Shown here piece after piece: positions 1-43,752 of a DNA stretch of 43,752 nt (position 1 is the first letter of the stretch; every line of letters begins with the position of its first letter). Both the position numbers and the translations under genes were made by a program. Source of the DNA: Brooklawnia sp. (lineage in GTDB: Bacteria > Actinomycetota > Actinomycetes > Propionibacteriales > Propionibacteriaceae); contig JAAYVP010000116.1 of the NCBI GenBank assembly GCA_012517115.1, positions 1-43,752 of the forward strand. The letters are read 5' to 3'. The notes beneath the pieces are model-generated. The model saw only the letters and a list, made by a program, of their open reading frames with translations, did no database searches and was not told where the DNA came from.

Positions 1-396
1 CTCGGGGTCGGTCAGCCCACCGATCCGGGCCACGTCCACGAGTTGGTGCACTGACATCAATATGGGATGCACCTCGTCGACGAAGGCATCCACCAGCACA
101 CGCCCGTCGGTGGCGGTGGCCTCTGAGCGCGCCCAGTTGTCACGGTCAACTGGGGCGACACCCCCCATCGCCCGGCGCACAGAGGCGGTTATCAACTCGC
201 TCATCAGCTTCGGCTTTGTACCGAAGTAGTAGGCCACCGTCTGCACCGCCAAGCCTGATCGCTCGGCGATCTGTCCCATGGTTGCGGCGTGATAGCCAGA
301 TTCCAGGAAGACCTCGCGCGCAGCGCGCAGCACCTTTTGGCGGGATGCCTCAGCCTGCTCGCGACGGGTCGGCTTATGGGTCTTGACGCGTGCCAT
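1..396 (-). CDS. TetR-family transcriptional regulator (3' end outside window)
   Basis: Read on the minus strand from the ATG at 394-396, the frame stays open for 132 codons and runs off the left edge, so the C-terminus is missing. The N-terminus has the TetR DNA-binding fold: a basic lead (MARVKTHKPTRREQ), helix 1 (VLRAAREVFLESGYHAATM) and a helix-turn-helix IAERSGLAVQTVAYYFGTK, where the AYYFGTK recognition helix is typical of the family. The ligand-binding domain is only partly visible. It is divergent from the small membrane protein and multicopper oxidase at 471-2391, with a palindrome between them, so local repression of that pair is likely. A TACACT box 7 nt before the ATG suggests a leaderless transcript. 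The ligand cannot be predicted. Confidence 0.9.
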   Translation of the reverse strand, partial: MARVKTHKPTRREQAEASRQKVLRAAREVFLESGYHAATMGQIAERSGLAVQTVAYYFGTKPKLMSELITASVRRAMGGVAPVDRDNWARSEATATDGRVLVDAFVDEVHPILMSVHQLVDVARIGGLTDPE

Positions 397-403
397 GAGA
401 CGG

Positions 404-409
404 AGTGTA
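404..409 (-). promoter_or_regulatory. -10 box of the TetR gene (leaderless)
   Basis: On the minus strand this reads TACACT, followed by seven nucleotides (ccgtctc) and then the ATG. This fits TANNNT with transcription starting at or next to the start codon. No ribosome binding site is visible. Confidence 0.55.
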
Positions 410-419
410 CTAGATACCA

Positions 420-442
420 TCACTAGCGAGAGTCACTAGTGA
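420..442. promoter_or_regulatory. Probable TetR operator
   Basis: TCACTAGCGA (420-429) is followed, 13 bp later, by the perfect palindrome TCACTAGTGA (433-442). The two 10-mers differ at one position. They lie between the divergent TetR gene and the membrane-protein/oxidase pair, where a TetR dimer operator is expected. A further partial copy (ACTAGATA) sits at 409-416. Confidence 0.55.
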
Positions 443-470
443 ATGTCATCAGTCAAGGCGGGAGACCACC

Positions 471-935
471 ATGCATGCCGCATACAAGGTCTTGGCTTTC
501 CTCATCGTCGCACTCGTTGCCGTCCAGGCTGCTGCGCATGCCTGGGCATCGTCCGGCTTGGTCAGATACCTTGCCCAAGGCGGCACCATAGACTTCGAAA
601 GCACCGAAGCTCCCCCGGTTCCCGAGTTCTTAGGGTTGATGATCCACGGCATGAACGGGATGTTCGTGATCCCGGCCGTCGCGATCGGGTTTCTGATACT
701 CGCACTGCTTACCAAGTCCTCCCACGCCATCATCTGGGCAGGAGCAGTCGGCGGCCTCGTTGCTCTACAGGTCACGTTCGGCCTGCTAGGGCATGAGACC
801 TCCGCCTTTGCGCTCCTGCACGGGCTCAACGCGATCGTGCTCGCCGGCACCGCCCTTGCGGCTGGGATCTTGGCCTTCCGCACTACCGGGGTTGCTGCCA
901 CGAGCCGAGCCCCTGCGGCCGCCAGGGTCGCCTGA
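471..935 (+). CDS. Small four-helix membrane protein (DUF6220-like)
   Basis: A 154-residue hydrophobic protein with about four membrane helices (roughly residues 5-25, 55-80, 85-105 and 110-135). Histidines lie in or near the helices (the HGMNG and LLHGLNA segments, and H2 and H23). The pattern resembles small haem- or quinone-associated membrane proteins, and I tentatively place it near DUF6220. No enzyme motif is visible. The ATG is preceded by a GGGAG ribosome binding site. It is followed after 31 bp by the multicopper oxidase, so the two are probably co-transcribed under the divergent TetR regulator. A partner or electron-transfer role for the oxidase is inference. The gene call is secure; the function is not. 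Confidence 0.8.
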   Translation: MHAAYKVLAFLIVALVAVQAAAHAWASSGLVRYLAQGGTIDFESTEAPPVPEFLGLMIHGMNGMFVIPAVAIGFLILALLTKSSHAIIWAGAVGGLVALQVTFGLLGHETSAFALLHGLNAIVLAGTALAAGILAFRTTGVAATSRAPAAARVA

Positions 936-966
936 GCGACAACCCGCCGGGCCTTCGGAGTTCGTC

Positions 967-2391
967 GTGAAGGGCCAAGGCATCTCGCGCGTCGTCCGCC
1001 TTCTTGGGGCGGGCGGCGTCGGGCTCGTCTTGCTGCTGACAGGATGGGCCTGGCTGAATAGTCGGCTGCCCGACACCTATGCCGTCACCGAGATGCATGC
1101 CCACGCCGGTCAACATACCGACCAGAGGGTCCCGGCTCGCAGTGTCATCGACTTCGTCGCCGACGTGTCACGAAACGCCGACGTCAAGGTCGAACTGGTG
1201 GCGGGCACCGAAGGCAACCGCCTGACCTTCAACGCGACCAGCCCCGGGCCCACCATTCGGGTTCGGCAAGGCGACCTCGTCGAGGTGGTGCTGCGCAACC
1301 AGGACGTGCCCGATGGCGTCACCGTGCACTGGCACGGAGTCGACGTGCCCAATGCGATGGATGGAGTCGCGGGCGTCACCCAGGATGCCGTCCGTCCCGG
1401 GGAGGCCTTCACGTACCGCTTCGTCGCCGAGCAGGTGGGCACCTTCTGGTACCACTCACACCAGGTCTCGCACCAGCAGGTGATCCGGGGCCTTTTCGGT
1501 GCGTTCGTCATCGAGCCAGCCGGTGGAGCCGGGGTGGAGGCGGTCGCGTTGCTGCACAGCTATCCGGGCGAGTCCCGCTCGCTCAATGGGACGGTTGGCG
1601 AAGTGCGCCAGGACGCGCACCCGGGCGAACGGGTGCGCGTCCGCATCGCCAACACCGACAACTCACCGACCGTGGTCTGGGTGGCCGAGGGCGCCTACCG
1701 ACTGCTGGCCATCGACGGCACTGACGTGAACGAACCGACGGAGGTGACAGGGCGGAAGCTAACCCTGACTGCGGGAGCGCGGGCTGACCTCGAGGTTCGC
1801 GTCCCGGAATCGGGTGCCGCCCGCGTCCAGGCTCCTGGGGTGTCGCTGGTGTTGGGGCCGCCCGGTGCGATGGCTCCGGAGTCGCCGGCACCCACCGAGT
1901 TCCTCGACCCGCTGTCCTACGGCACACCCGCACCGTTGGGTTTCGACCCGGCAACCGCCGACCTGGAGTACGAATACCGGATTGGTCGGCGCCCTGGCTT
2001 CCTTGATGGCCGACCCGGCTACTGGTGGACGATCAACGGCAAGATGGGCCGCAACGTGCCCGCTTTCATGGTCGACCCGGGCGATGTCGTGGTCATGCGG
2101 CTATCGAACCGCAGCGGGGAAGTGCACCCGATGCACCTGCACGGCCACCATTACGTCGTCCTGGAACGCAACGGCGTGGCGGCCACCGGGAGCCCGTGGT
2201 GGGTGGACTCCCTGAACGTCGAGAACGGAGATGACTTCGTGGTCGGGTTCGTGGCCGACAATCCCGGTCTTTGGATGGACCACTGCCACAACCTGCCGCA
2301 TGCCCGGGAAGGACTGATGACCCATCTGATGTACAACGGAGTGGGCACGCCGTTCTTGTTAGGCAGGGCCTCGGGCAACCAGCCGGAATGA
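967..2391 (+). CDS. Multicopper oxidase, membrane-anchored
   Basis: With the GTG start at 967 the protein has 474 residues. Upstream in-frame starts would overlap the previous gene by up to 143 bp and add a low-complexity arginine/proline-rich leader, so I reject them. Residues 11-31 form one hydrophobic anchor with no twin-arginine motif, which places the catalytic part outside the membrane. All four copper-binding signatures are present: HWHG (121-124), WYHSH (161-165), HPMHLHGH (387-394) and HCHNLPH (439-445). Cys440 is the type-1 copper ligand. The residue five positions after His445 is Leu450 where many bacterial enzymes have Met, suggesting a higher redox potential. A histidine-rich stretch (HAHAGQH, 44-50) follows the anchor. 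Substrate (metal, phenol or other) is unknown. A copper-detoxification or laccase role is possible. Confidence 0.9.
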   Translation: MKGQGISRVVRLLGAGGVGLVLLLTGWAWLNSRLPDTYAVTEMHAHAGQHTDQRVPARSVIDFVADVSRNADVKVELVAGTEGNRLTFNATSPGPTIRVRQGDLVEVVLRNQDVPDGVTVHWHGVDVPNAMDGVAGVTQDAVRPGEAFTYRFVAEQVGTFWYHSHQVSHQQVIRGLFGAFVIEPAGGAGVEAVALLHSYPGESRSLNGTVGEVRQDAHPGERVRVRIANTDNSPTVVWVAEGAYRLLAIDGTDVNEPTEVTGRKLTLTAGARADLEVRVPESGAARVQAPGVSLVLGPPGAMAPESPAPTEFLDPLSYGTPAPLGFDPATADLEYEYRIGRRPGFLDGRPGYWWTINGKMGRNVPAFMVDPGDVVVMRLSNRSGEVHPMHLHGHHYVVLERNGVAATGSPWWVDSLNVENGDDFVVGFVADNPGLWMDHCHNLPHAREGLMTHLMYNGVGTPFLLGRASGNQPE

Positions 2392-2438
2392 GCATTCCTG
2401 CCTGTCCTGTGGTTACAGACCAGCACGCGATTCTCGGC

Positions 2439-2444
2439 TAGTGT
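2439..2444 (+). promoter_or_regulatory. -10 box of the sdhCAB operon (leaderless)
   Basis: TAGTGT followed by six nucleotides (cggccc) and then the sdhC ATG at 2451. No Shine-Dalgarno sequence is present, which fits a leaderless mRNA. I see no convincing -35 box. Confidence 0.5.
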
Positions 2445-2450
2445 CGGCCC

Positions 2451-3158
2451 ATGACCGTCGCCGTGGCCGGACCGCCCGAGGCAGCACCGGTGCCTCGCCC
2501 GTCGACCTTCGTGCTGAAACAGGTAATGGCGATCACCGGCGTGATTTTCGTGGGCTACGTCTTCGTGCACATGATCGGCAACCTGAAGGTCTTCTTCGGC
2601 GCCGATTCGTTCAACTCCTATGCCCATTGGCTGCGCGAAATCGGCTATCCGCTGATCCCGCATCGTGGGGTGCTCTGGGCGCTGCGGGTGGTCTTGGTGG
2701 TGAGCGTGGTGGCCCATGTCTGGTCGGCTCTGGTGCTGTGGGTCAGGGGACGCCGTGCCCGGGGCGCTCATCGCCGGCGCCGGATGCCTCGGCTGATGGC
2801 ATCGGGGGCGCGGCTGATGCTGCCCAGTGGCCTGTTGATCCTGGTCTTCGTCGGCGTCCACCTGCTTGACCTGACAATCGGTGCGCTGGTGGCACCAGAG
2901 ACCTTCCGCTCGGGGGACGCCTACCAGAACCTGGTAGCCAGCTTCTCCCGGTTGTGGATGGCGGTCTTCTACTCGGCAACGATGGTCTTCATCGCGGCTC
3001 ACATCACCCATGGCTGGTGGACGATGCTGCAAGACCTGGGTGCCACCGGGCGTCGCTTTCGGATGGTGTGGATCACGATCGGGGTGATGATCGCCTTGAC
3101 GATCCTGCTCGGTAACGCACTGATCCCGGTGCTGGTCCAACTGGGGGTGATCGCATGA
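2451..3158 (+). CDS. sdhC: Succinate dehydrogenase cytochrome b subunit
   Basis: A 235-residue integral membrane protein with five helices (about 22-41, 75-98, 122-143, 165-185 and 205-225). It carries histidines at 40, 89, 137, 184 and 187, the arrangement of the di-haem cytochrome b558 subunit found in Bacillus- and actinobacterial-type complex II. That type needs no separate SdhD, and none is present here. It anchors the SdhAB catalytic subunits and passes electrons between them and the quinone pool, probably menaquinone. The stop codon overlaps the sdhA start (ATGA at 3155-3158), so translation is coupled. In propionic-acid bacteria this complex can also work as a fumarate reductase. The direction cannot be told from sequence. 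Confidence 0.93.
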   Translation: MTVAVAGPPEAAPVPRPSTFVLKQVMAITGVIFVGYVFVHMIGNLKVFFGADSFNSYAHWLREIGYPLIPHRGVLWALRVVLVVSVVAHVWSALVLWVRGRRARGAHRRRRMPRLMASGARLMLPSGLLILVFVGVHLLDLTIGALVAPETFRSGDAYQNLVASFSRLWMAVFYSATMVFIAAHITHGWWTMLQDLGATGRRFRMVWITIGVMIALTILLGNALIPVLVQLGVIA

Positions 3159-5191
3159 CCACGGGGGAGCGGCCGGGCTTCCTGGCACGCCGCCGTCGTC
3201 CGACTGCGCCGGCCAGTGAGCCGGTGCGCGCCAGCCAGTCGGCCACGGCATTCGGAGCCGAGGTTGACTCAATGGCTCCGCAGCTTGACGCCCACGTCCC
3301 GGCGGGCGACCCGTTGACTGCCTGGGCTCGGCGCTGCGCCGAATACCGGCTGGTCAGCCCGGCCAATCGTCGGAAGTTCACTGTCATCGTGGTCGGTACC
3401 GGGCTGGCCGGGGGAGGCGCGGCCGCCGCGCTCGGTGAGCTTGGTTTCCAGGTGGACAGCTTCACCTTCCACGACGCCCCACGCCGCGCACACAGCGTCG
3501 CCGCGCAGGGGGGCATCAACGCGGCCCGGGCCAGAAAGGTCGATGGCGACTCGATCGTCCGATTCGTGACCGACACCATCAAGGGTGGCGACTTCCGTGG
3601 TCGCGAGGCCGATGTGGTGCGGCTGGCAACCGAATCGGCCCGTGTCATCGACCATCTCCAGGCCATCGGGGCGCCGTTCGCCCGCGAATATGGCGGCCAG
3701 TTGGCGACCCGTTCGTTCGGCGGCGTGCAAGTTTCTCGCACCTACTACACGCGTGGACAGACTGGGCAGCAACTTGAGGTGGCGACCGCCCAGGCGTTGT
3801 TGCGCCAGGTGCAGCGCGGCACGGTGCGGTTGCACACCCGCAGCGAGATGCTCGATTTGGTGGTCGCGGACGGACGCGCGCAGGGCATCGTCACGCGCAA
3901 CCTGGTCACCGGCGAAGTGGAGTTCCATGCCGGGCATGCGGTCGTATTGGCCACCGGTGGCTACGGCAGCGTCTACTTCCACTCCACCTTGGCCATGAAC
4001 TCCAACGCCACGGCCACCTGGCGGGCGCACCGGCGCGGCGCGCTGTTCGCGTCCCCGTCATTCGTGCAGTTCCATCCGACCGCATTGCCGGTCTCGTCGC
4101 ATTGGCAGTCGAAGACCACCTTGATGAGTGAGTCGCTGCGCAATGACGGCCGCATCTGGGTGCCTAAGCAGGGCGGCGACCCGCGTCCAGCGAACCAGAT
4201 CCCCGAAGACGAGCGCGACTACTACCTGGAGCGCCGCTACCCGGCCTATGGCAACCTCACCCCACGCGACGTGGCGTCCCGGGCGGCCCGCGACGAGATC
4301 GAGAGTGGACGCGGAGTCGGCCCGCTGCGCAACTCGGTCTACCTCGATTTCCGGGACGCCATCGCACGGTTGGGCAAGGCAGTCATCGCCGAACGCTACG
4401 GCAACCTGTTCGACATGTACCACGACGCCACCGGCGAGGATCCCTACGTCGAGCCAATGCGGATCGCTCCGGGCGCGCACTTCACCATGGGCGGCCTGTG
4501 GTCGGATTTCGACATGATGACCTCGGTGCCGGGTTTGTTCGTGGCGGGGGAGGCAGGCAATGGATACCACGGCGCGAACCGGCTGGGCGCGAACTCGTTA
4601 CTGAGCGCCTGTGTCGACGGCTGGTTCACGCTGCCGCACTCGGTGCCGAACTGGCTGGCCAGGCTGGGCAGCGGCCCGCTGTTGGCGCCCGACGCACCCG
4701 AGCCGCAGGCTTCGATCACCGCGGTCAACGAAAGGGTCGGATGGTTCCTGGCCAGCGCCGGCAGCGTTCGGCCGGTCGCGTTCCACCGTCGGTTGGGCGC
4801 ACTGCTCTATGCGGGTTGCGGGGTCTCGCGTTCGGCTGCCACACTCGGTGACACGCTCGACCAGATTCGCGAGCTACGTGCAGAGTTCTGGCGTGAGGTG
4901 AAGGTCGATGGCCGCGCCGGGCAGATCAACCAGGAGTTGGAGAAGGCCGGCCGGGTGGCCGATTTCCTGGAGCTCGCCGAGTTGATGGTGGTCGACGCGC
5001 TCGACCGGACAGAGTCCTGCGGTGCGCACTTCCGTGCGGAGTTCGTTCTACCCGACGGTGAGGCGCGTCGAGACGATGCGCATTGGGCAAATGTCTCTGC
5101 TTGGGAGACGACCCCAGACGGTGCGCACCGGCGGCACAGCGAGCCGCTCACCTTCCAGCTGGTGCCGCTACAGGTGAGGGATTATCGATGA
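3155..5191 (+). CDS. sdhA: Succinate dehydrogenase flavoprotein subunit
   Basis: A 678-residue flavoprotein that oxidises succinate to fumarate (or the reverse). The FAD-binding motif VVGTGLAGGGA begins at residue 80. The covalent flavin histidine is His113 in RRAHSVAAQGG. Active-site segments FVQFHPTALP, MSESLRNDGRIW and HGANRLGANSLLSA are intact. The C-terminus (PLQVRDYR) matches the actinobacterial subgroup. The first 70 residues are a variable extension, as in corynebacterial SdhA. The overlap with sdhC favours the 3155 start over an internal Met at codon 40. The stop overlaps the sdhB start by four bases. Nothing suggests loss of function. Confidence 0.96.
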   Translation: MTTGERPGFLARRRRPTAPASEPVRASQSATAFGAEVDSMAPQLDAHVPAGDPLTAWARRCAEYRLVSPANRRKFTVIVVGTGLAGGGAAAALGELGFQVDSFTFHDAPRRAHSVAAQGGINAARARKVDGDSIVRFVTDTIKGGDFRGREADVVRLATESARVIDHLQAIGAPFAREYGGQLATRSFGGVQVSRTYYTRGQTGQQLEVATAQALLRQVQRGTVRLHTRSEMLDLVVADGRAQGIVTRNLVTGEVEFHAGHAVVLATGGYGSVYFHSTLAMNSNATATWRAHRRGALFASPSFVQFHPTALPVSSHWQSKTTLMSESLRNDGRIWVPKQGGDPRPANQIPEDERDYYLERRYPAYGNLTPRDVASRAARDEIESGRGVGPLRNSVYLDFRDAIARLGKAVIAERYGNLFDMYHDATGEDPYVEPMRIAPGAHFTMGGLWSDFDMMTSVPGLFVAGEAGNGYHGANRLGANSLLSACVDGWFTLPHSVPNWLARLGSGPLLAPDAPEPQASITAVNERVGWFLASAGSVRPVAFHRRLGALLYAGCGVSRSAATLGDTLDQIRELRAEFWREVKVDGRAGQINQELEKAGRVADFLELAELMVVDALDRTESCGAHFRAEFVLPDGEARRDDAHWANVSAWETTPDGAHRRHSEPLTFQLVPLQVRDYR

Positions 5192-5937
5192 GGATCGAGC
5201 TTGAGGTCTGGCGACAGGACGGCCCGCAGGATCGGGGACGTTTCGAACAATACGTGGTGGTTGACGCGACGCCCGAGATGAGCCTGCTGGAACTGCTCGA
5301 CAGGTTGAACGATCAGCTCGTCGAGCAGGGCATCGAGCCGGTCCAGTTCGAATCCGACTGTCGAGAAGGAGTCTGCGGGGCCTGCGGGGTGACAGTGGAC
5401 GACCGGCCCCACGGACCGGTACCCAAGACCCCGTCCTGCCGCCAACACCTGCGAGCCTTCGGCGACGTGAGCCGACTACGCATCGAGCCGCTGCGCAGCG
5501 CTGCCTTTCCGGTGATCCGTGACCTGGTCGTCGACCGTACGGCACTGGACCGCGTCATCTGGGCGGGTGGGTTCGTCGATGTCGAGACCGGCACCGCGCC
5601 AGACGCCGACGATGTCCTGATCACCCACGATGACGCCGAGCAGGCGCTCGACTTTGCCGCGTGCATTGGGTGCGGGGCGTGCGTGGCGGCCTGCCCCAAC
5701 GGAGCGGCTCACCTGTTCGCCGGGGCGAAGCTCGCCCATCTCGCGCTGCTGCCGCACGGCAGACTCGAACGGGGACGCCGGGCTCGCGCCCTTGGGCAGG
5801 TGTTGGACGACGAGTTCGGTCCATGTAGCAGCTACGGGGAATGCGTGGAGGTCTGCCCGGCCGGCATCCCACTGGCTGCGGTCGCGGCCATGCATCGGGA
5901 ACGGCTACGCGGTCTTTTCCGCGGGAAGGCCGACTAG
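5188..5937 (+). CDS. sdhB: Succinate dehydrogenase iron-sulfur subunit
   Basis: A 249-residue electron-transfer subunit linking SdhA to SdhC. The N-terminal ferredoxin domain binds a [2Fe-2S] cluster through C58, C63, C66 and C84. The C-terminal domain has C159, C162, C165 and C223 for [4Fe-4S] and C169, C213 and C219 for [3Fe-4S], so all three centres are complete. The start (MRIELEVW) is fixed by the ATGA overlap with sdhA. The TAG stop at 5935-5937 is also the first half of the -10 box of the next gene. Confidence 0.95.
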   Translation: MRIELEVWRQDGPQDRGRFEQYVVVDATPEMSLLELLDRLNDQLVEQGIEPVQFESDCREGVCGACGVTVDDRPHGPVPKTPSCRQHLRAFGDVSRLRIEPLRSAAFPVIRDLVVDRTALDRVIWAGGFVDVETGTAPDADDVLITHDDAEQALDFAACIGCGACVAACPNGAAHLFAGAKLAHLALLPHGRLERGRRARALGQVLDDEFGPCSSYGECVEVCPAGIPLAAVAAMHRERLRGLFRGKAD

Positions 5938-5940
5938 CCT
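5935..5940 (+). promoter_or_regulatory. -10 box of xthA overlapping the sdhB stop
   Basis: TAGCCT begins with the sdhB stop codon TAG and lies six nucleotides before the GTG start of xthA. Without a ribosome binding site this suggests a separate leaderless transcript for the repair gene. Confidence 0.5.
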
Positions 5941-5946
5941 GTCTGC

Positions 5947-6810
5947 GTGCGTATCGCTACCTGGAACGTCAACTCGGTCAAGACGCGCGTCCCGCGGCTG
6001 CTGCCATGGCTCGAAGACCGGCAGCCCGACGTGGTCTGCCTGCAGGAGACGAAGCTGTCGGACGAGGCCTTCGCCGCGCTGCTCGGTGACACCCTGAACA
6101 ACCTCGGCTACGCCTTCGCACACCACGGGCACGGCCAATGGAATGGGGTAGCGATCCTGTCCCGGCTCGGCCTGGACGATGTCGAGCGCGACTTCACCGG
6201 CCAGCCGCAGTTCGCGGGGAAGGTCGAGGCCAGGGCGATCAGCGCGACGTGCGGGGCAGTGCGCGTCCACAGCCTGTATGTCCCGAACGGACGCGAGGTC
6301 GGCTCAGACCACTTCGACTACAAACTCGCCTGGCTTGATGCCTTAGCCGCTGCGGTAGCTGCGGGACCCACTGATGTGGCCCTATGCGGCGACATGAACG
6401 TGGCACCGGCGGACGCGGATGTGTTCGACCCGGCAGCCTACCTTGGGCACACTCACGTCACCCCAGAGGAGCGGGCGCGCATCGCGGCATTCGGGCTGGT
6501 CGATGTGGTGCGGGAGCGCTGGCCCCAGGAGCGTGTCTTCTCCTATTGGGATTACCGGGCCGGCATGTTCCACAAAGACCTCGGGATGCGGATCGATCTC
6601 GTGCTGATGTCGCGAGGGGTGGCCGATCGGTTGGCGGCCGCTTGGGTGGACCGGCAGGCCCGAAAGGGCAGCGGCCCCAGCGACCACGCGCCGGTGATCG
6701 TCGACCTGGACAGTGCTCCAGACGGCGATATCGGACCCGTGGTGCCGCCGCCGTCGAACCCGATCAGGTCAGGACGTGGCGTGCGGCTGCCGCAGTCGCC
6801 GCCGCTTTGA
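5947..6810 (+). CDS. xthA: Exodeoxyribonuclease III / AP endonuclease
   Basis: A 287-residue Mg-dependent endonuclease/exonuclease/phosphatase-fold enzyme that cuts at abasic sites and removes blocked 3' ends in base-excision repair. The GTG start gives the canonical MRIATWNVNSVK. Family motifs follow: VCLQETKLSDEAF with the metal-binding Glu, LYVPNG, CGDMNVAP, the YWDYRAGMFHKDLGMRIDLVL loop and the catalytic SDHAPVIVDL. The last 30 or so residues are a proline-rich tail beyond the usual 260-270-residue core. It starts ten bases after the sdhB stop but probably has its own promoter. Confidence 0.93.
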   Translation: MRIATWNVNSVKTRVPRLLPWLEDRQPDVVCLQETKLSDEAFAALLGDTLNNLGYAFAHHGHGQWNGVAILSRLGLDDVERDFTGQPQFAGKVEARAISATCGAVRVHSLYVPNGREVGSDHFDYKLAWLDALAAAVAAGPTDVALCGDMNVAPADADVFDPAAYLGHTHVTPEERARIAAFGLVDVVRERWPQERVFSYWDYRAGMFHKDLGMRIDLVLMSRGVADRLAAAWVDRQARKGSGPSDHAPVIVDLDSAPDGDIGPVVPPPSNPIRSGRGVRLPQSPPL

Positions 6811-6917
6811 TCGCCGTGCGCGCGATAGGTCAAGGCGACTGCCCCGTGCTCGGCACAGGCAGGCGATGCGTGTTCGGGCGGCGGAATGCCCGGTTCTCCT
6901 CCTCGCCCCAGCGCCCG

Positions 6918-6929
6918 CAGCCTAGGCTG
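6918..6929. promoter_or_regulatory. 12-bp palindrome over the -10 box of the kinase cluster
   Basis: CAGCCTAGGCTG is a perfect palindrome. It contains TAGGCT (6923-6928), a plausible -10 box about 97 bp before the kinase ATG. Its centre GCCTAGGC recurs in the 16-bp palindrome at 10311-10326, so both may be sites for one regulator. A second small inverted repeat, AGGTG-AC-CACCT, lies just downstream at 6945-6956. Confidence 0.4.
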
Positions 6930-6961
6930 GGAGCCGGTGCGTCAAGGTGACCACCTGGGGC

Positions 6962-7006
6962 CTCGGCCTTTGCGCTGAAGTCCCGTAGCAGCGGCTCAAG
7001 GCCGAG
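6962..7006 (+). promoter_or_regulatory. Structured 5' leader hairpin before the kinase gene
   Basis: CTCGGCCTT (6962-6970) pairs perfectly with AAGGCCGAG (6998-7006). Inside, GCTG (6974-6977) can pair with CAGC (6989-6992). The stem ends about ten bases before the GAGGAG ribosome binding site of the kinase. It has no T-run, so it is unlikely to be the xthA terminator. A cis-regulatory or mRNA-stability role is possible; I recognise no known riboswitch class. Confidence 0.4.
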
Positions 7007-7024
7007 CCGAGACAGTGAGGAGCC

Positions 7025-8548
7025 ATGCAAGATCCGTTGGTCATCGCGATCGACACTTCGACCACGGCAACCAAAGCGATCATCGTCGATGCCACAGGCA
7101 GGGTGCTGGCGCAGGGGAAACGTGAGTTCCCGCTTGCCAATCCGCAGACGAGCTTCTATGAACACAATCCGCTCGACTGGTGGGAATCCACCGATGAGTC
7201 GATTACCGAAGCCATCTCGCTCTTGACTCAGTCGCAGAAGGATCGGATCGTCGCGATGGGTATCACCCACCAGCGCGAGACGTTCGCTTTGTTCGACAAG
7301 ATGGGTCACCCGCTCCGATCCGGCATCATCTGGATGGACGGGCGGGCCGCGGAGCAGATCCACAGGTACGGAACTCCCGAAATCCACGCACTGTCGGGCA
7401 AGCCGCCGGACATCACCCCGGCGTTGTACAAGATCGCCTGGGTAAAGGAACACCAGCCGGCCATGCTGTACGGGGCCTACAAGGTCGTCGACGTGCACTG
7501 CTATGTCGTCTACAAGCTGACCGGGCAGTGGATCTCGTCGGTTGCCTGCGCCGATTCGCTGGGTCTGTTCGACATCGCCAAACAGGACTACGATCCCGGG
7601 CTGCTGGAGATCGCCGGTGTCACTCGCGAGCAAATGGCCGATTTGAAGAAGCCGGGCGAGATCATCGGTGACATCAACAAGGAGATCACCGAGCGCTGGG
7701 GCCTGAAGCAGACTGTGCAATTGGTTGCTGGCATGGGTGACGGGCAGGCTGCCGGGGTCGGTGCCGCCGCGGTTGATCCCGATACCATGTACCTCAACTT
7801 CGGTACCGCCGTCGTCGGCGGCGTCCACGGCCCAGATTACCGCTACGGCAAGGCCTATCGCACCTTGGCAGCAGGCATCCCGAACTGGTATGACTTCGAA
7901 CTGCTCGTCAGCTCCGGTGCGTTCCTCACCACCTGGTTCCGCGAGGCTCTCGGCGACCCGCAGTTGGGCGCGAAGGTCGACCCCAAGCTGGAGGCGGACG
8001 CAACCGCGGTACCCGTCGGATGTCTGGGCCTGATAACGATGCCCTACTGGAACGCCGTTCAAACCCCGCACTGGGATCCGCTGGCGCGTGGCGCGGTCGT
8101 CGGTTGGCGCGGCATCCACAAGCGTGCCCACATGTACCGCTCGATTTTCGAGGCGATCAGCATGGAGATGCGCCAAGGCCTGGAGGGCCTTGAGGCGGCG
8201 ACCGGTCACAAGGTGACGAAGATCATCGGCATGGGTGGCGGCATTCGTAGCAAGCTGTGGCGCCAGATCATGACCGATGCGATGGGTGTGCCGATCACCG
8301 CTTGCACAGAGGACGAGATCTCCGCGCTGGGCGCAGCGGTAGCTGCTATGTCCGTTACCGGAGTCCACGGCGAGCCCGACATCGCCCACTACGCGAAGCA
8401 GATGGCGTCCTATGGCGACACCACCGAGCCAGACATAGACAACTACGCGATCTACGGCGAACTGTCTGCGATCCAGGCGAAGATCTACCCCGCGATGCAG
8501 GAGATCACGGAGGACATCAGCCAGTTCATGGGCAGGCATCCGGGCTGA
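7025..8548 (+). CDS. FGGY-family carbohydrate kinase
   Basis: A 507-residue sugar or polyol kinase of the glycerol/xylulose/erythritol kinase family. The N-terminal phosphate-binding segment is AIDTSTTATKAIIVD. GITHQRET and the IIWMDGRA segment lie in the first domain. The catalytic base is Asp239 in GMGDGQAAG, followed by LNFGTAVVGG. The C-terminal ATP site is IIGMGGGIRSKLWRQIMTD. A strong GAGGAG ribosome binding site precedes the ATG. It heads a row of four catabolic genes. The substrate is not readable from sequence. Erythritol, another tetritol or a ketose are candidates because of the RpiB- and GpsA-type neighbours. Family assignment is secure; substrate is inference. Confidence 0.9.
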   Translation: MQDPLVIAIDTSTTATKAIIVDATGRVLAQGKREFPLANPQTSFYEHNPLDWWESTDESITEAISLLTQSQKDRIVAMGITHQRETFALFDKMGHPLRSGIIWMDGRAAEQIHRYGTPEIHALSGKPPDITPALYKIAWVKEHQPAMLYGAYKVVDVHCYVVYKLTGQWISSVACADSLGLFDIAKQDYDPGLLEIAGVTREQMADLKKPGEIIGDINKEITERWGLKQTVQLVAGMGDGQAAGVGAAAVDPDTMYLNFGTAVVGGVHGPDYRYGKAYRTLAAGIPNWYDFELLVSSGAFLTTWFREALGDPQLGAKVDPKLEADATAVPVGCLGLITMPYWNAVQTPHWDPLARGAVVGWRGIHKRAHMYRSIFEAISMEMRQGLEGLEAATGHKVTKIIGMGGGIRSKLWRQIMTDAMGVPITACTEDEISALGAAVAAMSVTGVHGEPDIAHYAKQMASYGDTTEPDIDNYAIYGELSAIQAKIYPAMQEITEDISQFMGRHPG

Positions 8549-8607
8549 TCCGGTAGCGCTGCGCAACAAACGATCCGAATAACGACAAGGTGGAAGGTGC
8601 CGCAAGT

Positions 8608-9645
8608 ATGCGAGCGTACATGTTTTATGGGCCCGGCGATCTCCGGCTGGAAGATATTGAGCCACAGTCGGCTGGACCCGGAGAGGTGCGAGTCGAGATC
8701 CATGCCGCCGCTACCTGCGGCACCGACCTGAAGAGCTATCGGCGGGGCCACCCGACGTTGTTCCCGGTCTTGCCCGCCCGCTTCGGCCACGAGTTCGCCG
8801 GCAATGTCATTGAGATCGGCGAGGGCGTCACGAAGTTCGCCGTCGGCGACCGTGTGGTCGCCGCCAACACCTGTCCCTGCGGCAGTTGCTGGGCCTGCAC
8901 GATTGGGGAGGAGACACTGTGTGAGAACCTCTCATACCTCAACGGTGGCTTCGCTGAAGAGATCGTGATCCCGGCCAACATCGTGGCGCGGAACACCTAC
9001 AAGATCCCGGAGTCGCTGCCGTTCGAGGCGGCTGCGCCGTTGGAACCACTGTCGACTGTGGTGCACGGCATGGCCATGAGCGGCATCAAACTCGGCGACA
9101 CGGTGGTGGTCAACGGAGCTGGCCCTATCGGCCAGATGTACATCCGGCTGGCCCAATTGCGCGGCGCGTCGGTCATCTCAGCCGACATGTCCCCCGGTCG
9201 GCTGGCACAGGCAGCGGCCGCGGGGGCGGTCGAAACGGTCGACTTGGCGGGCATCGACTCGATCGAAGAGAAGGCGGCCGCCATCCGCGCAGTGACGCCG
9301 TACGGTCGTGGCGCCGATGTCGCGATCGAAGCCGTCGGGCTGCCGGAGGTCTGGGAGCAGACCTGGCGCTGCCTGCGTCCCGGTGGCACCGCGGTGATGT
9401 TCGGCGGACCCAAGGCCGGTTCGATGATGACGGTGGACGCAGTCGCCATGCACTACAAGGAGTACAAGATTCTGGGCGTCTACCATCACGCGCCGCGGTA
9501 CGTGCAGATAGCAGTCCATCTGCTGTCGACCGGCAAGTTCGACGGCATGACCTTGTGCAGCGAGGTACGGCCACTCGAAGCCCTGGTCGCCAGCCTCGAG
9601 GACATGTCCAACGGCATCGGCAGTAAGTACATCCTCAAGCCCTGA
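8608..9645 (+). CDS. Zinc-dependent polyol/alcohol dehydrogenase (MDR family)
   Basis: A 345-residue medium-chain dehydrogenase resembling sorbitol, threonine and tetritol dehydrogenases. Catalytic zinc ligands are C37, H61 and E62, with a further conserved Glu146. The structural zinc site is C91, C94, C97 and C105. The NAD-binding motif is VVNGAGPIGQM at 167-177. I start at 8608 (MRAYMFYGPGDL), the normal family N-terminus, with GGAAGG about ten bases upstream. A GTG at 8590 would add six residues. It follows the kinase by 59 bp and is 13 bp before the aldolase, so these probably form one operon. It would oxidise a hydroxyl of the pathway polyol to a ketone. Confidence 0.9.
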   Translation: MRAYMFYGPGDLRLEDIEPQSAGPGEVRVEIHAAATCGTDLKSYRRGHPTLFPVLPARFGHEFAGNVIEIGEGVTKFAVGDRVVAANTCPCGSCWACTIGEETLCENLSYLNGGFAEEIVIPANIVARNTYKIPESLPFEAAAPLEPLSTVVHGMAMSGIKLGDTVVVNGAGPIGQMYIRLAQLRGASVISADMSPGRLAQAAAAGAVETVDLAGIDSIEEKAAAIRAVTPYGRGADVAIEAVGLPEVWEQTWRCLRPGGTAVMFGGPKAGSMMTVDAVAMHYKEYKILGVYHHAPRYVQIAVHLLSTGKFDGMTLCSEVRPLEALVASLEDMSNGIGSKYILKP

Positions 9646-9658
9646 AGGGGGAGGCGTA

Positions 9659-10303
9659 ATGCTTCTGGAGAACGAACGTCAGGAAATCGTCGAAACCTGT
9701 CTCTACATGCAGCGCCATGGACTGGTGGTGGGCACGGCCGGAAACGTCTCCGTCCGGGTCGGTGATCTGGTCGCGATTTCACCTAGCGGGGTGGAATACG
9801 ACGCGATGACCGCAGCGGATGTCGTGGTCACTGACATGGCGGGGCAGATAGTGGATGGGTCGCTCAAACCGTCCAGTGAGTTGCCGTTGCACCTGGCCGT
9901 TTATCACTCCGGCCCAGCCATGGCCGTCACGCACAACCATGCACCGGCCTCCACCGCGCTCGGTCTGGTCGTCGACGTGATCCCGCTGTCGCACTACTAC
10001 TCGGGAATGTTCGGTGGTCCGGTCCGAGTCGCACCTTTCGCGATGTTCGGCACAGATCAACTGGCCATCAACGTGGCCGAGGCCCTCCGCGACCGTTCCG
10101 GTGCGCTGATGGCCAACCATGGCGCCATCACTACCGGTCCAACCCTGGCCAAGGCACTCAGCCTATTGCCTTACCTGGAGTACATCTGTGAGGTCCAGCT
10201 ACGGGCGATGGCCACTGGTGCTGAGATCAAGTACGTTTCGGACGCCGACATGGAACAGGCCATCATCGGCATGTCCACCTACGGCCAGCCCCAGAAGAAC
10301 TGA
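9659..10303 (+). CDS. Class II aldolase (fuculose-phosphate aldolase/AraD family)
   Basis: A 214-residue zinc enzyme of the class II aldolase/adducin family. Glu74 in SSELPLH is the catalytic acid/base. H92 and H94 in THNHAPAST and His154 in MANHGA bind zinc. The N-terminal GTAGNVSVR and ISPSGVEYD segments are the phosphate-binding elements typical of L-fuculose- and L-rhamnulose-1-phosphate aldolases. Such enzymes split ketose 1-phosphates into DHAP and an aldehyde, or epimerise pentulose 5-phosphates. In this cluster it could cleave or epimerise the product of the kinase and dehydrogenase. A GGGGGAGG ribosome binding site precedes the ATG. Confidence 0.9.
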   Translation: MLLENERQEIVETCLYMQRHGLVVGTAGNVSVRVGDLVAISPSGVEYDAMTAADVVVTDMAGQIVDGSLKPSSELPLHLAVYHSGPAMAVTHNHAPASTALGLVVDVIPLSHYYSGMFGGPVRVAPFAMFGTDQLAINVAEALRDRSGALMANHGAITTGPTLAKALSLLPYLEYICEVQLRAMATGAEIKYVSDADMEQAIIGMSTYGQPQKN

Positions 10304-10310
10304 CCAGACC

Positions 10311-10326
10311 GTACGCCTAGGCGTAC
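10311..10326. promoter_or_regulatory. Perfect 16-bp palindrome in the catabolic cluster
   Basis: GTACGCCTAGGCGTAC lies in the 45-bp gap between the aldolase and the GpsA-like gene. It shares GCCTAGGC with the palindrome at 6918-6929. CCTAGG is otherwise rare in this window. It has no T-run, so an operator is more likely than a terminator. Confidence 0.5.
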
Positions 10327-10348
10327 CCGGACCAGCAAAGGAATCCGC

Positions 10349-11398
10349 ATGACCAAAACTATCGTCGTCCTCGGAGCAGGGGCCATGGGCTCCGCGATGT
10401 GCACCCCGCTCACTCAGGCCGGTTGGGAAACCCGGCTGTGGGGAACGTGGCTCGATGATCACCTGATCGATGCGTGTGAGGCCGGGCAGCCCCATCCGCG
10501 CACCAACGTGCCGTTGGCTGTGGGCACCAAGATGTACCGCTCGGGACAGCTCGACGAGGCGCTGGACGGGGCCGATGCGGTCATCCTCTCCGTAGCTTCG
10601 CAGGGTGTGCCCAAGGTCACCGAGATGGCTCTACAGGGGATCTCGAAGTCGAAGGTCCTGCTGCTGACCAGCAAGGGTTTCTGCCCCGACGACGACGGCA
10701 AGATCCAGCTTCTGCCCGACGCCATCCGCCGGATCGCTGCGGCGAACAGTGTCGAGTTGCCCCCAATCGTCGCGGTGGCCGGGCCTTGCAAGGCCAACGA
10801 GGTGGCCGATGGTAAGCCCACCGCCACCATCTACGGCAGCCTTGACCGAAGTGTCGCCGAGCAGATGGCGAAACAGATCTCCACCGACGCGTACTGCATT
10901 CAACCGACCGACGACGAGATCGGCGTCGAGGTCTGCGCTCCGATGAAGAATGTCTATGCGATCGCGCTCGGGCTGGCTGATGGACTCGAGGCGGGCACCG
11001 GATTCCCGCATCACAATCTCAAGGCGGCAACCTTCGCCCAGGCTGTGCGCGAGATGTCCGAACTGTCGAAGGCGCTCGGCGCCGACCCGGTGACTGCCTA
11101 CGGGCTGGCTGGCGTCGGCGACCTTGAGGTGACCGGCTTGTCCGGACGCAACAAGGTCTACGGGCTGCGGATCGGTCGGGGCGAGCCAGCAGTGGAAGCG
11201 CTGGAGGCGATGATCGCTGCCGAGCAGACAGTCGAGGGTGTGCCGGCCGCCGGACTGGCCAAGCTGCTCGTCGAGCAGTTTGGCCAGGGTTTGGCGGCTT
11301 CGCTCCCGCTGTTGGCGGCCGTCCAGCGTGTCATTGCGGGCGAGGAGAATCCGAAGGAGATCGTGCAGGCGGCGGTTCTGCCAGCCAAGCTGATTTGA
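10349..11398 (+). CDS. NAD(P)-dependent glycerol-3-phosphate dehydrogenase family protein
   Basis: A 349-residue member of the GpsA family. The Rossmann motif is VLGAGAMGSAM at 7-17. The family signature GPxxAxEVAxGxPTA is kept as GPCKANEVADGKPTA, with Cys-Lys replacing the usual Ser-Phe. The catalytic lysine is Lys200 in APMKNVYAIALG, and the substrate-binding GVGDL and GRNKVYG segments follow. True GpsA makes glycerol 3-phosphate for lipids. Here the gene sits with a kinase, a dehydrogenase and an aldolase, so it may instead oxidise a phosphorylated polyol, such as a tetritol phosphate, to the ketose phosphate. The specialised role is inference; canonical GpsA remains possible. The ribosome binding site is AAAGGAA. 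Confidence 0.88.
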   Translation: MTKTIVVLGAGAMGSAMCTPLTQAGWETRLWGTWLDDHLIDACEAGQPHPRTNVPLAVGTKMYRSGQLDEALDGADAVILSVASQGVPKVTEMALQGISKSKVLLLTSKGFCPDDDGKIQLLPDAIRRIAAANSVELPPIVAVAGPCKANEVADGKPTATIYGSLDRSVAEQMAKQISTDAYCIQPTDDEIGVEVCAPMKNVYAIALGLADGLEAGTGFPHHNLKAATFAQAVREMSELSKALGADPVTAYGLAGVGDLEVTGLSGRNKVYGLRIGRGEPAVEALEAMIAAEQTVEGVPAAGLAKLLVEQFGQGLAASLPLLAAVQRVIAGEENPKEIVQAAVLPAKLI

Positions 11399-11477
11399 TC
11401 AAGCCGAAGCCCTGACGACGGCGCAACTGCAGTGGGTTGCTGCGGTGATCACCTCGATCGCAGGGAGCGTCTAACCA

Positions 11478-11519
11478 AACGTGGCCCGAATGACCTTTCT
11501 CGGTCATTCGGGCCACGTT
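11478..11519. terminator. Bidirectional hairpin terminator
   Basis: An 18-bp perfect stem (AACGTGGCCCGAATGACC and its complement) closes a six-base loop (tttctc). It lies between the convergent GpsA-like gene and the RpiB-type gene. Neither side has a long T-run, so it may act as a U-poor actinobacterial terminator. Confidence 0.8.
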
Positions 11520-11565
11520 GCAGGAGGCACTGAAAGCGATCAGTCCAAACGGGCTGCGGTCGAGC

Positions 11566-12006
11566 TCACTTCTGTTCGGCCTCGATCTCGACGACCCGGG
11601 CGACCTTGGGGGCACTGCGCGAGTTGGGATCGTAGGTGTTGGCGAGGTAGTTCTCAAGCAACACCTTCGCGGTTTCGATGCCGGTGGTCTGGGCGCCCAT
11701 GGCGACCATGTTGGCGTTATTGCTGAGCGTGGCACGCTGAGCCGAATAGGCGTCGGCGAGCAGCGCGCAGTAGGCGCCCTTGACCTTGTTCGCGGCGATA
11801 GAAACGCCGATACCGGTGCCGCAAACCACGACGCCACGGTCGTAGTCACCGCGGGCTACAGCACGCGCGACGTCGGCTGCGACGTTGGCGTAGATCGGGT
11901 CCTCGGCACCGAAATCGACTACCTCGTGACCTAGCGACTGCGCCTTCTCCATCAGGGCCGTTTTCAAGGCAGTGGCGTTGGGGTCGCATCCGAATGCAAG
12001 CTTCAT
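11566..12006 (-). CDS. RpiB/LacA/LacB-family sugar-phosphate isomerase
   Basis: A 146-residue isomerase interconverting aldose and ketose phosphates. Cys62 in VVCGTGIGVSIAANK is the catalytic thiol, and the anion-hole GTGIG is intact. The N-terminal GCDPNATALK replaces the usual GSDHAGFELK-type segment. The C-terminal tail DPNSRSAPKV also differs from ribose-5-phosphate isomerases, so a C4 sugar phosphate such as erythrulose 4-phosphate is a reasonable alternative substrate. The start at 12006 is chosen for its GGAAGG ribosome binding site and normal family length. An upstream start would add 16 polar residues. It converges on the kinase cluster across a strong terminator and may complete that pathway from its own promoter. 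Confidence 0.9.
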   Translation of the reverse strand: MKLAFGCDPNATALKTALMEKAQSLGHEVVDFGAEDPIYANVAADVARAVARGDYDRGVVVCGTGIGVSIAANKVKGAYCALLADAYSAQRATLSNNANMVAMGAQTTGIETAKVLLENYLANTYDPNSRSAPKVARVVEIEAEQK

Positions 12007-12042
12007 CTGGGTTCCTTCCGAGAGACGTTCAGACTTCCCCTC

Positions 12043-12048
12043 AAGATA
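12043..12048 (-). promoter_or_regulatory. Candidate -10 box of the RpiB-type gene
   Basis: TATCTT on the minus strand, which would give a leader of about 30 nt carrying the GGAAGG ribosome binding site. I see no clear -35 box. Confidence 0.35.
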
Positions 12049-12109
12049 CCGCACGTCGCTGCCCGCTTCCGGACCCAGCAGTCAAGGGCCCAGCACAATG
12101 ACTCCCCGC

Positions 12110-12132
12110 GCTGGGCGACATCGTCGCTCAGC
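12110..12132 (-). terminator. Possible hairpin terminator after the DUF2505 gene
   Basis: GCTGGGCGAC and GTCGCTCAGC form a 10-pair stem (one G-T) with a three-base loop, 46 bp beyond the stop of the minus-strand DUF2505 gene. There is no T-run, so it is only a candidate. Confidence 0.35.
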
Positions 12133-12177
12133 AACCTGACCGCGAGGCCGGGCAATTGGTTTGAGGGGTGGTGCCGT

Positions 12178-12657
12178 TCAGGCCAGCTTACCGGCCAGGT
12201 AGTCGTTGCCCACCTGCTGCTGGGTGTCGATGACCCGCCTGACGTAGGGCGCCGCCGCGGCCTCCATACCCCGCCCGATCAGCGGCAGGTTGATGCGGAA
12301 CTCCGCATTGAAGTCGACCTCGGTGAGTGCACCAAGGGGCGCCATCTCGCCGGTGCCACCCATGGACGCCGGCATCCCTTCGATGGCCACTTGGATCCGT
12401 CCTTCCCGGTTACCGTGATGATTCGGCGGCAGCCAGGCAATGGTCAGATCGATCTTAAGGACTGGCCCGGTGAACGGCTTGGCCTTGTCGGGCGCAGGCA
12501 CTTCGGCTAGCACATGGCTACTGGCACTGCTCGCGGACACCTGCCAGCGGACGGCTCCGGCAGCGCGGGCGACCGCGGCGAGCCAGACCTTGTCGGCCAT
12601 CATCTCGACGACGGCCTGGGGATCGGCGTGGTAGGTGTGGCGCGTGCTGATCTGCAT
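12178..12657 (-). CDS. DUF2505 family protein
   Basis: A 159-residue protein of the DUF2505 family, which has the START/polyketide-cyclase-like fold seen in many actinobacteria. It begins MQISTRHTYHADPQAVVEMM, a typical opening for this family. The alternating hydrophobic strands (KIDLTIAWL, EVDFNAEFRINLPLIG) and the amphipathic C-terminal helix ending DYLAGKLA fit a lipid- or ligand-binding cavity. No catalytic residues can be assigned. I use the start at 12657. Longer forms add 43 arginine/proline-rich residues and run into the upstream region of the divergent glutamate dehydrogenase gene. Function is unknown. Confidence 0.82.
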   Translation of the reverse strand: MQISTRHTYHADPQAVVEMMADKVWLAAVARAAGAVRWQVSASSASSHVLAEVPAPDKAKPFTGPVLKIDLTIAWLPPNHHGNREGRIQVAIEGMPASMGGTGEMAPLGALTEVDFNAEFRINLPLIGRGMEAAAAPYVRRVIDTQQQVGNDYLAGKLA

Positions 12658-12711
12658 GAGTCCATTGTGCGGTATCGGCGGCGGCTGCTGTACCGCAGCG
12701 AGACTGCCCGA

Positions 12712-12717
12712 TAGGCT
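12712..12717 (+). promoter_or_regulatory. Candidate -10 box of the glutamate dehydrogenase gene
   Basis: TAGGCT lies about 40 bp before the ATG, giving a leader of about 34 nt. That leader contains the ribosome binding site GGGGAGAG at 12741-12748. Confidence 0.4.
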
Positions 12718-12757
12718 GACTGAAAATCGAGAGCTTGTCCGGGGAGAGTGACCAGCA

Positions 12758-15700
12758 ATGATCGATGACGGTCGCCGTCCCGCCAAGCCGAGCCGCGATC
12801 AACTGCTGCAGCAGATCGTGCAGATCGCCGTCGAGCAAGTCCCCGCGCTCCCCGGATCTGATCGCGTCCTGGAGTTCCTGAGACACTACTTCAAGCACGC
12901 CGAGAACTCGGTTCTGCTCACGCGGCCGGCTCAGCAGATTGTTCGGTCGCTGCTGTACCACGTCCAACTGGCATACCGGCGGGCACCGGGTGAGTCGCAT
13001 CTCGACGTGCACACCCCATCGCTGGAACAGGATGGCTGGGAGGCCGGGGGCCACACCGTGCTGACCTTGGTGACTGATGACAAGGCCTGGCTCGTGGACA
13101 CCGTCAGTCTGGCGGTGAATGCGCAGGGTTGGTCGGTGCGCGAGATCATCCACCCACAATTCCATGCCATCCGTGACGCCGAGGGCAAGCTGCTGGACAT
13201 GGCCCACCGCCGCGAGGGTCGGCCGACGATCGCTGAGGCGTGGTTGTGGCTGGAGTTGTATCCACCGCTCGGTTCGTCGGCCGAGGATGCCAAGCCTGAC
13301 CTGATGAAGGCCCTGCACGCCAGCCTGAACGATCTCGACGCAGCCACCACCGACCAGAAGGCGATGCACGACCGGCTGGTGGCGGCCGCCCAGCAGGCCG
13401 AGGATGCCCCGGACTCCGATGCCCTCCTCGTGGCCGAGATGTTGATGTGGCTTGCCGACGACCGCTTCCTGTTGCTCGGCGCCCGTGACTTCACACTGAC
13501 GACCTCTGACAACGGCAATGTCCACTTCGAACCGAAGCCGGGTGGGCTCGGCATCCTGCGCGGCGACCAGCGCGCGGCCCGGTCATTCAACGCCGCCCCA
13601 AGGCAGGGTGAGTTGCTGGTCATCACCAAGGACTCCGACCGGTCCCGAGTCCGCCGAGCGAACCACATGGACTATCTCGGCCTGCACCTGGCGGGGGTGG
13701 ACGGCGAGCACGTGGAGCGACGCTTCCTGGGGCTGTTCGCAGCTTCCGCGTTGACCGAATCGGTGCTGCGGGTGCCGATGCTGCGCGGCAAGGCCTTGCA
13801 GATCGCCGATGCCATCGGTTATGACCCCGACTCCTACGGCGGACGTGCCGTCGCCGCAGCGATCGAGGCCCACCCCCGCGATGAGCTGCTGCAGTCGGGG
13901 GCCGCGGAGCTCACTCCAATAATCGCCGAGATCGCGGACCAGGACGACCCTCGGCAGGTCATCAGCTACTTCCGGGTAGACGCTTGGGGGCGATTCCTGA
14001 CTGCGCTGATCTACTTCCCGCGTGAGCGATACAACACCACTGTGCGCCAGCGTCTCGCCGGCCTGCTGATGGAGGTCAGTGGGGCCGAGTCCTTCCAGTG
14101 GAGCGCGCTAGTCAGCGAGTCACCGCTGGCGAGGCTGTATTTCACCTTGAAGCTGCCGCCCGGACAGATGCTGCCGGAACTGGACCAGGCACGGCTGCGG
14201 CAGGCCATCGAAGAGGCCACCCGGGACTGGGAGGACCGCTTCATCGAGATCGCCGAGCGGATGGACAGCGCACAACGTGGCGTCGAATGGTCCGATGGCT
14301 ACAAGGAGGATTACACCCCAGTTGAGGCGATAAACGATCTGGTGGCGTTGAACCAGGTTTCGGGCTCATCCGACATGGCGCAGATCATGTACGTGCCGGT
14401 ACCGCCGGAGGACGGAGTGGACTTCCGGTTGAAGATGCTGCGCGTCGACTCCGAGATGGTGCTCTCCGAGATCATGCCGCACTTGGCCAGTCTGGGCGTG
14501 GACGTGATCGACGAGCGTCCGTTCCAGCTGGAATTGCGCGGCCACGAAGCGCACATCTATGACTTCGGGCTTCGCTTGCCTGGTGGTGCCGAACGCTTGG
14601 ACGGCTGGTCGTATGAGGCCCGAGCCCGCTTCACTTCGGCGGTCGCAGCGAGTTACGCCGGGTTGGGCGAGGCCGACGGCCTGAACCGGATGGTGACCGA
14701 CTCCTGGTTGACTTGGCAGCAGGTTTCGGTGCTGCGTGCTGTTTCGCGCTATCTACGTCAACACGGCACTACCTACTCCCAGCCCTACATCGCTGCCACG
14801 CTGCACAAGTACAAGCAGATCACCACCGGCCTGGTGCGCCTCTTCGAGGCCAAGTTCGATCCGTGGCTCGACCCGGAGGTTGACCGTGCGCTCCTGGTCG
14901 AAGAGCGCGCTGATCGTGTCCGGGCAGGTCTGGAGCAGGTGTCCGCGCTCGACGAAGACAGAATGTTGCGGCAGTTCCTGTCGGTGCTGTTGGCTGTGGT
15001 GCGCACCAACTACTACCAGTTGGATGACGACCCGTTGCCGAGCGGCACCCCTCGTCCTGGACGCGGAGCGTTGGCGTTCAAACTGTCTCCCGGTGGCCTA
15101 GATTTCGTCGACGATCGACAACCCAAGTTCGAGATCTTCGTTTACTCACCCCAAGTGGAAGGAGTGCACCTACGTTACGGCCCCATTGCCCGCGGCGGCA
15201 TTCGCTGGTCGGACCGGGCCGAAGACTACCGCACCGAGGTGCTCGACCTGGTCAGGGCGCAGACGGTCAAGAATGCCATCATCGTGCCGGTGGGCGCCAA
15301 GGGCGGCTTCTACCCGAAGCTGTTAGGCACCCTGGGCCCAGCAGATCGGCTCAGCGAGGCGCGGGCCAGCTACGCGTCCTACATCAAGGCGCTGCTCAGC
15401 GTCACCGACTCGATCGTGGACGGGCAACCGGTGCACCCCGACCGGGTGGTCGCTTGGGATGGCTACGACCCGTACCTGGTGGTGGCCGCAGACAAGGGCA
15501 CCGCCAGCTTCAGCGACCTGGCCAACCGGATCGCGGTGGAGCGGGGATTCTGGCTTGGGGACGCGTTCGCGTCTGGCGGCTCGGCGGGCTACGACCACAA
15601 GGGCATGGGCATCACCGCCCGCGGCGCGTGGGTCTCGGTGCAACGGCACTTCGGCGAGATGGGCATCGACGACCAAGCTGACGACTTCACCTGCGTCGGC

Positions 15701-17584
15701 ATCGGGGATATGTCGGGCGATGTCTTCGGCAACGGGCTGCTGCGGTCGCGGCACATCCGGCTGGTCGCCGCGTTCAACCATACGCATATCTTTATCGACC
15801 CTGACCCTGACCCCGAGACGTCCTATCTCGAGCGTGAGCGACTGTTCCGGCTGCCGCGTTCAGGCTGGGACGACTATCGCCCCGACCTGATCACCGCCGG
15901 TGGCGGCGTTCACCTACGCAGCGCGAAGACGATCCCGGTCGGGGACGAGGTTCGCCGGGCGCTGGGGCTCGATGACGCCGTCACGGAACTGACCCCGAAC
16001 GAAATGATCCAGGCAATCCTGCGCGCCCCGGTCGATCTGATGTGGAACGGTGGCATCGGAACGTGGGTGAAGGCGACCGACGAAACCCACGCCCAAGTTG
16101 GTGATCGCAGCAACGACCAGTTGCGGGTGGACGCGAACACCGTCCGGGCACGCTGTGTCGCCGAAGGCGGCAACCTTGGCTGGACGCAGGCAGCCCGCGT
16201 CGAGTACGCGCTGGCCGGCGGCCGCATCAACACCGACTTCATCGACAACTCTGCTGGCGTCGACACCTCCGACCACGAAGTCAATATCAAGATCTTGTTG
16301 GACGCCGAGGTAACGGCCGGTCGACTGGATCGCAGCGAACGCGACCGCCTGCTGCACCAGATGACCGACGAGGTCGCCGAGTTGGTGCTCGATCACAACG
16401 TTGCCCAGAACCTTGCGTTGGCTAACTCGTTGGCGACAGCACACGAGAATGCCGGCGTGCATGAGCAGCTGATGGCGACGCTGGAGCGCAGCGGGCAACT
16501 CGTCCGTCGATCGGAGGGCCTACCGAGCAGCGAAACGCTGGCGGCACGGACCGCCCACGGCCGGGGACTGGTGGGACCCGAGTTGGCCATGCTATTGGCG
16601 ACGGTGAAGCACGACCTCGCCGAGGCCGTGCTGGCATCTGATTTGCCTGATGATCCCTACCTGGCAGACCGGCTCGTCAAGTACTTCCCGACTCCGCTGC
16701 GCGACCGGTTCGGTGAACAGATGCTCAGCCACCCACTGGCCAGGCAGATCATCACCACCGTGGCCGTGAACCGTTTCGTGGACTCCCAGGGCATCAGCGC
16801 GGCCCACCGGCTGCGGACGGAGACCGGTGCTACTACGGCCGATGTGATGCGCGCCCAACTGACGGCACGCAACCTGATGGATGCTGGCTGGCTCGAAACC
16901 ACCACCACCAATGCGACCGATATGGACGCCGCTACGAAGACCATGCTGCGAGTACACATCCGCCGTCTGGTGGAGCGCGCCTGCCGGTGGTTGTTGCAGG
17001 AACACCGCCACGGCATCGATATCGAGGGGCTGGTCGCCGAGCTGAAGCCTGGGACGCGTGAGGTCATCCGGGACCTGCCTGAACTGCTGGCGCCCGCAGG
17101 CCGGGAATGTTACGAGGTGTCCGCGGCCAACTTGGTCGAACTGGGCGTGCGCGCCGATCTGGCGCGACGGATGGCTAGCTGGCAGATTGCGCACCTGGCA
17201 CTGCCCATCGTGCGGGTGGCCGGCCGCCACCGCCGGGATGTCGGTTTGACGGCCCGGGTCTACTTTGGACTGAGCGAGCGACTAGGCATCGACCAGGCAC
17301 TGACTTCATCGCAGAGTCTGCCGCGCACCGGCCGCTGGGAAATCATGGCACGGGCTTCGGTCCGCGATGAACTGATCAATGTGCAAGCGGCGATCGCGGC
17401 CGATGCGCTAGAGATGCTGCCCGACCCCGATCTAGGTTCTGACGAAATCGTGGCGGCGTGGTGGCAGGCACATCCCGCAGCCGCCGGGCAGCGCGATCTG
17501 CTCGCCGAGATCTGTCAAGGCGAGGTCGATCTGGCCAGGATGTCGGTGGCGACCGGTGCACTGCGGGGGTTGGTCACCCGCTGA
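12758..17584 (+). CDS. gdh: NAD-specific glutamate dehydrogenase, large (180-kDa) class
   Basis: A 1608-residue enzyme of the GDH class known from Streptomyces, mycobacteria and Pseudomonas, which converts glutamate to 2-oxoglutarate and ammonia with NAD. Most of the first 700 residues are the regulatory region with ACT-like segments. The catalytic core begins near residue 780: GPIARGGIRWSDR, then VPVGAKGGFYPK near 845 with the catalytic lysine, CVGIGDMSGDVFGNG and FNHTHIFIDPDPDP. The dinucleotide-binding EGGNLGWTQAARVEYA and IDNSAGVDTSDHEVNIKIL follow. The C-terminal 400 residues are the helical domain of this class. Length matches the usual 1600-1650, and no disruption is visible. A GGGGAGAG ribosome binding site supports the start. 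The role is most likely glutamate catabolism. Confidence 0.95.
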   Translation: MIDDGRRPAKPSRDQLLQQIVQIAVEQVPALPGSDRVLEFLRHYFKHAENSVLLTRPAQQIVRSLLYHVQLAYRRAPGESHLDVHTPSLEQDGWEAGGHTVLTLVTDDKAWLVDTVSLAVNAQGWSVREIIHPQFHAIRDAEGKLLDMAHRREGRPTIAEAWLWLELYPPLGSSAEDAKPDLMKALHASLNDLDAATTDQKAMHDRLVAAAQQAEDAPDSDALLVAEMLMWLADDRFLLLGARDFTLTTSDNGNVHFEPKPGGLGILRGDQRAARSFNAAPRQGELLVITKDSDRSRVRRANHMDYLGLHLAGVDGEHVERRFLGLFAASALTESVLRVPMLRGKALQIADAIGYDPDSYGGRAVAAAIEAHPRDELLQSGAAELTPIIAEIADQDDPRQVISYFRVDAWGRFLTALIYFPRERYNTTVRQRLAGLLMEVSGAESFQWSALVSESPLARLYFTLKLPPGQMLPELDQARLRQAIEEATRDWEDRFIEIAERMDSAQRGVEWSDGYKEDYTPVEAINDLVALNQVSGSSDMAQIMYVPVPPEDGVDFRLKMLRVDSEMVLSEIMPHLASLGVDVIDERPFQLELRGHEAHIYDFGLRLPGGAERLDGWSYEARARFTSAVAASYAGLGEADGLNRMVTDSWLTWQQVSVLRAVSRYLRQHGTTYSQPYIAATLHKYKQITTGLVRLFEAKFDPWLDPEVDRALLVEERADRVRAGLEQVSALDEDRMLRQFLSVLLAVVRTNYYQLDDDPLPSGTPRPGRGALAFKLSPGGLDFVDDRQPKFEIFVYSPQVEGVHLRYGPIARGGIRWSDRAEDYRTEVLDLVRAQTVKNAIIVPVGAKGGFYPKLLGTLGPADRLSEARASYASYIKALLSVTDSIVDGQPVHPDRVVAWDGYDPYLVVAADKGTASFSDLANRIAVERGFWLGDAFASGGSAGYDHKGMGITARGAWVSVQRHFGEMGIDDQADDFTCVGIGDMSGDVFGNGLLRSRHIRLVAAFNHTHIFIDPDPDPETSYLERERLFRLPRSGWDDYRPDLITAGGGVHLRSAKTIPVGDEVRRALGLDDAVTELTPNEMIQAILRAPVDLMWNGGIGTWVKATDETHAQVGDRSNDQLRVDANTVRARCVAEGGNLGWTQAARVEYALAGGRINTDFIDNSAGVDTSDHEVNIKILLDAEVTAGRLDRSERDRLLHQMTDEVAELVLDHNVAQNLALANSLATAHENAGVHEQLMATLERSGQLVRRSEGLPSSETLAARTAHGRGLVGPELAMLLATVKHDLAEAVLASDLPDDPYLADRLVKYFPTPLRDRFGEQMLSHPLARQIITTVAVNRFVDSQGISAAHRLRTETGATTADVMRAQLTARNLMDAGWLETTTTNATDMDAATKTMLRVHIRRLVERACRWLLQEHRHGIDIEGLVAELKPGTREVIRDLPELLAPAGRECYEVSAANLVELGVRADLARRMASWQIAHLALPIVRVAGRHRRDVGLTARVYFGLSERLGIDQALTSSQSLPRTGRWEIMARASVRDELINVQAAIAADALEMLPDPDLGSDEIVAAWWQAHPAAAGQRDLLAEICQGEVDLARMSVATGALRGLVTR

Positions 17585-17610
17585 GTCCGCCATCGGGCAG
17601 GATGAGCGGC

Positions 17611-18468
17611 ATGCGTATCGACCTGCACACCCACTCCAATCTCTCCGACGGTACCGACACCCCGACTCGTTTGGTGCTGAACGCCCGAAACGCCGGACTG
17701 GAGGCAGTGGCGCTGACCGACCACGACACGCTGGATGGTGTGCTGGAGGCCCGTGCGGCTGGGCGCCGGGTGGGCGTTCATGTGGTGCCCGGGGTCGAAC
17801 TCAGCACAGAGGTGGACGGCCGTGAGGTGCATCTGCTTGGTTATGGGCCGCGGCTCGACCACGACGACTTGAACGCAGAGCTGGCGCGGATCCGGCTGGG
17901 CCGCCGAAACCGGCTGCCAGCGATGCTCGACCGGCTGGCACGGCTCGGCGTCGTGGTGACCATGGCCGAGGTGCAGGCGCAAGCCGGCGCGCCCGGCACT
18001 GCGCTGGGGCGGCCGCACGTGGCAGACGCTCTGATCGCCAAGGGCGAGGTTGTCAACAGACAGCAGGCCTTCGACCGATTCCTTGACCGCAACGGTCCGG
18101 CCTTCGTGCCACGCCCGGCCGCCGGGCTTACCGCCGGCATCGACCTGCTGCACGCAGCTGGGGCTGCGGTAGTGCTGGCCCACCCGGGTATCCGTGGCAT
18201 GGACGAAGTACTCACCGGCGACCTGATCGAGATGCTGGCCCGCGAGCACGGCTTGGATGGCATTGAGGTGGACTACCCGCTGCACGACACTGCCACGCGC
18301 GATCTTTACCACCGGCTGGGAGCCCGCCTTGGCCTGGTCCGCACCGGATCCAGTGACTACCACGGAACCGGCAAAGCAGGACACGACCTGGGCAGCGTGA
18401 CCACTCGACCGCCGGCCTTCCATGAGTTGCTCCGCCGGATAGCTGAGCGCGGGGGAGTGGCGCATTGA
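17611..18468 (+). CDS. PHP-domain phosphoesterase
   Basis: A 285-residue metal-dependent phosphoesterase of the PHP family (YciV/RNase AM-like, including 3',5'-nucleoside-bisphosphate phosphatases). Metal-binding motifs appear in order: LHTHSNLSDGTDTP at the N-terminus, LTDHDTLDG, VPGVELST, GRPHVADAL, LAHPGI and TGSSDYHG near the C-terminus. The start at 17611 (MRIDLHTHS) has an AGGA eight bases upstream. An ATG at 17602 would add three residues. It follows the glutamate dehydrogenase by 26 bp and could be co-transcribed. Trimming of small RNA ends or degradation of pAp-type nucleotides is the likely role by family. Confidence 0.9.
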   Translation: MRIDLHTHSNLSDGTDTPTRLVLNARNAGLEAVALTDHDTLDGVLEARAAGRRVGVHVVPGVELSTEVDGREVHLLGYGPRLDHDDLNAELARIRLGRRNRLPAMLDRLARLGVVVTMAEVQAQAGAPGTALGRPHVADALIAKGEVVNRQQAFDRFLDRNGPAFVPRPAAGLTAGIDLLHAAGAAVVLAHPGIRGMDEVLTGDLIEMLAREHGLDGIEVDYPLHDTATRDLYHRLGARLGLVRTGSSDYHGTGKAGHDLGSVTTRPPAFHELLRRIAERGGVAH

Positions 18469-18473
18469 GCCGA

Positions 18474-18479
18474 TAGGCT
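18474..18479 (+). promoter_or_regulatory. -10 box of trpS (leaderless)
   Basis: TAGGCT, seven nucleotides (ggctgcc), then the trpS ATG at 18487. No ribosome binding site is visible. Confidence 0.55.
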
Positions 18480-18486
18480 GGCTGCC

Positions 18487-19581
18487 ATGGCACAGATTGA
18501 GGACGCGCTGGAATCCACGTCGGAGGCATCGTTGCGGGCCAGTCAGGCACGCAGCGACGCCATCGAAGCAGACCTGACGGTGCATCCGGAGCGCTATCGG
18601 ATGCTGACCGGTGACCGGCCCACGGGCCGCTTGCACATCGGGCACTACTTCGGGTCGTTGATGAACCGTCTTCGTTTGCAAGATCTGGGGATGGACACCT
18701 GGGTGCTGATCGCCGACTACCAGGTCATCTACGACCGTGACGGTGTGGGTGATCTGAAGGCAAACGTCCTGAGCGCGCTCGCCGACTACCTTGCGGTTGG
18801 GATCGACCCGGCCAGGTCGACGATCTTCGCGCATTCCGCGATTCCCGCCCTCAACCAGCTGATCCTGCCGTTTCTCTCACTGGTCACCGACGCCGAGCTG
18901 CGGCGCAACCCGACCGTCAAGGACGAGTTGGCCAACTCCGACCGGCCGATGAGCGGCCTGATGCTCACCTTCCCGGTGCACCAGGCTGCCGATATCCTGT
19001 TCTGCAAGGCCAATCTGGTGCCCGTAGGCAAAGATCAGCTGCCGCACATCGAAGTCACCCGGTTGATTGCCCGCCGTTTCGACGAACGCTACGGACGCGT
19101 CCACCCTGAACAGCCGGTCTTCCCGCAGGCGGACGCGCTGCTGTCGGCCGCCCCGGCGATCCTCGGGCTGGACGGTACGAAGATGAGCAAGTCCAAGGGC
19201 AACGTGATTGAACTCGGCATGACCGCCGACGAGACGGCGAAGCTGATCAAGAAGGCCAAGACCGACGCCGACCGCCACATCACCTACGACCCGGTTAACC
19301 GACCTGAGGTTTCCAATCTGGTGATGCTGGCGGCGGTCAGCAGCGGACGCACTCCTGAGCAGGTGGCTGAAGAAGTGGGCGATGGCGGTGGTGGCGGCCT
19401 GAAGAAAGAGGTCACTGAGGCACTCAACGAGCACCTTGCACCGATCAGGGCCAGGCGCGCCGAGCTGGTTACTGACCCGGGTCACCTGCTTGAGGTGCTG
19501 CACGAAGGCAACGACAAGGCGAACGCGATGGCCGAGGCCACCTTGGCTGATGTTCGAACCGCCATGCAGATGGATTACTGA
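18487..19581 (+). CDS. trpS: Tryptophanyl-tRNA synthetase
   Basis: A 364-residue class I aminoacyl-tRNA synthetase charging tRNA-Trp. The HIGH motif is H50-IG-H53 in GRLHIGHYFGS. The second signature is KMSKS at 232-236. The mobile segment VLIADYQVIYD and the GLMLTFPVHQAADIL helix are typical of TrpRS. About 38 residues precede the normal start of the core (MLTGDRPTGRL), an acidic extension resembling the auxiliary TrpRS-II group, some of which resist indolmycin. The start is supported by the -10 box seven bases upstream. Whether this is the only TrpRS in the genome cannot be told here. Confidence 0.93.
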   Translation: MAQIEDALESTSEASLRASQARSDAIEADLTVHPERYRMLTGDRPTGRLHIGHYFGSLMNRLRLQDLGMDTWVLIADYQVIYDRDGVGDLKANVLSALADYLAVGIDPARSTIFAHSAIPALNQLILPFLSLVTDAELRRNPTVKDELANSDRPMSGLMLTFPVHQAADILFCKANLVPVGKDQLPHIEVTRLIARRFDERYGRVHPEQPVFPQADALLSAAPAILGLDGTKMSKSKGNVIELGMTADETAKLIKKAKTDADRHITYDPVNRPEVSNLVMLAAVSSGRTPEQVAEEVGDGGGGGLKKEVTEALNEHLAPIRARRAELVTDPGHLLEVLHEGNDKANAMAEATLADVRTAMQMDY

Positions 19582-19634
19582 CCCGGACGCTCAGGTGTAA
19601 CGCGGAGTCGGCTTCTCGGTGAGGTGCTGGGCGT

Positions 19635-20396
19635 TTAGCTGAAGTAGGCGCCGCCGTTGATGTCGGTGACGGTGCCGGTGACGAATCCCGCGGCGGCGTT
19701 ATCGGCCAACCACAGGACCGGACCCGCGACGTCGGCGGGCAGACCCGGCTTCTTGAGGGGAATACTCTCGATCGCCGCGGCCCGGCCGTCGGCGGTGTTG
19801 AACTGCTCATGGAACGGCGTGTCCAGGATCAGCCCGGGCGCGACCGCGTTGACGCGGATCTGCCGGGGCGCGAGTTCCTTGGCCATCGCGGTAGTGAACC
19901 CAAACATGGCGGCCTTGCTGGTTGCGTAGGCGGCCGCTCCCTGACCGCCACCGTTCTGCCCGGCCAGTGAGGCGACGTTGATGATCGACCCGCCGTCGGA
20001 CAGATGCGCCAAGGCGGCCCGGGTGACTAGGAAGCAACTCGTCAGATTCACGTCGAGCACCTTGCGCCACAGTTCCAGGCTCATTTGCGCCAACGGGGAG
20101 CGCTGCACCATGCCGCCGGAGTTGTTCACCAAGATGTCCAGGCCCCCCAGGGCATCAACGATAGCCACCATGGCGTGATCGACCTGCTGCTCGTCGGTTG
20201 CGTCCAATCTGATCGCGAACGGACGGCTGCCGTGCAGCCAGGCAAGTTCATCCAGCAGGTCGCTGTCCGGCTCGTGGGTGAGGTACGTGAAGGCGACCTC
20301 TGCGCCCTGCCTTGCGAAAGCTCTTACGATGCCCAGTCCGATTCCGACGCCACCGCCGGTGACCAGGACACGTCTACCCGAGAAGTCTTGGATCAT
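19635..20396 (-). CDS. Short-chain dehydrogenase/reductase
   Basis: A 253-residue classical SDR. The cofactor motif is TGGGVGIGLG near residue 14, with NNSGG as the second structural motif. The catalytic Ser, Tyr and Lys lie in INVASLAG and AAYATSKAAM. The C-terminal VTGTVTDINGGAYF is typical of 3-oxoacyl-ACP-reductase and polyol-dehydrogenase-like SDRs. Its ATG overlaps the stop of the DEAD-box helicase gene (TCAT at 20393-20396 on the plus strand), so it is translationally coupled as the second gene of that operon. The substrate is unknown. Confidence 0.9.
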   Translation of the reverse strand: MIQDFSGRRVLVTGGGVGIGLGIVRAFARQGAEVAFTYLTHEPDSDLLDELAWLHGSRPFAIRLDATDEQQVDHAMVAIVDALGGLDILVNNSGGMVQRSPLAQMSLELWRKVLDVNLTSCFLVTRAALAHLSDGGSIINVASLAGQNGGGQGAAAYATSKAAMFGFTTAMAKELAPRQIRVNAVAPGLILDTPFHEQFNTADGRAAAIESIPLKKPGLPADVAGPVLWLADNAAAGFVTGTVTDINGGAYFS

Positions 20397-21811
20397 GCCG
20401 TCGATTCTGGCAGAGCTGCCGGTGGCTGATGATCACCCCGCTCAATGACCTGACCGTTGCGGCGGCGGACGCGCTTGCGGCGCGGCCGATCGGAGTTCTT
20501 GTCGTCCTTGCTGATTCGCCGATGCGACCGCAGGGGCCGCGCGGGTGATCGCTCGTCGTCGGACTTCGGCGGGCCAGCGGCGATGCGTCCCTTAGTGCCC
20601 TCCGGGATCTTGAGTTCGGCAAGCAGATGGGGACTGGTGGAGTAGGTCTCGGCGGGGTCTGCGAAATCGAGATCGAGGGCTTTGTTGATCACTCGCCAGC
20701 GGGTGAGATCTGGCCAGTCGACCAGTGTGACTGCCACTCCGGAGTGACCGGCGCGTCCGGTGCGTCCGATGCGATGCACGTACTGTTGTGCGTCGTCGGG
20801 TACCTCGTAGTTGATGACATGAGTAACGCCCGCCACATCGATGCCGCGGGCAGCCACATCGGTCGCCACCAGCACCTTCGTCGCGCCGCGACGGAATCTC
20901 CTCAGCGTCCGCTCGCGCTGCGACTGGTTGAGGTCGCCATGAATGGGAGCCGCGTCGAAGCCACGGTCGACCAGTTCGTCGGCCAGCCGCTGTGCGGAGC
21001 GTTTGGTGCGGGTGAAGATCATCATCTTGCCGACCGCCGGTGCCTGCGCCAGCTTGCCGATGATCTCCGGTTTGTCGAGGTCATGGGCCTGGTAGATGAA
21101 CTGGGTGGTGTCGGGGACGGTCGCCTGGGCATCGTGGCCCTCGGCGCGCACATGTACCGGCTGGTTCAGGTGCGCCCGCGCCAACGCGACGATCTGCGCG
21201 GGCATTGTGGCGCTGAACATCAGCGTTTGTTTGCCGGATGGCGTCATGGCGGCCAGCCGCTCGACGTCCGGCAAGAAGCCCAGGTCGAGCATCTCATCCG
21301 CCTCGTCGAGCACCAGCACCTGGACATGGGACAGGTCGAGGCTCTTCCGGTTCGCCAGGTCGAGCAGCCGTCCGGGTGTGCCGACCACGAGGTCGACGCC
21401 ATCGTTCAATGTGTCGAGTTGCTCGTCGTAGCTGACGCCACCGTAGATGGTCAGGACACGAACCCCCAGCTTCGCTGAGGCTTTCGCCAGGTCGGAACTG
21501 ACCTGCAGGGCCAGCTCGCGGGTCGGTGTCATCACCAACGCCTGCGGTTTGCCATAATCGGTGAAATCGGCGAAGTCTTCATGGCCGGGTAGCACCAGCC
21601 GCTGCAGCAGTGGGGCACCAAAAGCCAGGGTCTTGCCGGTGCCTGTGCGAGCCTGGCCGATCATGTCGGCACCGGTCAAGGCGATCGGGATCGCCAGTTC
21701 TTGGATCGGGAAGGGGTTGAGGATGCCCGCCTCGGCCAGTGCCGCGACGATCGGCTCGGCCACGCCAAGATCGGCGAAAGTCATTGTGTTGTCTGTCATC
21801 AGCGCTTCCAT
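20393..21811 (-). CDS. DEAD-box ATP-dependent RNA helicase
   Basis: A 472-residue RhlE/CsdA-type RNA helicase. All core motifs are present: Q motif PFPIQELAIP, motif I ARTGTGKT, Ia TPTREL, GG, TPGR, motif II DEAD, motif III SAT, motif V ATDVAARGID and motif VI HRIGRTGR. The last 70 or so residues form a basic, arginine-rich RNA-binding tail. The start could be Met1 or Met5 (MTDNTMTFADLG); both have weak ribosome binding sites. It is divergent from the ferritin-like gene, the same pairing as Rv3211/Rv3210c in M. tuberculosis (from memory). Likely roles are ribosome assembly and mRNA decay, perhaps during cold adaptation given the nearby cold-shock gene. Confidence 0.94.
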   Translation of the reverse strand: MEALMTDNTMTFADLGVAEPIVAALAEAGILNPFPIQELAIPIALTGADMIGQARTGTGKTLAFGAPLLQRLVLPGHEDFADFTDYGKPQALVMTPTRELALQVSSDLAKASAKLGVRVLTIYGGVSYDEQLDTLNDGVDLVVGTPGRLLDLANRKSLDLSHVQVLVLDEADEMLDLGFLPDVERLAAMTPSGKQTLMFSATMPAQIVALARAHLNQPVHVRAEGHDAQATVPDTTQFIYQAHDLDKPEIIGKLAQAPAVGKMMIFTRTKRSAQRLADELVDRGFDAAPIHGDLNQSQRERTLRRFRRGATKVLVATDVAARGIDVAGVTHVINYEVPDDAQQYVHRIGRTGRAGHSGVAVTLVDWPDLTRWRVINKALDLDFADPAETYSTSPHLLAELKIPEGTKGRIAAGPPKSDDERSPARPLRSHRRISKDDKNSDRPRRKRVRRRNGQVIERGDHQPPAALPESTA

Positions 21812-21838
21812 GCCTCGGGAATGCGTGGTCCACCGGCC

Positions 21839-21844
21839 AGTTTA
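21839..21844 (-). promoter_or_regulatory. Candidate -10 box of the DEAD helicase operon
   Basis: TAAACT on the minus strand, 27 nt before the start codon at 21811, which would give a leader of about 20 nt. No -35 box is evident. Confidence 0.35.
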
Positions 21845-21867
21845 GCGCTCCATCAGGCGTCGCGCGC

Positions 21868-21873
21868 TAGCCT
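21868..21873 (+). promoter_or_regulatory. -10 box of the ferritin-like gene (leaderless)
   Basis: TAGCCT followed by six nucleotides (gagcgg) and the GTG start at 21880. It is back to back with the candidate promoter of the DEAD helicase operon. Confidence 0.5.
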
Positions 21874-21879
21874 GAGCGG

Positions 21880-22533
21880 GTGAGTAACGAGATGGCATCC
21901 GACGCCGGCACTTCACTGCTGGCCCTGCTGGCCTACCAGAACTTGCGAGTGGCCCAGTCGCTGCTCCGACCCGAAGAGGGTCCGACCGACCTTGGCGAGC
22001 TGCTGCCGGTCGCGCGGATCGCCGCCGAGGCCTTGACTCGCTTCACCCACGCTTGTGATGCGATCGCGGGCGGACAGACCGCCGCCCAGGCGGCCATGGT
22101 GCCGATCACCAGCCCCGTGGACGAGTTCTGGTCGATGACCAGACCCCGCAACCTGGGGGAACAGCGGCTGCGGGTGATGGTGGTGGCGAACCTAGAACTG
22201 GAACTGGTGCAGCGGGTTATCGAACACGTGCCAGAGATAGCCGGGGAGACGCTCGAACCCGCGGCTGCCTTGTGGCGGGTCATCGACCTCGGCAGCCAAG
22301 GCGTCGTCCGCGCGATCGAACAGGCCGACGGTCCCGACGAGATGTCGCTGTACGCGAGGCGACTATTGGGAGAGTCCGCCGTGATGAGCCAACGGCTGGT
22401 GGTGCGCCAGCCAGCCCTGCGGGTGGCGTTGACGGGCGAGTCGGACGACAACCTCAGTGCGTCAACTGCTGTGCTGGATGAGGTGCTGGCCGCGGTGGCC
22501 GCCCGGGTCGGGCAGCTGGGGCTGTCGGTCTGA
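21880..22533 (+). CDS. Ferritin-like fold protein (MiaE-like)
   Basis: A 217-residue, almost entirely helical protein. It resembles the actinobacterial family next to rhlE that is annotated as ferritin-like or tRNA-(ms2io6A)-hydroxylase-like (Rv3210c in M. tuberculosis, from memory). Helices such as LLALLAYQNLRVAQSLL and LRVMVVANLELELVQRVIEHV carry Glu residues that could serve a carboxylate-bridged site. However, I cannot identify the paired ExxH motifs of true MiaE, so iron binding and hydroxylase activity are doubtful. The GTG start fits the TAGCCT box six bases upstream. It converges with the DUF3107 gene. Function is unknown. Confidence 0.8.
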   Translation: MSNEMASDAGTSLLALLAYQNLRVAQSLLRPEEGPTDLGELLPVARIAAEALTRFTHACDAIAGGQTAAQAAMVPITSPVDEFWSMTRPRNLGEQRLRVMVVANLELELVQRVIEHVPEIAGETLEPAAALWRVIDLGSQGVVRAIEQADGPDEMSLYARRLLGESAVMSQRLVVRQPALRVALTGESDDNLSASTAVLDEVLAAVAARVGQLGLSV

Positions 22534-22568
22534 GTCTGTGCGGAAGCGCTAGTCGGCCCGGTCGGCGG

Positions 22569-22802
22569 CTATTCGGATTCGAAACCGAAACCGACCGGTC
22601 GGGCATGCTCTGCGCCGAGATCGAGGTAGCCGATCTGCCGTGCCGGGAGCAGCAGCCGGCGGCCCTTGTCAGCCTTGACTACGAGGACGCCGGGATCGGT
22701 GCGTAATGCCTCGCGAAGCGCCTGCTCTAGTTCGTCGGCGGTTTGCTGGGTCTCGACTGTCAGCTCGCGTCCAATTTGGCGGACGCCGATCTTGATCTCC
22801 AC
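22569..22802 (-). CDS. DUF3107 family protein
   Basis: A 77-residue small protein of the DUF3107 family (TB9.4/Rv3208A type, from memory). It opens MEIKIGVRQIGRELTVET and ends with a conserved stretch around PARQIGYLDLG. I choose the GTG at 22802 because a TAGGTT -10 box lies seven bases upstream, giving a leaderless transcript. A TTG at 22811 would overlap that box. Codons are typical of the window. The molecular function is unknown. The neighbourhood (DEAD helicase, ferritin-like protein, AdnAB) is conserved in actinobacteria. Confidence 0.87.
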   Translation of the reverse strand: MEIKIGVRQIGRELTVETQQTADELEQALREALRTDPGVLVVKADKGRRLLLPARQIGYLDLGAEHARPVGFGFESE

Positions 22803-22809
22803 AGCGACC

Positions 22810-22815
22810 AACCTA
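22810..22815 (-). promoter_or_regulatory. -10 box of the DUF3107 gene (leaderless)
   Basis: TAGGTT on the minus strand with seven nucleotides (ggtcgct) to the GTG at 22802. This decides the start codon for DUF3107. Confidence 0.5.
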
Positions 22816-22826
22816 CCCGAACCATG

Positions 22827-22856
22827 AAAAGGGCCGCACCCTTGCGGATGCGGCCC
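22827..22856 (-). terminator. Rho-independent terminator of the cold-shock gene
   Basis: On the minus strand GGGCCGCA pairs with TGCGGCCC (two more C-G pairs inside, four-base loop) and is followed directly by TTTT. It lies 22 bp beyond the cold-shock stop codon. Confidence 0.8.
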
Positions 22857-22877
22857 AAGTCGGGATCGATACGTCGG

Positions 22878-23084
22878 TCAGCCGATTACCCGGACGGCGT
22901 CAGCCTGCTGGCCCTTGGGGCCTTGGGTGATTTCGAACTCGACCTTCTGGCCTTCCTCAAGCAGACGGAAGCCGCTCGCGTCGATGGCGGTGTAATGGAC
23001 GAAGACATCGTCATTCGAACCCTCCACCGCGATGAAGCCGTAGCCCTTCTCGGCATTGAACCACTTAACGGTTCCCTGCGCCAT
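22878..23084 (-). CDS. cspA: Cold-shock protein, CspA family
   Basis: A 68-residue single OB-fold nucleic-acid chaperone. Both RNA-binding motifs are intact: KGYGFIAV (RNP1) and VFVHYTAI (RNP2). The opening [18 protein letters not shown] and the C-terminal [13 protein letters not shown] are typical of actinobacterial CspA/ScoF proteins. The ribosome binding site AAGGAGAA is strong, and a hairpin with T-run ends the gene, so it is monocistronic. The 169 bp up to the divergent adnA start could hold a long cold-responsive leader; I do not see the E. coli cold box. Confidence 0.95.
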
Positions 23085-23207
23085 TTGTTCTCCTTGCGTA
23101 CTTTCCGCAGCCGTACCTCACGACCACCTGCCGTTCCAGCCCCAGGGGGGATTCCGCAAGACCCGGTAGTACAGCGGCACTGCAACCTGAGCTTGCAAAC
23201 GACGACA

Positions 23208-23213
23208 TACACT
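23208..23213 (+). promoter_or_regulatory. Candidate -10 box of adnAB
   Basis: TACACT about 40 bp before the adnA ATG would give a leader of about 34 nt. TTGCAA at 23193-23198 is too close to be its -35 box. Confidence 0.35.
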
Positions 23214-23253
23214 CTCGCACAGCGATCCGGGCTTTGTAAGTCCAGGACCGGAA

Positions 23254-26200
23254 ATGTCAGCCGCCCATGGTTGCATGGGCTGCATGAAGCTGGTGAGGGC
23301 AGAAAACCGCCGCGAACCCGGGCCGCTGACGCAGGCGCAAGGTGCCGTCCTGGAAGCCTGCACCCGCCCGGCGTCCGCGATCTGCGTGCTCGGTGGGCCA
23401 GGCACCGGCAAGACGACGACGCTGGTGGCTGCCGTGGTGGCGCGCGTGCGGTCGGGCGTCCCACTTGACCAGCTGGTTGTCCTGACCGGTTCGCGTTCAG
23501 CAGCCCAGCAGCTTCGAGCTCGCATCGTTGCGGCCTTGGGCACCACCCAACGGGGCTTGCAGGTCACCACTGTGCATGGCTGGTGCCAGCAGTTGTTGCA
23601 TCGCCTCGAGGAGCCCGACGACCCGACACCGCGGCTACTTAGGGCTCCGGAACAGGAGTTCCGCGTCCGGGAGTTGCTGGCTGGCTGGGGTGTCGGCCAG
23701 TGGCCGGCAGAGTTGGTGCCCGCGCTGGGCACTCGGGGGTTCGCTCGTGAAGTGCGGACTGCGCTGGCGCGGGCGCGGCAGCTGGGTCTTGATCCCGATG
23801 TCTTGGCGGGCGTCGGGCGTGCTGCGCAGCTTCCCGAGTGGGTTGCGTTGGCTGGCTTCTTCAATGAGTACCTCGACGTGCTCGATGCCGAAGGCGTCAT
23901 CGACTACGCCGAACTGGTGCACCGGACGAGGTTGGCGCTGACCGATGAACGGGTACGCGTTCGCCTGCCCAGTCTTGCGGCGACCATCTTCTGCGACGAG
24001 TTCGCCGAACTCGACCGCGGGATGATCCACGTCTTGGCCGACGCGCACCGGGCGGGCAGTCAAGTGGTGGCGTTTGCCGACCCAGACACCAGTGTCTTCG
24101 GTTTCCGGGGTGCCGATCCGCGCGCGGTGGCCGACTTCGATGATCGTTTCGGCCCAGCGGTGACACTTCGGCTGGACCAGAACCTGCATAGTCGCGACGG
24201 CATCGTCCGAGCCCTGCATTCGCTGGCCGGACGCCTGCCGCATCGTGGCGTTGACCACCCGCCAACCGATGGTGGGGGAGTCGACCGCGCGGTCCGGGTC
24301 TTCTTGGTGCCCGACGGCGCAGCGCAGGCCCAGGAAGTCGCCGAAGTGCTGCGCCAGGCCCACCTCCGCGATGGCATGGCCTGGTCGGAACTGGCAGTCA
24401 TCACGCGCTCCGGGCAGAATGCTGTCGCCACTCTCGCCCGCAGGTTGGCGGGCGCTGGGGTGCCCGTGCAGGTCGCTGGCGATGAGGTGGCGTTGGCCGA
24501 CGAACTGGCGGTACGGCACTTGCTGACGCTGCTGATGGCTGCCGCAAGAGCGTCCGAAGGTCAGCTGCCCGACGATCGGCAGGCTGCCAGACTGCTGCGA
24601 ACCCCAATCGGCGGGCTGGACGCACTCGGGCTGCGCAGGTTGGGCCGCGAACTACGGCGTCGGGCATTCGCTGCCGCCCCCGACCAGGTGCCAGCCGCCT
24701 CGGGTCAACTGATCGCCGCTGAGTTGGCCGGCGAACGGCTGGTTGCCGACGACGAACCCGCCGCGTCCCCCGATCTTGTGGCGCTGGTCCGGTTCCGTCG
24801 GCTGCTGGGCGAACTCACCGGGTTGGTTTCGCAGCGTGCAGACCTGCCCACCGTCTTATGGCACGCCTGGTCAGCTACCGGGTGGCCCGGCAAGCTGCAA
24901 GCTGAGGCGTTGAGCGGCACCGACGGCTCGGCCCGAGCGAACCGTGATCTAGATGCCGTGGTCGCGCTATTCGACCTGGCCTCCCGCGAGGTGAGCTGGG
25001 CGGGCGCCAAAGGCGTCCGCTCGCTGGTCGCCGAGGTAGAGGAGCAGCAGATCCCCGCTGACACCGCGCGCGAGAACGACCCGCGACGCTCGGGGGTGAC
25101 CGTGACCACTGTGCACCGATCGAAGGGCCGCCACTGGCGGCTGGTGGTGCTGGTGGGACTGCAGGAAGGACAGTGGCCGATGCTGGCGGAGCCGGGGGGT
25201 CTGCTGCGTGCCGACCTGCTGGCCGCAGATGGTTTGCAACCCCCGCCCACGGTGTCGGAGCGGCTAGCGGCCGAACGACGGGCGCTGCTGCTGGCTGCCA
25301 GCCGAGCCGGCGAGCAGTTGGTGGCCATCGGCATCGACGATCCTAGTGGCGAGACAGATCCCCCCTCGCGCTTTCTCGGCGAGTTCGGTGTGGTGCCGGA
25401 GCACGTCCAACCCGGCCGGGTGCCGTCCACTTTGCCAGCGCTGGTGGCGGAGTTGCGTCGCGTGGTAACCGACCAGGCCGCCGCCCCGGCCCTGCGCGAA
25501 CGAGCGGCCGCCCAATTGGCCTGGCTCGCCGAGCAAGTAGACGACCAGGGGCGCGCGATGGTCAAGGGCGCCGATCCGAGGGAATGGTGGGGGCTTCGCG
25601 AGGTGAGTCGTGCCGAGCAGCCGGTCACCGACCTTGCCCGGCCGATCCGGCTCAGCGGCAGCGAAGTAGAGCAACTGCTCGGCTGCCCCCGACAGTGGTT
25701 CTTGTCCCGTCGGGTCCGAGCCGCTCGGCCTTGGGGGGTCGACGCCGCCTTCGGCACGCTGGTGCATCAGTTGGTTGCGCAGGCGACCAGCAACGGTGTG
25801 GCCGCGTCCGGGCTGTTGCCCGAGTTGGATGGCGGCTGGGCTCGCTTGCCCTACGACGCCGAATGGATCAGTCTGGCGGAGCGGCAGGCCGCCCAGGAAG
25901 CACTGGGGAGATTTGACGTGTGGGCGTCCACCGCAGACCACGGCCGCGTGTTAGGGGTGGAGGTCGAATTTCAGGTGCCGTTGAGCTTGGACGGCCACGA
26001 GCTGGTGCTGGTCGGCACCGTCGACCGGCTTGAGCTGGACGACCAAGATCGGCTCCGGGTGATCGATTTCAAGACCAGCCGAAGCCCGCGTCGCAGCGAT
26101 GAGGTGGCCGAAATGGATCAGCTCGGCATCTACCAATTAGCGGGGCGGATGGGCGCATTCGACGAGATCGCCGATGGCCGACGTGAGCTGGCGCCCGCTG

Positions 26201-26424
26201 AGGTGGTCTACCTGCGTTGCGGGCTCGCCTCGGGTGAGCCGACGGTGAAGTTCCAGCCTTCGCTGGACGCGCAGCCGACCGCTCGGACCTGGGTGCACGA
26301 ACGGCTTGCGCGGGCAGCCGAAGTCATCACTGCCGAGCGGTTCGAGGCCCGGGCCCACATCGGCTGTTCCTGGTGCGATTTCAGGTCAGGCTGCCCGCTG
26401 CAGCTGATGGGGAGAGACAGATGA
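23254..26424 (+). CDS. adnA: AdnA-type helicase-nuclease subunit
   Basis: A 1056-residue UvrD-like helicase with a C-terminal RecB-type nuclease, matching the AdnA subunit of the actinobacterial AdnAB double-strand-break resection complex. Motif I is GGPGTGKTTT near residue 47, followed by TVHGWC. Motif II is the divergent CDEFAELD instead of DEYQDT. Motif III is DPDTSVFGFRGA, and the distal motif is TTVHRSKGRHW. The nuclease domain has GTLVHQLV, GTVDRLE and the catalytic VIDFKTS. C811 and the C1038/C1041/C1047 group form the Fe-S staple seen in AddB/AdnA-type nucleases. In-frame ATGs also occur at 23275 and 23284. The stop overlaps adnB (ATGA), so the subunits are made together. Confidence 0.92.
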   Translation: MSAAHGCMGCMKLVRAENRREPGPLTQAQGAVLEACTRPASAICVLGGPGTGKTTTLVAAVVARVRSGVPLDQLVVLTGSRSAAQQLRARIVAALGTTQRGLQVTTVHGWCQQLLHRLEEPDDPTPRLLRAPEQEFRVRELLAGWGVGQWPAELVPALGTRGFAREVRTALARARQLGLDPDVLAGVGRAAQLPEWVALAGFFNEYLDVLDAEGVIDYAELVHRTRLALTDERVRVRLPSLAATIFCDEFAELDRGMIHVLADAHRAGSQVVAFADPDTSVFGFRGADPRAVADFDDRFGPAVTLRLDQNLHSRDGIVRALHSLAGRLPHRGVDHPPTDGGGVDRAVRVFLVPDGAAQAQEVAEVLRQAHLRDGMAWSELAVITRSGQNAVATLARRLAGAGVPVQVAGDEVALADELAVRHLLTLLMAAARASEGQLPDDRQAARLLRTPIGGLDALGLRRLGRELRRRAFAAAPDQVPAASGQLIAAELAGERLVADDEPAASPDLVALVRFRRLLGELTGLVSQRADLPTVLWHAWSATGWPGKLQAEALSGTDGSARANRDLDAVVALFDLASREVSWAGAKGVRSLVAEVEEQQIPADTARENDPRRSGVTVTTVHRSKGRHWRLVVLVGLQEGQWPMLAEPGGLLRADLLAADGLQPPPTVSERLAAERRALLLAASRAGEQLVAIGIDDPSGETDPPSRFLGEFGVVPEHVQPGRVPSTLPALVAELRRVVTDQAAAPALRERAAAQLAWLAEQVDDQGRAMVKGADPREWWGLREVSRAEQPVTDLARPIRLSGSEVEQLLGCPRQWFLSRRVRAARPWGVDAAFGTLVHQLVAQATSNGVAASGLLPELDGGWARLPYDAEWISLAERQAAQEALGRFDVWASTADHGRVLGVEVEFQVPLSLDGHELVLVGTVDRLELDDQDRLRVIDFKTSRSPRRSDEVAEMDQLGIYQLAGRMGAFDEIADGRRELAPAEVVYLRCGLASGEPTVKFQPSLDAQPTARTWVHERLARAAEVITAERFEARAHIGCSWCDFRSGCPLQLMGRDR

Positions 26425-29400
26425 GTGCAGTTCTTAGTTCCACCGCTGAGCTGGTCGATTTGCTGGGTGTGCCCTTCAGCGCCGAGCAGCTCAGCGCGAT
26501 CACGGCGCCACTTGCCCCCGGGGTGATCATCGCTGGCGCTGGCACCGGCAAGACCACGGTGATGGCCGCCCGGGTGGTCTGGCTGATCGGCACGGGCCAG
26601 CTGTGTGCAGACCAGGTGCTCGGGCTCACCTTCACCCGCAAGGCGTCCGCCGAGTTGTCCCAGCGGGTGGACGAGTCGCTGGCCCGCGCCGGTTTGGGTG
26701 GCAACGCTGTGGCCGCTGACGGTGGGCGACCGGTGGTGATGACCTACGACGCCTTCGCGGGGCGTTTGGTGAACGACTTCGGGTTACGCATCGGGGTGGA
26801 GGCCGACCAGCGAATGGTCACCGGGGCAACCAGGTTTCGGCTGGCTGCCCAGGCCGTCTCACGGGTGCGTGGCGCGCTGCCTGAACTCGGGCATCTGCGC
26901 CCGGCGACTGTCACCGGACGGCTGTTGAAGTTGGACGGCGAACTGCAGGCACACTTGGTCGGTGCGGCCGAGGTGCTGCTGCACGACCGGGACTTCGCCA
27001 AAGAGTTGGCAGGCGTGAAACCCCACCGCGGTCAGCCCACCAAGGCGGTCCGCGAGGCGCAGTCAGCGCTCGGCGCCCGTTCCGAGCTGCTCGCATTAGT
27101 GGACGACTACCGACGCTTGAAGCACGAGCGGGGCCTCGTCGAGTACGCCGACCAGATGGCACTGGCGGCCGCAATCGCAGAGAACGCGCCAGACGTGGCA
27201 CGGCAATTGCGTGAGCGGTTCGCAGTAGTGCTGCTGGACGAGTACCAGGACACCTCGGCGGCGCAGGCCCGTTTGCTGCGGGCCCTGTTCTCCGGCGGAC
27301 ACCCGGTCACGGCGGTCGGTGACCCGTTCCAAGCGATCTACGGTTGGCGCGGCGCCGCGCCCAGCAACATCCTGCAGTTCGGAGACGACTTCCCCCGAGT
27401 CGATGGCCGCCCGGCCAACCGCTACTCACTGCGGACCAATCGGCGCAGCCGACCGGTTATCCTCGACGCGGCGAATCGGCTGGCTGCCCCGCTGCGCGCC
27501 GACCAGCGGCTGGTGGTGCCAGGCGACAACCACGATCACACCCTGCGTGCGCCGGCTGGGAAAACCGGCGGCCAGGTGTGGGTAGCGTCCTTCGACTGCT
27601 GGCCCGAGGAGGTCGACTGGATCGCCGATCAGGTGGTCAGCGCCAAAGAGCAGCAGACGGTCTCGTCGTGGTCCGAGATCGCCGTGCTGACCAGGGCTAA
27701 CGCCCCCATCGGAGCGCTTTTCAAGGCGCTGACCGAACGCGACGTGCCGGTTGAGATCGTCGGCCTCGGCGGGCTGCTCGAAGTGCCCGAGATCGCCGAC
27801 ATCGTCGCCACACTGACGCTGATCGAAGACATCACAGCAAACCCACAAGTCATTCAACTACTCAGCAGCGCACGCTGGCGTGTCGGCCCCAGGGATTTGG
27901 CGGTCCTAGGTGAACGGGCCCGTAGTTTGTGCCGGTCGGCAACGACCATCCCGCGCGCGGCAAGCGATGAACTCGAACTCACCGAACAGTTGTGTCTGAT
28001 GGACGCGGTCGACGACCTCGGCCCCGCCCCCCTGTCTGCGTCCGCCCGAGAACGCATCTGCGAGTTCGCGGCGGAGTTGCGGATGCTGCGCCGCCATCGC
28101 GACGAACCAGTGCTGGAACTGGTGCACCGGGTGATCGAGGCCAGTGGAGTCGGTTTAGAGTTGGAGTCGCACCCGGAGTGGCATGCGACCGGTCGAAGTC
28201 GGCAGCTGACCCAGTTCGTGGACTCCATCGCCGACTACGTCGACATTGATGGCGATGGCGCGCTCAGTGGACTGCTCGCTTGGTTCGAGGCGGAACGCGA
28301 GACCGCCGAGGGTCTCGACCAGGCGGTTCCGAGCAGCCTCGATTCAGTGAAGTTGCTGACCGCCCATCGCGCCAAAGGACTTGAGTGGGACCTGGTCTTC
28401 CTGCCCGCGCTGTGCGAAGGTGTCTTCCCCAGCACGTTGCCGCCGGACAACTGGGTGACCCAAGCGCAGGTGCTGCCTGCCGGGTTGCGGGGCGACGCCG
28501 AGTGGGTGCCGCAACTTGGCTCGGTGAGCCGTGGTCAAGACTTCACTGACTACAAGCGCGAGCTGGCGACCGCTGCGCGGCAGGCCGAGGACCGGCTGAG
28601 TTACGTGGCGGTGACGCGGGCGCGGCAGCGTGTGGTGGCCAGTTGCCACTACTGGTTCCCAGGCCGCAAGACAGCGCGCTGCCCCTCGCCGTACTTCGAG
28701 TTGTTGTGGCAGGTTGCGGCCCAGACCGACGGTGTTCGGCGGGTCGCAGCGGTATCCGAGGTGAACCCGCTCAGCAACCAAGAGCTTCAGGTCGCCTGGC
28801 CGCCCCCGGACGACCAGTCCCGAATCGCCGCGCTGCGGGCAGGCGCCGCGCTTGTTCAGCAGGCCCGATCGCAGCCCATGTTCGACTGCTCCGGCGCAGA
28901 CCTGGACGCAGATCAGCAGGGCGCACGGTGGCAGCGGGCAGCTGAGTTGCTGGTGGCACAGGAGCGGGCCAGACATCGTCGTCACGAATCCGTTGCGCTG
29001 CCCGGCTCGGTGTCTGCATCCGGGTTGTTGATGGCGAGCCGGGACGCCCAATCGTTCGCCGCTCAGATCGTCCGACCAATGCCTCGGCCGGTTGGCCGGC
29101 AGGCGGGCGTGGGTACCCGTTTCCACGAGTGGCTAGAGAAGCGCTTCGGAGTTGCGGCCCTGTTCGAGCACGACGAACTCGATCTCGAACCAGACGAAGC
29201 CGATGACCCGTCATCCGCAGATCTGATGCTGCGGCGGCTGATCGCCGCGTTCGAGCGCGGCAGGTATCGCGACCTGACACCCCAGGTGGTCGAGGAACCA
29301 TTCATCTTGGTGCTCGACGGCCAGCAGGTCCGCGGGCGGATCGATGCGGTTTTCGCTACACCCGACGATGCCCACCACGACTATCAGGTGGTCGACTGGA

Positions 29401-29609
29401 AGACGTCTACGCGGCCCGCCGACCCGCTGCAGTTGTCGCTCTACCGGTTGGCGTGGGCGCACACTGCCGGCGTCCCGGTAGATCGGGTGGACGCGGTCTT
29501 CTACCATGTGCTCACCGACGAAGTGGAACGCCCTCAGCGGCTGCTGAGCGAGGCCGAACTGGTGGAACTGCTAGATTCCCTGGCCGCCCCGACGCCGACA
29601 GGAAGGTAG
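26421..29609 (+). CDS. adnB: AdnB-type helicase-nuclease subunit
   Basis: A 1062-residue partner of AdnA. The Q motif is PFSAEQLSAI and motif I AGAGTGKTT (about 38-46). Motif II is the canonical LLDEYQDTS, motif III GDPFQAIYGWRGA, and the distal motifs TAHRAKGLEWD and YVAVTRARQR, so the ATPase looks fully active. The C-terminal nuclease has GTRFHEWLE, RGRIDAVF near 973 and the catalytic VVDWKTST. Unlike AdnA it lacks an Fe-S cysteine cluster. In mycobacteria AdnB is the lead motor and each subunit cuts one strand, preparing ends for RecA. The start is set by the four-base overlap with adnA. The TAG stop forms part of the nudC -10 box. Confidence 0.93.
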   Translation: MSAVLSSTAELVDLLGVPFSAEQLSAITAPLAPGVIIAGAGTGKTTVMAARVVWLIGTGQLCADQVLGLTFTRKASAELSQRVDESLARAGLGGNAVAADGGRPVVMTYDAFAGRLVNDFGLRIGVEADQRMVTGATRFRLAAQAVSRVRGALPELGHLRPATVTGRLLKLDGELQAHLVGAAEVLLHDRDFAKELAGVKPHRGQPTKAVREAQSALGARSELLALVDDYRRLKHERGLVEYADQMALAAAIAENAPDVARQLRERFAVVLLDEYQDTSAAQARLLRALFSGGHPVTAVGDPFQAIYGWRGAAPSNILQFGDDFPRVDGRPANRYSLRTNRRSRPVILDAANRLAAPLRADQRLVVPGDNHDHTLRAPAGKTGGQVWVASFDCWPEEVDWIADQVVSAKEQQTVSSWSEIAVLTRANAPIGALFKALTERDVPVEIVGLGGLLEVPEIADIVATLTLIEDITANPQVIQLLSSARWRVGPRDLAVLGERARSLCRSATTIPRAASDELELTEQLCLMDAVDDLGPAPLSASARERICEFAAELRMLRRHRDEPVLELVHRVIEASGVGLELESHPEWHATGRSRQLTQFVDSIADYVDIDGDGALSGLLAWFEAERETAEGLDQAVPSSLDSVKLLTAHRAKGLEWDLVFLPALCEGVFPSTLPPDNWVTQAQVLPAGLRGDAEWVPQLGSVSRGQDFTDYKRELATAARQAEDRLSYVAVTRARQRVVASCHYWFPGRKTARCPSPYFELLWQVAAQTDGVRRVAAVSEVNPLSNQELQVAWPPPDDQSRIAALRAGAALVQQARSQPMFDCSGADLDADQQGARWQRAAELLVAQERARHRRHESVALPGSVSASGLLMASRDAQSFAAQIVRPMPRPVGRQAGVGTRFHEWLEKRFGVAALFEHDELDLEPDEADDPSSADLMLRRLIAAFERGRYRDLTPQVVEEPFILVLDGQQVRGRIDAVFATPDDAHHDYQVVDWKTSTRPADPLQLSLYRLAWAHTAGVPVDRVDAVFYHVLTDEVERPQRLLSEAELVELLDSLAAPTPTGR

Positions 29610-29612
29610 CCT
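29607..29612 (+). promoter_or_regulatory. -10 box of nudC overlapping the adnB stop
   Basis: TAGCCT begins with the adnB stop codon TAG and lies seven nucleotides (cgcagtt) before the nudC GTG. The same arrangement and hexamer occur at sdhB/xthA. Confidence 0.5.
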
Positions 29613-29619
29613 CGCAGTT

Positions 29620-30492
29620 GTGAACGAGCGCCGCGTCCATCACGTCCAGATGCGCCCATGGGATGCCCCGTCGCTGCTCCACCGCTCATCCGAATTGCGC
29701 GACGACGACACGTTGCAACTGTTGTGGCGCGACCCGCGGGCCCGGTTGCTGCTGGTGGACGCGGGGTCCCGTTTCGCGCTCGACCCGTTCGGCTCGCCGA
29801 CGATGGGCGATCTCGACCAGACCATCGCCTTCCTGGGTACCGTGCAGGGTGAGCCATGGTTCGCCCAGCGGGTCGAGCGGGTTCCGGGCGGTGAAACTAT
29901 CCGCGACGCCTCCCTCACCGACACGCAATACCAGCTTGCCAGTGCCGCACTGGCGATCCTCAACTGGGGCGAATCAGCGATATTCTGCGATCGCTGTGCC
30001 GGGCGGCTGCGGAGGATTCGCGGCGGATTCGCCGCAGTTTGCACCACTTGCGGGCGCGAGCACTTTCCCCGCACCGATCCGGCGGTCATCGTTGCGGTCC
30101 TCGACCCGCACGACCGGCTCTTCCTGGCTCACCAGGGCGCTTGGGCGGCAGGTCGGGCGTCCATCCTCGCCGGCTTCGTGGAGGCGGGGGAGAGCGCCGA
30201 GAATGCGGTGCACCGCGAAGTCGCCGAGGAAGCCCGACTCGTGGTCGACAGTTGCCGCTTCATCGGGTCACAACCATGGCCGTTCCCGCGTTCGTTGATG
30301 TTGGCCTACGTGGCCCGCACCCGCTCAATCGGACGCGTCGACGAGGTCGAGTTGGAGTGGGGCGGCTGGTACACCCGGGCCGACGTGGACGCCGCCCAAG
30401 CACGGGGTTCGCTCACGCTGCCCGGCACGGGTTCGGTGGCCGGGCGAATCCTGGACGCTTGGCGAGCCGACACGTTACCTTCACCGGACTGA
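29620..30492 (+). CDS. nudC: NADH pyrophosphatase (Nudix family)
   Basis: A 290-residue Nudix hydrolase that cleaves NADH to NMNH and AMP and can remove NAD caps from RNA. The zinc ribbon is C123, C126, C141 and C144. The Nudix box spans G185-L207 and contains REVAEEARL, with Arg where the consensus has Gly. The NADH-specific array SQPWPFPRS is at 217-225. The first 110 residues are the NudC N-terminal domain. The GTG start is supported by a TAGCCT box seven bases upstream. It lies between adnB and uvrD2 as in mycobacteria (from memory), but here it is separated from uvrD2 by recCBD. It converges with recD with only 61 bp between. Confidence 0.93.
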   Translation: MNERRVHHVQMRPWDAPSLLHRSSELRDDDTLQLLWRDPRARLLLVDAGSRFALDPFGSPTMGDLDQTIAFLGTVQGEPWFAQRVERVPGGETIRDASLTDTQYQLASAALAILNWGESAIFCDRCAGRLRRIRGGFAAVCTTCGREHFPRTDPAVIVAVLDPHDRLFLAHQGAWAAGRASILAGFVEAGESAENAVHREVAEEARLVVDSCRFIGSQPWPFPRSLMLAYVARTRSIGRVDEVELEWGGWYTRADVDAAQARGSLTLPGTGSVAGRILDAWRADTLPSPD

Positions 30493-30553
30493 TCTGTCTT
30501 CGGCTGGCGACGGTCAAGGCCCGCTCAGACCTGGACTGCCCGATCTCGTGACC

Positions 30554-32386
30554 TCACTTCGACTTCAGCCGGTCACCGAGCCCGGTGGCGCGTCGGGCGC
30601 GGGTGGTTATCGCCTGGATGATTGCGTCCTTGGTGGCGATGATCCGCACTTTGTGTTGGGCCCGGGTGACAGCGGTGTACAGCAACTCTCGGGTGAGCAG
30701 CGGTGAGCCGACCGGCGGCAGCACCAGACTGACCGCTCCGTACTCGCTACCCTGCGACTTGTGCACCGTCAGCGCATGCATCGTCTCGACGGAATCGAGC
30801 AACCAGGGCGAGCGCAGTCTGGGCACGTCACCGGCCGTCAGCGCGACCTCGGCGGTTCCGCCCAACCGGACCACCACGCCGGTGTCGCCGTTGGCGATTT
30901 GCAGTTCCGGTGCGTTGCGGGTGATCAGCACGGGGCGACCCAGATACCATTCGCCTTCGCGACCGTAGCCGCTGATCTGACGGCGCAAGAACTGCTCGAC
31001 GGCCCGTGACCAGCCGGTCACACCGTAACGACCATGCCGGTGCGCGCACAGCAACCGGTGGGCGTTCAACACCGTCAGTGCCTCGACACTGTGGCCGAGG
31101 AGGGCGGCGGAGTGGATAGCTCGGCCTTGGGTCAGTAGGTCGTCGGATAGCCCGGCCGTGGCGGCGAGCGAACCCGGGTCGGGGTCAATCGGCAGCCATT
31201 CGAGTTCTGGACCGTCGGTCTCCAACAAGGCCAACGCGCGATCAACGTGGGCGTCCCGGATCGCTTCGGCGAACTGCTGGATCGGCCCAGAGAACCGGTG
31301 CGAATGGTCGAGCACCGTGACCGCGCTGCTCGGGTTGCTGCTGCTGACGGGCAGATCTGCGGTAACGATGTCGGCCAATACCGCGCCGGCCTCAACCGAC
31401 GACAGCTGGTGGGGGTCGCCCACCAGCACCAGCCGGGTGCTGGGCCGCAGCGCCGACAGCAGCGCGCACATCAGGCTGAGCGAGACCATAGACATCTCGT
31501 CCACGATCAGCACGTCGTAAGGCAGCGGGTTGTCGGCGTTACGCGTGAAACCGGCGTGCGGCCGGGCGCCGAGTAACGAGTGCAGGGTGGTCGCCCGGGT
31601 CACCCGCAACCGTCGCCACGGCTGGCCGGCCCGTTCTGATCGCGCCAAGGAATCGTCCAGCGAATGCTGCATGCGGGCTGCTGCCTTCCCGGTGAACGAC
31701 CCGAGCGCCACGGTGGTGCGCCGGTCGGCCAGGTCATCCAGGACGCGCAAGAGCTGCGCGATCGTGGTGGTCTTGCCGGTGCCAGGGCCACCAGCGATCA
31801 CGCTGGTCCAACTCTTCACGCAGTTGCGGACCGCGTCTTTCGGCCGTGCAGAGGCACCGGCCGGGATCCCGAACGCTTCGAATGCGCGGTCAACCGCCGC
31901 GTCGAGTGCACCCTGGTCGACCTGCGGCGGACTGGCGTCCAGTCGGGTCAATAGCCCCCACCGGACGTCCTCTTCGGCCTGCCAGTTGCGTTCGAGATAG
32001 ACCCGGCGTTCGACTAGGCGGAGCGGGAGACGATTCTCGGCGACTTGTTCACCCACCGCGACCAACGGCGAGGACGCCAGCATCGCAAGCCACTCGTCCA
32101 CCCCGGGCCAGGGCAGTTCGCCCGGCGGGGGTATCTGGTCGGGCATCTGGTCTTGGTCGGGTTCGACAGCGGTGGTTTGCACCACATCGTCGAGCGGTAG
32201 GCAGACCGATCCGGCTTCCTGAGCGCGCAAGCAGAGCGCGGCCGCCAGCAAGACCTCTGGCCGGTTCTCGCCCACCAGCCGGCCGAGGGTGCGAGCCAGG
32301 TGCACTCCGCTCCAACCGATCACACCGGCTTGTGCGAACTCGGCGAGCAGACCTTCGGCTGCTACGGGGATGTCGATACCGTGCAC
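30554..32386 (-). CDS. recD: RecD subunit of exonuclease V
   Basis: A 610-residue superfamily 1B helicase, the 5'-to-3' motor of RecBCD, equal in length to E. coli RecD. The N-terminal 170 residues contact RecB/RecC. Motif I is IAGGPGTGKTTTI near 200, motif II IVDEMSMVS and motif III VGDPHQLSSVEAG. The C-terminal motifs are TVHKSQGSEYGAV and LYTAVTRAQ. The GTG start at 32386 lies one base beyond the recB stop, so it is the last gene of the recC-recB-recD operon. All helicase motifs are intact. Confidence 0.94.
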   Translation of the reverse strand: MHGIDIPVAAEGLLAEFAQAGVIGWSGVHLARTLGRLVGENRPEVLLAAALCLRAQEAGSVCLPLDDVVQTTAVEPDQDQMPDQIPPPGELPWPGVDEWLAMLASSPLVAVGEQVAENRLPLRLVERRVYLERNWQAEEDVRWGLLTRLDASPPQVDQGALDAAVDRAFEAFGIPAGASARPKDAVRNCVKSWTSVIAGGPGTGKTTTIAQLLRVLDDLADRRTTVALGSFTGKAAARMQHSLDDSLARSERAGQPWRRLRVTRATTLHSLLGARPHAGFTRNADNPLPYDVLIVDEMSMVSLSLMCALLSALRPSTRLVLVGDPHQLSSVEAGAVLADIVTADLPVSSSNPSSAVTVLDHSHRFSGPIQQFAEAIRDAHVDRALALLETDGPELEWLPIDPDPGSLAATAGLSDDLLTQGRAIHSAALLGHSVEALTVLNAHRLLCAHRHGRYGVTGWSRAVEQFLRRQISGYGREGEWYLGRPVLITRNAPELQIANGDTGVVVRLGGTAEVALTAGDVPRLRSPWLLDSVETMHALTVHKSQGSEYGAVSLVLPPVGSPLLTRELLYTAVTRAQHKVRIIATKDAIIQAITTRARRATGLGDRLKSK

Positions 32387-32387
32387 T

Positions 32388-35300
32388 TCACTGCGCCCCT
32401 GCGAGTAGTTCGGATGCCCGGACGATCATCCCGGTGGGCGGCTGCCAAGTAAAGACGCCGCTCGGCATGGCGCCCAGTATCGGATTGTCAGGGCCTGTCA
32501 TGCCGCGGACGAAGAGGTAGCCCACCCCGCCCAGGTGTCGGCCAGGTATATAGCCGGGCAGACGCCAAGCCAGATAGCGGTGCAGGGCAGCACAGTAGAG
32601 CAGCGCCTGCAGCGGATAGTGGGCCTCACACATCGCGGCGGTCATCGCGGCGGGTGTGTAGTGGCACGCGGTGAGCGGCTCGTCGGCCTGGGTGGGCACT
32701 CGATTCGTCTTGTAGTCGAGCACCACGAATCGCGGATGGGGGCCGGGCACCCTCAGGACCACGTCGATGGAGCCGGTCAGGAAGCCGGCTAACACGGTTT
32801 CCGCGGCGGCGGAGCCAGCCAATTGGCTGCCGTAGCGGCGTAACGGGTCGGCGTCGGGCAGTTGGGTCTCGAACAGCGCGGCCAGATCGGCCACCTTCCG
32901 CCGACGATTGGCGGCACCGAGAGGCAGCTCGAAGTCGAGTTCGGTGAGCCGGTGCCGCGCACCCAGTTGGCGCAGCGACCGGTTGTCGGTCAGCAAGCCG
33001 AGTGGGGTGGTCAGGGTTTGCACCAGCCCGTGCGCCAATCGGTCGGTGTCGAGCCCGGCGAGCGGGAATCGGTCCGCCAGCACCGCCAGCTCCCGGCTCA
33101 GCGCCCCGAGCAGTTCATCGTCGGCGGGATCGACTCGCTCCAGCACCGCATGGACCAGGCTGCCGAACTGTGTGCCACCCGGCAGCGTGGCCAGCGCCGA
33201 GGTGGGTGCCTGCACCGCGTCGCCATCGGTCGACCCGGTGGAGTCGGCCGACTCGACGGCGATGCGGAGCGACGCTTCCGTCTCGACTCGGTCGGCGGGC
33301 AACTCGGTTTCGTCAGATTCCGCGTCGATCGGTCTCGACGCTTCGCTGTGCATTGCCGCGGTCAGCCCGGTGTATGAGGTCCGCACCCATTCCCGGTCGA
33401 TGTGGTCACTGAAGATGCGAGCGTCCAAGACCTGCTGCGAAGCCTCCGAGTCGGTGACCTCTAGGCTGGCTGGTCTGGCCAGCCCAGAGGGATCGACCAG
33501 GGTCAGGTGGCAGTAAGGACGCGACGGCAGCTGCGCGGCAGGCAGTGGCGAGAAAAAGGGCGGGGGTGGTGTGCCGTCCCAACGGTTGTTGCACAACAGC
33601 CGATGCAGCGCTGATCTGGTCGTGTTGTGAGGAGTCGGGGCCCACCACATCACCAGCAGCGACTGTGCCCGGGTGCATGCCACGTAGAACGACCGCAACG
33701 ACTCGGCGGCCTCCTCCGAGCGGTAGTCCTCGGTGCGGTCTGCTCGGTCGAGAGGCTGGGCGACATCAAGTACCCGGACGCCATCCACGTGCCCGATGAT
33801 CGGTGTGTCTTCGTAGGGGTCTTGGCAGTAGCGGTCGGCGGCCTGCGGGAGCAGGACAATCGGGAACTGCAGACCCTTGGCTTGATGCACCGTCATCACC
33901 CGGATCGCTGGACGATCAGTTGGCAGCCGCCGTGTCCGCTCATCGGGGATCTGACTGGCGCGCTCGATGCGGCGTCTCAAGTACTCAGCCAGGCCGGGCG
34001 CACCGAGGTACTCGGTCTGGTTGAGGATTTCGGTGACGTGACGAAGGTCGGTGACCAGCGCCTCGCCGCCGGGGCGGCTGAGCAGCCGGGAGTACAGCTG
34101 GCGTTCGGCAGTCAGAGTCTCGAAGACCGCCGCCACGCCCTGATCAGCCAGCAGTCGGGCGCACCGGGTCAGCAACGCAGTCATCGCCACCAGGTCGTCA
34201 CCGTCGGCTGTCGCAATGTCAGCGCTGGTCCAATCGACCAAGCAGGTCATCATGGCCCGCCGCAGATGGCGTCGATCCGGGGTTTCCAATGCCTCCAACA
34301 GCACTAGCCAATCGGTGGCCGCCTGGGTGGTGAAGACGCTCGACTCCCCACTGAAGACCGAGGGATAACCGCTCGCCGCCAGCATCTCGTGCACCTGCTG
34401 GCCCACCTTGTTCGAGGCGACGAGCACCGCGATGTCGTCGGGACTGACCCGCCGCCATTCCCCAGCACTGTTGCGTAGCTCGTAACTGCCGGTCAGCAAC
34501 AAGTCGACCTGGGCCAGCAGGTCAGCCTGAATCTTTTCCCGCGCCGACTCGATCCGCAATGGATCGTCGGCGTCGATGGCGCGGATGCGCACCATTTCGG
34601 CGGGTTGGTCGATGCTGGCTCTGATGCGGGCCAGGGTGTGCCGGGCATTGATCTGCGTCAGCTTGATGGCCGCGCTGGGGGTGCCCAGGTCGATCGGCCC
34701 GAAGATTCGCTCGATGCCCCGCACCACCCCAATGTCGGAGCGGTGGTTGGTGCCCAGTCGGATTACCCGGTCGGCGCTGGCCCGGGCCGCGGAGTAGGTC
34801 TCGACGTCACCGCCACGAAACCGGTAGATAGCCTGTTTCGGGTCGCCAATCAGCATCATCGTGGCCCGGCCGTGGAAGCCAGCCGCAAGGAACTGCCACT
34901 GCTGCGGGTCGGTGTCTTGGAACTCGTCCACCAGGACTACCCGGAATCTGCTGCTCAACAGTTCGGCCGCGGCCGGTCCGTTGCCAGGGTCTGTGAGTGT
35001 CGCGGCCAACCGGTTGATCATGTCGTCGTAGGTCAAGACGCGCAGTAGTCGCTTTCGGCGGTCGATCTCTGCCCTGACTGCGGCAGCGAATCCGACCCGC
35101 AGGGCGTAGTCGTCGCCTGGCGGGTGCAGTTGCTCGGCAGGATGGGCGTTGGCGATCCGACCCAGCATGCTCGCGTAAGCCCAGTCCAGGCGTTGCCACC
35201 GCTCATCGGACAGGTAGATGTCTGCTATCACTTCATCGGCGAGGACATCCAGGTCAGATCCCAACTCGACTGCCCGATCGTGGTCGGCGAGCAGCCCGAG

Positions 35301-35699
35301 TTCGTCCAGCATCCGTTTGGCGAAGGTGTGCAGCGTGACAATCGGTGCCTCGTCGACTTGCCCGAGCGCTCGCTCGATGCGGTCGAGCCGGGTTGCCAGC
35401 AACTCGGCGTCGGCGGCGATCACTCGGTCGACGTCGTCGTCACCGACGGGGCCACCGTCGATGACCCGTTGCAGCGTGGCGCGACTGCTAACCAGCCGGT
35501 CGCGGATGCTGTCGCGGAGTTCGGAGGTCGCGCGACGGCTAAAGGTCACTGCCAGGATCTGCCCCAGCGGGAAGCCCTCGCAAACGAACCGGGCGACCAT
35601 GCCGGCGATGGTGTACGTCTTACCGGTGCCCGCGCTGGCCTCCAGCACGGTCGTGGTGCCGACTTCTGGCAGCGGACCGAACCAGTCGAAGTCCTCCAT
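32388..35699 (-). CDS. recB: RecB subunit of exonuclease V
   Basis: A 1103-residue 3'-to-5' helicase with C-terminal nuclease. Motif I is EASAGTGKTYTI at 20-31, motif II LVDEFQDTDPQQW and motif III GDPKQAIYRFRGGD, followed by MTVHQAKGLQFP and FYVACTRAQ. The nuclease has GTQFGSLVHAVLE, GSIDVVLR near 970 and the catalytic VVLDYKTNR near 995, then the YPLQALLYCAALHRYL helix. It is about 75 residues shorter than E. coli RecB, with no obvious domain missing. The ATG start lies four bases after the recC stop. With RecC and RecD it forms the second complete end-resection enzyme in the window. Confidence 0.94.
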   Translation of the reverse strand: MEDFDWFGPLPEVGTTTVLEASAGTGKTYTIAGMVARFVCEGFPLGQILAVTFSRRATSELRDSIRDRLVSSRATLQRVIDGGPVGDDDVDRVIAADAELLATRLDRIERALGQVDEAPIVTLHTFAKRMLDELGLLADHDRAVELGSDLDVLADEVIADIYLSDERWQRLDWAYASMLGRIANAHPAEQLHPPGDDYALRVGFAAAVRAEIDRRKRLLRVLTYDDMINRLAATLTDPGNGPAAAELLSSRFRVVLVDEFQDTDPQQWQFLAAGFHGRATMMLIGDPKQAIYRFRGGDVETYSAARASADRVIRLGTNHRSDIGVVRGIERIFGPIDLGTPSAAIKLTQINARHTLARIRASIDQPAEMVRIRAIDADDPLRIESAREKIQADLLAQVDLLLTGSYELRNSAGEWRRVSPDDIAVLVASNKVGQQVHEMLAASGYPSVFSGESSVFTTQAATDWLVLLEALETPDRRHLRRAMMTCLVDWTSADIATADGDDLVAMTALLTRCARLLADQGVAAVFETLTAERQLYSRLLSRPGGEALVTDLRHVTEILNQTEYLGAPGLAEYLRRRIERASQIPDERTRRLPTDRPAIRVMTVHQAKGLQFPIVLLPQAADRYCQDPYEDTPIIGHVDGVRVLDVAQPLDRADRTEDYRSEEAAESLRSFYVACTRAQSLLVMWWAPTPHNTTRSALHRLLCNNRWDGTPPPPFFSPLPAAQLPSRPYCHLTLVDPSGLARPASLEVTDSEASQQVLDARIFSDHIDREWVRTSYTGLTAAMHSEASRPIDAESDETELPADRVETEASLRIAVESADSTGSTDGDAVQAPTSALATLPGGTQFGSLVHAVLERVDPADDELLGALSRELAVLADRFPLAGLDTDRLAHGLVQTLTTPLGLLTDNRSLRQLGARHRLTELDFELPLGAANRRRKVADLAALFETQLPDADPLRRYGSQLAGSAAAETVLAGFLTGSIDVVLRVPGPHPRFVVLDYKTNRVPTQADEPLTACHYTPAAMTAAMCEAHYPLQALLYCAALHRYLAWRLPGYIPGRHLGGVGYLFVRGMTGPDNPILGAMPSGVFTWQPPTGMIVRASELLAGAQ

Positions 35700-35703
35700 G
35701 CTG

Positions 35704-38700
35704 TCAGCCCACCTCCCGCTCAGGCCACCACGGTTCGAGGCGCGATGCGATCGGGCCGAGCACCTGGTCAGCTAGAGCCTCGAACCGGCCGGTAGCCAGC
35801 AAGTCATCGAAACCAGGGAAGAAGTAGCACCAGTTGGCGTCCTCTGCCGGGTATTTGTCGCGCGCTCGGTCCAGCGGCTCTCCCTTACCCCAGCTGAGTA
35901 GTCCTGCGTAGGCCGCTGCGGTTCGCAGCGGGAATGGAAGCACTGTCTGCATACCTTCTTCGCGGAGTTCGATCAACCAGGCCAGGATCTGCAAGGCGAG
36001 TTGCCTCTCTGGTGCGGCAAGCAGGTGACAACGCTTGCCGACCAGCAATCCGGACGCTCCGATCGGCTCTCGACCGGCTGCGCTCAGCAGTGCCAGCCGC
36101 AGCCAACAAGCCAAGGCATCGTCGGGTTTGGGGTGACCGAACCGCTGCACCACGACCCGGTTCCCGTACAGGCCGACCCGGCCGCGCAGCGCCCGGCCTG
36201 CCACCTCGACGTCGCAGTCGACCAGCCGCAGCCCGCCCGCCCGGACACGACCCACCACGGTTGCGACTTCTTGCGCCTGCGCCAGTTGGTCATCAAGGAC
36301 GCATTGACCCCGCCGCCCCGGCAGCACGCGGCCACCCAACCAGGCCGAACGCCGAACTTGGTCCAGATCATGCCCAGCCACCAGCGATTCGAAGACCTCG
36401 TTGCCCAATTGCCATTTCATAAGTTGGTCGTCGGCCAAGGGCAGTTCGACTCGCAATTCCCGGGTGAACCCACCCAAAGTGGTGCCGACCGCTTGGCGCA
36501 GCAGTGCCCTGGCCGGGTTGGTGAAGAAGGCCACCAGATCTTCAATGTCGACTTCACTGGGAGTGTTGATCGCGTGCTGCCAACCCCCGGCCGGGGGCGG
36601 CGCGACCTTCGGGGCGGCCAACGCCAGCGCACCCTGAAGAGCCTGCCGGTCAAAACTGGCCGCTCGGGCGTTGCCGGTTACCGCGAAATCGGGCCAGCCA
36701 TGCGGATGCATCGGATGCCAACTAACCAGCGCATCTGGGCCGGTTGCGCCCCGCCATTGGCCAGCGGCGCCGCCTACTGCGCAAGCCTCGACCAGTTCGC
36801 GGACGCAGATCGGCGCCGGCTGTGGCCGACCGGTAGCCTCGTCGGCACCCTGGGCGACAACGATGAACTTCTCGCGGGCTGCGAGTAACGCGTCCAGCAG
36901 CCGCTGCCTGCGCAACTCGCGTGGTCGGTCGGTCCAGTGTGAGATGAAGCCACTCGCAGGCCGGCTGAGGAGGTCGTCGCCATCGACGGGGGAGGGGCCG
37001 GGGAAGTGCGAGTCGTCCAGGCCGAGGACGCAGATCACCCGCGCCTCGACGCCAGCCATGTCGTCGAGGGTCGTGAACAGCAGAGAGCCGTTGCCGTAGT
37101 TGGGCCGGCGCCAGGCGGTCTGTTGCCGATCTGCCAGCCAGCCAGCCAGATCTCCGGCAACCAGAGGGGCCTGACGTTGCTGGGCGGTCTGCTCAAGTTC
37201 AGCCAGTTCGGACAGCGCGTGGCGCAGTTGCCAGTCGGCGTCAGGAGGCACCTCGACCAACAGCTCGATCGCGGTTCGCAGCCGGGTCGCCCACAGCGCC
37301 GCCGGGGCGGGCTCGTTGAAGCTCAACCAGATTCTCCGCACCCGAGACACCAGTTCGGCGAGTTGGCCGACCAACCTGGCGTCCGAGCCGTCCACTCCTG
37401 GCACTGGCGTGACCGTGCCCAGATTGACCGGGGGTCTGCTGTTGAAGGCAAGACTAATCAGCAACCGGTCGACGCCGGCCAGCCAGGTCGACTGGGTGAT
37501 CGGCAGGCCGTTACGGCTACGCTGATCTGCGTCGACCCCCCAGCGGATCTCGGCAGCACCTACGAGTTCGTGCAGCCGATCGAGCGCGTCGGTGTCGAAA
37601 CCGAATCGTTGGGCGACTGGTGGCAGCTGGCATAGGTCCATCAGGTCGACGCTGGTCGCGCGTCCGGTGTGCAGCGCGAAGAGTCGCTCGAGCACGCCTA
37701 GCACCGGATTGAGTGCCACCACCGACGGGGCTGCCAACTGCGCCCGAAGCCGGTGTCCGGGATGGAATCCAGCGGCGTTGCCGTCGAGGCAGAAGAAGGC
37801 CGAGATGAGTGGCGCGTACTGGGTCAGGGCTGGGCAGAGCACGACCACGTCACGCGGCTGCAGGGTCGGGTCATCGGTGAACAGCCCACACAGCACGTCG
37901 CGCAGCACTTGTACCTGGCGGTCCGGTCCGTGGCAGGCATGAATCTGTAGCGAGCCATCGGCCCCCGATCGGGACGCCGCTGGGAGGTCGTCACGGACCT
38001 CGGCCTGTACCTGTGCGAGCAGCGTGCCACCGGTGTCGGTGCTGCGTCTGGGAGAGGGCAGGGCCGACCGACTGGAGTGATGGCGCAGGAACGGCGAGCC
38101 GGGCCGTGTTGGGTCGATCAGGATCCCGGAGAGCACGAACCTGTGTACGTCGTGGTGACGCCCGAGCGCGCTCAGTAGCTCGAGCTCGGGGGGCGCCGGG
38201 TCGTCAACCTGCAACGCCACCACTCGTGCCGGGAGCCCAGGCACGCGGTGGCTGGCGAGCAGCCCCAGCAGCTGGTGGTGACGTTCAGCCGGGTCGGGAC
38301 CAAGCATTTCCCGAAGCAACCGCCACAGCGCGGGCTGCCAGCGGTCGCGCGCTGCCAATGCAGCACCGTCGGGGCCCACATCGCGGGCGGACCGCCAGTC
38401 GGCGACCATGGCGGGGTGTTGCCGGGCGTAGCGGCGGAACAGTCCAGCGAGCCTACTGGCGGTCGTCTGGCCGCGGCCTGGGCGCCCATCCGGGTCGCCC
38501 AAGTGCCTGAGGAGCGGGGCCAGTTCCGCACGGTTGGCAGGGTCTGCGATGATCTCCAGGATGCCGAGCCAAAGCCCGGCACCCCGCCACTGGTCGGCGG
38601 GTAACAAGCCCTCGTCCTCGAAGGCGGCACCGACGTGCCGCTCAAGACGGGGACCGGGGATGAACTCCAGGCCGGCGGCGATCTGCGGCCCAGCGGCTCT

Positions 38701-38859
38701 GGCGGCCAGATACTGCGAGAAGGCCCGTTGATGAGCTGATGAGGGTGGCACTACCAAGTCGAGGTCGAGTGGGCCAGCGGGATGATCTTGCAGCTCGAGC
38801 GCGGCCAGCTCGCACAGATGTGACCAACTGGTGGCCGCGGTCGGGCTGTGAAGGCTCAT
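35704..38859 (-). CDS. recC: RecC subunit of exonuclease V
   Basis: A 1051-residue protein with the length and layout of RecC, a catalytically dead helicase-like subunit that splits the strands and scans for the Chi sequence. Family hallmarks are the N-terminal LDLDLVVPPSSAHQRAFSQYLA, the DVVVLCPALTQYAPLI segment and the RVICVLGLDDSHFPG segment followed by a degenerate nuclease-like C-terminus. It lacks a Walker A motif, as expected. It is first in the recCBD operon. A TAAGGT box eight bases before the ATG suggests a leaderless transcript. The Chi sequence recognised cannot be derived from this window. Confidence 0.92.
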   Translation of the reverse strand: MSLHSPTAATSWSHLCELAALELQDHPAGPLDLDLVVPPSSAHQRAFSQYLAARAAGPQIAAGLEFIPGPRLERHVGAAFEDEGLLPADQWRGAGLWLGILEIIADPANRAELAPLLRHLGDPDGRPGRGQTTASRLAGLFRRYARQHPAMVADWRSARDVGPDGAALAARDRWQPALWRLLREMLGPDPAERHHQLLGLLASHRVPGLPARVVALQVDDPAPPELELLSALGRHHDVHRFVLSGILIDPTRPGSPFLRHHSSRSALPSPRRSTDTGGTLLAQVQAEVRDDLPAASRSGADGSLQIHACHGPDRQVQVLRDVLCGLFTDDPTLQPRDVVVLCPALTQYAPLISAFFCLDGNAAGFHPGHRLRAQLAAPSVVALNPVLGVLERLFALHTGRATSVDLMDLCQLPPVAQRFGFDTDALDRLHELVGAAEIRWGVDADQRSRNGLPITQSTWLAGVDRLLISLAFNSRPPVNLGTVTPVPGVDGSDARLVGQLAELVSRVRRIWLSFNEPAPAALWATRLRTAIELLVEVPPDADWQLRHALSELAELEQTAQQRQAPLVAGDLAGWLADRQQTAWRRPNYGNGSLLFTTLDDMAGVEARVICVLGLDDSHFPGPSPVDGDDLLSRPASGFISHWTDRPRELRRQRLLDALLAAREKFIVVAQGADEATGRPQPAPICVRELVEACAVGGAAGQWRGATGPDALVSWHPMHPHGWPDFAVTGNARAASFDRQALQGALALAAPKVAPPPAGGWQHAINTPSEVDIEDLVAFFTNPARALLRQAVGTTLGGFTRELRVELPLADDQLMKWQLGNEVFESLVAGHDLDQVRRSAWLGGRVLPGRRGQCVLDDQLAQAQEVATVVGRVRAGGLRLVDCDVEVAGRALRGRVGLYGNRVVVQRFGHPKPDDALACWLRLALLSAAGREPIGASGLLVGKRCHLLAAPERQLALQILAWLIELREEGMQTVLPFPLRTAAAYAGLLSWGKGEPLDRARDKYPAEDANWCYFFPGFDDLLATGRFEALADQVLGPIASRLEPWWPEREVG

Positions 38860-38867
38860 GGCAATCC

Positions 38868-38873
38868 ACCTTA
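38868..38873 (-). promoter_or_regulatory. -10 box of recCBD (leaderless)
   Basis: TAAGGT on the minus strand, eight nucleotides (ggattgcc) before the recC ATG at 38859. It shares the 63-bp intergenic region with the uvrD2 promoter. Confidence 0.45.
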
Positions 38874-38908
38874 GGACGCTGGTCCGGCAGTTTGTCGGTG
38901 GCCCGTTC

Positions 38909-38914
38909 TACGAT
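38909..38914 (+). promoter_or_regulatory. -10 box of uvrD2 (leaderless)
   Basis: TACGAT, eight nucleotides (gtgtcatc), then the GTG at 38923. There is no ribosome binding site. Confidence 0.5.
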
Positions 38915-38922
38915 GTGTCATC

Positions 38923-40740
38923 GTGAGAGCCGATCAATCGCGAGCCGCCGAGGTGCTGGTGGGCCTGGACGCCCAACAGCGGGCGGTGGCCACCAGCTTC
39001 GGCGTCCCGGTGGTGGTGCTCGCCGGCGCTGGCACTGGGAAGACTCGCGCCATAACCCACCGCATCGCCTTCGGCGCCTTCTCGGGTGTCCTCGATCCGG
39101 GGCGGACGCTGGCTGTCACCTTCACCGCCAAGGCGGCCGGCGAACTGCGGCACAGGCTGGCACACCTCGGCGTGCCACAGGTGCAGGCCCGCACTTTCCA
39201 CGCCGCCGCGCTGCGTCAAATCAGGTACTTCTGGCCGCTGGTGCACGGGGTCGAACTTCCCCAGGTGACCGGCAGCACCTTCTCGCTGATCGCAGAGGCC
39301 GCCCGCGGGATGGGGGTACCGATCGACACACCATTGTTGCGTGATCTGGCTGCTGAGATCAGCTGGACCAAGGTGTCGAATATCGCGGCGCACCGCTATG
39401 CCGAGTTGGCAGCGCGCGCCGGTCGTCAGATCAGTGGGCTCGATCACGAAAAGGTCGCCGCGACGTTGGCCCGCTACGAGCAGGTGAAGAAGCGCCGTCA
39501 ACTGATCGACTTCGACGACATCTTGTTGTGCGCCATCGCCTTGCTGCACGAACACCCGGAGGTGGCCGCCCAGGTGCGCGACCAGTACCGCCACTTCACC
39601 GTCGACGAATACCAGGACGTCAGTCCGGTCCAGCGCACGCTGCTCGAACTGTGGATCTGGGATGGGACAGACATCTGCGTGGTCGGTGACGTCAACCAGG
39701 CGATCCACACGTTCGCCGGCGCCCAGCCCAGCTACCTGACGAACTTCGCCCACGAGCATCCCGGAGCCATCACTCTGAAGCTTGAAACCAACTACCGCTC
39801 GACCCCGCAGGTGCTGGAGGCGGCCAATGCCTTGATCGGGCGGGGTCTGCGACTGCGTCCGACCAGGGCGGATGGCCCGGGATTGCAGGTGGTACCGGCA
39901 GCCGATGAGCAGGTCGAGGCCGCCGAGGTGGCCCGATGGTTGGTCGATGAACACGATGCCGGGCGGGCCTGGCGGGAGCTTGGCGTGCTGTATCGGATCA
40001 ACGCCCAGGCCGAAGCGTTGGAGGAGGAACTGAAGACGTTGCGCGTGCCTTACGTGGTGCGTGACCTTGAGGGACGCTCAGCAGCGCCTCACCCGACTGG
40101 CGAGCCGCTCCAGGATGCGGTCACCTTGTCGACGATGCACTCGGCCAAGGGGCTGGAATGGGAATCGGTGGCGGTGATCGGGCTTTCGGAGGGACTGATG
40201 CCGTTCGCGTTGGCGACCACGCCTGCGGCGCTCGCCGAAGAGAAACGGCTGCTGTATGTCGCATTGACTCGGGCGCGCACCGGACTGCGGTTGTCGTGGG
40301 CAAGCGGGGGAGCGTCCGGTCGAGCGAACCGGGCCCCCTCTCGCTACCTGCGGCGAGCTGGGCTGGTGGCTATGTCGTCCGAAGTGCCGACGGGCAAATC
40401 GAGTCGACGCCAGCTACGGACACGGTCGCTGCCGAACTGCCGCGTGTGTGGTGAACCGCTCAGTGAGGCTGCGGAGATCAAGTTGGGACGCCATCCCGGC
40501 TGCCCGACTGACTACGATGAACGCTTGTTCGACGAGTTACGGAGTTGGCGTTGGGCGACCGCGCAGGCGCAATCGTTGCCAGCCTTCGTGGTCTTTACCG
40601 ATACCACGTTGCGCGCGCTTGCCGAGCAACGCCCGGCAGACCGTGCCAGCCTTCTGCGCATCCCGGGGATCGGGATGGCAAAGGCTGACCGGTACGGTGC
40701 AGAGGTTGTCGATTTGATTGCGGCTCATGCGCAGGCATGA
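38923..40740 (+). CDS. uvrD2: UvrD2-type DNA helicase with HRDC domain, 2B subdomain reduced
   Basis: A 605-residue superfamily 1A helicase. Motif I is LAGAGTGKTRAI, motif Ia VTFTAKAAGEL, motif II VDEYQDVSP, motif III GDVNQAIHTFAGA and motif IV NYRSTPQVLEAA. The distal motifs are STMHSAKGLEWE and LLYVALTRAR. A C506-x2-C509-x14-H524-x2-C527 motif links to the C-terminal HRDC domain (about 530-605), the signature of mycobacterial UvrD2. It is about 100 residues shorter than the mycobacterial protein. Almost all the loss lies between the LKTLRVPY segment and STMHSAKG, where subdomain 2B normally sits. It is divergent from recC. In mycobacteria UvrD2 is essential. Here it is likely a repair or replication helicase with altered regulation. 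Confidence 0.92.
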   Translation: MRADQSRAAEVLVGLDAQQRAVATSFGVPVVVLAGAGTGKTRAITHRIAFGAFSGVLDPGRTLAVTFTAKAAGELRHRLAHLGVPQVQARTFHAAALRQIRYFWPLVHGVELPQVTGSTFSLIAEAARGMGVPIDTPLLRDLAAEISWTKVSNIAAHRYAELAARAGRQISGLDHEKVAATLARYEQVKKRRQLIDFDDILLCAIALLHEHPEVAAQVRDQYRHFTVDEYQDVSPVQRTLLELWIWDGTDICVVGDVNQAIHTFAGAQPSYLTNFAHEHPGAITLKLETNYRSTPQVLEAANALIGRGLRLRPTRADGPGLQVVPAADEQVEAAEVARWLVDEHDAGRAWRELGVLYRINAQAEALEEELKTLRVPYVVRDLEGRSAAPHPTGEPLQDAVTLSTMHSAKGLEWESVAVIGLSEGLMPFALATTPAALAEEKRLLYVALTRARTGLRLSWASGGASGRANRAPSRYLRRAGLVAMSSEVPTGKSSRRQLRTRSLPNCRVCGEPLSEAAEIKLGRHPGCPTDYDERLFDELRSWRWATAQAQSLPAFVVFTDTTLRALAEQRPADRASLLRIPGIGMAKADRYGAEVVDLIAAHAQA

Positions 40741-40765
40741 TGGTGGCCGCCAGCGGCGATGGTTG

Positions 40766-40927
40766 TCAGGCGCGGCCGAGGATACGGTTCAGGTTGGTGC
40801 CGCAGACCGGGCACTTGCCCTTGGCCATCTTCGTGCCCCGGTCGTTGACCACGACGTTGCCCTTGGCTTCACGCTTTTGCTTGCACTTGACGCAGTAGAA
40901 CTCGCCTTCGTAGCTTTCTTCGGCCAT
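40766..40927 (-). CDS. DUF5679 zinc-ribbon protein
   Basis: A 53-residue protein read on the minus strand from ATG 40927 to the TGA at 40766. It has two CxxC pairs, YCVKCKQKRE and KCPVCGTNLNR, forming a small zinc ribbon, with lysine/arginine-rich surroundings. A strong AAGGAG ribosome binding site lies six bases before the ATG. It converges tightly with uvrD2 (25 bp). DUF5679 proteins are common in actinobacteria; their function is unknown, though the fold and charge fit nucleic-acid or ribosome binding. Confidence 0.88.
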   Translation of the reverse strand: MAEESYEGEFYCVKCKQKREAKGNVVVNDRGTKMAKGKCPVCGTNLNRILGRA

Positions 40928-41168
40928 CGTATTCTCCTTGCACTGGGGTTAGATCTTGGAAGCTGGCACCCGCATCACGAATCCCAGCCGCTGAGCGGTG
41001 AGTCTAGTCGCATGGCCCATGACATCGCAGCAAGACAAGGCGTTGTTCGCTGGAAAAGCAAGACCCTCGGGGCTTGGGCTTGCACGCCTTCCCCTGCGCG
41101 CATCCGAGACTCCGAGGGCCTATGCCGTCACCGTAGTGGCCGATTCCGTCGGCCGTCAAGGAGGAGAA
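40928..41168. other. 241-bp divergent intergenic region
   Basis: It lies between the DUF5679 start and the chosen metallopeptidase start. It contains a separated inverted repeat CCCTCGG (41064-41070) and CCGAGGG (41112-41118), which could fold in the metallopeptidase leader. An open frame from 40998 or 41019 continues into that gene without a stop, so part of the region could be coding. I see no RNA gene and no clear TANNNT box close to a start codon. Confidence 0.4.
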
Positions 41169-41750
41169 GTGCCGCAACGAAGCGTTGCCCCACCGGCCAG
41201 TGAGGTGCTGCCCACCGCAGCGTTACGAGTGCCGAACCTGCCGGCCGGCATCAGTCAGATCGAGATCCGCCGCAGCGCCAAGCGGCGCAGCACCGTGACA
41301 GCGCGAGTCGAGGCAGACCGCATCGTCCTGTTGCTACCAGCCGCCCTCGGAGCAAAAGCTGAGCAGGAGTGGGTAGACACGATGGTGCAGCGGATCGCGG
41401 ACAAACGGACCCGGCCGCCCAGATCGGACGACGACTTGGCTGCCAGGGCGGATTCTGTCGCCGCCAACTACCTCGACGAGGCGGTGGGTTACCGCCTGCG
41501 GCCGGCGTCGGTTCGCTGGGTGACGAACATGGACCATCGATGGGGCTCGTGCAGCAGTGACTCGGGGGCGATCCGGGTCAGCCATCGACTACGAGAGATG
41601 CCCGATTGGGTGCTTGACTTCGTGCTCGCCCACGAACTCGTCCACCTTGTGGAACCCAATCACGGACGTCGCTTTCAAGAACTGCTAGGTAACTATCCGT
41701 TGGCCGAACGCGCCGAAGGGTATCTGGAGGGTTGGTCGGCAGCCCGCTGA
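41169..41750 (+). CDS. YgjP-like (DUF45) metallopeptidase
   Basis: A 193-residue zinc peptidase-like protein. The zinc site HELVH, followed by a third ligand in EPNHGRRF, and the preceding WGSCSSDSGAIRVSHRL segment define the YgjP-like/DUF45 (WLM-related) family. The N-terminal half carries the family's IRRSAKRRSTVTARV strand region. The GTG start at 41169 has an AGGAGG ribosome binding site four bases upstream. In-frame starts at 40998 and 41019 would add 50-57 residues unlike the family. It converges with the DUF2342 gene with seven bp between. The natural substrate is unknown. Confidence 0.87.
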   Translation: MPQRSVAPPASEVLPTAALRVPNLPAGISQIEIRRSAKRRSTVTARVEADRIVLLLPAALGAKAEQEWVDTMVQRIADKRTRPPRSDDDLAARADSVAANYLDEAVGYRLRPASVRWVTNMDHRWGSCSSDSGAIRVSHRLREMPDWVLDFVLAHELVHLVEPNHGRRFQELLGNYPLAERAEGYLEGWSAAR

Positions 41751-41757
41751 TCGGCGG

Positions 41758-43128
41758 CTACCGACCTTCGTCGGATTCGTTGCGGCGCTCCTGCTCGGCC
41801 TGCTCCAACAGCTGCGCCAGAGCCAGGTCAATTTCATCGGCTTGCGGCTCCTGCTGGGCCGCCTCGACCATTCGCAGCGGGTCGTCCAGATCCTCTGCTG
41901 TTGGCATCAGGTCGGGATGCGACCAGACCGCGTCGCGGCCTGCCACGCCGCGGGCGCGAGTGAGCACCGCCCACATGTTGGCCGCGTCGCGCACGCGTCG
42001 CGGTCGAATATCCAGACCCACCAGCGTCGAGAACAATTCTTGGCTTGGGTTCGCGGTGGCCCGACGCCGTCGGACCGCTTCGGCCAACGATTCGGCCGCA
42101 TGGGGCATCCAGGTCGCGACGGTGTTCGCCGTTACCTCGTCCACCCAGCCCTCGACGAGCGCCAGCAGCGTTTCCAGCCGACCCAGCACCTCCACCTGCT
42201 CCGCTGTCTGGCTGGGGGAGAACAGTCTGCCCTGCAGCTGCTCACTCAACTCGATGAGTCGTTGTGAGGTGAGCGAGCTCATGTCGCCGACATCAATAGC
42301 CTCGGTCATCGCGCCGACATCAATGGATATCTGGCGGGCGTACTGCTCCAGCAGCGACAGCACGTGCGGGCCCAGCCAGCCGACATGAGCGAACAACCGC
42401 TGGCGGGCCTCCTCTCGGACGGTCAGGTAAAGACGCACATCGTCGTCGGGCACGCCGAGCCCTTCGGAGAATCTCGTGAGATTGGCGGGCAGCAACACGA
42501 TCTGCGCCTGCGGTAGCAGCTGCACGCCGATCTCGCTGCCGGAGACGATCTCGCTGGCGATCTTCCCAATTGCCTTCGCCAGTTGCATCGCATACATCGA
42601 GCCGGCTGAGGCACGCAGCATCGGGGCGAACATGACGCTGAACTGCGCCAGCTCGGGCGGTGCGCCCTCGGCGGCTTCGAATTGCTGTCCGACCGAGTTA
42701 GCCAGCGCATCGGCGATCCGGGTGGCGATCGGCTCCGCGACCGTACGCCAGGACTTGGTGGTTTGCTCCACCCACTGCGCGCGACTCCAGGCTGCCGGTT
42801 GGCTCGTCAATTGGTCGAACGCCACATTCTGGTCGAGCCACAACGACGACAACCGAGCGGCCTCCGCCACCTGCCGCAGATCGGTTTGCGAGGGAGTGGG
42901 GTCCGACCCAAGTGAGGCGACCATGTGCCGGGCGGCCGAAGTGGTTTGCGCCCAGTCGATGCCCGACGAGTCGGCGCGTCCTGACATGGACGACATGGCC
43001 TGCTGAACCTGCGCTAGAAGACGCTGGAAATCGAACTGGCCTCCCGGTGTATTGAACTGAGAGAACCACTTGGCCATCGGGTCTTCAGGCTCGGGATTGG
43101 GGCCGGGGCCTGCTGTGTCGTCGTTCAT
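41758..43128 (-). CDS. DUF2342 protein (zinc-metalloprotease-like / F420-associated)
   Basis: A 456-residue helical protein of the DUF2342 family, annotated in actinobacteria as zinc-dependent metalloprotease or coenzyme-F420-associated protein (Rv3195 type, from memory). Recognisable parts are FDFQRLLAQVQQAM near the N-terminus, AAWSRAQWVEQT and the core LYLTVREEARQRLFAHVGWL. The ALVEGWVDEVT segment and a glutamate-rich C-terminal helix follow. In relatives I remember, the core reads REAAHQRLF; here Arg replaces that histidine, so metal binding may be lost. The start has a GGTGAG ribosome binding site. It is divergent from the PDZ-protein gene. Confidence 0.85.
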   Translation of the reverse strand: MNDDTAGPGPNPEPEDPMAKWFSQFNTPGGQFDFQRLLAQVQQAMSSMSGRADSSGIDWAQTTSAARHMVASLGSDPTPSQTDLRQVAEAARLSSLWLDQNVAFDQLTSQPAAWSRAQWVEQTTKSWRTVAEPIATRIADALANSVGQQFEAAEGAPPELAQFSVMFAPMLRASAGSMYAMQLAKAIGKIASEIVSGSEIGVQLLPQAQIVLLPANLTRFSEGLGVPDDDVRLYLTVREEARQRLFAHVGWLGPHVLSLLEQYARQISIDVGAMTEAIDVGDMSSLTSQRLIELSEQLQGRLFSPSQTAEQVEVLGRLETLLALVEGWVDEVTANTVATWMPHAAESLAEAVRRRRATANPSQELFSTLVGLDIRPRRVRDAANMWAVLTRARGVAGRDAVWSHPDLMPTAEDLDDPLRMVEAAQQEPQADEIDLALAQLLEQAEQERRNESDEGR

Positions 43129-43209
43129 CGCTCACCGTTTCGTCCGTCGTGGATGCGTCCATTGTTCCGCAGCGAGCAACCGAGCGGGTGGCTGGTTGAC
43201 GACAACCGG

Positions 43210-43215
43210 TAGGGT
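43210..43215 (+). promoter_or_regulatory. Candidate -10 box of the PDZ-protein gene
   Basis: TAGGGT, which would give a leader of about 28 nt carrying a GAGGTGG ribosome binding site before the ATG at 43250. TTGACG at 43196-43201 is too close to be its -35 box. Confidence 0.35.
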
Positions 43216-43249
43216 AAGGGGCAGTACAGGCGGTTCGTGAGGTGGCTTG

Positions 43250-43752
43250 ATGACGAAGCAGGGCTGGACGGCAACGGTGTCCACGGCCCTATTCGTGCTG
43301 CTTATCGCACTGATCTCGCTAATCCCGGTGCCGTTTGTCAGTTGGACACCGGGTGAGGTCACTGACCTGTTGGGGGATCGCAACGGTGAACCGATCTTAA
43401 GAATCAGTGGTGCGGCCACCTACCCGACCAGCGGACAGCTCCAGCTCACCACAGTTGCGGTCACCAGTCAGGACGCCGACATGACTCTGCCGCAGGCATT
43501 GCTGGCTTATGCGCTGCCCTCGCAAACGGTCCTGCCGCGCGACGTCGTCTACCCGATCGGGCGCCCAAGCACCCAGCAGCAGACAGACACGACGCAGCAG
43601 ATGGTCACCTCCCAGCGGGACGCTGTGGTGGCGGCGCTGCTGGAGGCCGGCGTTCCCGTCACGCCGCTACCGTTGGTTACCCAGGTTTCTAGTTCGGGCC
43701 CCGCCTACGGCAAGGTGGAAGTTGGCGACCTGGTGACTGCGGTCGATGGCTC
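43250..43752 (+). CDS. Secreted PDZ-domain protein, YlbL/Lon-like type (3' end outside window)
   Basis: The first 167 codons of a membrane-anchored protein. Residues 9-28 form an N-terminal transmembrane helix (VSTALFVLLIALISLIPVP), followed by the family motif FVSWTPGEVTDLLG and YPTSGQLQLTTVAVTSQD. The fragment ends as a PDZ domain begins (VEVGDLVTAVDG). The layout matches YlbL-type proteins with a PDZ and a C-terminal Lon-protease-like domain (Rv3194c in M. tuberculosis, from memory). The C-terminal catalytic part lies beyond the window. The ATG has GAGG about seven bases upstream. Confidence 0.88.
   Translation, partial: MTKQGWTATVSTALFVLLIALISLIPVPFVSWTPGEVTDLLGDRNGEPILRISGAATYPTSGQLQLTTVAVTSQDADMTLPQALLAYALPSQTVLPRDVVYPIGRPSTQQQTDTTQQMVTSQRDAVVAALLEAGVPVTPLPLVTQVSSSGPAYGKVEVGDLVTAVDG

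Follow-up and report, generated by a model that had tools for sequence, protein, structure and literature searches.

The locus raises the question of which substrate could be handled by a kinase, a zinc-dependent dehydrogenase, a class II aldolase and a GpsA-type dehydrogenase encoded in a row. It lies in a 43,752-nucleotide stretch of Brooklawnia sp. DNA, here called the window. An earlier note on this DNA had described the four-gene row, with an RpiB-type isomerase facing it, and had proposed an alternative polyol route in which an NAD-linked GpsA-type enzyme oxidises a polyol phosphate. All five genes were confirmed in place by Pfam and NCBIfam (Table 1). To the following reading we give about an even chance: the four forward-strand genes would form a kinase-first polyol pathway, in which the FGGY kinase, the GpsA-type protein (termed GpsL) and the aldolase act in this order, and the MDR enzyme acts on the aldehyde or at polyol entry.

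Gene content of the locus

The gaps between the kinase, MDR, aldolase and GpsL genes are 59, 13 and 45 bp. The RpiB gene is convergent with GpsL, tail to tail, and a hairpin lies between them. A T-tract terminator rule gave no flag for this hairpin, which is probably a bidirectional terminator. The absence of a linked transporter or regulator, pointed out before, was borne out: among the 30 larger ORFs of the window searched in Pfam, 4 matched nothing and none matched a transporter or transcription-regulator family.

Table 1. Features of the predicted polyol locus and its neighbour in the window
Feature	Position	Strand	Evidence
FGGY-family kinase, predicted polyol kinase	7025..8548	+	Pfam FGGY_N 172 bits, FGGY_C 99 bits
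MDR zinc-binding dehydrogenase	8608..9645	+	Pfam ADH_N, ADH_zinc_N; GTG start possible at 8590
FucA-type class II aldolase, predicted ketose-1-phosphate cleavage to DHAP + aldehyde	9659..10303	+	Aldolase_II 167 bits
GpsL, non-canonical GpsA-type, predicted polyol-phosphate dehydrogenase	10349..11398	+	NAD_Gly3P_dh_C 112 bits, NAD_Gly3P_dh_N 70 bits
Inverted repeat, 18-bp stem, between convergent units	11478..11519	.	-43.1 kcal/mol, z-score -7.98, 0/200 shuffles equally stable
RpiB-family isomerase, neighbour gene	11566..12006	-	LacAB_rpiB 137 bits

The kinase-GpsL pair in other genomes

The kinase-GpsL pair recurs across many Actinomycetota. In 62 of 66 loci, an FGGY kinase lies on the strand of GpsL at a distance of at most 2.6 kb; in 55 of them the distance is at most 700 bp. 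By comparison, the flanks of 7 canonical GpsA genes, up to about 1.5 kb per side, contain no relatives of the other four query proteins. The linkage of FGGY and GpsL is not due to chance, and the core pair is real. In A. timonense (L068), GpsL is present with no FGGY gene inside 10 kb. Unlike the window, relatives do have linked regulators and importers. A DeoR-type regulator is found at 33 of 67 sources, with DeoR domains shown directly for one member in each of two checks, and some GpsL loci carry a Gat-type PTS or an Rbs-type ABC importer, the latter assigned by Pfam from one representative per ABC part.

Relatives of the aldolase and the MDR dehydrogenase accompany the pair in several gene orders: FGGY-MDR-aldolase-GpsL, aldolase-FGGY-GpsL-MDR-DeoR, FGGY-GpsL-MDR-aldolase, and an aldolase divergent from MDR-PTS-FGGY-GpsL, where the MDR protein is distant (34% to that of the window). 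Within 9 kb of GpsL, an aldolase relative (at least 55% identity) is present in 14 of 66 loci and an MDR relative (at least 55%) in 17, of which 4 are on the opposite strand and 5-7 kb off. Conserved co-occurrence of all five families, which the earlier note had suggested looking for, was not supported. A linked aldolase and a linked RpiB occur together in 1 of 66 loci only, that of the sister of the window.

GpsL and canonical GpsA

GpsL shares the fold and catalytic-type residues of canonical GpsA. Lys109, Lys200, Asn201, Asp258, Thr262, Arg267 and Asn268, which we take to be the catalytic Lys, Lys-Asn, Asp, Thr and Arg-Asn of this fold, are invariant in all 35 aligned sequences (31 GpsL, 2 GpsL2 and 2 from Methylomirabilota). 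The structural model (mean pLDDT 95.8) has the A. fulgidus glycerol-3-phosphate dehydrogenase as its nearest solved relative (1txg; E 4.4e-30, TM 0.87/0.91). GpsL differs from GpsA in having mostly [VC]KANE where GpsA has SGPNL(A/S), in its LWGT.LDD segment and in its coupling to FGGY kinases. Its best NCBIfam GpsA score is 189.9 of 257 bits, and it falls below every GpsA cut-off shown. In quick trees, the 7 canonical GpsA proteins are split from GpsL and GpsL2 with an SH-aLRT support of 100. Judged by these comparisons, GpsL is a non-canonical GpsA-type protein with its catalytic-type residues kept. A 49-row tree that included 28 of 76 GpsL proteins placed them on one side of a branch with a support of only 18.6, so that it neither shows nor rejects GpsL as a single clade.

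It may be asked whether GpsL is simply the glycerol-3-phosphate dehydrogenase of the cell, with the kinase as a divergent glycerol kinase. Besides the A. fulgidus relative, this would fit the finding that the window genome (91.8% complete) and one other genome (G147) yielded no PF07479 protein apart from GpsL. However, an additional PF07479 protein occurs in 23 of 24 GpsL genomes. Within the family, no PF07479 match was obtained in 108 of 195 genomes (71 of 141 among those of good quality), which also weakens the idea of GpsL as an essential GpsA. Another glycerol kinase above the cut-off is present in all 30 GpsL genomes searched. Together with the missed GpsA cut-offs, these data make the plain glycerol-3-phosphate explanation very improbable. 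The earlier note had regarded a sole, canonical glycerol-3-phosphate dehydrogenase as fatal to its proposal; the protein is the sole one found, but the tree split and the scores set it apart from canonical GpsA.

The FGGY kinase

The kinase in the cluster is of the FGGY type by Pfam, has polyol-type residues in alignments and is a candidate erythritol kinase. Among 38 aligned GpsL-linked kinases, Gln83-Arg84-Glu85, Trp103 and Asp239 are invariant; the polyol-contacting Arg-Glu-Asp of glycerol kinase is kept in all 38, and the positions of Tyr135 and Phe270 are replaced, which is consistent with a roomier polyol pocket. On the NCBIfam models the protein scores 278 bits for XylB (cut-off 380) and 194 bits for GlpK (cut-off 590), below both thresholds, and the window genome has a GlpK of its own that scores 747.6 bits on the glycerol-kinase model. 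Since a true glycerol kinase is encoded elsewhere in all 30 GpsL genomes searched, this identity was rejected for the window kinase.

The XylB score is the highest for this kinase, and its AlphaFold2 model (mean pLDDT 91.7) best matches xylulose and gluconate kinases. Along with the FucA-like aldolase, this is in line with a ketose pathway of the L-fucose/D-arabinose type, in which MDR would oxidise the free polyol to a ketose, the kinase would yield the ketose-1-phosphate, the aldolase would cleave it and GpsL would reduce DHAP to glycerol-3-phosphate. However, GpsL is linked to the kinase in 62 of 66 loci, against 14 for the aldolase and 17 for MDR, and the kinase has the motif QRE where XylB (2itm) has QMH. 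We therefore regard the ketose pathway as improbable.

Proposed pathway and known systems

Taken together, the frequent linkage, the separation of GpsL from GpsA, the Arg-Glu-Asp residues of the kinase and the separate GlpK make a kinase followed by a GpsA-type enzyme acting on a polyol phosphate the best reading, as had been suggested for this DNA. In the first step, the kinase would add a terminal phosphate to a polyol with a longer chain than that of glycerol, giving a polyol-1-phosphate. With NAD(P) as cofactor, GpsL would then oxidise the carbon adjoining the phosphorylated CH2 group, and the aldolase would split the resulting 2-ketose-1-phosphate into DHAP and an aldehyde, namely formaldehyde from a tetrulose or glycolaldehyde from a pentulose. 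The MDR dehydrogenase would reduce or oxidise this aldehyde, or else feed in the free polyol. Every reaction of this scheme is a prediction from sequence, and so are its direction, substrate and cofactor.

The erythritol pathway of Brucella and Rhizobium (EryA, EryB, EryC, TpiB/EryH and RpiB/EryI) likewise has an FGGY-family polyol kinase followed by oxidation of the polyol phosphate, and its RpiB-type isomerase is matched by the RpiB beside GpsL in some relatives of the window. The window cluster differs in having an aldolase and an MDR enzyme, and no EryC or TpiB was found in it. EryB is GlpD-like, whereas GpsL is GpsA-type, and the GpsL step would be a soluble counterpart of the EryB reaction in Brucella. 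By Pfam, the only dehydrogenases in the cluster are the GpsA-type (PF01210/PF07479) and MDR proteins, with no GlpD-like flavin enzyme. In Mycobacterium smegmatis, the erythritol/threitol dehydrogenase is MDR-type and DerI is RpiB-type, both families being found in the window, and the tetritol kinase is DAK-type; we know of no GpsA-type enzyme in its tetritol pathways. As excerpted, PMC10733421 places the dehydrogenase before the kinase in these pathways (EltD, LerK, LerI, DerI), in contrast to the kinase-first order proposed here.

Propionibacterium pentosaceum (A. acidipropionici) belongs to the same bacterial family as the window. The title of a 1968 paper by Wawszkiewicz on this species is said to assign a role to L-erythrulose 1-phosphate, and the erythritol-phosphate dehydrogenase of its erythritol pathway was reportedly NAD-linked; to our knowledge, no gene or enzyme sequence is known for this pathway. 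An excerpt of PMC10733421 mentions the suggestion that an erythrulose-1-phosphate aldolase acts in the cleavage there, and also that E. coli FucA and RhaD can form D-erythrulose-1-phosphate from DHAP and formaldehyde. A more specific proposal, which we consider rather unlikely, is that the operon is the never-cloned Propionibacterium erythritol route, with the kinase, a GpsA-fold, NAD-linked erythritol-phosphate dehydrogenase, an EC 4.1.2.2 aldolase yielding DHAP and formaldehyde, and MDR removing formaldehyde; the same GpsL, served in some species by a tandem pair of kinases that differ in pocket type, would also open pentitols.

The aldolase and the MDR dehydrogenase

The window aldolase aligns to L-fuculose-1-phosphate aldolase (1dzx/1fua) over about 200 residues and has the motifs GTAGN, SPSG/TPTG, SSE, HNH and HG, presumably the phosphate and zinc sites that class II aldolases such as the L-fuculose-1-phosphate and ribulose-1-phosphate enzymes have in common. 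It falls short of the curated models, with a best score of 160.7 of 300 bits for ribulose-1-phosphate aldolase and 149.9 of 264 for another. An aldolase relative (at least 58%) is present in 13 of 27 GpsL genomes. In 5 of these 13 it lies away from GpsL, where its neighbours are genes for another FGGY kinase and for a 2-hydroxyacid dehydrogenase, and in the Flaviflexus GpsL locus such genes precede the aldolase, so the aldolase may serve another substrate. If it does act on a tetrulose-1-phosphate, it would be a natural enzyme for formaldehyde-assimilation designs, as wanted in the excerpted text of PMC10733421. The MDR dehydrogenase reached none of the NCBIfam cut-offs shown.

The RpiB neighbour

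The view that RpiB belongs to the module was not borne out. In two genus-mates without GpsL (G002 and G003), an 86% identical RpiB lies at the syntenic site, in the order RpiB-DUF2505-glutamate dehydrogenase. This suggests that RpiB is outside the window operon and was probably at the site before the operon arrived, and we did not accept it as a working part, even though RpiB adjoins GpsL in 9 other loci. The window RpiB scores above the cut-off of the general RpiB model (142.3 of 135 bits) and misses NF051858, the D-erythrulose-4-phosphate isomerase model (132 of 240 bits); it may be a tetrulose-phosphate isomerase. Thus the earlier proposal stands in part: its sequence of kinase and NAD(P)-linked GpsA-type step is supported, while RpiB membership and five-family co-occurrence are not.

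Among the 66 loci, those 9 (from Pseudonocardiaceae, Microbacteriaceae and other groups) have RpiB, GpsL and FGGY in a row, with RpiB 6-240 bp from GpsL on the same strand. This points to a ketose that carries its phosphate at a distance from the carbonyl, which is at odds with oxidation of the carbon adjoining the phosphate. The kinase might instead act on a tetritol or D-arabitol and phosphorylate it at the far end; GpsL would then oxidise C2 to give D-erythrulose-4-phosphate (or D-ribulose-5-phosphate), the RpiB-type enzyme would form the aldose phosphate, and the aldolase and MDR would be left for another substrate. Several of these loci have an Rbs-type importer, and one adds a DAK kinase. 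In G003, the window-type RpiB adjoins a DAK-type kinase and a split transketolase. The canonical ribose-5-phosphate isomerase His is absent from these RpiBs, as from 5ifz; as proof of a C4 substrate this absence was rejected as too general, for it is shared by many RpiBs at 34-49% identity. Against this isomerase route, the lineage of the window has RpiB at the site without the operon, RpiB is convergent here, and a genome presumed to be that of Propionibacterium freudenreichii has no window-type RpiB (best 42%). For the window we consider the route somewhat unlikely.

Erythritol and ribitol in propionibacteria

Under the kinase-first reading, erythritol or ribitol would be the favoured substrates, as best guesses. 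According to an excerpt of PMC4437456, erythritol and adonitol are both fermented by each of the 21 P. freudenreichii strains tested, and the authors found no genes for this; the presumed P. freudenreichii genome carries FGGY-GpsL-DeoR. This same genome has no close aldolase (best 38%), which means that cleavage cannot be a general step of the pathway. It also has a second polyol-type cluster (L252), which could explain the use of erythritol or adonitol instead. Also counting against the kinase-first reading, another genome (G086), which we take to be Cutibacterium acnes, has a GpsL2-type protein and no GpsL; C. acnes ferments erythritol. Among the matches listed in the open-licence literature, neither this FGGY-GpsA pair nor any erythritol genes of propionibacteria are described. 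PMC5644110 nowhere mentions erythritol, adonitol or xylitol, and PMC11962113, as excerpted, deals with a flavin-type glycerol-3-phosphate dehydrogenase. The FGGY-GpsL pair is a concrete two-gene candidate for the missing erythritol/ribitol genes of dairy, food-grade propionibacteria. If the candidate is correct, it would represent new chemistry for the GpsA fold, and because general models name this fold glycerol-3-phosphate dehydrogenase, annotations of this kind in Actinomycetota would have to be revised.

Finally, one pocket residue varies among the 66 kinases (39 Asn, 16 Val, 10 Thr and 1 gapped). A tie between this residue and the presence of the aldolase was rejected, as there was no clean split. 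Six of the 7 tandem kinase pairs combine one Asn and one Val pocket residue, and all but one of the 10 Thr-pocket kinases belong to the nine RpiB-GpsL loci, the exception being at L082.

Gene organization in the window

All five genes claimed by the earlier note are present (table below). The four plus-strand genes are consecutive, with gaps of 59, 13 and 45 bp, and RpiB is convergent to them, separated from the GpsA-like dehydrogenase (GpsL) by a perfect 18-bp inverted repeat (stem hairpin, z = -8). The GC content is about 0.62-0.65 across the four genes versus 0.66-0.68 in the genes on the left, which fits an insertion but is no proof of one. The module had been described as having no linked transporter or regulator; indeed, none of the 30 window ORFs searched matches a transporter or transcription-regulator family, and four are without any match.

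Coordinates of features in the window and in loci of relatives
Feature	Location	Coordinates	Strand
FGGY kinase	window	7025-8548	+
MDR zinc dehydrogenase	window	8608-9645	+
Class II aldolase	window	9659-10303	+
GpsL	window	10349-11398	+
Inverted repeat	window	11478-11519	
RpiB	window	11566-12006	-
Recombination nuclease genes	window	23254-38859	
Second polyol-type module	L041	1565-6321	
Split GpsL	L079	10001-10966	
Split GpsL	L080	10001-11025	

Recurrence of the module

Scanning GTDB genomes with the GpsA-like protein yielded 66 loci, chiefly in Actinomycetaceae and Propionibacteriaceae, and further in Pseudonocardiaceae, Microbacteriaceae, Apibacter-type Bacteroidota and two distant Methylomirabilota. 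A same-strand FGGY kinase (at least 33% identity) lies within 2.6 kb of GpsL in 62 of 66 loci, and within 700 bp in 55. The exceptions are L068 (A. timonense), which has no FGGY kinase within 10 kb of GpsL, L076, where GpsL stands at a contig end, and the Methylomirabilota loci L078 and L081 (35-36% identity). As a control, no relatives of the other four window proteins were found near seven canonical GpsA genes (stretches of up to about 1.5 kb on each side). The suggestion of an alternative polyol module is upheld in part: the module is genuine and recurs, with a kinase for its predicted first step and a dehydrogenase of GpsA type, and RpiB is to be set apart from it. Neighbour clustering of 67 sources (the 66 loci and the left 22 kb of the window) placed a DeoR-type regulator in 33, domains being shown for single members.

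Within 9 kb of GpsL, relatives of the MDR enzyme (at least 55% identity) occur in 17 of 66 loci, four of them on the opposite strand and 5-7 kb off, and aldolase relatives (at least 55%) in 14. At least four gene orders combine the aldolase with an MDR enzyme, FGGY and GpsL, which argues for their functional association; the fourth, from Acidipropionibacterium, has an MDR enzyme with only 34% identity to that of the window. In the Acidipropionibacterium-type loci L055, L203 and L204, FGGY-GpsL comes after genes for an MDR enzyme and for a PTS of galactitol type, with a PRD regulator and the aldolase divergent.

RpiB relatives (at least 38%) were found in 11 of 66 loci: nine directly adjoining GpsL, L032 (5.8 kb away, opposite strand) and L018, the sister locus of the window. 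Conserved co-occurrence of all five families was not borne out, aldolase and RpiB being linked together only in L018. An 86% identical RpiB is present in two genus-mates without GpsL (G002 and G003), where its neighbours are those of the window, DUF2505 and NAD-glutamate dehydrogenase, with an extra short-chain dehydrogenase-like gene between; the G003 copy also adjoins a DAK-type kinase and a split transketolase. Because of these copies and neighbours, the window RpiB looks like a tetrulose-phosphate isomerase that predates the FGGY-GpsL operon at this site. Its score of 132 bits is below the 240 required by the DerI model.

Five Apibacter/Flavobacteriaceae copies of FGGY-GpsL (L021, L023, L025, L026 and L083), three of them with two kinases, nest within Actinomycetaceae in a 97-sequence quick tree, probably by horizontal transfer between phyla. 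GpsL is broken across several frames in L079 and L080, through decay or sequencing error.

The GpsA-like dehydrogenase

None of the NCBIfam GpsA cut-offs shown is reached by GpsL. A further PF07479 protein is present in 23 of 24 GpsL genomes searched, scoring like canonical GpsA (174-190 bits) in seven. In the quick tree, which carries a long-branch warning, seven canonical GpsA split off (SH-aLRT 100) and a second paralogue, GpsL2, makes up a clade of 12 sequences (support 100). The other 76 sequences, GpsL, do not resolve at their base; in a smaller tree of 49 rows, the 28 GpsL included lie together on one side of a branch, but its support is only 18.6. For the most part, the signature segments are [VC]KANE and LWGT.LDD in GpsL, GPSIAGE and L[VI]GT.LD[RD] in GpsL2, and SGPNL(A/S) in canonical GpsA, with L111, L196 and L198 as exceptions.

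Lys109, Lys200, Asn201, Asp258, Thr262, Arg267 and Asn268, which have catalytic and phosphate-binding roles in G3PDH, are invariant in all 35 aligned sequences (31 GpsL, two GpsL2, two Methylomirabilota). The AlphaFold2 model (mean pLDDT 95.8) best matches A. fulgidus G3PDH in the PDB (1txg, E 4.4e-30). Given these residues and this match, GpsL should be an active dehydrogenase, predicted to act on a CHOH adjoining CH2-O-P. A PF07479 match is absent in 108 of 195 Propionibacteriaceae genomes, and in 71 of the 141 with completeness of 90% or more and contamination of 5% or less; therefore, the biosynthetic role of GpsA looks dispensable in this family, and in many members lipid glycerol-3-phosphate would come by another route.

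Kinase, aldolase and proposed chemistry

The window kinase is below both the XylB and GlpK cut-offs. Its reading as a glycerol kinase is rejected, since all 30 GpsL genomes searched, that of the window among them (747.6 bits), carry a separate glycerol kinase scoring above cut-off. Gln83, Arg84, Glu85, Trp103 and Asp239 are invariant in 38 of 38 GpsL-linked kinases aligned, and align with Arg83, Glu84 and Asp245 of T. kodakarensis GlpK, which contact glycerol according to excerpts of PMC3245297; the window kinase has Thr and Val in place of GlpK Tyr135 and Phe270. Of 66 kinase relatives, 39 carry Asn at the Phe270 position, 16 Val and 10 Thr, and one is gapped there. Six of seven tandem kinase pairs combine Asn with Val, which suggests that two substrates may feed one GpsL.

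Over a stretch of about 200 residues the window aldolase can be aligned with FucA of E. coli, and the phosphate and zinc motifs are in place; its best family, ribulose-1-phosphate aldolase, is under cut-off. The window MDR enzyme reaches none of the curated models shown. An aldolase relative (at least 58%) occurs in 13 of 27 GpsL genomes, in five of them away from GpsL, where a different FGGY kinase stands beside it together with a 2-hydroxyacid dehydrogenase; in Flaviflexus both of these genes come before the aldolase within the GpsL locus as well. In a second, partly overlapping set, 6 of 18 genomes have a relative (at least 63%), G002 and G003 without GpsL among the set. In L216-L220, away from GpsL, an aldolase 56-69% identical to that of the window accompanies another FGGY kinase (cluster c82), a 2-hydroxyacid dehydrogenase (c83) and a DeoR-like regulator.

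Glycerol-kinase-like phosphorylation gives D-polyol-1-phosphates, and GpsA-like oxidation of the L-configured carbon adjoining CH2OP gives D-ketose-1-phosphates. In the proposed pathway the kinase would phosphorylate a polyol in the former manner, GpsL would oxidize the product in the latter, and the FucA-type aldolase would cleave the resulting (3R) ketose-1-phosphate. Since product and substrate stereochemistry agree, we infer that the three families link without an epimerase. FucA-type aldolases both form and cleave (3R) ketose-1-phosphates; D-erythrulose-1-phosphate is among these according to excerpts of PMC10733421. For the window operon this cleavage route is preferred to an isomerase route via RpiB. 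The RpiB-GpsL-FGGY loci, whose kinases are those with Thr at the Phe270 position, fit a different product, a ketose phosphorylated at its far end; hence the GpsL family may be divided by substrate.

Polyol fermentation in propionibacteria

Erythritol and adonitol are reported to be fermented by each of 21 P. freudenreichii strains, in which no genes for this, those of Brucella included, could be assigned (excerpts of PMC4437456); strain DSM 20271 uses erythritol, adonitol and glycerol (excerpts of PMC4619572). In G147, putatively this strain (chromosome of 2,649,166 bp), the locus is FGGY-GpsL-DeoR and GpsL is the sole PF07479 protein found; a close aldolase (best 38%) and a window-type RpiB (best 42%) were not found there. 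That FGGY-GpsL are the erythritol/adonitol genes is proposed as a hypothesis only, since another cluster of polyol type (L252) is present in G147. GpsL is present in all five listed genomes of group g2, three of which are putative Acidipropionibacterium, including A. thoenii and A. jensenii; P. pentosaceum is A. acidipropionici under present naming. Counting against the erythritol assignment, G086, which we take to be C. acnes, has a GpsL2-type protein and lacks GpsL.

A second polyol-type module, found in L041, L054, L057, L254 (G086) and L259 (G090), contains an FGGY kinase (c11), an AraB-like kinase, GpsL2 and an enzyme resembling glycerol-1-phosphate dehydrogenase, one member of which scores 172 of 413 bits; some of these loci add an AraD-like protein. 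Since the GpsA and G1PDH types have opposite stereochemistry, the two modules may divide polyols by configuration.

Elsewhere in the window, two tandem UvrD plus PD-(D/E)XK proteins, presumably AdnAB-like, are followed by RecD-, RecB- and RecC-like proteins on the opposite strand, two recombination nuclease systems adjoining each other.
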